The notes beneath the pieces are model-generated. The model was not told where the DNA came from and did not search any database. It was given only the letters and a program-made list of their open reading frames with translations. From positions 1-39,780 of IMG/VR virus record IMGVR_UViG_3300011013_000031: a stretch of DNA of 39,780 bases; one strand, written 5' to 3'. Every line of letters starts with the position of its first letter. Position 1 is the first letter of the stretch. Of this stretch, positions 1-39,780 are shown piece after piece. A program made the translations under genes and the position numbers. Origin of the DNA: a virus.

Positions 1-134
1 ACTTGAATGGTCGTGTCGGTGTGGAACTTCTCCGACAACAGGTGCATCTTAAACTCTACGATCTTTTCGTGAATCTTACGGCGGCGCTCCTTCTCTGCCG
101 TCGCTTGCCATTGAAGGTTCTTAATGTAGTTCAA
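1..134 (-). CDS. Small hypothetical protein, 3' end missing
   Basis: A leftward reading frame opens with TTG at 134-132 and stays open to the window edge, giving 44 whole codons. The peptide begins MNYIKNLQWQATAEKERRRK and continues with charged, helical sequence to SEKFHTDTTIQ. TTG is chosen because a strong Shine-Dalgarno sequence (GGGAGGAGG, 150-142 on the minus strand) sits 7 nt upstream, and because the gene starts only 2 nt after the stop of the 58-aa gene before it, which suggests translational coupling. Short charged proteins with a KFHTDTT-type segment occur in small early genes of T7-like and marine podoviruses as I remember them, but no function is known to me. The gene is real with fair confidence; its function is unknown. 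Confidence 0.6.
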   Translation of the reverse strand, partial: MNYIKNLQWQATAEKERRRKIHEKIVEFKMHLLSEKFHTDTTIQ

Positions 135-136
135 GG

Positions 137-313
137 TTAATCCTCCTCCCGATCTTGGTGCCAAGATTCCTTGAAGATTAATACACCCTGCCTATTAACC
201 GTTTGGATTAAGCGAGTGTCTCTCACTGGTGCCTCGACCATCTGAGTGTTGGGGTTATTCAGTATGGCGTTAATCGCCATACTTGCAATGGCTTGATTTT
301 GTGTTAAGGCCAT
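137..313 (-). CDS. Small hypothetical protein, 58 aa
   Basis: ATG at 313-311 follows AAAGGAG with a spacing of 8 nt on the minus strand, and the frame ends with TAA at 139-137. The product starts MALTQNQAIASMAINAILNN and ends in an acidic, charged tail (ESWHQDREED). It has no membrane segment or recognisable motif. The codons for its last few residues double as the ribosome binding site of the next gene, so the two are almost certainly cotranscribed and coupled. It is too short for most automatic gene calls. Its position among tiny leftward genes suggests an early host-interaction protein; that is inference. Confidence 0.65.
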   Translation of the reverse strand: MALTQNQAIASMAINAILNNPNTQMVEAPVRDTRLIQTVNRQGVLIFKESWHQDREED

Positions 314-347
314 TGGTCAATCTCCTTTTGAGTTGTGGATTGATGTG

Positions 348-428
348 CTACCTCTGGATTAAATACAGGACCGTTAGGATCTTACCCATGATCCATAAGC
401 CCCATATGATTGCCCTAAATTCTCTCAA
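348..428 (-). CDS. Possible 26-aa membrane micropeptide
   Basis: A TTG at 428-426 is preceded on the minus strand by AAGGAGGG, about 9 nt upstream, and opens a 26-codon frame ending in TAG (350-348). The peptide reads MREFRAIIWGLWIMGKILTV followed by LYLIQR: a positively charged N-terminus and one hydrophobic stretch (residues 7-24) long enough to cross a membrane. The frame fills most of the gap between the 78-aa and 58-aa genes, which would otherwise be the only unexplained space in this tight cluster, and the ribosome binding site has no other obvious user. Small membrane peptides of this kind are common among phage early genes. The very short length and TTG start keep confidence moderate. 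Confidence 0.4.
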   Translation of the reverse strand: MREFRAIIWGLWIMGKILTVLYLIQR

Positions 429-447
429 TGGGTTGCTCCCTCCTTTC

Positions 448-684
448 TTAAATACCAAGGTTATTGAATAGGTTGCGTATTGGGTGTTTGAAGTCGACAT
501 ACTTAACGGTGTGTCCGTCCCAAACGGCGTCTATGCTCTCACCTTCTTTGAAGAGTCGATACACTCTTGAGAGTGTATTACACCCCGTAAACGTCGGGGT
601 GATTTCGCTCACTAAAAAACCCTCCGCTTCCCACTCGATCTGGCATAAGACTGGCGGCAAGCGGGAGTCGTTAAATTCGGTCAT
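448..684 (-). CDS. Hypothetical protein, 78 aa
   Basis: ATG at 684-682 has a near-perfect ribosome binding site (AGGAGG with 7 nt spacing) on the minus strand. The product begins MTEFNDSRLPPVLCQIEWEA; it looks like a compact soluble mixed alpha/beta domain with two cysteines (C14, C35) and no membrane segment. It is the first gene after the long stem-loop region at 711-1322, whose last hairpin ends 27 nt before the start codon, so that RNA may form its 5' leader. I do not recognise the family. Confidence 0.75.
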   Translation of the reverse strand: MTEFNDSRLPPVLCQIEWEAEGFLVSEITPTFTGCNTLSRVYRLFKEGESIDAVWDGHTVKYVDFKHPIRNLFNNLGI

Positions 685-710
685 GTCTAAACCTCCTCTC
701 TCCTGTTAAT

Positions 711-1322
711 GTGGTAACTCAATGGCATTTTCAAGGCTTTCGTTACCACGTTATGCCCAGTTAGGTGCGCCCGTCTTAAGCCGAACGCACCTAACTACAG
801 CCTATCTACTTGTGCTAAAGCCCTCAGACGGTCCACTTTAGCACAAGTTATTTGCCCACCCTCAACTCTCACTTAAGGGGTCCACCAAGCTCTGTCCTTG
901 CTCTTCTCCTCCGACCTTAACGAAAGCCGATGCTGTCTGGCGTTTACCTCGTCCTATAGCAGGCTTTGTTAAACCTTAGGTGGTGTGCCGTTAAGTTCCT
1001 CGGAGCGATCTCTAAAGAGACATTGCTCGGTAAGGGACTCGCATTAACGCAACTTCACTCCGCCGCTGCATTAACACACGCCTTAATTGCTCTATGCGCA
1101 TTGGTTATACGCACTCTTAAGGCTGATGTAAGGGAAGCTCGCGGTGGAACCAAGGGCGATAACACCTAAGGCCACGCCGGGTTGTAAGCCCAACGGGATG
1201 TGCCTTAACACATGGCCGCTAAATGCCGCGAACTCCTGTAAGCAGGCTAATTTAAGTTGGTCTGCCTCATCAGTGCCGGGGGACCAGTCCCGACAGACGC
1301 AGGGAGTCTTAGACTCCCCGCG
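711..1322 (-). other. Gene-free region packed with stem-loops (candidate structured RNA)
   Basis: About 640 bp between the 199-aa and 78-aa leftward genes has no supportable gene on either strand, but holds at least nine inverted repeats. In plus coordinates: 711-718/742-749 (8 bp), 760-769/786-795 (10 bp perfect), 808-820/836-848 (13 bp perfect), 917-934/958-972 (15 bp with a 1-nt bulge and a 2-nt bulge), a nested structure at 990-1048, 1068-1074/1083-1090, 1198-1202/1209-1213, 1235-1238/1243-1246, and 1298-1308/1312-1322. The first three are separated by only 10-12 nt. If the leftward operon is transcribed through, the array would be a long structured spacer or leader. I looked for tRNA T-loops and found none. 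Function unknown. Confidence 0.55.
1298..1322 (-). terminator. Strong hairpin just after the 199-aa gene
   Basis: An 11-bp stem with one G-U wobble on the minus-strand RNA and a 3-nt loop (TAA) lies 10 nt past the stop codon of the 199-aa gene. No run of U follows, so it does not meet the definition of an intrinsic terminator. A partial terminator, an RNA-end stabiliser or an RNase III site are all possible. Confidence 0.35.
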
Positions 1323-1332
1323 TTTCGGCGGC

Positions 1333-1932
1333 TTACTTCTCGTCCAAGTAAGCCGTCAACGCCGTTGCCAATGCAGCGTTAGCATCCTGTGTGGCCTTTA
1401 AGGCCATCAGGACCATTTCCTTCGCCGAAGGCTCCTTAGGAGCCGTCAATTTCTCGACCTCGGCCTTCACCTTCGCGGCCTTCGGCTTACGCTCCCGTTT
1501 GGCCTTCGGCTTCGCCTTCGTCTTCGTGGCCTCAAGGTGGTTAGCTTCGACCTCGTCGTAGGGAGCCTCAACCTGTGCGGCCTTAGGCTTCCTACGCCCC
1601 TTGCCAAGGGCGATCAGATCTTCCAAGCCCTTAAGGGCTACCTTGCGATCCTTGCCGTCCAACCCCTGCTTAATCTGCTCGATGGCAACCCACCCTTCAT
1701 AGCGGGTTACCGTCTCGACGGATCGGCCTAACGCATCCACCTGTGCTTGCGTTAGGCAGTCGACCATGCTTATGCCGCGTTGGACGACCTTCAACGTGGG
1801 GGTGCGGCCGCGCTTGTTAGGCGTTGCCAGAAACTGGTCCCTAACGCCCTCGCGGAGGCGGGCGATCGTGGGTTCGCCAGCGGTGGCGGGGGCGGCGGGA
1901 GCGGGAGCGGAAGTGCGAGTGAACGTGGCCAT
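1333..1932 (-). CDS. 199-aa protein with histone-like basic tail, first gene of leftward arm
   Basis: ATG at 1932-1930 has AGGAGG 5 nt upstream on the minus strand. The protein has three parts. Residues 1-24 are Ala/Pro/Thr-rich and probably disordered. Residues about 25-110 look folded (ARLREGVRDQFL, then ISMVDCLTQAQVDAL, then RYEGWVAIEQIKQGLDG). Residues about 110-165 are Lys/Ala/Pro-rich with repeats such as KAKPKAKRERKPKAAKVKAE, like histone H1 tails. The last 30 residues form an Ala-rich helix. The tail suggests nucleic-acid binding; that is inference. The gene lies next to the repeat-rich candidate origin and has its own promoter candidate, so an origin-binding, nucleoid-associated or early regulatory role is plausible. 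I recognise no named family. Codon use is GC-richer than in the rightward arm. Confidence 0.8.
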   Translation of the reverse strand: MATFTRTSAPAPAAPATAGEPTIARLREGVRDQFLATPNKRGRTPTLKVVQRGISMVDCLTQAQVDALGRSVETVTRYEGWVAIEQIKQGLDGKDRKVALKGLEDLIALGKGRRKPKAAQVEAPYDEVEANHLEATKTKAKPKAKRERKPKAAKVKAEVEKLTAPKEPSAKEMVLMALKATQDANAALATALTAYLDEK

Positions 1933-1986
1933 GTGGGCCTCCTGTTGGGTTGCGGTTGGTCCGACGGGATTGTCGAACCGGCCACC

Positions 1987-2015
1987 AATCTACGACCGCC
2001 AAGAAATTTTGGCAA
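1987..2015 (-). promoter_or_regulatory. Candidate sigma70-like promoter for the leftward arm
   Basis: On the minus strand TTGCCA (2015-2010, 5/6 match to the -35 consensus) is followed after exactly 17 nt by TAGATT (1992-1987, 4/6 match to the -10). Transcription would start near 1980, giving a leader of about 48 nt to the ATG at 1932. The -35 lies inside the palindrome GCCAAGAAATTTTGGC (1998-2013), which could serve as an operator. Confidence 0.4.
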
Positions 2016-2133
2016 GGAAAAAATGGCCTCAGACTACGCGTGATTTCTCCTGCGCATTATGCGCGTGGAAACAGGCGTGAGTCTCGCGCATCACCCAAGC
2101 GGACGGGGTGCGACCCCCAAAAATTCTTGCCGC
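1996..2133. repeat. Inverted pair of a 17-bp motif
   Basis: The minus-strand sequence GCCAAAATTTCTTGGCGG (2013-1996) and the plus-strand sequence CCCAAAAATTCTTGCCGCC (2116-2134) agree at 14 of 16 core positions and face opposite ways about 100 bp apart. Between them lie GC-rich short palindromes, for example GCGCATTATGCGC near 2053-2065. The left copy overlaps the leftward promoter candidate. Paired copies in opposite orientation suggest a protein-binding site, but this is unproven. Confidence 0.35.
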
Positions 2134-2145
2134 CAAGAGATACCA

Positions 2146-2289
2146 ACCGCGCGAGGGGTGCTATAGATCCCCCTATCCTACCGCGCAAGGGGTGCTATGG
2201 TATCGGGGTATATATCCCATATAGGGGTGTGGCATACTAACCCATATAGGGGTAGGCATACCAACCTATATAGACCTCTGCCAAGCCAA
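2146..2289. repeat. Tandem direct repeats (iteron-like)
   Basis: Two families of direct repeats lie head to tail. ACCGCGCRAGGGGTGCTAT occurs at 2146-2164 and 2180-2198, 34 bp apart, with one mismatch. CCCATATAGGGGT plus GGCATACYAA occurs at 2216-2240 and 2241-2264, with a degenerate third copy starting CCTATATAG at 2265-2289. Diverged GCATAGGC units continue to about 2325. No gene is supportable across them on either strand. Tandem repeats beside terminase genes in a divergent spacer are typical of replication origins or packaging sites; which of these it is cannot be told here. Confidence 0.55.
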
Positions 2290-2340
2290 CGCATAGGCAG
2301 GGGCATAGGCGCAAATGCGTAGGCGTTAGGCCCAAAGTGA

Positions 2341-2485
2341 GGGTGCAGTGACCGCTCCCCTTAAACAGGGCGTTTAACGCACCCGTATGCCCCTGCGCAC
2401 GTTTGGTTCGGCTCCTAACGCAGGGGCATGGGCGCACATGTGCGTTAGAGCGGCCCTAACGCGGCGTGGGCGGGCGCACGTTAGG
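2341..2485. repeat. Nested inverted repeats (possible cruciform or ori/pac element)
   Basis: This 145-bp GC-rich stretch holds overlapping perfect inverted repeats: GGGTGC/GCACCC (2341-2346, 2379-2384), GCGTTTAACGC (2370-2380), ATGCCCCTGCG/CGCAGGGGCAT (2387-2397, 2419-2429, 11 bp), CTAACGC/GCGTTAG (2415-2421, 2442-2448), the palindrome CGCACATGTGCG (2433-2444) and CCTAACG/CGTTAGG (2455-2461, 2479-2485). Several are mutually exclusive foldings that share the 7-mer CTAACGC. The remaining spacer from 2490 to the small-terminase gene is AT-rich and holds a T-rich run (2516-2527) and a promoter candidate. Confidence 0.55.
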
Positions 2486-2589
2486 CGACCTGGCAGCGCA
2501 AACGTCATCCCCCGGTTTTGTTTTTTCTTATTATATATGACTACCCTACTGAGCATACCAATTTTGGGGTGTATTAGTGGTATTGTTGC

Positions 2590-2618
2590 TTGTCGGTGGG
2601 GTTATGTGCGTGTATATT
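2590..2618 (+). promoter_or_regulatory. Candidate promoter for the rightward structural arm
   Basis: TTGTCG (2590-2595, 4/6) and TATATT (2613-2618, 5/6) are separated by 17 nt, and the predicted start near 2625 leaves a leader of about 50 nt before the small-terminase ATG. It is the best sigma70-like pair in the AT-rich end of the divergent spacer. The -35 is weak, so a phage-specific polymerase or activator could equally be used. Confidence 0.3.
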
Positions 2619-2676
2619 AAGGTATATGGTACCTATTTTGTGGTAAGCGTATCTACATTTCTTTGGAGTGAGTGTT

Positions 2677-3246
2677 ATGGACGGTGTTCGTCGTAAGAAG
2701 ATGCAAAGGATGTTTGATATGCAGACTTTATCTTCTATGTATCTGCGTGGGGTTCGCCAGATGGACATGGCGAAAGAATTGGGGGTAAGCATTTCTACGG
2801 TGGAGCGTGATCTTCAAAAGTTGCGTGGGGAGTGGCATGAGTCGGCCAACTACAACTTCCAATCTGCTAAGATGGAGCAGTTGGCGAAGATAGATGAAAT
2901 AGAGAGGGCGGCATGGGAGGCATATGAGGCATCAAGGCGTGAGAAGCGTAAGGTGACTCATTTTGATGAGAAGGTTAATCCGAGGACGGTTACGCAGAAG
3001 GATGAGGCGGGTGCTGGAGATGCGAAGTGGTTGGACAAAATCTCTTGGTGTGTGGAGCAGCGGTGTAGGATATTGGGCTTCCACGCACCTAAGGAGGTGG
3101 CTATGACGCATAGTAAGATAGATCGTCCGTTGGAGGAGTTGAGTAAGGAGGAGTTGATGATGATTGCGCAACGTAGGAAGGCTGATGCAGCTTTAGCCGT
3201 GGAGTCGGAGATTGTGGAGGGGGAGGCATTGATAGATGCCGAGTGA
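2677..3246 (+). CDS. terS: Putative terminase small subunit
   Basis: The 189-aa product probably recognises phage DNA and loads the large terminase. Residues about 17-52 contain a helix-turn-helix (LSSMYLRGVRQMDMAKELGV followed by SISTVERDLQKLRGEW). A charged helical middle comes next, then a C-terminal acidic helix, which is the usual order for small terminases. I start at ATG 2677 rather than the in-frame GTG at 2668, because the ribosome binding site GGAG (2665-2668) overlaps that GTG but sits 8 nt before the ATG. The gene is two short genes upstream of the large subunit and directly beside the repeat-rich spacer, where a pac site would be expected. The assignment rests on the HTH plus position, not on a clear family match; a transcription regulator is the alternative. 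Confidence 0.65.
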   Translation: MDGVRRKKMQRMFDMQTLSSMYLRGVRQMDMAKELGVSISTVERDLQKLRGEWHESANYNFQSAKMEQLAKIDEIERAAWEAYEASRREKRKVTHFDEKVNPRTVTQKDEAGAGDAKWLDKISWCVEQRCRILGFHAPKEVAMTHSKIDRPLEELSKEELMMIAQRRKADAALAVESEIVEGEALIDAE

Positions 3247-3433
3247 GGACATGTTTACCCTTTGCGATGCTTATGGTTTGAATACTGTAGAGGCAGCTAC
3301 GGTAGTATTGGATAACTATCTGTCTGATTGTGATAGTATTATGGAGAAGGAGCGCAAAGATATTTTGATTGATGCTATGCGCACCTTATGTCCCAGCAGT
3401 AGGTTTGCACAAAGGAGTAAAGAGGATGAGTGA
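3236..3433 (+). CDS. Hypothetical protein, 65 aa
   Basis: The start overlaps the last 11 bases of the small-terminase gene and follows a purine-rich ribosome binding site (GGAGGGGGAGG) within that gene. The product begins MPSEDMFTLCDAYGLNTVEA and is a small, mainly helical acidic protein with two cysteines (C10, C32) in its first half and one near the end. An internal ATG at 3251 (residue 6) is a possible alternative start. It sits between the two terminase subunits and overlaps the next gene by 8 bases. I do not recognise it; it may be a packaging accessory, but position is the only argument. Confidence 0.6.
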   Translation: MPSEDMFTLCDAYGLNTVEAATVVLDNYLSDCDSIMEKERKDILIDAMRTLCPSSRFAQRSKEDE

Positions 3434-3620
3434 AGGACTCAAGCATTATATCAAAGCTATCTTGGATGCAGAGACAGGTTTTTTGGAAGTTCCACGTGGA
3501 ACATCGGCTGAGAAAAAATTTCCAAAATTTGATGAAAAGGTTGAGCCGCATATTGATGAGGAGCAGGGTGTGGTGTATGAGGATGACGAGAAGGGTAATA
3601 CGGTAACTACCCTTCTATGA
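3426..3620 (+). CDS. Hypothetical protein, 64 aa
   Basis: ATG at 3426 is preceded by AAAGGAG with 8 nt spacing; the longer frame from 3369 has no ribosome binding site and would overlap the previous gene heavily, so it is not used. The product begins MSEGLKHYIKAILDAETGFL; the C-terminal half is acidic (PHIDEEQGVVYEDDEKG). Its stop codon overlaps the large-terminase start as ATGA, implying coupled translation. No motif is recognised. Confidence 0.65.
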   Translation: MSEGLKHYIKAILDAETGFLEVPRGTSAEKKFPKFDEKVEPHIDEEQGVVYEDDEKGNTVTTLL

Positions 3621-5185
3621 GTGGCGATGCTTCTCAAAAAGCTGCTGAGATACTGCTACAGCGTCAGGAAGCGCATGACACGCTACTGGGCTTTACCACC
3701 TTCACTTTTCCTAAGTTTGTAGTAGCGGAGCATCATAAACTTATTTGTGATAGACTACAGGCGGTAGAGGCGGGTGATATCAACCGTTTGATGATCTTCA
3801 TGCCTCCCCGGCATGGTAAGAGTGAGTTGGCGAGTAGAAGGTTCCCTGCATGGTTTATGGGTAGGAATCCAGACTCTTCTATTATACATGCGTCGTATGG
3901 ACAGGAATTAGCCACAGATTTTGGTCGTGATGTCAGGGAGATCGTTAATAGCGATGAGTATCAAAAGGTTTTTGAGGGGAAGAAGCTCTCGCAAGATGCC
4001 ACTGCTGCTAATAAGTGGAGGATTGCTGATCATAGGGGTGAGTATTTTGCGGTGGGTGTTGGGACGGCAGCCACAGGACGAGGAGCCGATTTACTGATTA
4101 TAGATGACCCTATTAAGAACAGGGAAGAGGCAGATTCCCTCACGGAGCGCGAGAGGGTGTGGGGATGGTTCCGATCTACGGCTTTTACCCGCTTACAGCC
4201 TAATGCTAAGATTATTGTTATCCAAACGCGCTGGCATGACGATGATCTCAGCGGGAGACTGCTTCAGCAGACGGAGGAGAGTGAAGACCTTAAGTCGTGG
4301 GAGGTTCTCAAGCTTTCTGCCGAAGCTATGGACGATGATCCCATTGGGAGGGATGTGGGCGAGGCTTTATGGCCAGATTGGTATGATAAGAATGCACTGA
4401 AAGAAATTCGTGGTGTTTTGGGAGATAGGGAGTATCATGCGCTATATCAACAGGAACCCACTAGGGCAGAGGGTGCTTTCTTCCACTTGGATTGGTTTGA
4501 TACGTATGAGCATCTTCCTCCACACACTACATTGCGTTTTTATGGGACAAGCGATTATGCGACCTCAGAAAGGTCGGGTGCAGACTACACGGTGCATGTA
4601 GTCTTTGGCGTGGACCCCTATGACCGTATTTTTGTGGTAGATGTGTGGAAAAAGCGGTCAAAGCCTCAAGAATGGATTGAGGCAGCTATAGATATGATGA
4701 AAAAGTGGAAGGTTACGCAGTGGGCAGAGGAACGTGGTCAGATCTTAAACTCTGTAGGTCCATATCTATCACAAAGGATGAAAGAACGCGGAGCATACTG
4801 TTATCGTAAGCAGTATACCCCAAGTAAGGACAAGACAGTGCGTGCGCGTTCCATACAGGGTAGGGCGCAGCAGGGGATGATTGCATTTCCCAAAAACAAG
4901 CGTTGGACCCAAGATGTTTTGCAGACATTGACGAACTTTCCAGTAGGTCGGCATGATGATGAGGTGGATTGCTTCTCACTATTGGGTATAATGCTGGAAG
5001 AACTCACCCCCGGTAGGCCGCTTCCTGATGAAGAGAGTCCGTGGGGCGCTAGAACGTACACCTTTGAAGAGTTGATGCACCGCAGCACATTGCGTAAGCA
5101 GGGCAAGCGATTGGTCAGAGAAGCTCCCATTATAGGCGCACATGATCCCATACCGTATGAGCAGCATTATAGCAGTTTAGAATAG
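3617..5185 (+). CDS. terL: Terminase large subunit (packaging ATPase and nuclease)
   Basis: The 522-aa motor pumps DNA into the prohead and cuts it. The ATPase half shows a Walker A motif in FMPPRHGKSE (residues 61-70), a Walker B motif in LLIIDDPIKN (159-168, acidic D163 and D164) and the coupling motif VIQTRWHDDDLSGRL (201-215). The RNase H-like nuclease half shows YGTSDYATSERSGADYT (309-325), with D313 and D323 as likely metal ligands, and the late acidic cluster HDDEVDCFSL (446-455). Length and motif order are normal for large terminases of the type that ends in a Terminase_6C-like nuclease. The gene starts inside the stop of the 64-aa gene (ATGA) with no strong ribosome binding site of its own. 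This is one of the firmest calls in the window. Confidence 0.95.
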   Translation: MSGDASQKAAEILLQRQEAHDTLLGFTTFTFPKFVVAEHHKLICDRLQAVEAGDINRLMIFMPPRHGKSELASRRFPAWFMGRNPDSSIIHASYGQELATDFGRDVREIVNSDEYQKVFEGKKLSQDATAANKWRIADHRGEYFAVGVGTAATGRGADLLIIDDPIKNREEADSLTERERVWGWFRSTAFTRLQPNAKIIVIQTRWHDDDLSGRLLQQTEESEDLKSWEVLKLSAEAMDDDPIGRDVGEALWPDWYDKNALKEIRGVLGDREYHALYQQEPTRAEGAFFHLDWFDTYEHLPPHTTLRFYGTSDYATSERSGADYTVHVVFGVDPYDRIFVVDVWKKRSKPQEWIEAAIDMMKKWKVTQWAEERGQILNSVGPYLSQRMKERGAYCYRKQYTPSKDKTVRARSIQGRAQQGMIAFPKNKRWTQDVLQTLTNFPVGRHDDEVDCFSLLGIMLEELTPGRPLPDEESPWGARTYTFEELMHRSTLRKQGKRLVREAPIIGAHDPIPYEQHYSSLE

Positions 5186-5194
5186 GAGAGTATT

Positions 5195-5470
5195 ATGGCT
5201 ATTACGTATCGCGGAGAACAGTTTTCTGGATATAATAAACCCAAGAGAACAAGCAAGCATCCCAAAAAGTCACATGCAGTGTTGGCAAAAGAAGGTGGTA
5301 AGGTGCGATTGGTGCGTTTTGGTCAGCAGGGGGTGCGAGGTGCAGGTAAAAGCCCTAAAACAGCTAAGGATAAAGCGCGTAAGAAATCCTATTATGCCCG
5401 ACACAATGCACAGGGCAAACCTACCACCAAGCTTTCAGCAAAATATTGGTCCCATAAGGTAAAATGGTAA
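5195..5470 (+). CDS. Small basic phage protein, 91 aa
   Basis: ATG follows TAGGAGAG with suitable spacing, 9 nt after the large-terminase stop. The product is strongly basic and begins MAITYRGEQFSGYNKPKRTS; it contains LVRFGQQGVRGAGKSPKT, KSYYARHNAQG and ends AKYWSHKVKW. I remember this pattern (basic, RFGQQG, KARHN or ARHNA, AxYWxxKxKW) from many marine and cyanophage-type genomes next to terminase or portal genes, where it carries only a DUF label (possibly DUF6321, not checked). A DNA-binding or head-completion role would fit the charge and position, but is inference. Confidence 0.8.
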   Translation: MAITYRGEQFSGYNKPKRTSKHPKKSHAVLAKEGGKVRLVRFGQQGVRGAGKSPKTAKDKARKKSYYARHNAQGKPTTKLSAKYWSHKVKW

Positions 5471-5477
5471 GTAGAGC

Positions 5478-5507
5478 TTGACATACAACCAACAACTTTT
5501 GCATATT
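5478..5507 (+). promoter_or_regulatory. Candidate promoter just before the portal gene
   Basis: A perfect -35 hexamer TTGACA (5478-5483) is followed after 18 nt by CATATT (5502-5507, 4/6 match to the -10). It occupies most of the only sizeable gap (43 bp) between packaging and head genes. The predicted start would fall on or beside the portal ATG at 5514, which has no Shine-Dalgarno sequence, so the transcript could be leaderless. Confidence 0.4.
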
Positions 5508-5513
5508 TAGCTT

Positions 5514-7613
5514 ATGCCAGTCTCCTATCCGAAGAATAGCAGTGAGCAGTTGGAGTGGTGGAAACGCCGTATCCAACATGCCACAGATTTTTATCGCCCG
5601 TTTTTTGAAGCTTCTCAAGTTCTGCTTGATCAGTATAACATGCAAGCAGCAACAGAGAGAGAACGAGACTTAGAAGACCTCGCTTTAGCCGCTGATCCCG
5701 CCACGCGAATCAAGACCAACCTCGTCTATGGTTGGATTGACCAAAGCGTTTCCAACATAGCTGCCCACGATCCCAAGTTTAGTGTAACGCCCTTCAATAA
5801 GGAGGGCATTGGACAGGAGCGTTTTGTCTCTAAGATCAGTGACTACTGGTATAGAGAGACAAAGCAGTTGGAACAGGATAAGCGCGTACTACTGGATGCC
5901 TTCTTAAGTCCGTGGGGTGTGAGTAAGGTTGGTTATACGATAGACTTTGAAACAGCGGTCATCACCAACCCTATATTCAACCCCGGTAAAGTTATAGACG
6001 ACCCTTCTACGGAATCTCTCTTTCTCTCTTCTGGAGAGCTGACTACCGTATCGGCAGAGCAAGACCATGAAACACATATAGGTGTTCATGTTCAGTATTT
6101 GCAACAGCCCGATATCGACCCCAAGGTTCAAGAAATCTTAGAGCTACATATAAAAGACCATCAAAGATTGCTTGATAGGGGTGAACCGGGAGAACATGCT
6201 TCTATTAAATGGGAAGCACCCTACGGACGTAGGTGGAACCCCGGTGATTTCCTTATAGACCCCTTTGCATCAGATGGTATTCACGATGCACGGTGGGTCG
6301 CTTTTCGTTATGTCCGTCATATCGATGAGATGATGGCAGACGATAGTCTTTCTAATACCTCAGACTTAGAGCCGAATGATGAGTTGCGCTTTATTGGCGC
6401 ACCCGCTGAAGACAATATCTACGAAGTAGATGACTTCGGAATGGTTGAGGGTTATGAGATCTATGCACGTAATATGGTTATAGGGACGGGAACGAGAAGC
6501 AACTTGTTCCTAAACTTCTCTCCCTCTCACAATAAGTTTTTTAGGTATGAGGAGGATTGGCCATTTAGGCACACGGAATCCTTCCCATGTGAGATCCTAA
6601 ACTTCAACAACTCAGTGACTACATGGTTTAATAAGCCACCGCTACTTTTGGCGGGTGGCGATGCGTTGCAGTCGCTGGTAAATGAGATCCTCGACTCCTA
6701 CCTGTCGGTTATCCGCAAGCAGAAGAACTTATTCTTATATGATCCGCGTTATGTGTCGGACACTGAGATAAACGACATCCTTCAAGCCGATGACATGGAA
6801 GCGTTTGAGGTGGAGGGGTTGGTAGAGTCACAGGGGAGGGCAGTGCAAGCAGTTCAATTTGGTGATGTTCAGAATGATAAGGGTCAGCTATTAAACATGG
6901 TGCAAACGATGTTTGATAGGAGTGCTGGCACCCCACAGCCCGTAGCCCTTCCTCAGAGCGATACCGCTACCGAAGCAAATATCATGGATAAGCGGAACTC
7001 TGCTAGGGAAGATGAACGCGCCCAAGCATTCAAGCAGTTTCAGATTCGCAAAGCGGTAAAGTTCTGGCAGCTAACGACAGAGTTTAAGCCAGAGCGGGTA
7101 TTCCTTATTGACCCCAATGCCGATGAGTTTGTCTCTGTAACGGAAGAGATGGCAAAGGGTGAATATAGCTTTGAGATTGATATAACTTCTGGTGCAAGAG
7201 CAGTAGCCCTTGAACGCAAACAATATTTGGATCTTATCAATCTCATGGGTGGTTTGTCAGATAAGCTTCAGCAAATCTATGGCGAACCACCCAACTTAGG
7301 CGAGTTGGTCAAGCTGCTGTTGGTGCGCGGCTATGAGATACATGATCCAGAACGAATACTGCCTTTCTTAAATAAGCCAACGGGTGAAGTTATCAATCCC
7401 GATGCTCCAGAAGGTATGCCGAAGCAAGCTCCCGGTGGCATGGGTCAAGCTCCCGGTGGGCAGAGGGGTGGGGCAAGGACTCCAGCTAGCGCAGTCAACC
7501 CAAGTATGCTTCGCCAACCCGCTCAAACGCCAAGTAGAATCTTGGGAGATGCTCAAAGAACGCAGGGGCGTGGTGCTCCGAGTGCTCCCAAGCAGAACGT
7601 AGAGGGACAGTGA
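5514..7613 (+). CDS. Portal protein
   Basis: This 699-aa protein should form the dodecameric ring at the capsid vertex through which DNA passes. The start region (SSEQLEWWKRRIQHATDFYR), RIKTNLVYGWIDQSVSNI, the wing-region segment ARWVAFRYVRHIDEMM, the stem-like QSLVNEILDSYLSVIRKQKN and the late helix around residues 483-515 (TATEANIMDKRNSAREDERA) are typical of podovirus portal proteins. The last 60 or so residues are Pro/Gly/Gln-rich and probably disordered. Position right after the terminase and before scaffold and capsid genes agrees. The start ATG has no visible ribosome binding site, but no later Met would keep the conserved N-terminus. Confidence 0.9.
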   Translation: MPVSYPKNSSEQLEWWKRRIQHATDFYRPFFEASQVLLDQYNMQAATERERDLEDLALAADPATRIKTNLVYGWIDQSVSNIAAHDPKFSVTPFNKEGIGQERFVSKISDYWYRETKQLEQDKRVLLDAFLSPWGVSKVGYTIDFETAVITNPIFNPGKVIDDPSTESLFLSSGELTTVSAEQDHETHIGVHVQYLQQPDIDPKVQEILELHIKDHQRLLDRGEPGEHASIKWEAPYGRRWNPGDFLIDPFASDGIHDARWVAFRYVRHIDEMMADDSLSNTSDLEPNDELRFIGAPAEDNIYEVDDFGMVEGYEIYARNMVIGTGTRSNLFLNFSPSHNKFFRYEEDWPFRHTESFPCEILNFNNSVTTWFNKPPLLLAGGDALQSLVNEILDSYLSVIRKQKNLFLYDPRYVSDTEINDILQADDMEAFEVEGLVESQGRAVQAVQFGDVQNDKGQLLNMVQTMFDRSAGTPQPVALPQSDTATEANIMDKRNSAREDERAQAFKQFQIRKAVKFWQLTTEFKPERVFLIDPNADEFVSVTEEMAKGEYSFEIDITSGARAVALERKQYLDLINLMGGLSDKLQQIYGEPPNLGELVKLLLVRGYEIHDPERILPFLNKPTGEVINPDAPEGMPKQAPGGMGQAPGGQRGGARTPASAVNPSMLRQPAQTPSRILGDAQRTQGRGAPSAPKQNVEGQ

Positions 7614-7614
7614 T

Positions 7615-7737
7615 ATGCCCAAGGTCGGATCAAAGCATTTTTCGTATTCCGCTAAAGGGATGGCGGCAGCTAAAGCTTACGCCAAGAAGAAAAAGAAGAA
7701 AGTTACGAAGAAGAAACCTAAATCCAAGAAATATTAG
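7615..7737 (+). CDS. 40-aa lysine-rich protein
   Basis: ATG at 7615 lies one base after the portal stop and the frame closes at TAG 7735-7737. The product begins MPKVGSKHFSYSAKGMAAAK and ends in an almost continuous lysine tract; about 40 percent of residues are lysine. Peptides with an MPKVG-K-FSY start are familiar to me as tiny genes in environmental phage genomes, always near head genes, with no known function. The charge suggests DNA binding inside the capsid, as inference. The upstream AGAGGGACAG may serve as ribosome binding site. Confidence 0.7.
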   Translation: MPKVGSKHFSYSAKGMAAAKAYAKKKKKKVTKKKPKSKKY

Positions 7738-7746
7738 GGGTATGCT

Positions 7747-9240
7747 ATGGCACCGCGCAAAGGACGAGGCTTCACAAGGCGTAAGAAGAAGGAAAATAAA
7801 GTAGAGGAACTCACTGACCTTTTAAAAGGCATGAGTCCTACTCAGCTTGCTTCTCTTGAGGGTTTCATAGCGGGAGAGCAACAAGGTGAGAATGTTCGTG
7901 GTCTACAGGACTACGAGAATACGGCAGCGGCTGCACCGGGACTTGGTGTTGCGACTGGCGCTCCCACTACTGCCTTTGGCGGCCTGCCTACGCTATCTGA
8001 TACGAGTGCCAGAGCGGGTGCTGGACGAGAGGCAGTAGCTGCTTCTGAAAGAGCAGCTACGCAAAGAGGTTTGGCAAGTCAGGCTTCGGCGACTACGGGT
8101 ATCCAGCCCGAAAAGGGCCGTAGTCGCTTAGATAAATTATGGGGTGGCATTAAGGGGGGCGTAAAATCTGCGGCAGATTGGGCGAATCAGGGAGATTTTA
8201 AAGATCCGCGCAGAGGAATACGTCCTCGCAATGTTTCCCCACAGGAATGGGAAGCTCGTCAGGGTCGTGTGCAGCAGCAAGAAGATATTGCGGCAAATAA
8301 GCATGGCTTGATGGGACCGTCTTATAGTGGCTTTCAAGCTGCTGCTCCAGCCGTACCGCCATCAGCAGCAACTGCTCCCGCACAGGCAGCGGCAAGTGGT
8401 GGCGGTAGGACTGCGGCACAGAGAGGTTCCTCTGCTTCGCAGAGGGCTTCTGCCGCTGCTGCACAGCAAAGGGCAATGGCAAGAGGTCGGAGACAAGGGG
8501 GTCGTACGGCACCCGCGCCAGATGCTCCCGTAAATACCCAAGAGACTGCGGTACCAATGCCCAATACAGATGTGACGGCAAGCCGTTCACCAATGGGTGT
8601 TCGTGGCCCACAAGATCAAATGACGCAGGGAACGGCACAGGTTAGTTCTAGGCGCAATGTGCCGGGACCAAAAGCAAGAACAGAAAGACAGAAAGCAAAA
8701 GAAGTTGTGTCTGGCCTAAGTGACGTACAGCTTGGACAAGGCCAGGGTCAAGACAATAGAATAGCAGAAGCTGCACGAAATCTTAATACTGGACCCGTTG
8801 AGCAGACTTATGGCAATGCTCTTTATGGGGGCCAATCAGCACGTGATCCTCGTCCACAAGCAGAGATTCGTGCCGATGAGGGTTCTTTCATACGCCCAGA
8901 TGCACAGCCAGAAGTGCGAATGATGGAACTCGAAAAGCAAGCAGCTAATATGATGCAAAGGCTGCAAGCTGGAGATATGCGCGCACAAGCTCAACTTGAG
9001 GGAATATTTTCTGAAGTAGATAGGATCGAATCTCAGGTACGTGGAGCAGGTAGGCCCACTAGAGCACTAGACAGGGGAATGTCTGGGACATCTAGTGTAC
9101 GCGGCGGCCAAGGGACGATGGGCGGGGCGCGTGTTCCCTCTGTAATGCAGAGTCGAAACTTGAGCGAGTTACGAGCGCAGTATAATGCAATTCGCAATGC
9201 TCCGAATGCTGGTGGTCGCAGTCAGAGGAGAGCGCGTTAA
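7747..9240 (+). CDS. Low-complexity 497-aa protein between portal and scaffold
   Basis: The product starts with a very basic segment (MAPRKGRGFTRRKKKENK), then a short helix (VEELTDLLKGMSPTQLASLE). Most of the rest is Ala/Gly/Gln/Arg/Pro-rich and probably disordered (residues about 55-420). A more ordered helical patch with heptad-like pattern follows near 390-435 (RMMELEKQAANMMQRLQAGD). There are no hydrophobic membrane segments. Its stop overlaps the next start as TAATG. I do not recognise a family. Position in the head module and composition fit an internal head or assembly protein; a second scaffold-like role is possible. Confidence 0.7.
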   Translation: MAPRKGRGFTRRKKKENKVEELTDLLKGMSPTQLASLEGFIAGEQQGENVRGLQDYENTAAAAPGLGVATGAPTTAFGGLPTLSDTSARAGAGREAVAASERAATQRGLASQASATTGIQPEKGRSRLDKLWGGIKGGVKSAADWANQGDFKDPRRGIRPRNVSPQEWEARQGRVQQQEDIAANKHGLMGPSYSGFQAAAPAVPPSAATAPAQAAASGGGRTAAQRGSSASQRASAAAAQQRAMARGRRQGGRTAPAPDAPVNTQETAVPMPNTDVTASRSPMGVRGPQDQMTQGTAQVSSRRNVPGPKARTERQKAKEVVSGLSDVQLGQGQGQDNRIAEAARNLNTGPVEQTYGNALYGGQSARDPRPQAEIRADEGSFIRPDAQPEVRMMELEKQAANMMQRLQAGDMRAQAQLEGIFSEVDRIESQVRGAGRPTRALDRGMSGTSSVRGGQGTMGGARVPSVMQSRNLSELRAQYNAIRNAPNAGGRSQRRAR

Positions 9241-9653
9241 TGGGCAAAAAAGAAGGGCATCGCCTCTACGACTTCAAATGCAATGAATGCAATACAGTTG
9301 TAGAGATGTTTGCTCGTTTTGAAGAACGCACTTTCCTTTGCACTAAGTGTGATAGTAAAATGGAACGACTGTTTCCAATGGGCGCAATCAAGAATTTTAT
9401 GCCCTTTGAGGCATACTATGACGAGGGGTTGGATTGCGACATCACTGGACGCAGACAACACAAAGAAGTTATGAATGCGTTGAATGTACATGAGGCAGGG
9501 GATAGGAAGCATGGGGCTAGGGATTTTGAAGACAAGAATCCTACGGCCATAAAACCACAATCCAAATTGAGAGGCAAATCGATAGACGACATTCATAGGA
9601 AAAAAGATTCTATGAGTGAAGCTAAAGAGTCATTTGCCTACGCTGCCGAATAG
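9240..9653 (+). CDS. Zinc-ribbon protein (FmdB-like N-terminus)
   Basis: The 137-aa product carries four cysteines as two CxxC pairs (C14/C17 in FKCNECN and C34/C37 in FLCTKCD), spaced like FmdB-type zinc ribbons. After the ribbon comes a phage-typical stretch (FMPFEAYYDEGLDCDITGRR, then HEAGDRKHGARDF), which I recall from head-module genes of several phage groups annotated only as zinc-ribbon or hypothetical. It begins inside the previous stop (TAATG) and ends 11 nt before the scaffold gene. The DITGRRQ and GDRKHGARDF segments are conserved in that group as I remember it; the function is not established. Confidence 0.75.
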   Translation: MGKKEGHRLYDFKCNECNTVVEMFARFEERTFLCTKCDSKMERLFPMGAIKNFMPFEAYYDEGLDCDITGRRQHKEVMNALNVHEAGDRKHGARDFEDKNPTAIKPQSKLRGKSIDDIHRKKDSMSEAKESFAYAAE

Positions 9654-9664
9654 GAGATGTTACA

Positions 9665-10576
9665 ATGAGCGAAGCAACTATGCCACAAGATCCTGCTATG
9701 GATAACCCTTCCGAAGCTTTACAGCAGATGGAAGCGTCCCAAAGGCTAACGGAAATTGATTCGGCTGTAGCTGCTCGACGCGGCGAAGCAACCGCGTCTG
9801 CCCCTAACCCCAATTCAGCAGCGGCTTCCAATGGAAACTCCAATGCTAACACTTCGGGGGAGAAATCTGCGGGTAGGGATCAAGTGCTTCAGTTTCTGGA
9901 AGCGAATGCTGGCCAGATTCCCGGTGGAGCAGAGGCTTTTAAAGATATGCAGAGGACGATCTCTCAACAGGGTCAGTCAAATAATAATTTGTCGGATCGG
10001 TTGAGTAATCTGGAGAATGCACTATCTAACAATCAACCCGAACAGGTTGATGAAGAGTCCGAGCGTCGCAGGTCTTTGGTCAATCGTATTCCAGCGCAGC
10101 AGCAAGAGGCGTTTCAAGCATTGTTGGACGAGATGGGGTATGTTTCGCGCCAAGATCTTGACGCTGAAGAAGCAGATCGACAAGCCTATCAGTATACCGT
10201 AGACACCATCAATGAAGGTGTTGAGGCATGGGGCGAAGAATTTGGCCACATGGAGGGTGAACAGTTCGTCTGGAATCCCGATATACGAGATGGAGTTCGT
10301 CAGCTGTATGAGGAAATGCTTTCCGAAGACAAAGGAATCACTCCCACGCAGTTGTATAAGCTCTATCACCATGACAAGCTTGTCGAAGATGCCTACAATC
10401 GCGGTGCAACTGAGGGCAGGGGTGGTAATCGCGTTGCACATGCAGCAAATGCAAGGACGATTAGCTCATCTGCACATCGTGCGCCAGACAATCAGTCGAT
10501 CTACAGGGATGGGGATAGCTTGGATACAGTGACAGAACGTGCTGTTTTAAAGGCATTCCGTTCCTTGGGTCAATAA
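9665..10576 (+). CDS. Probable capsid scaffold protein
   Basis: This acidic 303-aa protein lies directly upstream of the major capsid gene, the standard place for a scaffold. Residues 1-75 are Ser/Asn/Ala-rich and disordered. Helical segments rich in Gln, Glu and Asn follow, with a likely coiled coil near residues 100-130 (SNNNLSDRLSNLENALSNN). The C-terminal part ends with a charged helix (TVTERAVLKAFRSLGQ) that could bind the capsid shell. AGGAGATG with good spacing precedes the ATG. There is no protease motif. The call rests on composition and position rather than a family match. Confidence 0.7.
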   Translation: MSEATMPQDPAMDNPSEALQQMEASQRLTEIDSAVAARRGEATASAPNPNSAAASNGNSNANTSGEKSAGRDQVLQFLEANAGQIPGGAEAFKDMQRTISQQGQSNNNLSDRLSNLENALSNNQPEQVDEESERRRSLVNRIPAQQQEAFQALLDEMGYVSRQDLDAEEADRQAYQYTVDTINEGVEAWGEEFGHMEGEQFVWNPDIRDGVRQLYEEMLSEDKGITPTQLYKLYHHDKLVEDAYNRGATEGRGGNRVAHAANARTISSSAHRAPDNQSIYRDGDSLDTVTERAVLKAFRSLGQ

Positions 10577-10596
10577 TTTCTTGATGGAGCCTTAAG

Positions 10597-11595
10597 ATGG
10601 CAACGGGTGAAAGCAGTTTTACCAGAACGTATGGTCCGTTGCTCACGATGACTTTGGACGAAATCCTTTCGTCGGGAGCAATACAGGACAACGTATATCA
10701 GGCCAATCCCACGCTGGATTGGTTTAATTCGGGCAATCGTATCAAGGTCTTGCAGGGCGGCGAGCGTATTCGCATTCCTGTGATGACGGGTACGAACGGC
10801 ACCTTTAAGTGGTATTCGCAGTTGGATACCCTCAACATTACTCCTTCTCTTGGTTTTACCACTGCTTGGTATCAGTGGAAGCAAGCCGCTGTCAGCATCG
10901 CCATTGACGGTCTTACTGTTCGTCAGAACATGGGTCCGACTCAGATTGCTGATATTATGAAGGAAAAGAGCCGTCAGGCTGAGTTGAGCTTGGTTGATGG
11001 TATTGCTACTGGCTTGTTCTCTGATGGGACGGGCAGCAGCAACAAGCAGATGACGGGTTTGGAAGCGGCGTTGCCCGATGACCCCACTTCCGACACGACC
11101 TATGCTGAGATCAATCAGAGCGACAATACTTCTTGGCGTAGTCAGATTCAGTCCAGTGTTGGTGCTGCGGCCACGAATCTTATTCCCAAGATGCGGACGG
11201 TTTGGAACGACTGCGGCGAAGGTAAGTCTGGCTCGAATAGCTCGCCCGACTATATCGTCACTACGCAGACGGTCCACGAATCGTTTGAAGCGTTGATTGC
11301 TCCTCGCGTTCGCTACGAGCCGAATCCTTCGGGTGGTGCGGATGCTGGTGTTGAGAAGCTTCTGTTCAAGGGTGCTACTGTTGTCATGGACAACTTCTGT
11401 GGTTCGGGCAACATGTACATGCTGAATGGTTCTCACATCATGCTCTTCGTTCATGCAAAGGCCAACATGGCTATGACCGAAGAAGGCTTCCAGAAGCCCA
11501 TCGACCAAGATGCGTTGGTTGCCCAGATCCTTTTTCAGGGCAATATTGCTGTCAACAATCGTCGTAAGCTTGGTAAGCTTACGGGTATTACCTAG
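10597..11595 (+). CDS. Major capsid protein
   Basis: The 332-aa product should build the icosahedral shell, most likely with the HK97 fold (inference). Its N-terminal pattern, TLDEILSSGAIQDNVYQANP then TLDWFNSG, GGERIRIPVMTG and WYQWKQAAVSIAIDG, matches what I remember of capsid proteins from environmental podoviruses and siphoviruses. The C-terminus (QDALVAQILFQGNIAVNNRR) is also typical. It follows the scaffold gene, has TGGAG before the ATG and lies at the middle of the head module. Codon use is more GC-rich and selective than that of its neighbours, as expected of a very highly expressed gene. Confidence 0.88.
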   Translation: MATGESSFTRTYGPLLTMTLDEILSSGAIQDNVYQANPTLDWFNSGNRIKVLQGGERIRIPVMTGTNGTFKWYSQLDTLNITPSLGFTTAWYQWKQAAVSIAIDGLTVRQNMGPTQIADIMKEKSRQAELSLVDGIATGLFSDGTGSSNKQMTGLEAALPDDPTSDTTYAEINQSDNTSWRSQIQSSVGAAATNLIPKMRTVWNDCGEGKSGSNSSPDYIVTTQTVHESFEALIAPRVRYEPNPSGGADAGVEKLLFKGATVVMDNFCGSGNMYMLNGSHIMLFVHAKANMAMTEEGFQKPIDQDALVAQILFQGNIAVNNRRKLGKLTGIT

Positions 11596-11619
11596 AATCC
11601 GATTTCAAGGAGATACCAA

Positions 11620-11907
11620 ATGGCAGCTATTACTCCAACCATCGCAACTGTCGACCCCTTAGGCGAACACACTGTTATTACAGGTTCGTTTACTGGAGAA
11701 CAGGATGATAGTCACATAACTCTTGTGCCTACCACTGGTTACGTATTTGGTTGTACCATCAGTACGCCATTGGAAGATGCAGCCACTCCACAGTGCGTTT
11801 TAAATGCTACAACTGGAGGGGCAACGACAAATGGGACTATCCGAGTGTCAACTACGGCAGATAGCGGCACATACACGTTTATTGCCCATGTAGTTGGCGC
11901 AATTTAA
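11620..11907 (+). CDS. Small beta-rich head protein, 95 aa
   Basis: The ATG has AAGGAG with 7 nt spacing. The product is Thr/Gly/Ala-rich with alternating hydrophobic residues, starting MAAITPTIATVDPLGEHTVI and ending SGTYTFIAHVVGAI. It looks like a small beta-sandwich. It directly follows the capsid gene with its own strong ribosome binding site, which fits a capsid decoration protein or fibre knob made in large amounts. No family is recognised; two cysteines (C45, C60) are present. Confidence 0.7.
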   Translation: MAAITPTIATVDPLGEHTVITGSFTGEQDDSHITLVPTTGYVFGCTISTPLEDAATPQCVLNATTGGATTNGTIRVSTTADSGTYTFIAHVVGAI

Positions 11908-11933
11908 CAGAAGTTATTTGAGGAGAACTAATC

Positions 11934-12404
11934 ATGCAGCTACAGACGGTTAATCGCTCTGACGCTGAGAAGGTGTTCGTGAATGTCACGAATATCGGAG
12001 GGGCTCAGATCGACAATAATAAGTGTGCGTATGCTTTCACCAAGGCACTGAACCTAGCTAGTGTAGGCTCTAATAATCATGTCACTGGTGTAAAGGCAGA
12101 TACGACTGCGTTCATTACCTTTGTCGGCCTTGCCGATGAGGATATTCCCCACAATTCAGTGGGCCGAGTACAGGTTTATGGTTACAAAGCTTCTGCCCAA
12201 ATAGCGGGAGAAGGCGGCGGCCATGCAGCATGGACTGTCAACAGAGGCGTTGGTCCATGTCCCACCGTAGCAAGCACCGGGCTTTCCGATGTTTCTACGG
12301 TACAGGATGCAACCGCACCAGTTGTCCTATTGGACGATGTGGCGGCAGCTACTGTAGCGTTGGCTGGTAGCTATACCAACCACGTATTTTTGCGCTGCTT
12401 GTAG
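11934..12404 (+). CDS. Second small head-associated protein, 156 aa
   Basis: GAGGAG precedes the ATG by 8 nt. The product (MQLQTVNRSDAEKVFVNVTN...) is Gly/Ala/Val-rich. The central part (DIPHNSVGRVQVYGYKASAQ) resembles beta-rich segments of phage head-decoration or DUF2190-like proteins, but the likeness is weak. It ends ALAGSYTNHVFLRCL. Being between the capsid gene and the glycosyltransferase cassette, it is probably a minor or decorating head protein. A perfect hairpin begins 10 nt after its stop. Confidence 0.65.
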   Translation: MQLQTVNRSDAEKVFVNVTNIGGAQIDNNKCAYAFTKALNLASVGSNNHVTGVKADTTAFITFVGLADEDIPHNSVGRVQVYGYKASAQIAGEGGGHAAWTVNRGVGPCPTVASTGLSDVSTVQDATAPVVLLDDVAAATVALAGSYTNHVFLRCL

Positions 12405-12413
12405 GGGGCTGTG

Positions 12414-12441
12414 TGGAGGGAAGGATAACTCCTTCCCTCCA
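12414..12441. terminator. Perfect 12-bp hairpin between head genes and glycosyltransferase cassette
   Basis: TGGAGGGAAGGA and its exact complement TCCTTCCCTCCA flank the tetraloop TAAC. No U-run follows, so classical intrinsic termination is doubtful. It may attenuate transcription from the strong capsid genes into the cassette, or protect the capsid mRNA 3' end. It also ends 9 nt before the next ATG and holds GGAGG in its 5' arm. Confidence 0.45.
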
Positions 12442-12450
12442 CCAATTAAT

Positions 12451-12633
12451 ATGGGAATATTCAAAGATCAACGGTCCGAAGATAGGATGCTAATACGATG
12501 CAATTGTGGTGGGTTGTATTGGGAAGATTCGCCTCAAAAAGTAAAAGAAAAGCATACGGGACATAGGTGTACTCCAGCCAGCGGTGGGACAATAGTAGAA
12601 TTTATTAAATTGAAATTGGGATTGATACAATGA
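12451..12633 (+). CDS. 60-aa protein with Cys/His cluster
   Basis: The product (MGIFKDQRSEDRMLIRCNCG...) contains C17, C19, H35, H38 and C40, a spacing that could bind zinc. The rest is Lys-rich, ending in a short amphipathic helix (FIKLKLGLIQ). The stop overlaps the start of the first glycosyltransferase as ATGA, so it belongs to that cassette. There is no clear ribosome binding site outside the preceding hairpin; an inner ATG at 12487 is a weak alternative start. Function is unknown. Confidence 0.55.
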   Translation: MGIFKDQRSEDRMLIRCNCGGLYWEDSPQKVKEKHTGHRCTPASGGTIVEFIKLKLGLIQ

Positions 12634-13472
12634 AATTAGCCATAGGTATGCCTTGGTATGATGGTCCAGATGTAAGGACTTTCGCAGAATACCAAGACTT
12701 TTTTATGTACTTAGGCCAATTGCGAGAGAGAACGATACTAAGGCAGCATATAGGCAAAGAACGTTTTGACAGCTTAAATGACATCTTGCCCTCGTTGCAC
12801 GAAGGAGCAGATCCGACAATAGAAGATTTTGACAAAATGGGCAAGCTTGATATAGCCCTAATAGATTACTCTGGATCGTCATTGGTGGGAAAAGCAAGGG
12901 AAGAGATTGTAATCAAGTCATTGGAGTGGGGTGCGGATTATTTGTTTATGTGGGATGCTGATATGAGATTTGATTATAGTGCGCTATTGGAATTATGGAG
13001 ACACGATGTTCCCATTGTAAGCGCACTGGCTTTCACTTCACGACCGCCATTTTATCCCGTTATAATGAAGATAGTAGAAAACCCTCCAATAGATAATAAT
13101 GTAACACACTCATCGACTATAGTGCATGACTATCCAAAGAATAAACTTATAACCAATAAAGATATTGGGGGTGCTATAGCGTATGGGGCCAGCGTTATTC
13201 TTATAAAGATGGATGTGTTCAAACAGGTTCCACAGCCTTGGTTTTACTCTACAGGAACTGGAGAAGATTTTCATTTTTGTCTACGATGCCACACGTATGG
13301 AGTCCCTCGTCATATAGACACCTCTATTAAAGTTGGCCACAAGCGATGGGATGCTGATTTTATAGATGAAGAATACTATGAACGGCATATACGGGATAAC
13401 AGGCAGATGTATGATAAGGAGTGGCCCAATGACACCGCGTCATTTGACTTGGCGTGTGCTCTGGACAGGTAG
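12630..13472 (+). CDS. Glycosyltransferase, GT-A type
   Basis: The 280-aa enzyme should transfer a sugar from a nucleotide donor. It has the order of a GT-A fold: an N-terminal strand (MKLAIGMPWYDG), then YLFMWDADMRF with the metal-binding DxD at D109-D111, a middle region IVSALAFTSRPPF, the acceptor-side motif STGTGEDFHFCLR (207-219) and a closing histidine in VGHKRW. The region between residues 15 and 75 is an insertion compared with minimal GT-A domains. It is the first of three sugar-transferase genes in a row, coupled to the gene before it and 6 nt before the next. Many ATA and AGG codons set this cassette apart by eye from the capsid genes. Confidence 0.75.
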   Translation: MKLAIGMPWYDGPDVRTFAEYQDFFMYLGQLRERTILRQHIGKERFDSLNDILPSLHEGADPTIEDFDKMGKLDIALIDYSGSSLVGKAREEIVIKSLEWGADYLFMWDADMRFDYSALLELWRHDVPIVSALAFTSRPPFYPVIMKIVENPPIDNNVTHSSTIVHDYPKNKLITNKDIGGAIAYGASVILIKMDVFKQVPQPWFYSTGTGEDFHFCLRCHTYGVPRHIDTSIKVGHKRWDADFIDEEYYERHIRDNRQMYDKEWPNDTASFDLACALDR

Positions 13473-13478
13473 GCAGGC

Positions 13479-14264
13479 ATGAATACGTTGACTATCTGCA
13501 TTCCAACATATGGAAATTATCAACTGTTGTACCAGTGCCTGAGATCACTGGTATACAATGCCCCATATGATTACAATGTTATAATCGTCAACAATGAGTC
13601 ATCAAAAGAGTCTCAAGATCATATAAGCAGAATAGTATGCAATGGCGGGATGGAGCAGGTAGTGTCCGTAGTCCAGCCGGGGTCCAACCTGAGATGGATG
13701 GGAGCTATCAATATAGGGTTGCACAACATAAGAGCAATGGGAACACAGTATTTTTGCATGATGAATGATGATGTAATCTTCCCACCTAACTCAAATAACT
13801 TTTGGGAAAACCTACTACGTCATTTTCAAGATCCTAAAGTGGGTGCAGTTGGGCCATGCAGTAATTTTGTAGCAGGGAATCAGAGCTTGCATTTAGTGGG
13901 AATGCCAAATACAATAGAAACATCGTGCCTGATAGGGTTTTGCATGGTGTTACGTAGCAAGCAACTGAGAGAAATGGGTGGTCTGGACGAAGAGTTGCCC
14001 GGTGGGGATGATTTAGATGTGTCCATACGCTTAAGTCAAAACGGATACAAGTTAATAGCAGAGCGTGGATCATATCTTCATCACATAGGACAGCAGACAG
14101 GGAAAAGGGTTTTTGAAGGATATTGGGATTCAGAAATCCACCAAGAAAAAACAATGAATGCTATAATACGGAAGCATGGGTTTACGGATTGGTACGATTG
14201 CTGGACCCATCAGTGGTTGCCGTACGAAAGCAAGGAAAACGATGAAGCTAGCATTCATATATAA
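13479..14264 (+). CDS. Glycosyltransferase family 2 (GT-A)
   Basis: The 261-aa product is a typical GT2 enzyme. It starts LTICIPTYGNYQLLYQCLRS, has the nucleotide-binding VIIVNNESS (34-42), the metal motif YFCMMNDDVIFP (91-102, N96-D97-D98), the mid-domain SCLIGFCMVLRS and the catalytic acidic loop GGDDLDVSIRLSQNGYKL (175-192), followed by HH at 201-202. The domain is complete with no membrane helices, so it is a soluble transferase. Its 3' end overlaps the next gene by 23 bp. The acceptor cannot be read from sequence; host surface polysaccharide, a virion protein or DNA-linked sugars are all possible, the last less likely because no hydroxymethyl-base genes are seen here. Confidence 0.88.
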   Translation: MNTLTICIPTYGNYQLLYQCLRSLVYNAPYDYNVIIVNNESSKESQDHISRIVCNGGMEQVVSVVQPGSNLRWMGAINIGLHNIRAMGTQYFCMMNDDVIFPPNSNNFWENLLRHFQDPKVGAVGPCSNFVAGNQSLHLVGMPNTIETSCLIGFCMVLRSKQLREMGGLDEELPGGDDLDVSIRLSQNGYKLIAERGSYLHHIGQQTGKRVFEGYWDSEIHQEKTMNAIIRKHGFTDWYDCWTHQWLPYESKENDEASIHI

Positions 14265-15159
14265 TAGTGACATTAGAAATAATGGGACTCCCACACTATG
14301 CTTCAATTCAGTGAAGTATCAATTGGGATTGGGGGATGATGTCATTCGCTTGACAACGCCCCTTGAACAAGAGAGAGACATACCTGCGGCAGATCTATAT
14401 ATTCACATAGACGATGGCAGGGATGATTTAAAGTGGAGTCCTCCAGAAAATAGTGCCTACTATGCCATAGACACGCACTTGGGGTATGATTTTAGAAAAG
14501 AGAAGGCAAAGCAGTTTAAATATGTGTACTGCGCCCAAAGAGAAGGCGCAGAGCGCATGAGGGACGATGGAATTTCTCAAGCTACATGGCTTCCACTGGC
14601 GTGTAACAGCATGGCGCACCCCAACCTCATGGAAATGATGTCGCATCCCGGCAAGTCTCAGTTGTTGGGAAACTGGACACTGAATAAAGAATGGGATGTG
14701 GGGTTCGTAGGCTTTGTTGGAAGATCAGAGGGAGAGGGTTATAATTGTAGGGTAGAGTGGCTAACTCGTTTATTTGATGAGTTCAAAAATAGTTGGTTTG
14801 CATCAGATTGTTTTTTTGAAAACATGGCGATACGATACATACGCTCTAGGGTAGGTTATAACATTAGTATCAAAAATGATTTGAACATGCGCTTTTTCGA
14901 GGTTCTATCGTCAGGTACCTGCTTGTTGACAAACACAACAGTAGATGGCATAGATGAGTTGGGATTTGAAGAAGGGGTAGACTTCTTAGGATATGAAACG
15001 GCAGATGAGATGATCAATAGGGCCCAATGGGCCTTAGACAACCCAATGGAAAGAGAAGCAATAGCCAAGTCGGGGCATGAGAAGTGCCGCAAGTTCCACA
15101 CGTATGAACTTCGCATGAAGAAAATCATAGAAGATGCTGGCATCAAGCTAGCTGCATAG
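14242..15159 (+). CDS. CgeB-like glycosyltransferase, GT-B type
   Basis: The 305-aa protein is a GT-B-type transferase. The C-terminal half shows the pattern of the CgeB/Glycos_transf_1_2 group: LNMRFFEVLSSGTCLLTN (214-231), then EEGVDFLGYETADEMINRA (243-261), then ALDNPMEREAIAKSGHEKCR and the end motif KFHTYELRMKKII. The N-terminal half has Rossmann-like strands (MKLAFIYNSD, DLYIHIDD). I start at ATG 14242 because AAGGA lies 5 nt upstream; the longer frame from 14176 lacks such a site and would lie deep in the previous gene. The fold differs from the two GT-A enzymes before it, so the three probably add different sugars in sequence. Confidence 0.8.
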   Translation: MKLAFIYNSDIRNNGTPTLCFNSVKYQLGLGDDVIRLTTPLEQERDIPAADLYIHIDDGRDDLKWSPPENSAYYAIDTHLGYDFRKEKAKQFKYVYCAQREGAERMRDDGISQATWLPLACNSMAHPNLMEMMSHPGKSQLLGNWTLNKEWDVGFVGFVGRSEGEGYNCRVEWLTRLFDEFKNSWFASDCFFENMAIRYIRSRVGYNISIKNDLNMRFFEVLSSGTCLLTNTTVDGIDELGFEEGVDFLGYETADEMINRAQWALDNPMEREAIAKSGHEKCRKFHTYELRMKKIIEDAGIKLAA

Positions 15160-15168
15160 GAGAATGTT

Positions 15169-15477
15169 ATGTATCAGTCCATATGGTCAGAAACAGCAGC
15201 GGGTACCAGTTCTGGAGCGAGTGCAACTCATGCCGCATCCACAAACAATGCTCATGTAGTCAATTCGATTTCTGGACACGTAGACGCTGATTCCATCATT
15301 ACCGTAAAAAGTGGAACTACGGTTATTTGGGAAAGCAAGATAGATGTTTCAGTAGAGGGGTTTTCATTTTCGTTCGATGGGATATCGGCACTAGGGGTAA
15401 AGGGGGAAGCAGTTTCGGGCAACATAGCATCGTCAAGCTCTGATTGCCAAGTGAACATAGGCGGGTATACCATCTAA
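15169..15477 (+). CDS. Small Ser/Thr-rich beta protein, 102 aa
   Basis: AGGAGAATGTT precedes the ATG. The product begins MYQSIWSETAAGTSSGASAT and is rich in Ser, Thr, Ala and Val with alternating hydrophobic residues (SIITVKSGTTVIWESKIDVS). This suggests a small beta-sandwich, perhaps a decoration or spike-like virion protein. It lies right after the glycosyltransferases, and its Ser/Thr-rich N-terminus could be a glycan acceptor; that is speculation. No family recognised. Confidence 0.65.
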   Translation: MYQSIWSETAAGTSSGASATHAASTNNAHVVNSISGHVDADSIITVKSGTTVIWESKIDVSVEGFSFSFDGISALGVKGEAVSGNIASSSSDCQVNIGGYTI

Positions 15478-15488
15478 GGAGATGTAAA

Positions 15489-16328
15489 ATGAATCGAAAG
15501 CCGTCAATAGTTCTTGACACCAATCTCACTGCTGCTCTTGAAGAAGAGCTTAAGACAACGGATGCCAATCTGGCCAATGGCATTGAACTGCCCTTGTCCA
15601 AGTCGGATAAAGATACCGTTATCTACAGGAAGTTTGAGGGAACCGATCCATCCGTTACTGATGTGATCCATCACGGCACATGGGTAGAAGAGACAGTAGT
15701 CCATGATCGCGTAAGCGTGTATGGAGACAATCTCAATAATGGATCTGACCCTCGCGGGGTGCATGAGGATGATGGATTGATTCTACGCTTTGAGGGAACT
15801 CCTTCTGGTGAAGTAGCAATTGACACCAAGACGGGTCGGATGCTTACGGAAGAGCAGCAAGAAATGGAAGAAGAGGCTCTTGGCATTCAGTATCCTACGT
15901 TTCGACGGTGGGAGTTTCGTCTTGTTTCGGCCAAGCTTACGGATGGGCCAGAGCGTAGGATGAAGCTTCATCAGACCTACGAAGAACGCAAGAATGATGA
16001 GCAAAGCAGTATGCTCAGTAGCATGGACAAAGTCTTCAAAGCAATGTTTGAGCGTTTTGATGGAGAGTCTGGTGCAACGGGCAATGTTCCAGTTCTTTCA
16101 GAAGATGGTGCCATAGAACTTTTGATGACGCAGTATAGCGGAGATCAGATCAAGGCTATGGTAGACATGAAGGAAATAGACCAAGAGCATACAGATCAGA
16201 TTGTAGCCGCTTCGTCCGAGCCAGAGGTTTCCGAAGATAAGGAAATGGCTGAGTTGGTAGAGGCGGGTGTATTGGAAGAGTCGGACTCTGCGCCTAAAAA
16301 AAGAGGTAGACCAAAGAAGAGTCAATAA
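15489..16328 (+). CDS. 279-aa structural-region protein with AT-hook-like tail
   Basis: ATG 15489 has AAGGAG at the right distance; an upstream in-frame ATG at 15444 overlaps the previous gene and is rejected. The first 170 residues (MNRKPSIVLDTNLTAALEEE...) look folded with mixed structure. The rest is acidic and helical (about 180-265). The extreme C-terminus, KKRGRPKK at residues 270-277, matches the AT-hook core RGRP that binds the minor groove of AT-rich DNA. No catalytic motif is seen. It overlaps the following basic-protein gene (TAATG). A role at the DNA-filled head side or in assembly fits, but is inference. Confidence 0.7.
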   Translation: MNRKPSIVLDTNLTAALEEELKTTDANLANGIELPLSKSDKDTVIYRKFEGTDPSVTDVIHHGTWVEETVVHDRVSVYGDNLNNGSDPRGVHEDDGLILRFEGTPSGEVAIDTKTGRMLTEEQQEMEEEALGIQYPTFRRWEFRLVSAKLTDGPERRMKLHQTYEERKNDEQSSMLSSMDKVFKAMFERFDGESGATGNVPVLSEDGAIELLMTQYSGDQIKAMVDMKEIDQEHTDQIVAASSEPEVSEDKEMAELVEAGVLEESDSAPKKRGRPKKSQ

Positions 16329-16714
16329 TGGCCAAAAAGGGGTATCACAGTCTTTACAAGAAGAGCAAATCTTCTTCTAAGGGTGCGTCTAAGGTGAAAA
16401 AGGCCGCTCGAAAAGCTTCTGGGAAGCAAGCCGCAAGAGCAGAGTCCACCTTCAGACAGCAACCCAAGGCTACAAAACAGCCTAAGATGTCGAGGGAGCA
16501 AAGGAAGAAACAACTTGTTCCCTATAAGCATTCTATGGAAATCGCCCATAGACCCATGCAGATCTTGATCCTTGGCCATGACTTTCCAGAAGAAGAAGAA
16601 GCAAAAGCTTATGGTAGGAAGCTGAAGAAGGAGAGGCGGGAAGAGAAAAAGAGGCGCACCAAGGCAAGCGGTGGCACCCGACAGTCACAGAAGCGCAGAC
16701 AGGGGGGTTATTAA
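16328..16714 (+). CDS. Highly basic 128-aa protein
   Basis: The product begins MAKKGYHSLYKKSKSSSKGA and is Lys/Arg-rich at both ends (KKERREEKKRRTKASGGTRQ near the C-terminus). A short more hydrophobic centre (HRPMQILILGHDFPEEEEAK) lies at residues about 73-92. It starts inside the previous stop codon (TAATG). Along with the 91-aa and 40-aa genes it makes three very basic small proteins in the head module, which may be packaged with DNA. No family recognised. Confidence 0.65.
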   Translation: MAKKGYHSLYKKSKSSSKGASKVKKAARKASGKQAARAESTFRQQPKATKQPKMSREQRKKQLVPYKHSMEIAHRPMQILILGHDFPEEEEAKAYGRKLKKERREEKKRRTKASGGTRQSQKRRQGGY

Positions 16715-17710
16715 GTGAAGTTTTCGGATATCATATCATACCTCAATCAAGCTGCATCTGAAGAAGCGGGTGATGAATTTGAGACAATGGCGAAACGTGC
16801 CGTCAATCTCATATACGACGAACTGCTTGCCGAAACAGATACAGACTTTGAGCGCAGAGAATACACTTTTACTACCGTATCTGGAACAAGTAAATATGGT
16901 ATGCCACTCTATGTTCAGCAGGTATTGAACATAGAAGATGACACCAATGATCGACAGCTTACCCTAAAAACAGCACAAGACTTTGACCGTGAACGAGCGG
17001 GATCTGCTAGCTCTGGAACTCCTACAGAGGCGTATGCCTTTGGCTACTTTGGGGTGCAGAAGCAACCCGCCGCATCGGGCGCATTAAAGATTACTAGTTC
17101 CTCTGCATTAGATGCGGGTAGTAATTACAAGGTCGTAATCAATGGAATGTCGAGTGGCGTAGATATAAGGGAAGAGGTCACCCTCAACGGCCTTTCAGAA
17201 GCAACCTCATCGAATAGCTTTGATGCTGTATCAAATGGCATAGGCATTCGCAGAGTAGTCCTACAGCAGAGTAATGACGTAACTTTTGTAGGCACTATTA
17301 CGATTAAAGACACATCAGATAATACACTGGCTGTTGTTCCTCCATATTGGGGAGATTCTCCCTCCTACCAATGGTGGGAATTGTATCCCATTCCCGATGC
17401 CGCTGTAACATATGTGGTAAGAACTCTGGCTAAAAAGCCGCCGCTTATCCACGATGATGATTGGCCAGAGTTGGATTCTAGATACCACGATCTTCTGATT
17501 CATGGTGCACAAGCCATACTGCTTCCTCTTGTTGGCAAGGGGCAAGCGGGTCAATTGGCAGCAAGAAAATACGAGCAGAGAAAAGAAGATTTCCTTGGCC
17601 ATAGGGAGCAGAAACAGGTCACATCTCGCAAGTTCAAGAATGTGACCAATCCCTACATTATTCCCGCTTCTACAGTTCAAAGAAAAATCCCTAACGCTAG
17701 CGCATCCTAA
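16715..17710 (+). CDS. Putative head-tail adaptor (tail tube A-like)
   Basis: The GTG start at 16715 has AGGGGGG 7 nt upstream and begins directly after the previous stop. The N-terminus is helical (MKFSDIISYLNQAASEEAGD, then AKRAVNLIYDELLAETD), followed by FTTVSGTSKYGMPLYVQQVL. A beta-rich insertion (residues about 105-215) comes next, then WWELYPIPDAAVTYVVRTLA, KKPPLIHDDDWPELD and RYHDLLIHGAQAILL. This order is what I know from phage adaptor proteins that sit between portal and nozzle in short-tailed phages. The following gene is a nozzle-like beta protein, which supports it. Length is 331 aa; the insertion makes it longer than the minimal adaptor. Confidence 0.65.
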   Translation: MKFSDIISYLNQAASEEAGDEFETMAKRAVNLIYDELLAETDTDFERREYTFTTVSGTSKYGMPLYVQQVLNIEDDTNDRQLTLKTAQDFDRERAGSASSGTPTEAYAFGYFGVQKQPAASGALKITSSSALDAGSNYKVVINGMSSGVDIREEVTLNGLSEATSSNSFDAVSNGIGIRRVVLQQSNDVTFVGTITIKDTSDNTLAVVPPYWGDSPSYQWWELYPIPDAAVTYVVRTLAKKPPLIHDDDWPELDSRYHDLLIHGAQAILLPLVGKGQAGQLAARKYEQRKEDFLGHREQKQVTSRKFKNVTNPYIIPASTVQRKIPNASAS

Positions 17711-19275
17711 TGACACAGGCACTGCCAGAACCAAGGGTTTTTCCAGATCTACAACGATCTCCAATCTTTGTATTTAAAGGATTGCGAGATATGCTGTCCT
17801 ATCCACAGACAGAGTTAACACAAGAACACTCCGTGGATATGAACAATATAGATCTGTCTGAGCAAAGGCTAGCAAGGCGTAGGAGTGGGTATGAGAAGTT
17901 TAACACATCCCAAATAAGCGGTACGCCTCCGATAACTGGTTTCATACAGCACGAAATAGGGACGCATGGGCTTAGAAACGTCTATACGTCATCTACGAAG
18001 ATATATGCGGATACTGGAAGCACGAGAACGGATCTTACTGGCTCTGTAACGCTTAATGCTGGAGCAGAGGCAAGGCATAGGTTCGCCTATTTAGATAGCA
18101 CGTTAATTGCCGTAAATGGAACAAACAACATTTGGACATGGAATGGTAATACAAGTTCCACAGCGGCTGCATTAACGACAGCGCCAGTAGCTATAGCCAC
18201 ATGCGAAGACATTATAGTTCATAAGAACGTTCTTCTCTACGTGGCTCCGACCATATCATCTACAAAGTATCCGACAAGGCTTTACTGGTGCGATGTTGAT
18301 ACGGATACCTTTGGCGTAGACATCGATAGAGTCCTAGATAACAATAGATTTGAGGTAGATGCTGGGGGAACGGATATAATAGGGGCGGCTTCGGCGTGGG
18401 ACAAAGTATTTATCTTCAAAAAAGATGGGGTTTATGTGGGCGAAGTAGTGTACCATGTAGGTGCGCTGGAATACACTCCATTAAGCACAATGAAGGGATT
18501 TTCGCCAGTATCCAAAAGCAGTATCATAGTTCGTCCAGAGTTCATCTTTGGAATAGCGACAGAAGGTGCGTTCATAATAACGCCCGATATGCAGTATAAG
18601 GTTGTGACGCGAGACATAAACTTTCAGTCGTTGTTCAACTTGGGAAGACTACAATACTCTGTATCTACGGTTAGAGAGAAAGACCACCAAGTTCGCGTTC
18701 TCATGTCCTCGGATACCAATTCCACAGGACATGACAGGGTTCTTGTTTGGGATTGGGAGACACAGGAAATACAGATAGAGTCCTACACGGCAAAGCTGAA
18801 CCATGTAGGAACTATGTTTGTGAGTAATACTGAGTTCGACTTTCTTGGCAGCTATGATACAGGATACGTTTACAAGGGAAATGTCGGAACACAGGATGAT
18901 GGAACGGATTTTTCATATACATATGAGACTGCGCCCAATGACCTTGGTCTTCCCGGCATCGCCAAAATTATCAAAACTGTTATCTTATACTATAAGAATA
19001 CAGGAAAGCTGACAACGCTAACGTGTCAGGTAAAAAGGGACCAAGGCGTTAGAGGGACCAAGTCTAAATCATTCTCGTTTGGTACAGACTATGTGTATAA
19101 TGGAAGCTACACATATAACTCTGGAATAAAGTATCCAGATGATTCGGCAAATAAAGTAACTTTTGCCATAAATAGAACAGTAGAAAACCTGTCTCTGGTT
19201 ATAACAGGTTCAAATGCCGCAGAATTAATAGGATATCAAGTAGAATATTCCATTAGTGGTCAAGGGGTATTATAA
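17710..19275 (+). CDS. Putative tail nozzle (beta-propeller) protein
   Basis: The 521-aa product starts inside the adaptor stop codon (TAATG). It is almost all beta: repeated short blades such as RHRFAYLDSTLIAVNGTNNI, HKNVLLYVAPTISSTKYPTR and ASAWDKVFIFKKDGVYVGEV, then QVRVLMSSDTNS and HDRVLVWDWETQEIQIES. The N-terminal VDMNNIDLSEQRLARRRSGY resembles the region that docks nozzle proteins on the adaptor in T7- and P22-like tails. The order adaptor, nozzle, fibre is standard for podoviruses. I am fairly sure of a structural tail role and less sure of the exact fold. Confidence 0.65.
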   Translation: MTQALPEPRVFPDLQRSPIFVFKGLRDMLSYPQTELTQEHSVDMNNIDLSEQRLARRRSGYEKFNTSQISGTPPITGFIQHEIGTHGLRNVYTSSTKIYADTGSTRTDLTGSVTLNAGAEARHRFAYLDSTLIAVNGTNNIWTWNGNTSSTAAALTTAPVAIATCEDIIVHKNVLLYVAPTISSTKYPTRLYWCDVDTDTFGVDIDRVLDNNRFEVDAGGTDIIGAASAWDKVFIFKKDGVYVGEVVYHVGALEYTPLSTMKGFSPVSKSSIIVRPEFIFGIATEGAFIITPDMQYKVVTRDINFQSLFNLGRLQYSVSTVREKDHQVRVLMSSDTNSTGHDRVLVWDWETQEIQIESYTAKLNHVGTMFVSNTEFDFLGSYDTGYVYKGNVGTQDDGTDFSYTYETAPNDLGLPGIAKIIKTVILYYKNTGKLTTLTCQVKRDQGVRGTKSKSFSFGTDYVYNGSYTYNSGIKYPDDSANKVTFAINRTVENLSLVITGSNAAELIGYQVEYSISGQGVL

Positions 19276-22200
19276 TGGCAACGATTACAGTTCCTTCTGA
19301 TCCAACCCTACCCGTAGCTGGTGCTGAGATAAAAGCAGCACCGCTAAAGGATTGGATTACCAATATTCGCACATTCATAGAAGCCACTAATATAGATGAG
19401 GCGAATGTAGATACCGCTGGTGCTGACGGCATCGTAGGGAAATCTATAAATCAAACAATTACTGGCCTAAAAACCTTTAGCAATACAGCAGCGGCAGCGG
19501 GAGGATTGCGCGAGGTAGCCAAGTTTGAGATCAACCCTGCGTCTGGAACTGCGGCAGCTAATGACGGTTTGCGCATGACCTTTACCGCAGATGATGCGGG
19601 TGGTAATGCTACCGCAGTAGGTTACGTAGATCTTAAATTGACCGATGCCTCTACCACCTCGGAAGATTCTGAGTGGCGATTTTCCACAATCTCAAATGCC
19701 TCTTCCGTAACCCCATTAGTGGTTAATGCAACGTCAATCACTATGACCACTGGCACCGTGGCTATTGGCACCAATGCTACTATAGGTGGTGGACTGACGG
19801 TTACGGGAACAGGAATTTTTGGAGCATTAACAGTAGGATCTGCTGCCATTAGCGAGGCAGAGCTAGAGATGCTGGATGGGTTGACGGGAGGAACAGTCAC
19901 TGCATCGAAGGCTGTTGTCGTAGATGGCAATAAAGACATCGCGTCCTTTAGGAATGTGACGCTTACTGGAGAATTAGATGCAGCAACGCTGGATATTTCT
20001 GGCGATGCGGATATAGATGGAACCTTAGAGGCAGATGCTATTACTCTTGGCGGCACAGCATTGGGATCTCTATACTCCCCAATTGCTGGCAGCAGCTCAA
20101 TCGTTACGGTTGGCACGGTGGGAACTGGAACGTGGCAAGGTAGCGTTATAGCCTCTGCATACCTTGATGCAGATACTGCACATCTAAGTGGTTCGCAAAC
20201 ATTTACTGGCGATAAGACCTTTACAGGAACGATAACCGTAGGGGTAGATGGAACTGGGAAAGATGTCACGTTTTTTGGAGACACCTCTGGATCAAAAGTT
20301 GTTTGGGACGAATCTGCTGATGATTTAATCTTTACTAATTCGGGAATAGCCGTAGGCAGTGATGCTACGGGCGATATATACTACAGGAATAGCTCAGGTT
20401 ACCTTACTCGTTTGGGCGTGGGAGACAATGGCGAAGTCCTAACGACTAATGGAACTATACCAAGTTGGGGTTCAGCGGGTGGGGCTGGAGACTTCAGTGG
20501 GCCGGGATCAGCAACAGACAATGCAGTGGTTCGGTTTAATGGAACGGGCGGGAAAACGGGTCAAAATAGTGGGGTCACAATTGACGATAGCAATAACGCT
20601 ACGGGCTTTGCCAACCTTACGCTTTCTGGCGAACTGGATGCCGCCACAGGTGATTTCAGCGGCGATGTCGATGTAGATGGAACCTTGGAAGCAGATGCTA
20701 TAACCCTTGGTGGAACTGCTTTGGGATCGCTGTATTCTCCCATTGCTGGCAGTAGTAGCATTGCTACAGTAGGAACAGTTGGAACTGGAACGTGGGAAGG
20801 CACTGCGGTAGCCTTGGCCTATGGTGGAACAGGTCTTGTCGGCGCGACGGATGGCAAGATAGTAATAGCGGATGGCAGCGGTGCGCCCGTTTTATTGGAT
20901 GTGGGTTCGTCTACTGCCATCACCGTACTTGGCACCGTAGCAACTGGCACATGGCAAGGCACTGCGGTAGCATCTGCCTACCTTGACTCAGATACCGCTC
21001 ACCTCTCAACCACACAGACATTTACTGGTGACAAGACCTTTACCGGCACCCTCACGGTTGGCGCGGATGACACGGGTAAGGATGTAAAGTTTTTTGGAGC
21101 ATCTGCTGGTGCCTATATGGAGTGGGACGAAAGCGCAGACCAACTGAGAATAGTTGGTGCTTCCGCAGATGCCACTACCAGCACTGGCAAACTATTATTG
21201 GCCACATCTCTTAATGATATCAATGCAAATGATGTCATAGGCAAGATAGAATTTCAAGCACCACTTGAGGTTGGTGCTGATGCTATATCGGTATCAGCTT
21301 CTATTAAGGCCGTAGCACAATCCACGTTCACGGCAAGCTCTAATGCGACTGATATCATATTCTCTACAGGACATTCCGAGACAGCAACAGAGAAGTTTAG
21401 AATTACCAGTCAGGGTGAGTTGGGTATAGGCGGCACAAATTATGGGTCAGACGGACAAGTTTTAACTTCTGGTGGTGCTGGTGCTGCCCCTGCATGGGAA
21501 AATGCAGCCTCGTCAGGTCACACGATTCAAGAGGAAGGGTCTAGTCTTACAGCAAGGGCTAACTTGAATTTCGTTGGTGCTGGCGTAACAGCCACCGATG
21601 ATAGTGGCAATAATGCTACAAAAGTTACGGTGACTCCTACGGGTGCGTCCTTGCCCGTTACGCGCTCCGATGGATCTACGAGCGATCCCATTGCCCTGAC
21701 CTCTGCGGCTCTTGGAGAGAGCTTGGTATCCGACACCACTCCGCAACTTGGCGGCAACCTCGACGTTAATGGGCAGTCTATTGTCTCTGATGGCAGCAAC
21801 GAGAATATCCCGATTACGCCGCATGGCACGGGCAGTGTAGTCATCTCCAAGGCCGACATCAATGCGGGTGCAATAGACAATACTACAATTGGCGCAACAA
21901 CTGCGTCTACCATAGCAGGGACCACACTGTCGGCAACGGGCAATGTCAGTTTCGATGGCGGGTCATTTGTCTTCAACGAGTCTGGCGCGGACAAGGACTT
22001 TCGCATCGAAGGCGATAGCGATCAGAATCTGTTTTTTGCTGATGCAAGCACGGATCGGATCGGCATCGGCACGGATTCGCCCAATACGGACCTCGAAATT
22101 CGAGGGCCAGCCGCAGATTTTGGCTATCTCACATTATCGACTGCTGAGACAACGATTGTCAATACCGATCCATTGGGCCGAATTGATTTCAGGGCACCAC

Positions 22201-23324
22201 TTGAGGGTAGCGGATCTAACGCTGTGTTGCCAACGGCGAGGATTACAGCGGTGGCAACCGAGACATTTGATGCCACCCATAATCAGACTGATCTGAGTTT
22301 TCAGCTTGCAAATGATGGCGGGGTAACTGAGAAGTTTCGTATCACCAGTACGGGCAATGTCGGCATCGGCACGGCATCGCCTGCCGCGAATCTGCACGTT
22401 GAGACGGATAAGGTGACGGGCGATTATATCGGCTATTTTCACAACTCGCGCACAAGTGATGGCGGCGAGCAATATGGGGTGAAGATTGAAGCGGGATTCA
22501 ACCTTTACGATGCTGTTTTCCAAGTAGCCGATGGCAACAACAATAAGATGTTTCAGATCGATGGTGGCGGCACCACCGAGGCGTGTGCCAATGGAGGCAA
22601 GTTCTTTATTGCTGACACCGCCAACGCCAACATGACGCAGGGCATTACGATCAATCAAGGAACAAATGCCAACGAGGTTCTCGCATTTTGCTCCAGCGAT
22701 GTCGCGCATGGGCTGAGTCTGGCCGCAACGGATACATTTTGCTCCTTCATTAAATCCACGGATGCTGGGGGCGGGGTGGTGATGCAAGGTCTTACCGACG
22801 CCAATCATCCGAATAGTTATCAAACAATGGGATTCCATGTATATCAAGGGGTAGCCGCAGATACTACAAAATCCATTTCGGGTTATGGAATGGCAAGATT
22901 CCGTTGTGCATGTAGTAATTCTACCGTTACTACCAATGGGAATATGCTCTCTATAGACAATAATGGTAACACAAAGTTTATCATTGACGGAGAGGGTGAT
23001 GTCTTCTACGATGGCACAACTAATGCGGGTAACTGGGACGACCACGATGATGTTGGGCTACTTAGCGCGTTCCGAAATCTAACTACAAGCAACAAGGCAC
23101 AGGATGTATTCGGAGAGTTTGTGAGCGAGAACGCGAAAGTGCTACACGACACGGGCGTCATCACGATGAACGACGATGGACATCACTTCGTATCCACCAA
23201 GGGCTTGAATGCGCTAATCATTGATACGATCCGTCAGGAAGGTCAGAGGTGGCGCAAGGTCGTAGGAGAATATCAAGATAAAATCGCTGCGTTGGAATCG
23301 CGGCTACTTAGGCTGGAGGCTTAA
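19275..23324 (+). CDS. Large tail fibre protein with repeated shaft modules
   Basis: This 1349-aa protein begins inside the nozzle stop codon (TAATG). The N-terminus (MATITVPSDPTLPVAGAEIK) probably joins the tail. The shaft is Gly/Ala/Thr/Ser/Asp-rich and contains phage-fibre repeats: GELDAAT units, LGGTALGSLYSPIAGSSS, QTFTGDKTFTG and RIGIGTDSP or VGIGTASP units of the kind often seen before receptor-binding tips. The last 35 residues form a heptad-like helix (WRKVVGEYQDKIAALESRLL) that may trimerise the fibre. The C-terminal region resembles the end of fibres with an intramolecular chaperone, but I do not see the catalytic Ser/Lys pattern of the S74 peptidase family, so self-cleavage is not claimed. 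Codon composition changes abruptly along the gene. Confidence 0.85.
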   Translation: MATITVPSDPTLPVAGAEIKAAPLKDWITNIRTFIEATNIDEANVDTAGADGIVGKSINQTITGLKTFSNTAAAAGGLREVAKFEINPASGTAAANDGLRMTFTADDAGGNATAVGYVDLKLTDASTTSEDSEWRFSTISNASSVTPLVVNATSITMTTGTVAIGTNATIGGGLTVTGTGIFGALTVGSAAISEAELEMLDGLTGGTVTASKAVVVDGNKDIASFRNVTLTGELDAATLDISGDADIDGTLEADAITLGGTALGSLYSPIAGSSSIVTVGTVGTGTWQGSVIASAYLDADTAHLSGSQTFTGDKTFTGTITVGVDGTGKDVTFFGDTSGSKVVWDESADDLIFTNSGIAVGSDATGDIYYRNSSGYLTRLGVGDNGEVLTTNGTIPSWGSAGGAGDFSGPGSATDNAVVRFNGTGGKTGQNSGVTIDDSNNATGFANLTLSGELDAATGDFSGDVDVDGTLEADAITLGGTALGSLYSPIAGSSSIATVGTVGTGTWEGTAVALAYGGTGLVGATDGKIVIADGSGAPVLLDVGSSTAITVLGTVATGTWQGTAVASAYLDSDTAHLSTTQTFTGDKTFTGTLTVGADDTGKDVKFFGASAGAYMEWDESADQLRIVGASADATTSTGKLLLATSLNDINANDVIGKIEFQAPLEVGADAISVSASIKAVAQSTFTASSNATDIIFSTGHSETATEKFRITSQGELGIGGTNYGSDGQVLTSGGAGAAPAWENAASSGHTIQEEGSSLTARANLNFVGAGVTATDDSGNNATKVTVTPTGASLPVTRSDGSTSDPIALTSAALGESLVSDTTPQLGGNLDVNGQSIVSDGSNENIPITPHGTGSVVISKADINAGAIDNTTIGATTASTIAGTTLSATGNVSFDGGSFVFNESGADKDFRIEGDSDQNLFFADASTDRIGIGTDSPNTDLEIRGPAADFGYLTLSTAETTIVNTDPLGRIDFRAPLEGSGSNAVLPTARITAVATETFDATHNQTDLSFQLANDGGVTEKFRITSTGNVGIGTASPAANLHVETDKVTGDYIGYFHNSRTSDGGEQYGVKIEAGFNLYDAVFQVADGNNNKMFQIDGGGTTEACANGGKFFIADTANANMTQGITINQGTNANEVLAFCSSDVAHGLSLAATDTFCSFIKSTDAGGGVVMQGLTDANHPNSYQTMGFHVYQGVAADTTKSISGYGMARFRCACSNSTVTTNGNMLSIDNNGNTKFIIDGEGDVFYDGTTNAGNWDDHDDVGLLSAFRNLTTSNKAQDVFGEFVSENAKVLHDTGVITMNDDGHHFVSTKGLNALIIDTIRQEGQRWRKVVGEYQDKIAALESRLLRLEA
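19953..21145 (+). repeat. Internal duplication in the large fibre gene
   Basis: Two long diverged copies of one module lie in frame: copy 1 at about 19953-20325 and copy 2 at about 20613-21145. Both run from TLTGELDAAT or TLSGELDAAT, through ADAITLGGTALGSLYSPIAG and the QTFTGDKTFTG segment, to WDESAD. Copy 2 holds an extra insertion of about 50 codons that itself repeats the GTWxG unit. A further pair, EKFRITSQGELGIG and EKFRITSTGNVGIG, lies downstream. Confidence 0.7.
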
Positions 23325-23326
23325 TC

Positions 23327-23638
23327 ATGGCAGTTCAAGGTACGATTGAGACAATGGGCGGCTTGACCGCCACTAACGCATATCTGCGAATTTCGGATCT
23401 AACAGTGAAGAAGATCGTCAGTGATGGGGATGACAATAACAAGTGGCAACTGACGTATGGTGTATTCTGCTACGTCAACGCCAATGCGAGAACCAACAAC
23501 CCACAAACGCGCCTTGTCGCGCCGAGCGTGGATAGGTTCAAGGTCGTTAGCGATGATGAACCGAGTGACCCTATGGCGGTGGCATATGCTGACCTCAAGA
23601 CGCGATCCACGGTTACAGACGCTACGGACATACTGTAG
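23327..23638 (+). CDS. 103-aa protein between the two fibre genes
   Basis: The ATG has TGGAGG 7 nt upstream, inside the end of the large fibre gene. The product (MAVQGTIETMGGLTATNAYL) is compact and mixed alpha/beta: SDLTVKKIVSDGDDNNKWQL, TYGVFCYVNANART, then a hydrophilic end. It sits between two fibre genes and shares their GC-rich codon use, so a fibre-attached or fibre-assembly protein is likely. No family recognised. Confidence 0.7.
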   Translation: MAVQGTIETMGGLTATNAYLRISDLTVKKIVSDGDDNNKWQLTYGVFCYVNANARTNNPQTRLVAPSVDRFKVVSDDEPSDPMAVAYADLKTRSTVTDATDIL

Positions 23639-23650
23639 GAGATACTAATA

Positions 23651-24781
23651 ATGGCTGATAGAAAACCCCTCAAAGTCCTGCCCGATGGCGGCGGTGATAG
23701 CACTGGCCTTGGCGAGTTTGTCGCTGCGGATACCGTAGGCATAGTCGATGGCGGCACGGGGCTGGCAACGGTAGGGTCCAATCAACTTTTGACGGGCAAT
23801 GGCACTTCGGCGCTTACGTCTGAGAGCAACCTGACCTTCGACGGCTCGACGCTCACAGTGACAGCGGATCAGCACATCACAGCCGGCAAGGCGTTGGTCG
23901 TGGGCGGCACCACACAGTACGCCGCAGAAGCTATCGTCACGCCCGAGGTGCAAGTTTTAGGCGCGAATAGAGCCTCTGCCAGTATGCTGTTGGCGCAATA
24001 TACAGCCGATGAGTTTGGTCCTTCGCTTTATTTTATGAAGTCAAGGAACGCATCGATTGGCGGCAATACTGTAGTGCAAGACGATGATTCGATGGGGTCG
24101 CTTTTCTTTTACGCGAATGACGGCACGGATGGTCATAATCTGGGCGCAGCGATACGAGCGAATATAGATGGAACACCGGGCAGTAATGACACACCGGGAA
24201 GACTCGTTTTCCAGACCTCCGCAGATGGGACTAATTCGCTTGTTGAGCGTTTGCGGATCGGGGCAGATGGGAATGTTAAAGTAAGTGACGGTGATCTCGT
24301 CATCGGCACCAGCGGTCACGGCATTGACTTCAGCGCACATGCCCATGCTGGTGGAATGACATCTGAGCTACTTGATGACTACGAAGAGGGTACGTTCACG
24401 CCAGTATTTAAATACAGCACGACAGCGTATTCTCTCAATGGGTCAGATGCAAGATATACTAAGGTTGGTGATATTGTTCATTTTCAGATTTGGGCTGATG
24501 TCACAACCAGTGCATCAAATGATAGCAGTATCGTGTATGTAGCAGGATTGCCATTTACGTCATACAATAGCGTTGCATCGCATATCAGATACTCTGCGGC
24601 GTGGGAATACTACAGTGGAGGGCATGTGCCCCTTTTCTATCTTAACCAGAACAATACTGTTATGACCATGTTAATTCACAAAACAGATGGCAATCAGTGG
24701 GCTAATGCTGCGTCGTCGCAAATTTATAGAAGCAGTGGTCATAATGAAATAATTGTATCTGGCACATACATAGCCGCTTAA
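23651..24781 (+). CDS. Second tail fibre with distinct C-terminal tip
   Basis: TAGGAG precedes the ATG. The 376-aa product has an N-terminal Gly/Thr/Ala-rich shaft (GGTGLATVGSNQLLTGNGTS) and the frequent fibre segments SLVERLRIGADGNVKVSDGD and LLDDYEEGTFTPVFKYST. The C-terminal tip (about residues 250-376, RYTKVGDIVHFQIWADVTTS onward) is aromatic and probably binds the host receptor. The EEGTFTPV junction is often seen in phage and prophage fibres just before a variable tip. DNA composition shifts from GC-rich in the shaft to AT-rich in the tip, a sign of tip exchange. Confidence 0.8.
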   Translation: MADRKPLKVLPDGGGDSTGLGEFVAADTVGIVDGGTGLATVGSNQLLTGNGTSALTSESNLTFDGSTLTVTADQHITAGKALVVGGTTQYAAEAIVTPEVQVLGANRASASMLLAQYTADEFGPSLYFMKSRNASIGGNTVVQDDDSMGSLFFYANDGTDGHNLGAAIRANIDGTPGSNDTPGRLVFQTSADGTNSLVERLRIGADGNVKVSDGDLVIGTSGHGIDFSAHAHAGGMTSELLDDYEEGTFTPVFKYSTTAYSLNGSDARYTKVGDIVHFQIWADVTTSASNDSSIVYVAGLPFTSYNSVASHIRYSAAWEYYSGGHVPLFYLNQNNTVMTMLIHKTDGNQWANAASSQIYRSSGHNEIIVSGTYIAA

Positions 24782-24793
24782 AGGAGTAATAGC

Positions 24794-25054
24794 ATGGCAC
24801 TTGAAAAAACTACGACTGACGATAAAATCGAAATCGTTGGCGATTACAAGCATTTGCAGGTACGCACTGCAACTATAGTATCCGAGGACGGCACGGAGTT
24901 GTCGCGCTCGTTTCACCGCAAAGTCCTGCATCCTGATGCTGATATCAGCGGCGAGTCTGCCGAGATACAGAGTATTGCGGCGGCAGTGTGGACCGATGAG
25001 GTCAAGGCTGCATGGCAGACATTCCAAGAGGCTCAGGCCAGCGCCCGTTCGTAA
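24794..25054 (+). CDS. 86-aa fibre-associated protein
   Basis: AAAGGAG precedes the ATG, 12 nt after the fibre stop. The product begins MALEKTTTDDKIEIVGDYKH and contains VRTATIVSEDGTELSRSFHR and IAAAVWTDEVKAAWQTFQEA. I remember this FHR...AAAVWTDEVKAA pattern from many marine phage genomes, next to fibre genes, with no known role. A strong ribosome binding site and place in the tail-fibre block suggest a virion or fibre chaperone protein. Confidence 0.75.
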   Translation: MALEKTTTDDKIEIVGDYKHLQVRTATIVSEDGTELSRSFHRKVLHPDADISGESAEIQSIAAAVWTDEVKAAWQTFQEAQASARS

Positions 25055-25055
25055 C

Positions 25056-25247
25056 GTGGATGCCGATCTCATCATCTCCGTAGTAGCCCTTGCTCTGGTC
25101 GCGCTGATCGGGGCTAACACTTGGCTGCTGCTGTCGGTGCGTGATCGGGTGGGCAAAGTGGATCGGCGCGTAGAAGGACAGAACCAGCGATTAACAAAAG
25201 TGATTGATTGGGCAGAGGGGCAGGTGCCGCCCAAGCGAGGTAGGTAA
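25056..25247 (+). CDS. 63-aa single-pass membrane protein
   Basis: GTG at 25056 directly follows the previous stop; upstream ATGs in this frame would overlap the fibre-associated gene. The product has a short N-terminus (VDAD), one strongly hydrophobic helix (LIISVVALALVALIGANTWL, residues 5-24) and a charged helical tail (RDRVGKVDRRVEGQNQRLTK), so it is a membrane-anchored coiled-coil-like protein. It starts a run of small membrane proteins and overlaps the next gene (TAATG). A lysis role (spanin- or antiholin-like) is possible but unproven. Confidence 0.6.
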   Translation: MDADLIISVVALALVALIGANTWLLLSVRDRVGKVDRRVEGQNQRLTKVIDWAEGQVPPKRGR

Positions 25248-25660
25248 TGTTACGCAGACCGCCACGCGACCCAAAAACCATTGGGTCATTTGCTGAATTA
25301 CGGCAGCATTACGAAACGCTATGGAATGAGCTTGACGAGTGTAAGCGCCAGAAATCTGCTGCTTATAGCACACTGAAGTCACGAACTCGAGAGGTTCGCG
25401 GCACACAAGCTGACCTCAAAAAAGCGAAGGGTGAGATTGTAACCCTCACCAAAAAAGAACACGCCAAGAGCAAGGAAAAATCCAGTGCAGCCTACGCCAG
25501 TACAGCAGCCACGACACTCATTATCACCTATCAAGTTGTCGAGGTCAGCGGAGGCTGGGGCAAGTGGTCACCCGTATTTGAACACGAAGCGACCATTGGG
25601 GTGATGCAAGTTGCTATCGGTAGTCTGTTAGCATGGGCCATGCGGCCTTTTCAACACTGA
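25247..25660 (+). CDS. 137-aa coiled-coil and two-helix membrane protein (holin candidate)
   Basis: The N-terminal 75 residues are charged and helical (FAELRQHYETLWNELDECKR; QADLKKAKGEIVTLTKKEHA), a probable coiled coil. Two hydrophobic segments follow, at about 80-98 (SAAYASTAATTLIITYQVV) and 114-132 (ATIGVMQVAIGSLLAWAM). The C-terminus is short. Two membrane helices plus a long soluble helix fit a class II holin-like or other membrane-acting protein. No cysteine-lipobox is present, so it is not an obvious outer spanin. The gene starts in the previous stop codon. Confidence 0.55.
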   Translation: MLRRPPRDPKTIGSFAELRQHYETLWNELDECKRQKSAAYSTLKSRTREVRGTQADLKKAKGEIVTLTKKEHAKSKEKSSAAYASTAATTLIITYQVVEVSGGWGKWSPVFEHEATIGVMQVAIGSLLAWAMRPFQH

Positions 25661-25669
25661 GAGGACACA

Positions 25670-25909
25670 ATGATTGACAAAATCAAAGAAAATATCCAAG
25701 TCGGATTCGGTAAGAAGGAAACTACGAAAACTGCGAAAGGCGCAGCAGTGGGTGGAATGGGTGCTGTTGCTTATACTATTATTAGCGACCTTGGGTACAT
25801 GCCTACTTCTTTATCAGCACCTGACATTGTACCGTACGTGGTAGCGGGGTTATCCACAATCATCAACTCGGTACATCAGTTCCTTAAAAACAATGGGATA
25901 GGGGATTAG
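25670..25909 (+). CDS. 79-aa small membrane protein (holin-like)
   Basis: GAGAGGAC precedes the ATG. A basic, amphipathic N-terminus (MIDKIKENIQVGFGKKETTK) is followed by two moderately hydrophobic stretches (GAAVGGMGAVAYTIISDLGY and APDIVPYVVAGLSTIINSVH) and a short charged end. Size and layout suit a small holin or membrane-associated accessory protein. With no endolysin in this window, the role in lysis is a guess from size and position. Confidence 0.55.
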   Translation: MIDKIKENIQVGFGKKETTKTAKGAAVGGMGAVAYTIISDLGYMPTSLSAPDIVPYVVAGLSTIINSVHQFLKNNGIGD

Positions 25910-25919
25910 GAGAGCAGTA

Positions 25920-26138
25920 ATGTCGGACGATATCAGCAAAGAAGTTATTGATGCAAAAATAGAAGCCATACAAAATGATTTGCAGGCTACTGTTGAGCAA
26001 CATGAGAAAGCTTCTAATTCTGTAAATGAACTGTCAAAGTTGTTTGATCGTCAACAAGGCGCACTGATTGGCCTAAGACAGCTTAGGCAAGAATTATTTG
26101 GCGAAGAAGAACCTGTCAACGAAGAAGTTGAAAAGTAA
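25920..26138 (+). CDS. 72-aa coiled-coil protein
   Basis: AGGAGAG precedes the ATG. The product (MSDDISKEVIDAKIEAIQND...) is acidic and nearly all helical with heptad spacing over residues 5-60, ending GEEEPVNEEVEK. No membrane segment. Proteins of this form accompany holins or internal virion proteins in some short-tailed phages. Function unknown; a small assembly or adaptor coiled coil is likely. Confidence 0.6.
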   Translation: MSDDISKEVIDAKIEAIQNDLQATVEQHEKASNSVNELSKLFDRQQGALIGLRQLRQELFGEEEPVNEEVEK

Positions 26139-26161
26139 ATAGGGATATACTGGAGGCACAA

Positions 26162-29100
26162 ATGGCACTGTTTGACGAGGGTGCGGCAGATGCGGCAGCA
26201 GAAGAAGCAGCACGGAAAAAACGCGAAAAAGAGGAAAAAGAGCGGAAAGCTGCTGCCGCTGCCGCTAATGGGAAGGGCAACGGTGCTAACGCCGTAACGT
26301 CCGCATCTTTTGGATTAGACGGTGATGACCCAGAAGCAGCGCCAGATGTGCCTCCAATAACCCAAACCGATTCCACTTCAGATGACTCTAATGCCGTAGC
26401 AGCGACTAATACATTTTTCAGCAATTTCGCTCAAAGCAATCCTGAAGAAGCCTACAAGATGTACGAAGGGATTTTGAGCGGTGACGCATCTGATGAGGTG
26501 AAGAATGCCTACCGAGAGCAAGCTCCACCAGAGTTTGCAAATCGATATAATACGGGATTATCGCAAGCAGCCTCATCCGACTTGGCAGCCTCTTACGCAG
26601 ACAGGGCCGCACCCACGACCGTTGATAGGTATGGACACCTACCCGAAGAAGACCAAAACGCGATAAGTGCAGCGGAAACGTATTGGCTTCCTCGACTAGA
26701 GAATGACCCAGAAAAAGCTTACGAAAACTATAAAATAACAATGGGTCGCACAGATGTCTCTGATAGCGTAAAGCAGTTCTGGAGAGACAATGCCCCAGCC
26801 GAGTTTGCCACTCGCCTCAATAATGAAAAGTCACAGGGCGCGCAAACAGATTTGGCCGCTGGCTACGAGGGAAGGATATTAGACAAGTATTTCTCAGAGA
26901 CCGAGACACAGCCTCTTTATTTTGAAAATGAAATAAGGGAGGCAATGAAAGACCCCTCGTCTGATGAAGCATATCGCCTATGGCAAATACAGTATGACAG
27001 GCCCGGTATTTCCGACGAAGAGAGGCAAAGGTATGCCGATCTATTCCCAGCATTTGCATCGGAGTATGCCCGAGAGGGAAGTATTCCATTAAGCGATAAA
27101 GAAGATTGGGAGGGAACAACGACTGGTAATGTTTTTAGTGGACTTCTAGAAAGCAACCCCGAAGAAGCATATCTGCTATACAAAAAAATATTAAGAAGCG
27201 ATGCGTCTGACGAGGTGAAGAACTCTTATAGAGATCAAGCCCCTGCGGATTTTGCTGATCGATTTGTCAGAGATAGTGGGAGAGTATCTCGTCCCGGCGA
27301 GGATACTTTTGAGTTTGAGAATACAAATCCTTTTGTAGAAGCAGAAAATTTTGATGACGTATTTAAAACAGGAGATGCCATATCGGAAGGGTCGGATAGG
27401 GTTGCCGAAGACCCTTTCCTTTTTACAAGGGTTAGAGATGGAATAGGGCAAGGAAATTTAAACCAGTTTAACAGGCAGTTTATAGAGCGTAATGTAAATT
27501 TTAGTCCTGAACAAAAAGCTCAATTGTTGGAGTTGTGGGATAGCAAGGATGCCGAGGCACAAGCAAACGTAGATGCTGCCAAAGGCCCAACTACAGAGGA
27601 TACTTACAAAAATTTATTGCAGCAAATAAGATCTGGATACCTGACAGATCGCACTGCCATAATGAGGGCTAAACTGCCCTTGCAGATGCAAGACGATCTT
27701 TTAAGTGCATTAACTCAGAAAACAACAAAGGGTGCTGACTTCGATGTCGATACCTATGACGAGTTTTTTAAAACAGCAGATGCCGTAAATCAAGGATCTG
27801 ACGTATTAACATTTGACCCACATCATTATGGCGATGTGCATAGCACTATACAAGGCGGTGATCTAGATAAGTTTAATAGAGAGTTTATTTCAAGAGATGT
27901 AAATCTTACAGAAGAGCAGAGAGAAGCTCTCCTCTCTCTATACGACCTTAAGGTTGAGGAGCGTCGAGGGTGGCAAGAAGATAAAACTCCAGAGGAAATA
28001 TACTCTGATTTTGAATCTCGCATTGCCAGTGGTGAGGCAATTGACAGGACAGAGATAATTGACTCTCTATTATCCGACGAGCAGAAAACAGCCCTTTTGG
28101 CTTCTTCTTCGGGAAGACAGAGGGAGATTAGGAGCAATCAAGCGTATCAATCTTTTGAGAAACGATTCTCCTTTGATCCCAATAAGCCAACCGAGCATGA
28201 CATTCTCACTAATGGTGATCTAACTCAAGAGCAGAAAGACAATTTAATAGCTCGCTATTTTCCAGTAGAGGAAGTTCCAGATGAAGTGGGAGAAGTAGAA
28301 GGAGAAGATGAACTTGCTCCGAGAGATAGGTACGGCCGAAAGTTAAGGGCTACGAGAGACTTCCTTAATAGCGGTGGCGATCCCGCTATGGTCAATTGGA
28401 ATGAATTAGAATCATTGGCTAATGCTGCTGGCGTTGGCGATCTGTTTAATAAACAAACTATCATTGAAAGTGGTGCGGCTGAGTATGACAAAGGTCAGCG
28501 TCCCGCAAGACAGCAGAAAGCCTACCAAGGTTTAATAGGTAGGTTTATGAGCGGTGCTAATGTTAGTGAGTATGAGATAGCTACAGCTGATTTATCAGAT
28601 CAACAACGTAGTGATTTGCAGTCTCGTTTTGCGGAGCAAGAGAGAAGGCGGGAAGACCAAAGAAGGAGGGAGGAACAGGATAGGGAGAAGGAGGAACAGG
28701 ATAGGCTACGTAGGGAAGAGTACGAAAGGACGATAGAGGAGAAGAGGCTAGAAGCAGAGCGTCTTAGGATAGAAGCCGAGCAGTCCAAAACAGCCAATCC
28801 TACGATTGACAATGAGGATAAAGCCGAGCGGTCTTCTGCTTATGATAATTTATCGAGTCAAATATACACTGCCCTTGATGAGGGCAATGCCAATACATCA
28901 CAGCTTTTATACCAAATAGAGACATCTGGTTTAGCTGATGATGAAAAAGCTCGTCTTAAGGCCATGCTCCCGAAGCCTGCTCCTTCCTTGGATCAGCAAG
29001 CTGAAGAACAACTGGAGCAAGAAGCAGAGACAAAGAGAGAAGAAGAATATGTAGCCATAGATGAAGGCAAGACGATCATAGAGGCAGATGCTCTGATAGA

Positions 29101-32100
29101 CATGATTGATGATATCATGTCTAACATGGCGGGTGTATTGTCGGAAGAAGACATCGTAAAGTTGGTAAGCGCACGACTACAGGGTCAAAACTTGTTTGCC
29201 GATTCTGCCACCTTGCTTAATACGGTGGCAGATGTAAATAAGCTGTACTACAGGCATTTTGAAGGAACTAGGACCAGACCTCTTACCTTTGTAGAAAGAA
29301 AGGACATGGAAGCAAAGGAGCGGTCTGATTCCGTAGTAACTGCGGCTGAATTGGATGCGTCTAAGACGAAAGAGGATCTATTTGCGAAGTTTGGTATTTC
29401 GTATGAGATGCAGTCTAATCCAGAAGAGGCATATTTTAAGGCACTAAGATTGGGTAACGCTTCGCCATCCGAAGCCTATAGAATATTCAAATATGCTGGT
29501 GGAATGGGTGCTCCTCCTGTAGGGCAGAATCCCAATCTAACTCCAGAGGGCAAGGAGGAAGACGATGATTCTATTTCCTTGTTTACCATTACAGAAGATC
29601 ATGGTGGGTATGGACACCCCTTCTATGCAGATGATGTATACAATCTCAAGGCGAAGCCGGGAGAGAGTGAAGACGAGTTTTGGGACAGGGTGCAGAATGC
29701 AGAGTGGTTGACAGAGCTTAAAGATCCAGATACGTCTGCCTCATATACGAAGTTGTCACCTCTCGAAAGTGATGCCATAGTAGATAAGATGATCACCACA
29801 CTTGGTCAAAATGGAGCAGACAGCGTAACCTTAAACAATGCGCTGGATGAATTAGTTAGATTTCAAAATAAAGACGATTTTACCAAAAACGATTTGCGAG
29901 CACAGTTTGAAGATGCTCTTCTTGATGCCCTTAATTCTATGGGCGGGGAAGACTTGGATGAGCAGAAGAGACTGTTGAGAGCTTCGGCTAAAGAAGACTA
30001 TCAAGATGCAATAGAAGAGGCGAACAGGTATTTCCTTGTGAACGGCTTATCGGGAAGTGGCCAAGAGCAGCGTAGATTTGAAGAGCTATCCAGTAATCAC
30101 CTAAAGGGATTGCGTGAGATAGACATGGCCATTAACGAAAAGAGGAATGAGTATGCCGCCAAGCAGGTAACCATGCTTACGGACTCGCTTGCTCAGCTAG
30201 CAAATATAGATGTTAGCGAAAACAAGCTTGGATTAGAAGCAGATGACCTTGAAGAACGTGGTCGGCAGTTCGATGCCTCACTTAAACAAAGCAAGTATAC
30301 GACAGAGCAAGAGCTTAATATACGGAACAAAGAACTGAATATTGATGAAACAAAGTTCTATGAAACAGTTCGTCAGTTTAATAAAGAGCTTGGCAATAGG
30401 ATAAATGAGTTCGCAGCACAGTTTGGTTTAAATGAGCTAGAGACTGCCGCAAGTATCCGTAAGGTCAATACGGACATCGTGAATCAAACGAGAGAGTTGT
30501 CTAATCAAATAGCCATGTCATGGGCCGATATTACTGGCATAGCTGGAGATATGACGGGAACACTAAATCTCAATGACTTGGGTATTCCAGCAGCAGAGTT
30601 CACGGAACAGGAAAGAAATCTTCCACCAGAGTATCTTGCCCAAACAAAAATAGGCAAGGCTATTGCCGATTCGTTTTCGGCCATGACAGGTCAGCAAATA
30701 ACTCTTGATCAGTTGAAGGCCATTGCAGATGGTGAGGATCTCATGGTAGAGGGTATGCCCACCCTAGAGTCTCGTCAGATTGCTACGGCCATTACCATGC
30801 AGAACTTGGACCGCATGAATAAGTATGCAGCCATAGCAGATGAAAACGACTTGGAGCTGGAGCGATTTGAAACAGCTAAAGATCAAGCAGATCGTCAGTG
30901 GTATCTCACCATTGGAGATGTGTCGGAAACATTTGGCATGAACAATGATGCTTTCAGAGATGCCAAGTATCAATACGATAAAATGTTTGACCCCCTTAGT
31001 GCTGATCCAGATAAGAATGGAACCAATAATCCAGATCTTATTCATGTAGCTACGGAGAAGGCTAGAGAGATATATCTCAGTTCATCTGGCGTAGCGTTTG
31101 GTGATGAAAGATATGATGAGATTAACCAAGAGTTTCAAGAAAATTGGGGTCAGGCAAATGATGTCTTTGACAACACCCACGCCAATCAGCTTAAGGACAT
31201 AGCTCGTCAAAACAAATTTGAAGAAGATAAGTTTGAGCGGGCTAATAGGCAGGCAACTTTGCAAGAAGAGAAGTATGAGGAAGTGTGGGGTGCCTTGATG
31301 GGGGCAAGGGACGAAGATCCAACTTCTATAAATCTCTATGATAGCAATAGGACTCTTTGGAACGAGACTCTAGATTATATAAATCAATATACCGATACAG
31401 GAACGAGTGTAACTCCAGAGTATTACGATGTTCATAAAAGGCTGGCGGGTGAACCTCTTTCAGAGGGCATGGCTGAGTTAATGGCCAATTACGATCCCAC
31501 CACTGCCACACAGGAACAGTACAATCAGCTTGTTGCCAAGTGGAGAGAGGCAAATCCACCGGGCGATACAGAAACGGGGAATGACCATAGAAACCGTGCA
31601 GCTTCTGCCATTAGAGGATATATAGCAAGTAAAAACTCGCGGGAGATTGTTGAACAGGTTGAGCGTGGCGATGTTCGTATTATGGACACTGATAAAGTTT
31701 CGTCCATTGTAGCTTCCCTTATGGAAAATCCTCCACCGGGATTGTTTGAAAATATCAACAGCAACTATGGCATCTTGAATGATGAAGCGAAGAGAGAGGT
31801 GCTAACTAGCATTGTTAATTCTACGGTGCAAAGTCGGGAGATGGAGCAGTATCTTGATCCAGAGACAGGCGAGGCAATAATCTCTGCCAGCGACCTTGGA
31901 CTAGACTGGTATGATGCGAGTGGTGATTTAAAAGATGACACCTCTGGTTGGTTTATCACAACCGCGGGACACCAATTTGAAGATAAGGCTACTGAGAGAT
32001 TTATAGAAGCTTCTCAAAGAGGTGGAGATTTAGAAGGTGTTTCCGTTATAGACCTTCTAAACAATAAAGAATATGAAAATTATGTAGATGATAAAGACGA

Positions 32101-32521
32101 TTTCCGAATGACGCAGCATGGGAAGAAGATGTTCAGAGAGTTGGCGGGTCAGTTTAATGAGACTTTTGGTAGGAATCCTACGGTCTTAGAGGCATTTATG
32201 TTCAAAGAATCTGGCGGCCAATTAAACCTTATGTCGGGCGATCCATCTGTTGGCTTTACTACGAGCATGAACATACGATTGATTCCAGAAAACTGGATTG
32301 ATAACTATAATGAACCGGGACAGTTGGAAGGTATCTTTGCCCTTCTCAATGGCGGCAATGTAACGCCAGAACGTGCGGTAGCTCGCACAAGTGGATGGGC
32401 CAAGTTTGGCAATATAGCGGGTAACATTGTTGCCTCTGGAGTTGGCGCATTCGCTACTGCTTATGGGGGGAACCTTGGGAAACCACAACCACAACCACAA
32501 CAACAACAACCACCCGGGTAG
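26162..32521 (+). CDS. Giant 2119-aa internal virion (ejection) protein
   Basis: TGGAGG lies 8 nt before the ATG. The N-terminus is an Ala/Lys/Glu helix (AARKKREKEEKERKAAAAAA). Residues 84-370 hold four diverged repeats (SNPEEAYKMYEGILSGDASD, and relatives at 174, 256 and 324) ending in AP-EFA or AP-DFA. Residues about 397-645 hold two copies of another unit (FKTGDAISEGSD, NQFNRQFIERNVNFSPEQ). A charged coiled coil follows at about 817-878 (RRREDQRRREEQDREKEEQD), then long helical sequence. The C-terminus has a Gly/Ala hydrophobic stretch (NIAGNIVASGVGAFATAYGG) and a Pro/Gln tail. It is the first of three huge genes placed after the tail fibres, where ejection proteins lie in T7-like phages. 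A weak FKESGGQ motif near residue 2016 is discussed under findings. Confidence 0.75.
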   Translation: MALFDEGAADAAAEEAARKKREKEEKERKAAAAAANGKGNGANAVTSASFGLDGDDPEAAPDVPPITQTDSTSDDSNAVAATNTFFSNFAQSNPEEAYKMYEGILSGDASDEVKNAYREQAPPEFANRYNTGLSQAASSDLAASYADRAAPTTVDRYGHLPEEDQNAISAAETYWLPRLENDPEKAYENYKITMGRTDVSDSVKQFWRDNAPAEFATRLNNEKSQGAQTDLAAGYEGRILDKYFSETETQPLYFENEIREAMKDPSSDEAYRLWQIQYDRPGISDEERQRYADLFPAFASEYAREGSIPLSDKEDWEGTTTGNVFSGLLESNPEEAYLLYKKILRSDASDEVKNSYRDQAPADFADRFVRDSGRVSRPGEDTFEFENTNPFVEAENFDDVFKTGDAISEGSDRVAEDPFLFTRVRDGIGQGNLNQFNRQFIERNVNFSPEQKAQLLELWDSKDAEAQANVDAAKGPTTEDTYKNLLQQIRSGYLTDRTAIMRAKLPLQMQDDLLSALTQKTTKGADFDVDTYDEFFKTADAVNQGSDVLTFDPHHYGDVHSTIQGGDLDKFNREFISRDVNLTEEQREALLSLYDLKVEERRGWQEDKTPEEIYSDFESRIASGEAIDRTEIIDSLLSDEQKTALLASSSGRQREIRSNQAYQSFEKRFSFDPNKPTEHDILTNGDLTQEQKDNLIARYFPVEEVPDEVGEVEGEDELAPRDRYGRKLRATRDFLNSGGDPAMVNWNELESLANAAGVGDLFNKQTIIESGAAEYDKGQRPARQQKAYQGLIGRFMSGANVSEYEIATADLSDQQRSDLQSRFAEQERRREDQRRREEQDREKEEQDRLRREEYERTIEEKRLEAERLRIEAEQSKTANPTIDNEDKAERSSAYDNLSSQIYTALDEGNANTSQLLYQIETSGLADDEKARLKAMLPKPAPSLDQQAEEQLEQEAETKREEEYVAIDEGKTIIEADALIDMIDDIMSNMAGVLSEEDIVKLVSARLQGQNLFADSATLLNTVADVNKLYYRHFEGTRTRPLTFVERKDMEAKERSDSVVTAAELDASKTKEDLFAKFGISYEMQSNPEEAYFKALRLGNASPSEAYRIFKYAGGMGAPPVGQNPNLTPEGKEEDDDSISLFTITEDHGGYGHPFYADDVYNLKAKPGESEDEFWDRVQNAEWLTELKDPDTSASYTKLSPLESDAIVDKMITTLGQNGADSVTLNNALDELVRFQNKDDFTKNDLRAQFEDALLDALNSMGGEDLDEQKRLLRASAKEDYQDAIEEANRYFLVNGLSGSGQEQRRFEELSSNHLKGLREIDMAINEKRNEYAAKQVTMLTDSLAQLANIDVSENKLGLEADDLEERGRQFDASLKQSKYTTEQELNIRNKELNIDETKFYETVRQFNKELGNRINEFAAQFGLNELETAASIRKVNTDIVNQTRELSNQIAMSWADITGIAGDMTGTLNLNDLGIPAAEFTEQERNLPPEYLAQTKIGKAIADSFSAMTGQQITLDQLKAIADGEDLMVEGMPTLESRQIATAITMQNLDRMNKYAAIADENDLELERFETAKDQADRQWYLTIGDVSETFGMNNDAFRDAKYQYDKMFDPLSADPDKNGTNNPDLIHVATEKAREIYLSSSGVAFGDERYDEINQEFQENWGQANDVFDNTHANQLKDIARQNKFEEDKFERANRQATLQEEKYEEVWGALMGARDEDPTSINLYDSNRTLWNETLDYINQYTDTGTSVTPEYYDVHKRLAGEPLSEGMAELMANYDPTTATQEQYNQLVAKWREANPPGDTETGNDHRNRAASAIRGYIASKNSREIVEQVERGDVRIMDTDKVSSIVASLMENPPPGLFENINSNYGILNDEAKREVLTSIVNSTVQSREMEQYLDPETGEAIISASDLGLDWYDASGDLKDDTSGWFITTAGHQFEDKATERFIEASQRGGDLEGVSVIDLLNNKEYENYVDDKDDFRMTQHGKKMFRELAGQFNETFGRNPTVLEAFMFKESGGQLNLMSGDPSVGFTTSMNIRLIPENWIDNYNEPGQLEGIFALLNGGNVTPERAVARTSGWAKFGNIAGNIVASGVGAFATAYGGNLGKPQPQPQQQQPPG
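26411..27271 (+). repeat. Four protein repeats of about 48 aa in the giant ejection protein
   Basis: Residues 84-131, 174-222, 256-304 and 324-370 share the pattern (N/D)PEEAY-YK, a short loop with SDASDEVK-like sequence, then Y-(D/E)QAP-FA-R. Repeats 1 and 4 are closest (SNPEEAYKMYEG and SNPEEAYLLYKK; SGDASDEVKNAYREQAP and RSDASDEVKNSYRDQAP). They are helical, like tetratricopeptide-type units, though I would not name them so without a search. Confidence 0.6.
32483..32516 (+). repeat. Short tandem repeat at the end of the giant gene
   Basis: Three CCACAA units (32483-32500) are followed by CAA repeats and CCACCC just before the stop codon. They encode the Pro/Gln tail. Such tracts can change length by slippage, here without affecting the rest of the protein except by frame. 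Confidence 0.6.
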
Positions 32522-32553
32522 TGAAAAGATTAAAACTAGAAAGGCTATAGATA

Positions 32554-34395
32554 ATGTCCTTCTTAAGTAAATTAGGTGATTTCGCTGGAGGCTTTGCCGA
32601 AGGTCTAGGCGAAGCACTGCCCGGTGCCATTGAAAAAGGCATGGACAGGCGCATAGATCTAATGGATCAGCAACGTGCGTGGCAAAGACAGGATGCTCTC
32701 AGGGCAGAGGATCGTGAATTTAGCATGGATCAAGCTGCTTATAACGAGGCTGTATCCGCTGGCGATTTAAGCTACCTGTCTGGCATAGATCCAGAAGGCC
32801 TACTTGGTGAAAGAGCCGAGCACGCAATAGCCAACATAGTAGCAAATGCTGGAGCACAGATCACAAATGCAGGGCGAACATCGGATGTATTGGTTAATGC
32901 TACTGCGTTACAGTTTAATGATCGAAGCTCTAGGGACTTATACTCAAAAGGCACTACATACGATGATTTTTCCGATCAAAGCTTACAATTAAATAAGCAG
33001 TTAAATGAGTTAATCAACCTTAGAGACAACCCGAATCTTGCACAAGCATTTGATGAAGCTCAGATAGAAGCATTAAATATAAATATAGCCAACATTGAAG
33101 CATCAATAGACACAGTAGATAAAAAGCAAGGGCTATATGGAAAGTTTCTACAGGGCAAAGATGAGAACCTAAACTCTTTTAATTCGCTCTTGGGCATGGG
33201 AGATCTAACAAGTGCTCAAAATACTCTTGAAGCCCTAATAGATGGCGACTATATATCGCCTATGATGGCAAAGCGTTTTTCCGATAGCATCATAGTACAA
33301 AGAATGGAACGAGCTATTGTAGAGGGAGACTTTGATAAGCAAAGCACAATCCTTAATGAAAGTCCACCCAACTTAAGGCAGATCTTGGCAGAAAAAATGA
33401 ATGATGCCGAGAGGGCATTGGAAGGAAAAAATGTGGAAGCAAGGGTAACCATGTCCAATTGGGGAATGGCTGCTGATTTGGAAAAAGAAGTATACGAGAA
33501 TCCCAACCTAACCGATCCGCAAAAAGATCAGATAATAAACAATCTCCGCACCAAACAGCAAGCGATGGCGCAGGGTGCCGCTTCGAGAGTTAGTGCGGCA
33601 ATGAAAGAACTTCGTCAAGGAATAATAAAAAACTACGTTGGTGGGCAAACATTCGATGCGAGGACTCTCAACTCAATGGTTGTAAATGCTCTTAGGCAGA
33701 GTCCGCTGTCTTATGGTGTACAACCTTGGGAGGTAGCACGGTTTGAGTTGCAGAACGACTTGTCTACTTCAACGAACACCAATATGCCACTGGAGAAAGC
33801 CCTTGTTGCCCACTACGCACCACTAGTTGTTATGGGGGTAATGAGTCAGGATGAGTTGATGTCGAAGATTGACACCTCACAAGCCCTTACTCAGAGGGAA
33901 AAAAATATAGCTCTTGAACAAGCAAGTGGTATAACGCCCAGTGCCAACGCAGACCCACAGACGAAGATGGCGGCGCAGCAAATAAATCAATTTACATTGG
34001 GGGGAATATCTAACATTATAAGTGATTTTGACGAAGAAGTTATCAAAAGAGATTTTATGGCGGCAAGGGGTAGGCCCGATCCAGATGCTATAAACAGAGT
34101 GAAGGTCAATTATACAAGATCAGTACAGAAAGATATAGAGAATCGGGTATTAACTAGAGAGCAAGGGGAGGAGATTCTTGCGAGGATAGAGGATCTTATC
34201 CTTGCACTGACTTCTACATTCGGTCAAGATGATGTCGGTCCACCTCTTCCAGAGGGATACGTTACGCGTAAGCAGGCACAACAAAAGGGCGGTGGTAGGA
34301 TGTCGAGGGCTATACCGGGAGAAGAGGGTAGAACTCAGAGGCGAGAGCCGACTCAGCGGCAAAGAGCGATGGGCTTCGTAGGAGCAGGCGCATGA
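32554..34395 (+). CDS. 613-aa internal virion (ejection) protein
   Basis: AGAAAGG lies 9 nt before the ATG. The N-terminus is a Gly-rich amphipathic segment (FLSKLGDFAGGFAEGLGEAL) followed by a basic, Gln-rich helix (GMDRRIDLMDQQRAWQRQDA), a start that I associate with internal virion and ejection proteins. The rest is mostly helical and lacks cysteines in most of its length. The C-terminal 45 residues are basic and disordered (RMSRAIPGEEGRTQRREPTQ). Its stop overlaps the next start (ATGA). Middle position among three large genes corresponds to gp15-like proteins in T7 by order only; no sequence likeness is claimed. Confidence 0.7.
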   Translation: MSFLSKLGDFAGGFAEGLGEALPGAIEKGMDRRIDLMDQQRAWQRQDALRAEDREFSMDQAAYNEAVSAGDLSYLSGIDPEGLLGERAEHAIANIVANAGAQITNAGRTSDVLVNATALQFNDRSSRDLYSKGTTYDDFSDQSLQLNKQLNELINLRDNPNLAQAFDEAQIEALNINIANIEASIDTVDKKQGLYGKFLQGKDENLNSFNSLLGMGDLTSAQNTLEALIDGDYISPMMAKRFSDSIIVQRMERAIVEGDFDKQSTILNESPPNLRQILAEKMNDAERALEGKNVEARVTMSNWGMAADLEKEVYENPNLTDPQKDQIINNLRTKQQAMAQGAASRVSAAMKELRQGIIKNYVGGQTFDARTLNSMVVNALRQSPLSYGVQPWEVARFELQNDLSTSTNTNMPLEKALVAHYAPLVVMGVMSQDELMSKIDTSQALTQREKNIALEQASGITPSANADPQTKMAAQQINQFTLGGISNIISDFDEEVIKRDFMAARGRPDPDAINRVKVNYTRSVQKDIENRVLTREQGEEILARIEDLILALTSTFGQDDVGPPLPEGYVTRKQAQQKGGGRMSRAIPGEEGRTQRREPTQRQRAMGFVGAGA

Positions 34396-37300
34396 GTATA
34401 TTTGGAGCGTTTTCCAGTAGCGGGAATTACAAGCATTATTATCCCGAAGATGTTAATTTTGACGATTACATGCTTGGGGATGCAGCCAATCTTTTACACC
34501 CCGATGGTCAAGCATCTTTTGAATCTGCTTATGTGCCGGGAGACTATAGAGTTGTAAGAGATCCTAGTCACTCGACTAGAAGCAAGCAGAACTCTGCACT
34601 GAAGGGCGCTATTACGACCATAGATAGGGGTATGCGGCAGTTGGATGAGGGTGGCACTCTTACCCAACAGGGCCGAGCACTTGGTCAGTTGGAGCCGGGG
34701 GAAACCTACCTACAAGAACTATACGATGAGATAGATTTAGACTCTAAGATCAATAAGACGGGCATACTCCAAGAGGGAATAGATCTGATACAGGGAACGA
34801 TGTATGGGGTCTCTGGTGGGATATTAGAGTTGATGCGGACGGGTGAGATTGATGACGGGTTTAAGCAGTTTCTTTCCGAGATACGGCATTCGTGGGACGA
34901 TGATTATACCCCCGATCCAGATTCATGGCTCAGTAGGCCCGTATACCGTGCAGAGTGGGGGCAGATCCTTCGCTCAAACGATGGCATCATTGGCAAAAAA
35001 CTTTTGGATGCCATAGATACCAATCCCCTTCTTGCGTTCATGGATGCCAAGTCCATCGATGACCTAACAGATATATCGATAACGGACCACGTTAAGGATC
35101 TTGGTGAGCTTTGGAATGTGGTATCTGATAACAATTATCGTCAGTCCGAAGTAGAGCGCATCCGAAGAGAGCAGGGGGTTAGGAATGTCTCTCTGACCGA
35201 GGCTGAGAATAATGCGATGTTTTGGTTAGGGCTGGGATTGGATGTTGCCCTTGATCCATTGACATACACAGGCATTGGATTCTTAGGGAAGGCGGGCAAG
35301 CTCATTACGGGCAAAAAGGCCATTCTCAGAGGACTAGAGAGTGGTGAAGATGTAGCTAAACGAGCGCAAGTAGCTTACAACAGGCGGGTATATGAAGATC
35401 CTCAGAGTGATGTTGCCATAAGGCGAGCCAATAAGAAAGAGGAACTTGAGGCTAAGATAGGGGTAACGGATGAAGCTACGGGCAAGCCCTTCTTAGAAGA
35501 GGATGCGGCAAAGGGTCTTGAGGAATTTGACGAAGCAGAAAAACTAGCAGAGCAAGAGCTTCTTACGCCACAAAGAACGACCTTGGGTAAGGTCAGTGAT
35601 GCGGTACCCATCGATATGTTTTCGCTGCGTGATGAGGGGTACTTCGGAAAGGGTGGCGCTGTTGCTACTGGCATAGATAACTTCACTAATCTGGCCATGA
35701 GCACCCTGCATCGAATCCAAGCGATACCGAAGGTTGGGCACCTATTAGCACTGGACAATGCTTTCGTTACAAACAATGTAGTCAAGCGACTTCGCAATAA
35801 AGAAACTGCTAAACGATTTGCCAAGTTCATACAAGAAAATGCTACAGATATAACAGGTGCATCGTCAGATGACATTGCGAAGGATGAGCTACTGGAGCAT
35901 CTAACAGGTGATGTAGATCAATTAGCTGAGAGCATAACGCAAAAATCAGAACAGTATCTAAAGCTTGTTAAGGATGCGTCTATAGATAGACAGTCTGAAA
36001 CACAGGCTATTAAAAATGGAATGCTGATGCTGTCTAAGCGTTATGGCTTAGATGCTCGTTACGCTATGAGTCTGTTTGCAGCGAAGCCAGATATTGCAAG
36101 GCGGCTGATTGACGAAGGTGATTATGCTGACGATATCAAAAAACAATTGCATGAGGTTCTCAATGTCGGTAAGTCCTTGATCGAAGAGATCACACTAAAG
36201 GATCGAAGGCACGGACTACTAGATGAGACTCAGCTTAGAACCGATTACGTCCCAAGTCGCGCTCCCTTATCTCGTTCTGGCCAACGCACAATGGAGGCGT
36301 TTCTTAAGTCTAACGTAGACTCCGATGAGGCACAGGCGATCTTAAATCGGATTGAACAGAAGCAATCGAATCAATCGTATCAAGTAGCAATGGAGGGGGA
36401 TGTAAAAGCCACGTTCCAAAACCGTGCAGTTTTCCAAGATCTATACGGTAAGTTGCTTGCGCTCAATCCTTCTGAGATGGACTTTGCAATGCTTTATGGC
36501 AATAGAGCATTTGAGTCCTTGCGCCTAAGGAATACGAAACGATTTCAAGATCATATTTTAAGTGATCGATTGCTGACTGTTCCAGTTGATGAGGCTATTG
36601 CAAAAGATCCTACACATAAGCTGCATAAAAAGTTTAAGGCAAATGGGTTTGACTTCTATTCCCCTGCGGGTGGATGGAAGGATGAGGGTGCCGTCTTTTA
36701 TGCCATGCCCAAAGATATGTCGAATGCCCTTAAGACCACCAATACCTTGATGGAAGAAGCGGGTAGTGGTACTAAGAATATGGAGAGGCTTAAAGAGCTT
36801 GGCCAAGTATGGAAGACCGGGACTGCTCTTTGGCGGCAATGGGCATTGGGCACTATGGGGTATGTATCTCGTAACGTACAGTCTAATATATTCACCAACT
36901 ATGTAGCAGGGGTCACCTCTCCGCATAGATATTTAGAGGCAGCACTAATTCAGTGGGGTGGCACTGAGCAGATGCCTCGCGGAATAAAGGAGTATGTTGA
37001 GCTTAAGGTGGGTGGGCCTAAGGCTATACAGAATTACAAGTTCAAGCTTAGAGATGGACGCGTATTAAGCCTCCAAGATATGCGTGCTGAGATGGATAAG
37101 AATGGGCTGTTTGCCGACACCTTCAGCACAAATGAAATGGTCGAGTTGTCGGGGATTGAGAGTGCGACCTTCGGGATCTATAACAAAGGTCGCACGATGC
37201 CGACAGGCGTTATCTCTGCTGGTATTAAAGGTATGCCATCGTGGGGAGTTACGGAGGAACGTGTTAATAATGCAACTCGGCACATTCAAGATATGTACCG

Positions 37301-39780
37301 TGATGCTGGCAATACGGAAGTTAGTGCTGAAGAAGCTCGTGCCGTTGCAGAAGTGTACGATGGCATGGCACGACAGTGGGCATGGTATAATAATTCAGTA
37401 CCTTCGGCGTGGTGGGATAAGGTTACTATTAAAGGTTTTTCTGACTACGATCAAGTTAAAACAAAGTTTGTAGAAGACACTCTTCTTCAAGCAGACCCAA
37501 CCGCTGCGGCGATTGATAAGGGATTCGATCCTTGGTATGTAGGCAATCAAGCTGAAGCTCTTCCCGCATTGCGAAGCCTTATTGCTCGTAAGGTTGAAAC
37601 GAACTCCAATCTAAAGTCCAAGGAAAACATCTGGCGAAAGAATGATATGGGTGATTTGGTTCTCACCTTTGAAGAACTTCAAAAGTCTTTTGCCAGTAAG
37701 ATTATAAAAAAGAAAGATCCAGATGCTGCCCGTGTTAAGAAAGAGATGGGCAAGCTTAATCTGGATAGCACAAGAAATACATTTATTGGTGTAGAGGATT
37801 GGTTAAGCCTTAATGCCAAGGAGAATCCCACGGGAGAGATCACTAAGTCTGACTTCGTAAGTGCTCTTAACAGGGGATTGTTCCGCATGGATGCCGTTAC
37901 TCAGCGCAGGGGATTGACTCCCGATGTTGAGTATCCCGCGGCTATGGGGCAATTAACGCACTATAGGACACCAAGGGAAGCTTACGAGGCACAAACAGGG
38001 CCGCCCGATGCAGATTTTCTTGCATCTACAATCAATCAAGAGCGTAGACTTGGAGATTTTTACAGGGCAGAGGATGTGGATTACGCAAAAGAGCAATGGG
38101 AAACTGGTAATCCATATCAAGATGCACTAAGTGAAGTGCATGAAATAGAAACTGGGGATGGGCCAATGGGTCCAACAGGATTCGTTGACCCGATGTGGAA
38201 ATTCAAGACAATGCAGCTACCCATTGCATCAGAAGCAAAGCTTGAAGAACTTGCCGCAATGAGAGGACGTAGTGTTGGTGAGGCAGATGCGTATACCAAG
38301 GCAGAGGAACAGCTCTTGGCAGACCGATCCAACTACAGGGTGGGGTTTATAACCGCAACGGATGTTATTCCACGCAAGGAGTGGACTGCGATTACTGGCG
38401 TTGAGAGTGGTCGATATTTGCCGGGGGAATGGGAGGATGAAGCGGAAGGAGTAATGCGGTCTACAGGGTTGCCAATCGGCCCACTGGACATGGTAGTAGA
38501 TTGGCGAACGACAAAGAGAGAGGGGGTGGTTGGCCCAAGGGGCCAACATGAAATGGCATTCCCTCAATACCGCGACACCCCCGAAGGTAGGGAGTTGTCA
38601 TTAGCACAAGATGCACAAATTGCACACTATCGACTATCTGATTATGTAGATGAAAATGACAATAAGATCTTGGTCATAAATGAATTACAATCAGACTTTT
38701 TCGACTCTCGGCGTGGTGGCGTTCCTTTTATAAGAACCGATAGAGAAGACATAGAGTATTATGACAATATCTTAGCGATATATGATAGTGATAATGTGGA
38801 GCCAGCGACTATACAAAGACTAACTGACGAGGCGAAGTTGCCGTACTTAGACGGTAAAACGGAAGATCGCCATAGGCTGGTGCAGGAGTTTATTGACAGT
38901 GAGTACAATGAGGGTCCAACAAAACAAGTCGGCGGGAGAGGATTTGTGCCAGACGATGAGGCATTGAGAGAAGTAAGAACTCTTATGAATCAAGACGAGT
39001 TCTCCATTGCGCAATCTATTCGGTGGGGGTTGCCAGATACTCAAGTTGGCAAAGAGTCTCTCGCTGTAATGAATAAAGAATTTAAAGATCTGTTTCCGAT
39101 AAATAAAACCGATTGGCAAGCCCCCGCTATGAAGCTTCTCATGCAAGAAGCGGCAAGGGGCGGGTATTCAAAAGTTATTTGGGGTGGAGACTTTGACGTT
39201 ATAGCCAAGGCAGAGGGATGGGATGAAGCGCAACACGTAGGAATAGATGACTGGCATGATGCAGCAGCAGACAATCCTACAATGCGGCCAAAGCTAGAGG
39301 AGGTAGCGCGAAATTATTACGATGAGAATAAAAAAGGTAGTCTTGCTTGGACTGCAAATAGAGTTCTAAAAGATGTAGGGATTAAAGACGGGGTTAAGAA
39401 TTACAAGCACCCCACTGGCAATTATAAATCTATTGATATTACCGAAGACTTAGCCAGTAAAGCTCTTAATGGTAGTGACTTTACCCTGTATCAGAAGGAC
39501 GCTAATACTGATAAAGTTAAGGGCTTGGTGAGTTTCCTTGATGACGGGCGTAGGTTAGTCGCTTCGTTCCGAGAAGGCGATGTCTCTACGATGGTGCATG
39601 AGTTGGCGCACATAGCTCGTAGGTCTGAGATGATTGCGCCGGGAGATATGCAGGTCATTAACAACTGGATCTTTGGCATGGACACAGCCAAGGGCAAGTC
39701 GTTAATCAATAAGCGCATTGATGAGTATCGCAAAGAGTGGTTGGGTGATGAATCAGACATGGAGTGGTCTGATGAGGAAC
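34392..39780 (+). CDS. Giant polyvalent ejection protein with zincin protease motif, 3' end missing
   Basis: The frame opens with ATG overlapping the previous stop and stays open to the window end: 1796 codons, no stop. Near residues 270-300 is a hydrophobic stretch (NAMFWLGLGLDVALDPLTYT). Around 807-853 is QWALGTMGYVSRNVQSNIFT, like membrane-near segments of other large phage proteins. At 38676-38696 lies INELQSDFF (residues 1429-1437), which together with APAMKLLMQEAARGGYSKVI (from 1577) matches the EIQSDW-type domain of phage polyvalent proteins. At 1736-1740 the motif HELAH (39597-39611), preceded by SFLDDGRRLVASF and DVSTMV, marks a zincin metalloprotease; its third metal ligand would lie beyond the window. 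Such proteins, described by Aravind and colleagues, are thought to enter the host with the DNA and counter defences. Confidence 0.8.
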   Translation, partial: MSIFGAFSSSGNYKHYYPEDVNFDDYMLGDAANLLHPDGQASFESAYVPGDYRVVRDPSHSTRSKQNSALKGAITTIDRGMRQLDEGGTLTQQGRALGQLEPGETYLQELYDEIDLDSKINKTGILQEGIDLIQGTMYGVSGGILELMRTGEIDDGFKQFLSEIRHSWDDDYTPDPDSWLSRPVYRAEWGQILRSNDGIIGKKLLDAIDTNPLLAFMDAKSIDDLTDISITDHVKDLGELWNVVSDNNYRQSEVERIRREQGVRNVSLTEAENNAMFWLGLGLDVALDPLTYTGIGFLGKAGKLITGKKAILRGLESGEDVAKRAQVAYNRRVYEDPQSDVAIRRANKKEELEAKIGVTDEATGKPFLEEDAAKGLEEFDEAEKLAEQELLTPQRTTLGKVSDAVPIDMFSLRDEGYFGKGGAVATGIDNFTNLAMSTLHRIQAIPKVGHLLALDNAFVTNNVVKRLRNKETAKRFAKFIQENATDITGASSDDIAKDELLEHLTGDVDQLAESITQKSEQYLKLVKDASIDRQSETQAIKNGMLMLSKRYGLDARYAMSLFAAKPDIARRLIDEGDYADDIKKQLHEVLNVGKSLIEEITLKDRRHGLLDETQLRTDYVPSRAPLSRSGQRTMEAFLKSNVDSDEAQAILNRIEQKQSNQSYQVAMEGDVKATFQNRAVFQDLYGKLLALNPSEMDFAMLYGNRAFESLRLRNTKRFQDHILSDRLLTVPVDEAIAKDPTHKLHKKFKANGFDFYSPAGGWKDEGAVFYAMPKDMSNALKTTNTLMEEAGSGTKNMERLKELGQVWKTGTALWRQWALGTMGYVSRNVQSNIFTNYVAGVTSPHRYLEAALIQWGGTEQMPRGIKEYVELKVGGPKAIQNYKFKLRDGRVLSLQDMRAEMDKNGLFADTFSTNEMVELSGIESATFGIYNKGRTMPTGVISAGIKGMPSWGVTEERVNNATRHIQDMYRDAGNTEVSAEEARAVAEVYDGMARQWAWYNNSVPSAWWDKVTIKGFSDYDQVKTKFVEDTLLQADPTAAAIDKGFDPWYVGNQAEALPALRSLIARKVETNSNLKSKENIWRKNDMGDLVLTFEELQKSFASKIIKKKDPDAARVKKEMGKLNLDSTRNTFIGVEDWLSLNAKENPTGEITKSDFVSALNRGLFRMDAVTQRRGLTPDVEYPAAMGQLTHYRTPREAYEAQTGPPDADFLASTINQERRLGDFYRAEDVDYAKEQWETGNPYQDALSEVHEIETGDGPMGPTGFVDPMWKFKTMQLPIASEAKLEELAAMRGRSVGEADAYTKAEEQLLADRSNYRVGFITATDVIPRKEWTAITGVESGRYLPGEWEDEAEGVMRSTGLPIGPLDMVVDWRTTKREGVVGPRGQHEMAFPQYRDTPEGRELSLAQDAQIAHYRLSDYVDENDNKILVINELQSDFFDSRRGGVPFIRTDREDIEYYDNILAIYDSDNVEPATIQRLTDEAKLPYLDGKTEDRHRLVQEFIDSEYNEGPTKQVGGRGFVPDDEALREVRTLMNQDEFSIAQSIRWGLPDTQVGKESLAVMNKEFKDLFPINKTDWQAPAMKLLMQEAARGGYSKVIWGGDFDVIAKAEGWDEAQHVGIDDWHDAAADNPTMRPKLEEVARNYYDENKKGSLAWTANRVLKDVGIKDGVKNYKHPTGNYKSIDITEDLASKALNGSDFTLYQKDANTDKVKGLVSFLDDGRRLVASFREGDVSTMVHELAHIARRSEMIAPGDMQVINNWIFGMDTAKGKSLINKRIDEYRKEWLGDESDMEWSDEE

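Follow-up and report, generated by a model that had tools for sequence, protein, structure and literature searches.

Phage polyvalent proteins are multi-domain giants encoded among virion genes, and some contain a zincin-like MPTase domain in which an HEXXH motif is combined with a Glu on a second helix (Iyer et al. 2017, PMC5512222). Cis-processing by such domains was argued by the same authors; the virion RNA polymerase (vRNAP) of phage N4 contains a similar domain and enters the virion uncut (PMC5512222). According to the accessible part of PMC12633501, N4 vRNAP is one of three ejection proteins encoded in one operon, and its C-terminal domain, which contains the HExxH, binds to the polymerase and inhibits it; that part of the source mentions no protease activity. 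In the Bcep22-like podovirus JC1, gp69, a DarB-like protein of 4,515 aa, is present in virions by mass spectrometry (PMC9144972). Paenibacillus phage API480 is a podovirus by TEM, and of the 47 proteins in a preparation of its unpurified particles, gp16 ranks first in unique peptides (71, at 61% coverage); its mass is 128 kDa in the paper versus 184 kDa in the present record (PMC6937236).

The window analyzed here spans an entire viral IMG/VR record (39,780 bases) that has no end repeats. Three adjacent ORFs of 2119, 613, and at least 1796 aa, adding up to 4528 aa, lie at the end of its late genes (Table 1), and their order is conserved in relatives. Terminase, the major head protein, and tail families are found in the same strand order near the giant gene, and the source phage is presumably a podovirus. 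The preliminary description had put the set at more than 4,500 aa and its last gene at 1796 codons or more, and both values hold. The frame of the giant gene is open to the contig end, so the gene is 3′-incomplete; judged against a homologue of 2288 aa, an estimated 490 residues, the third zinc ligand among them, lie beyond the window. HELAH, framed by SFLDDGRRL and DVSTMV, sits where it had been placed, as does the start of INELQSDFF; the end of the latter needs correction from 38696, which closes INELQSD only, to 38702.

Table 1. Features of the window, with positions on the 39,780-base record
Feature	Position	Strand	Remarks
Portal gene	5514..7610		
497-aa ORF	7747..9237		Gly/Ala/Arg/Gln-rich; between portal and head genes; no PHROG match
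Small protein	9240..9653		N-terminal CxxC...CxxC, zinc-ribbon-like; between portal region and scaffold-like gene
Three consecutive ORFs	12630..15159		280, 261, and 327 aa; between head and tail genes
Fibre-like 1349-aa ORF	19275..23324		Repeated 'GTW.GT' and 'TFTGDKTFTGT' type segments; no PHROG match
2119-aa gene, first of set	26162..32521	+	54% identical homologue at same place in L002 contig
613-aa gene, second of set	32554..34395	+	Directly upstream of giant gene, 4-base overlap
Giant late gene, third of set	34392..39779	+	ATG start, 1796 codons, no stop before contig end
Carrier piece N	35220..35387	+	Residues 277-332, '..LDPLTYTGIGFLGK..'; profile iE 1.5e-18, own family inside profile
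Carrier piece MID	36801..37031	+	Residues 804-880, 'WKTGTALWRQWALGTMGYVSRNVQSN..'; profile iE 2.4e-23
Fast-evolving cargo region between MID and ELQSD domain	37869..38591	+	Residues ~1160-1400; 16-29% identity per 100 residues
EIQSD(W)-type domain (approximate boundaries)	38610..39221	+	'LLMQEAARGGYSKVIW' at 39135-39182
INELQSDFF motif	38676..38702	+	Residues 1429-1437
Zincin metallopeptidase domain, N-terminal half	39507..39683	+	Second helix and third ligand off contig
SFLDDGRRL	39531..39557	+	
DVSTMV	39579..39596	+	
HELAH	39597..39611	+	H1736, E1737, H1740

We read the gene, with a probability of about 0.72, as coding for a giant protein that a short-tailed phage ejects, with a conserved carrier bearing interchangeable cargo that includes a zincin, most likely a self-cleaving one. 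The carrier, consisting of N, MID, and C pieces, would be a late product that is packed into the virion alongside the two proteins encoded upstream and is ejected together with the DNA. Inserted between MID and the C piece, the cargo would comprise an uncharacterised region, an EIQSD-type domain, and a HExxH...E zincin. The zincin would cut the giant protein itself, in the head or after entry, and free the cargo from the C-terminal carrier piece. Cis-processing is our leading guess because the zincin directly precedes that piece. Against it stands the uncut N4 vRNAP (PMC5512222), and it counts against the reading as a whole that the window's third ligand and carrier C-terminus, both off the contig, are read from the homologue.

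Pfam, PHROGs, and NCBIfam return nothing meaningful for the window protein or the full homologue, the one exception being a weak hit of PHROGs to the carrier C piece. Neither protein has a Pfam enzyme domain, an RNA polymerase family in any of the three collections, or a Pfam LPD or other polyvalent domain over threshold. In this last respect the window protein differs from the polyvalent proteins of Iyer et al., with which it shares the multi-domain giant build, the place among virion genes, and the HEXXH motif. Sequence searches of the PDB give chance-level matches only, and tblastn of the window protein (P0001) against 50,697 phage records gives no match at 1e-5. No prophage or host relative was found in a genome scan, and no further contigs with the exact giant gene were found via the portal gene.

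The only close homologues are encoded on two near-identical IMG/VR contigs, with 53% identity over the first ~1,180 residues of the giant protein; the closest complete homologue has 2288 aa. The larger contig (51.9 kb, portal 86% identical to that of the window) keeps the 2119-613-giant gene order, with the 2119-aa homologue split across the contig ends. In L002 (IMGVR_UViG_3300009603_000019), a contig classed as having no end repeats, the 2119-aa homologue appears as pieces of 789 and 1304 aa at the two ends; the split makes it probable that this record is a near-complete genome with circular permutation. Portals 81-86% identical to the window's occur in several contigs (among L010-L029); despite such similarity, the nearest giant protein is 53% identical at best and far less so in the cargo. 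A second group of contigs has portals 39-41% identical to that of the window.

The last ~290 residues of the 2288-aa homologue match three phage records. Each match is a large protein ending a late module, two of the phages are recorded as podoviruses, and no zincin or EIQSD domain was found in these three proteins. An alignment built from them leads to at least 278 viral contigs with the C-terminal piece, of which 80 were kept. No Pfam family covers the piece. LPD38 (PF18857) is an unproven candidate for its identity: the Pfam profile gives no match in the homologue and 12 other carrier or related records, but is equally silent on the control genomes. The order N, MID, C is kept in all 54 proteins that hold the three pieces. 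N and MID are separated by 270 to 2222 residues. The MID-C gap is 33-147 aa in 76 of 79 carriers, and the exceptions are the window family (1180), L036 (975), and L106 (292). Carriers free of cargo start at 867 aa, and cargo between the pieces reaches ~2,000 residues. The MID region of the window protein also aligns by direct BLASTP (E 8e-15) with one such cargo-free carrier, L037 (979 aa), so the assignment of the window protein to the carriers does not depend on its missing C-terminus alone. The window family uses the unusual second cargo slot, from MID to C. The three-piece carrier seems not to have been named before; as it can be recognised by sequence, cargo can be read as whatever interrupts it.

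In the first set of 79 carriers, the zincin of the window type is found in two and the EIQSD domain in three others, and both are therefore optional cargo. SLT and ART-PolyVal domains, typical of injected proteins, form the cargo of other carriers. The same zincin occupies the MID-C slot in L036 and L136 and, as far as the truncated frame shows, in L123/L164. The gene preceding carrier L036 resembles the N-terminal 62 residues of the window's 613-aa protein; a relation of the latter to N4 gp51 was also tested, and no similarity was detected. The scarcity of the zincin bears on the idea that the protein is not ejected and acts late in the infected cell, for example as a prohead-maturation protease. 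Its gene does lie among late genes, and relatives have head genes close by. A domain held by two of 79 carriers is dispensable for assembly in this group, and the size of the protein and its place after the tail genes fit ejection proteins, which together make a late-acting enzyme very improbable.

Evidence on the virion role of the carrier comes from API480 gp16, a homologue in MID (iE 4e-6) and C (iE 8e-12). It is like the window family in these two pieces and unlike it in the others, as piece N, the zincin, and the EIQSD domain were not detected. JC1 gp69 resembles the window gene in being a giant protein that ends the late genes of a podovirus, and differs in its DarB-like antirestriction cargo. 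The preliminary description had called the window product an ejection protein, and indirect evidence favors this: a role in the virion and in ejection is likely from the late-gene position, the homology to API480 gp16, and a probable relation to N4 vRNAP.

That relation was analyzed by hhalign, with a carrier MID-C profile of 76 sequences and a profile of 11 Schitoviridae polymerase C-termini. The two align with E=1.9e-5 and a score of 48.2, versus at most 28.7 for 60 column-shuffled decoys, 19.2 for the reversed profile, and at most 30.8 for 154 natural segments. Single pieces give less, with E 0.23 for MID of the window family and 0.027 for C of P0002. In the reciprocal search, carrier proteins take the first nine ranks, several of them in register with MID or C, each with a weak E-value. 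The zincin profile reaches N4 vRNAP marginally (score 3.2, 0 of 200 shuffles). On this sequence evidence, the carrier MID-C region is probably, though not provably, related to the C-terminal ~330 residues of N4-type polymerases. N4 gp50, of the Schitoviridae gp52-gp51-gp50 operon, is like the window protein the giant last member of a three-gene ejection set and has an HExxH zincin-like domain; unlike the window protein, it has a T7-type RNA polymerase as its main cargo, and no EIQSD domain was found in it. We give even odds to a broader proposal, in which one undescribed carrier (MID and C, with N in most) would serve as the packing and ejection part of giant ejected proteins in many short-tailed phages, with N4 vRNAP among them. 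The cargo in its two slots would vary between RNA polymerase, zincin, EIQSD domain, lytic transglycosylase, ADP-ribosyltransferase, or none, and the window family would use the rare second slot. If the N4 polymerase does use the same carrier, a shared part would account for its C-terminal packing region, and the swapping of cargo could be tested directly.

At the zincin, BLAST with either query identifies a single annotated phage, Rhodobacteraceae phage LS06-2018-MD07 (OP947163.1), with E 0.07 for the window. An alignment seeded with the zincin of this phage led to further loci and to at least 112 viral contigs. The zincin profile consists of 74 non-redundant phage members; the window family and its close relatives were left out, and the LS06-2018-MD07 sequence, which helped to find the family, is itself outside the profile. 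Among the six-frame ORFs of the window, the giant ORF is the sole match (E=9.6e-14 over the N-terminal half of the domain, the remainder being off the contig), and the complete homologue gives E=2.2e-19. A match of this strength from a profile that excludes the window family is not due to chance, and the zincin-type HExxH domain of the giant ORF is confirmed at the level of sequence.

The structure model covers the zincin domain of the 2288-aa homologue, not that of the window; computed from an alignment of 76 sequences, it is confident (pLDDT 85.3, pTM 0.80). Three strands lead into the HELAH helix (model residues 46-50) and a later helix with E133, which matches the core order of three strands and two ligand helices described for these peptidases (PMC5512222). 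The third zinc ligand read from the homologue is E1861, the window's own copy lying beyond the contig end, and the window family has an insert of ~60 residues between the two zincin helices. A BFVD structure search with the model returns giant phage proteins as the best matches, one of them named 'Large polyvalent protein associated domain-containing', and a fold search against the PDB returns nothing above chance (Z below 3).

The 74 zincins were chosen for HExxH, which is therefore invariant among them; the downstream ExxA Glu, which was not selected for, is conserved in 99%. This conservation makes it unlikely that the protein plays a purely structural part in the virion, with an HExxH domain that no longer cuts and serves in folding or packing. 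In favor of such a fate is the inhibitory domain of N4 vRNAP, as described in the accessible part of PMC12633501. Yet the 74 relatives, diverse as they are, retain both the ExxA Glu and the HExxH, the latter in part through the choice of the set, whereas the neighbouring cargo is not conserved.

The EIQSD-domain profile, built from 12 other copies, is marginal for the giant ORF (E=0.001) and for the stretch alone (0.005); hhalign of the window domain to canonical copies gives 1.4e-9, in a chosen pair. The window copy of the EIQSD(W) motif has F in place of W. The domain lies 305 residues ahead of the zincin, and in 14 of 15 co-occurring pairs from other phages the order is likewise EIQSD then zincin, 201-520 residues apart. 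With both profiles matching and the spacing within this range, the pairing of the two domains that had been proposed for the window protein is upheld. Carriers L049, L093, and L098 have a canonical EIQSDWH together with a different HExxH type ('HEFGHIWD', 'HEYGHIWD' in L093 and L098), positioned ahead of the EIQSD domain and not behind it. On the L098 contig, a carrier-sized frame additionally contains an ART-PolyVal domain. In L090, the carrier has extra sequence beyond the C piece that contains 'HETLHH', and the contig shows a strong SLT transglycosylase match in a frame of roughly carrier size.

Conservation along the protein is uneven. Identity to the nearest relative, in steps of 100 residues, is 54-75% in residues 501-1000 and 67-75% in 701-1000, drops to 16-30% in residues 1101-1700, and climbs to 46% at the zincin (residues 1701-1796). 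From MID to the ELQSD domain, the cargo has no recognised domain and no Pfam match. Such a profile may also suit a zincin that acts as an effector, cutting host proteins of defence, transcription, or the envelope after ejection. We rate this main alternative as the less probable one, but as a serious contender. The cargo is fast-evolving compared with the carrier core and exchangeable between carriers, as host-directed parts would be, and other carriers have an ART-PolyVal domain. No host target is known, and the zincin core is better conserved than the remaining cargo, as would be expected more of an enzyme with a fixed target in cis.

Phage-ejected proteins often carry a zincin, and the window protein fits this known theme. 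The preliminary description regarded a three-gene podovirus ejection set with such a protein as new; N4 (PMC5512222 and the accessible part of PMC12633501), LS06-2018-MD07, and JC1 precede it. The giant 'methyltransferase' of LS06-2018-MD07 has the same type of zincin (E 2e-30), and its gene lies third in a podovirus-like late module, preceded by genes for an 'internal virion protein' and a product of 632 aa. It resembles the window protein in zincin type and third-gene place and differs in cargo; neither carrier pieces nor an EIQSD domain were detected in the ~3,050 residues covered. What the analysis usefully adds is a carrier recognisable by sequence, with its C piece in at least 278 viral contigs.

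Elsewhere in the window, the three consecutive ORFs between the head and tail genes resemble glycosyltransferases by eye (e.g. 'LFMWDADMRFDY'), and counterparts of 280, 267, and 315 aa occur at the same place in L121.
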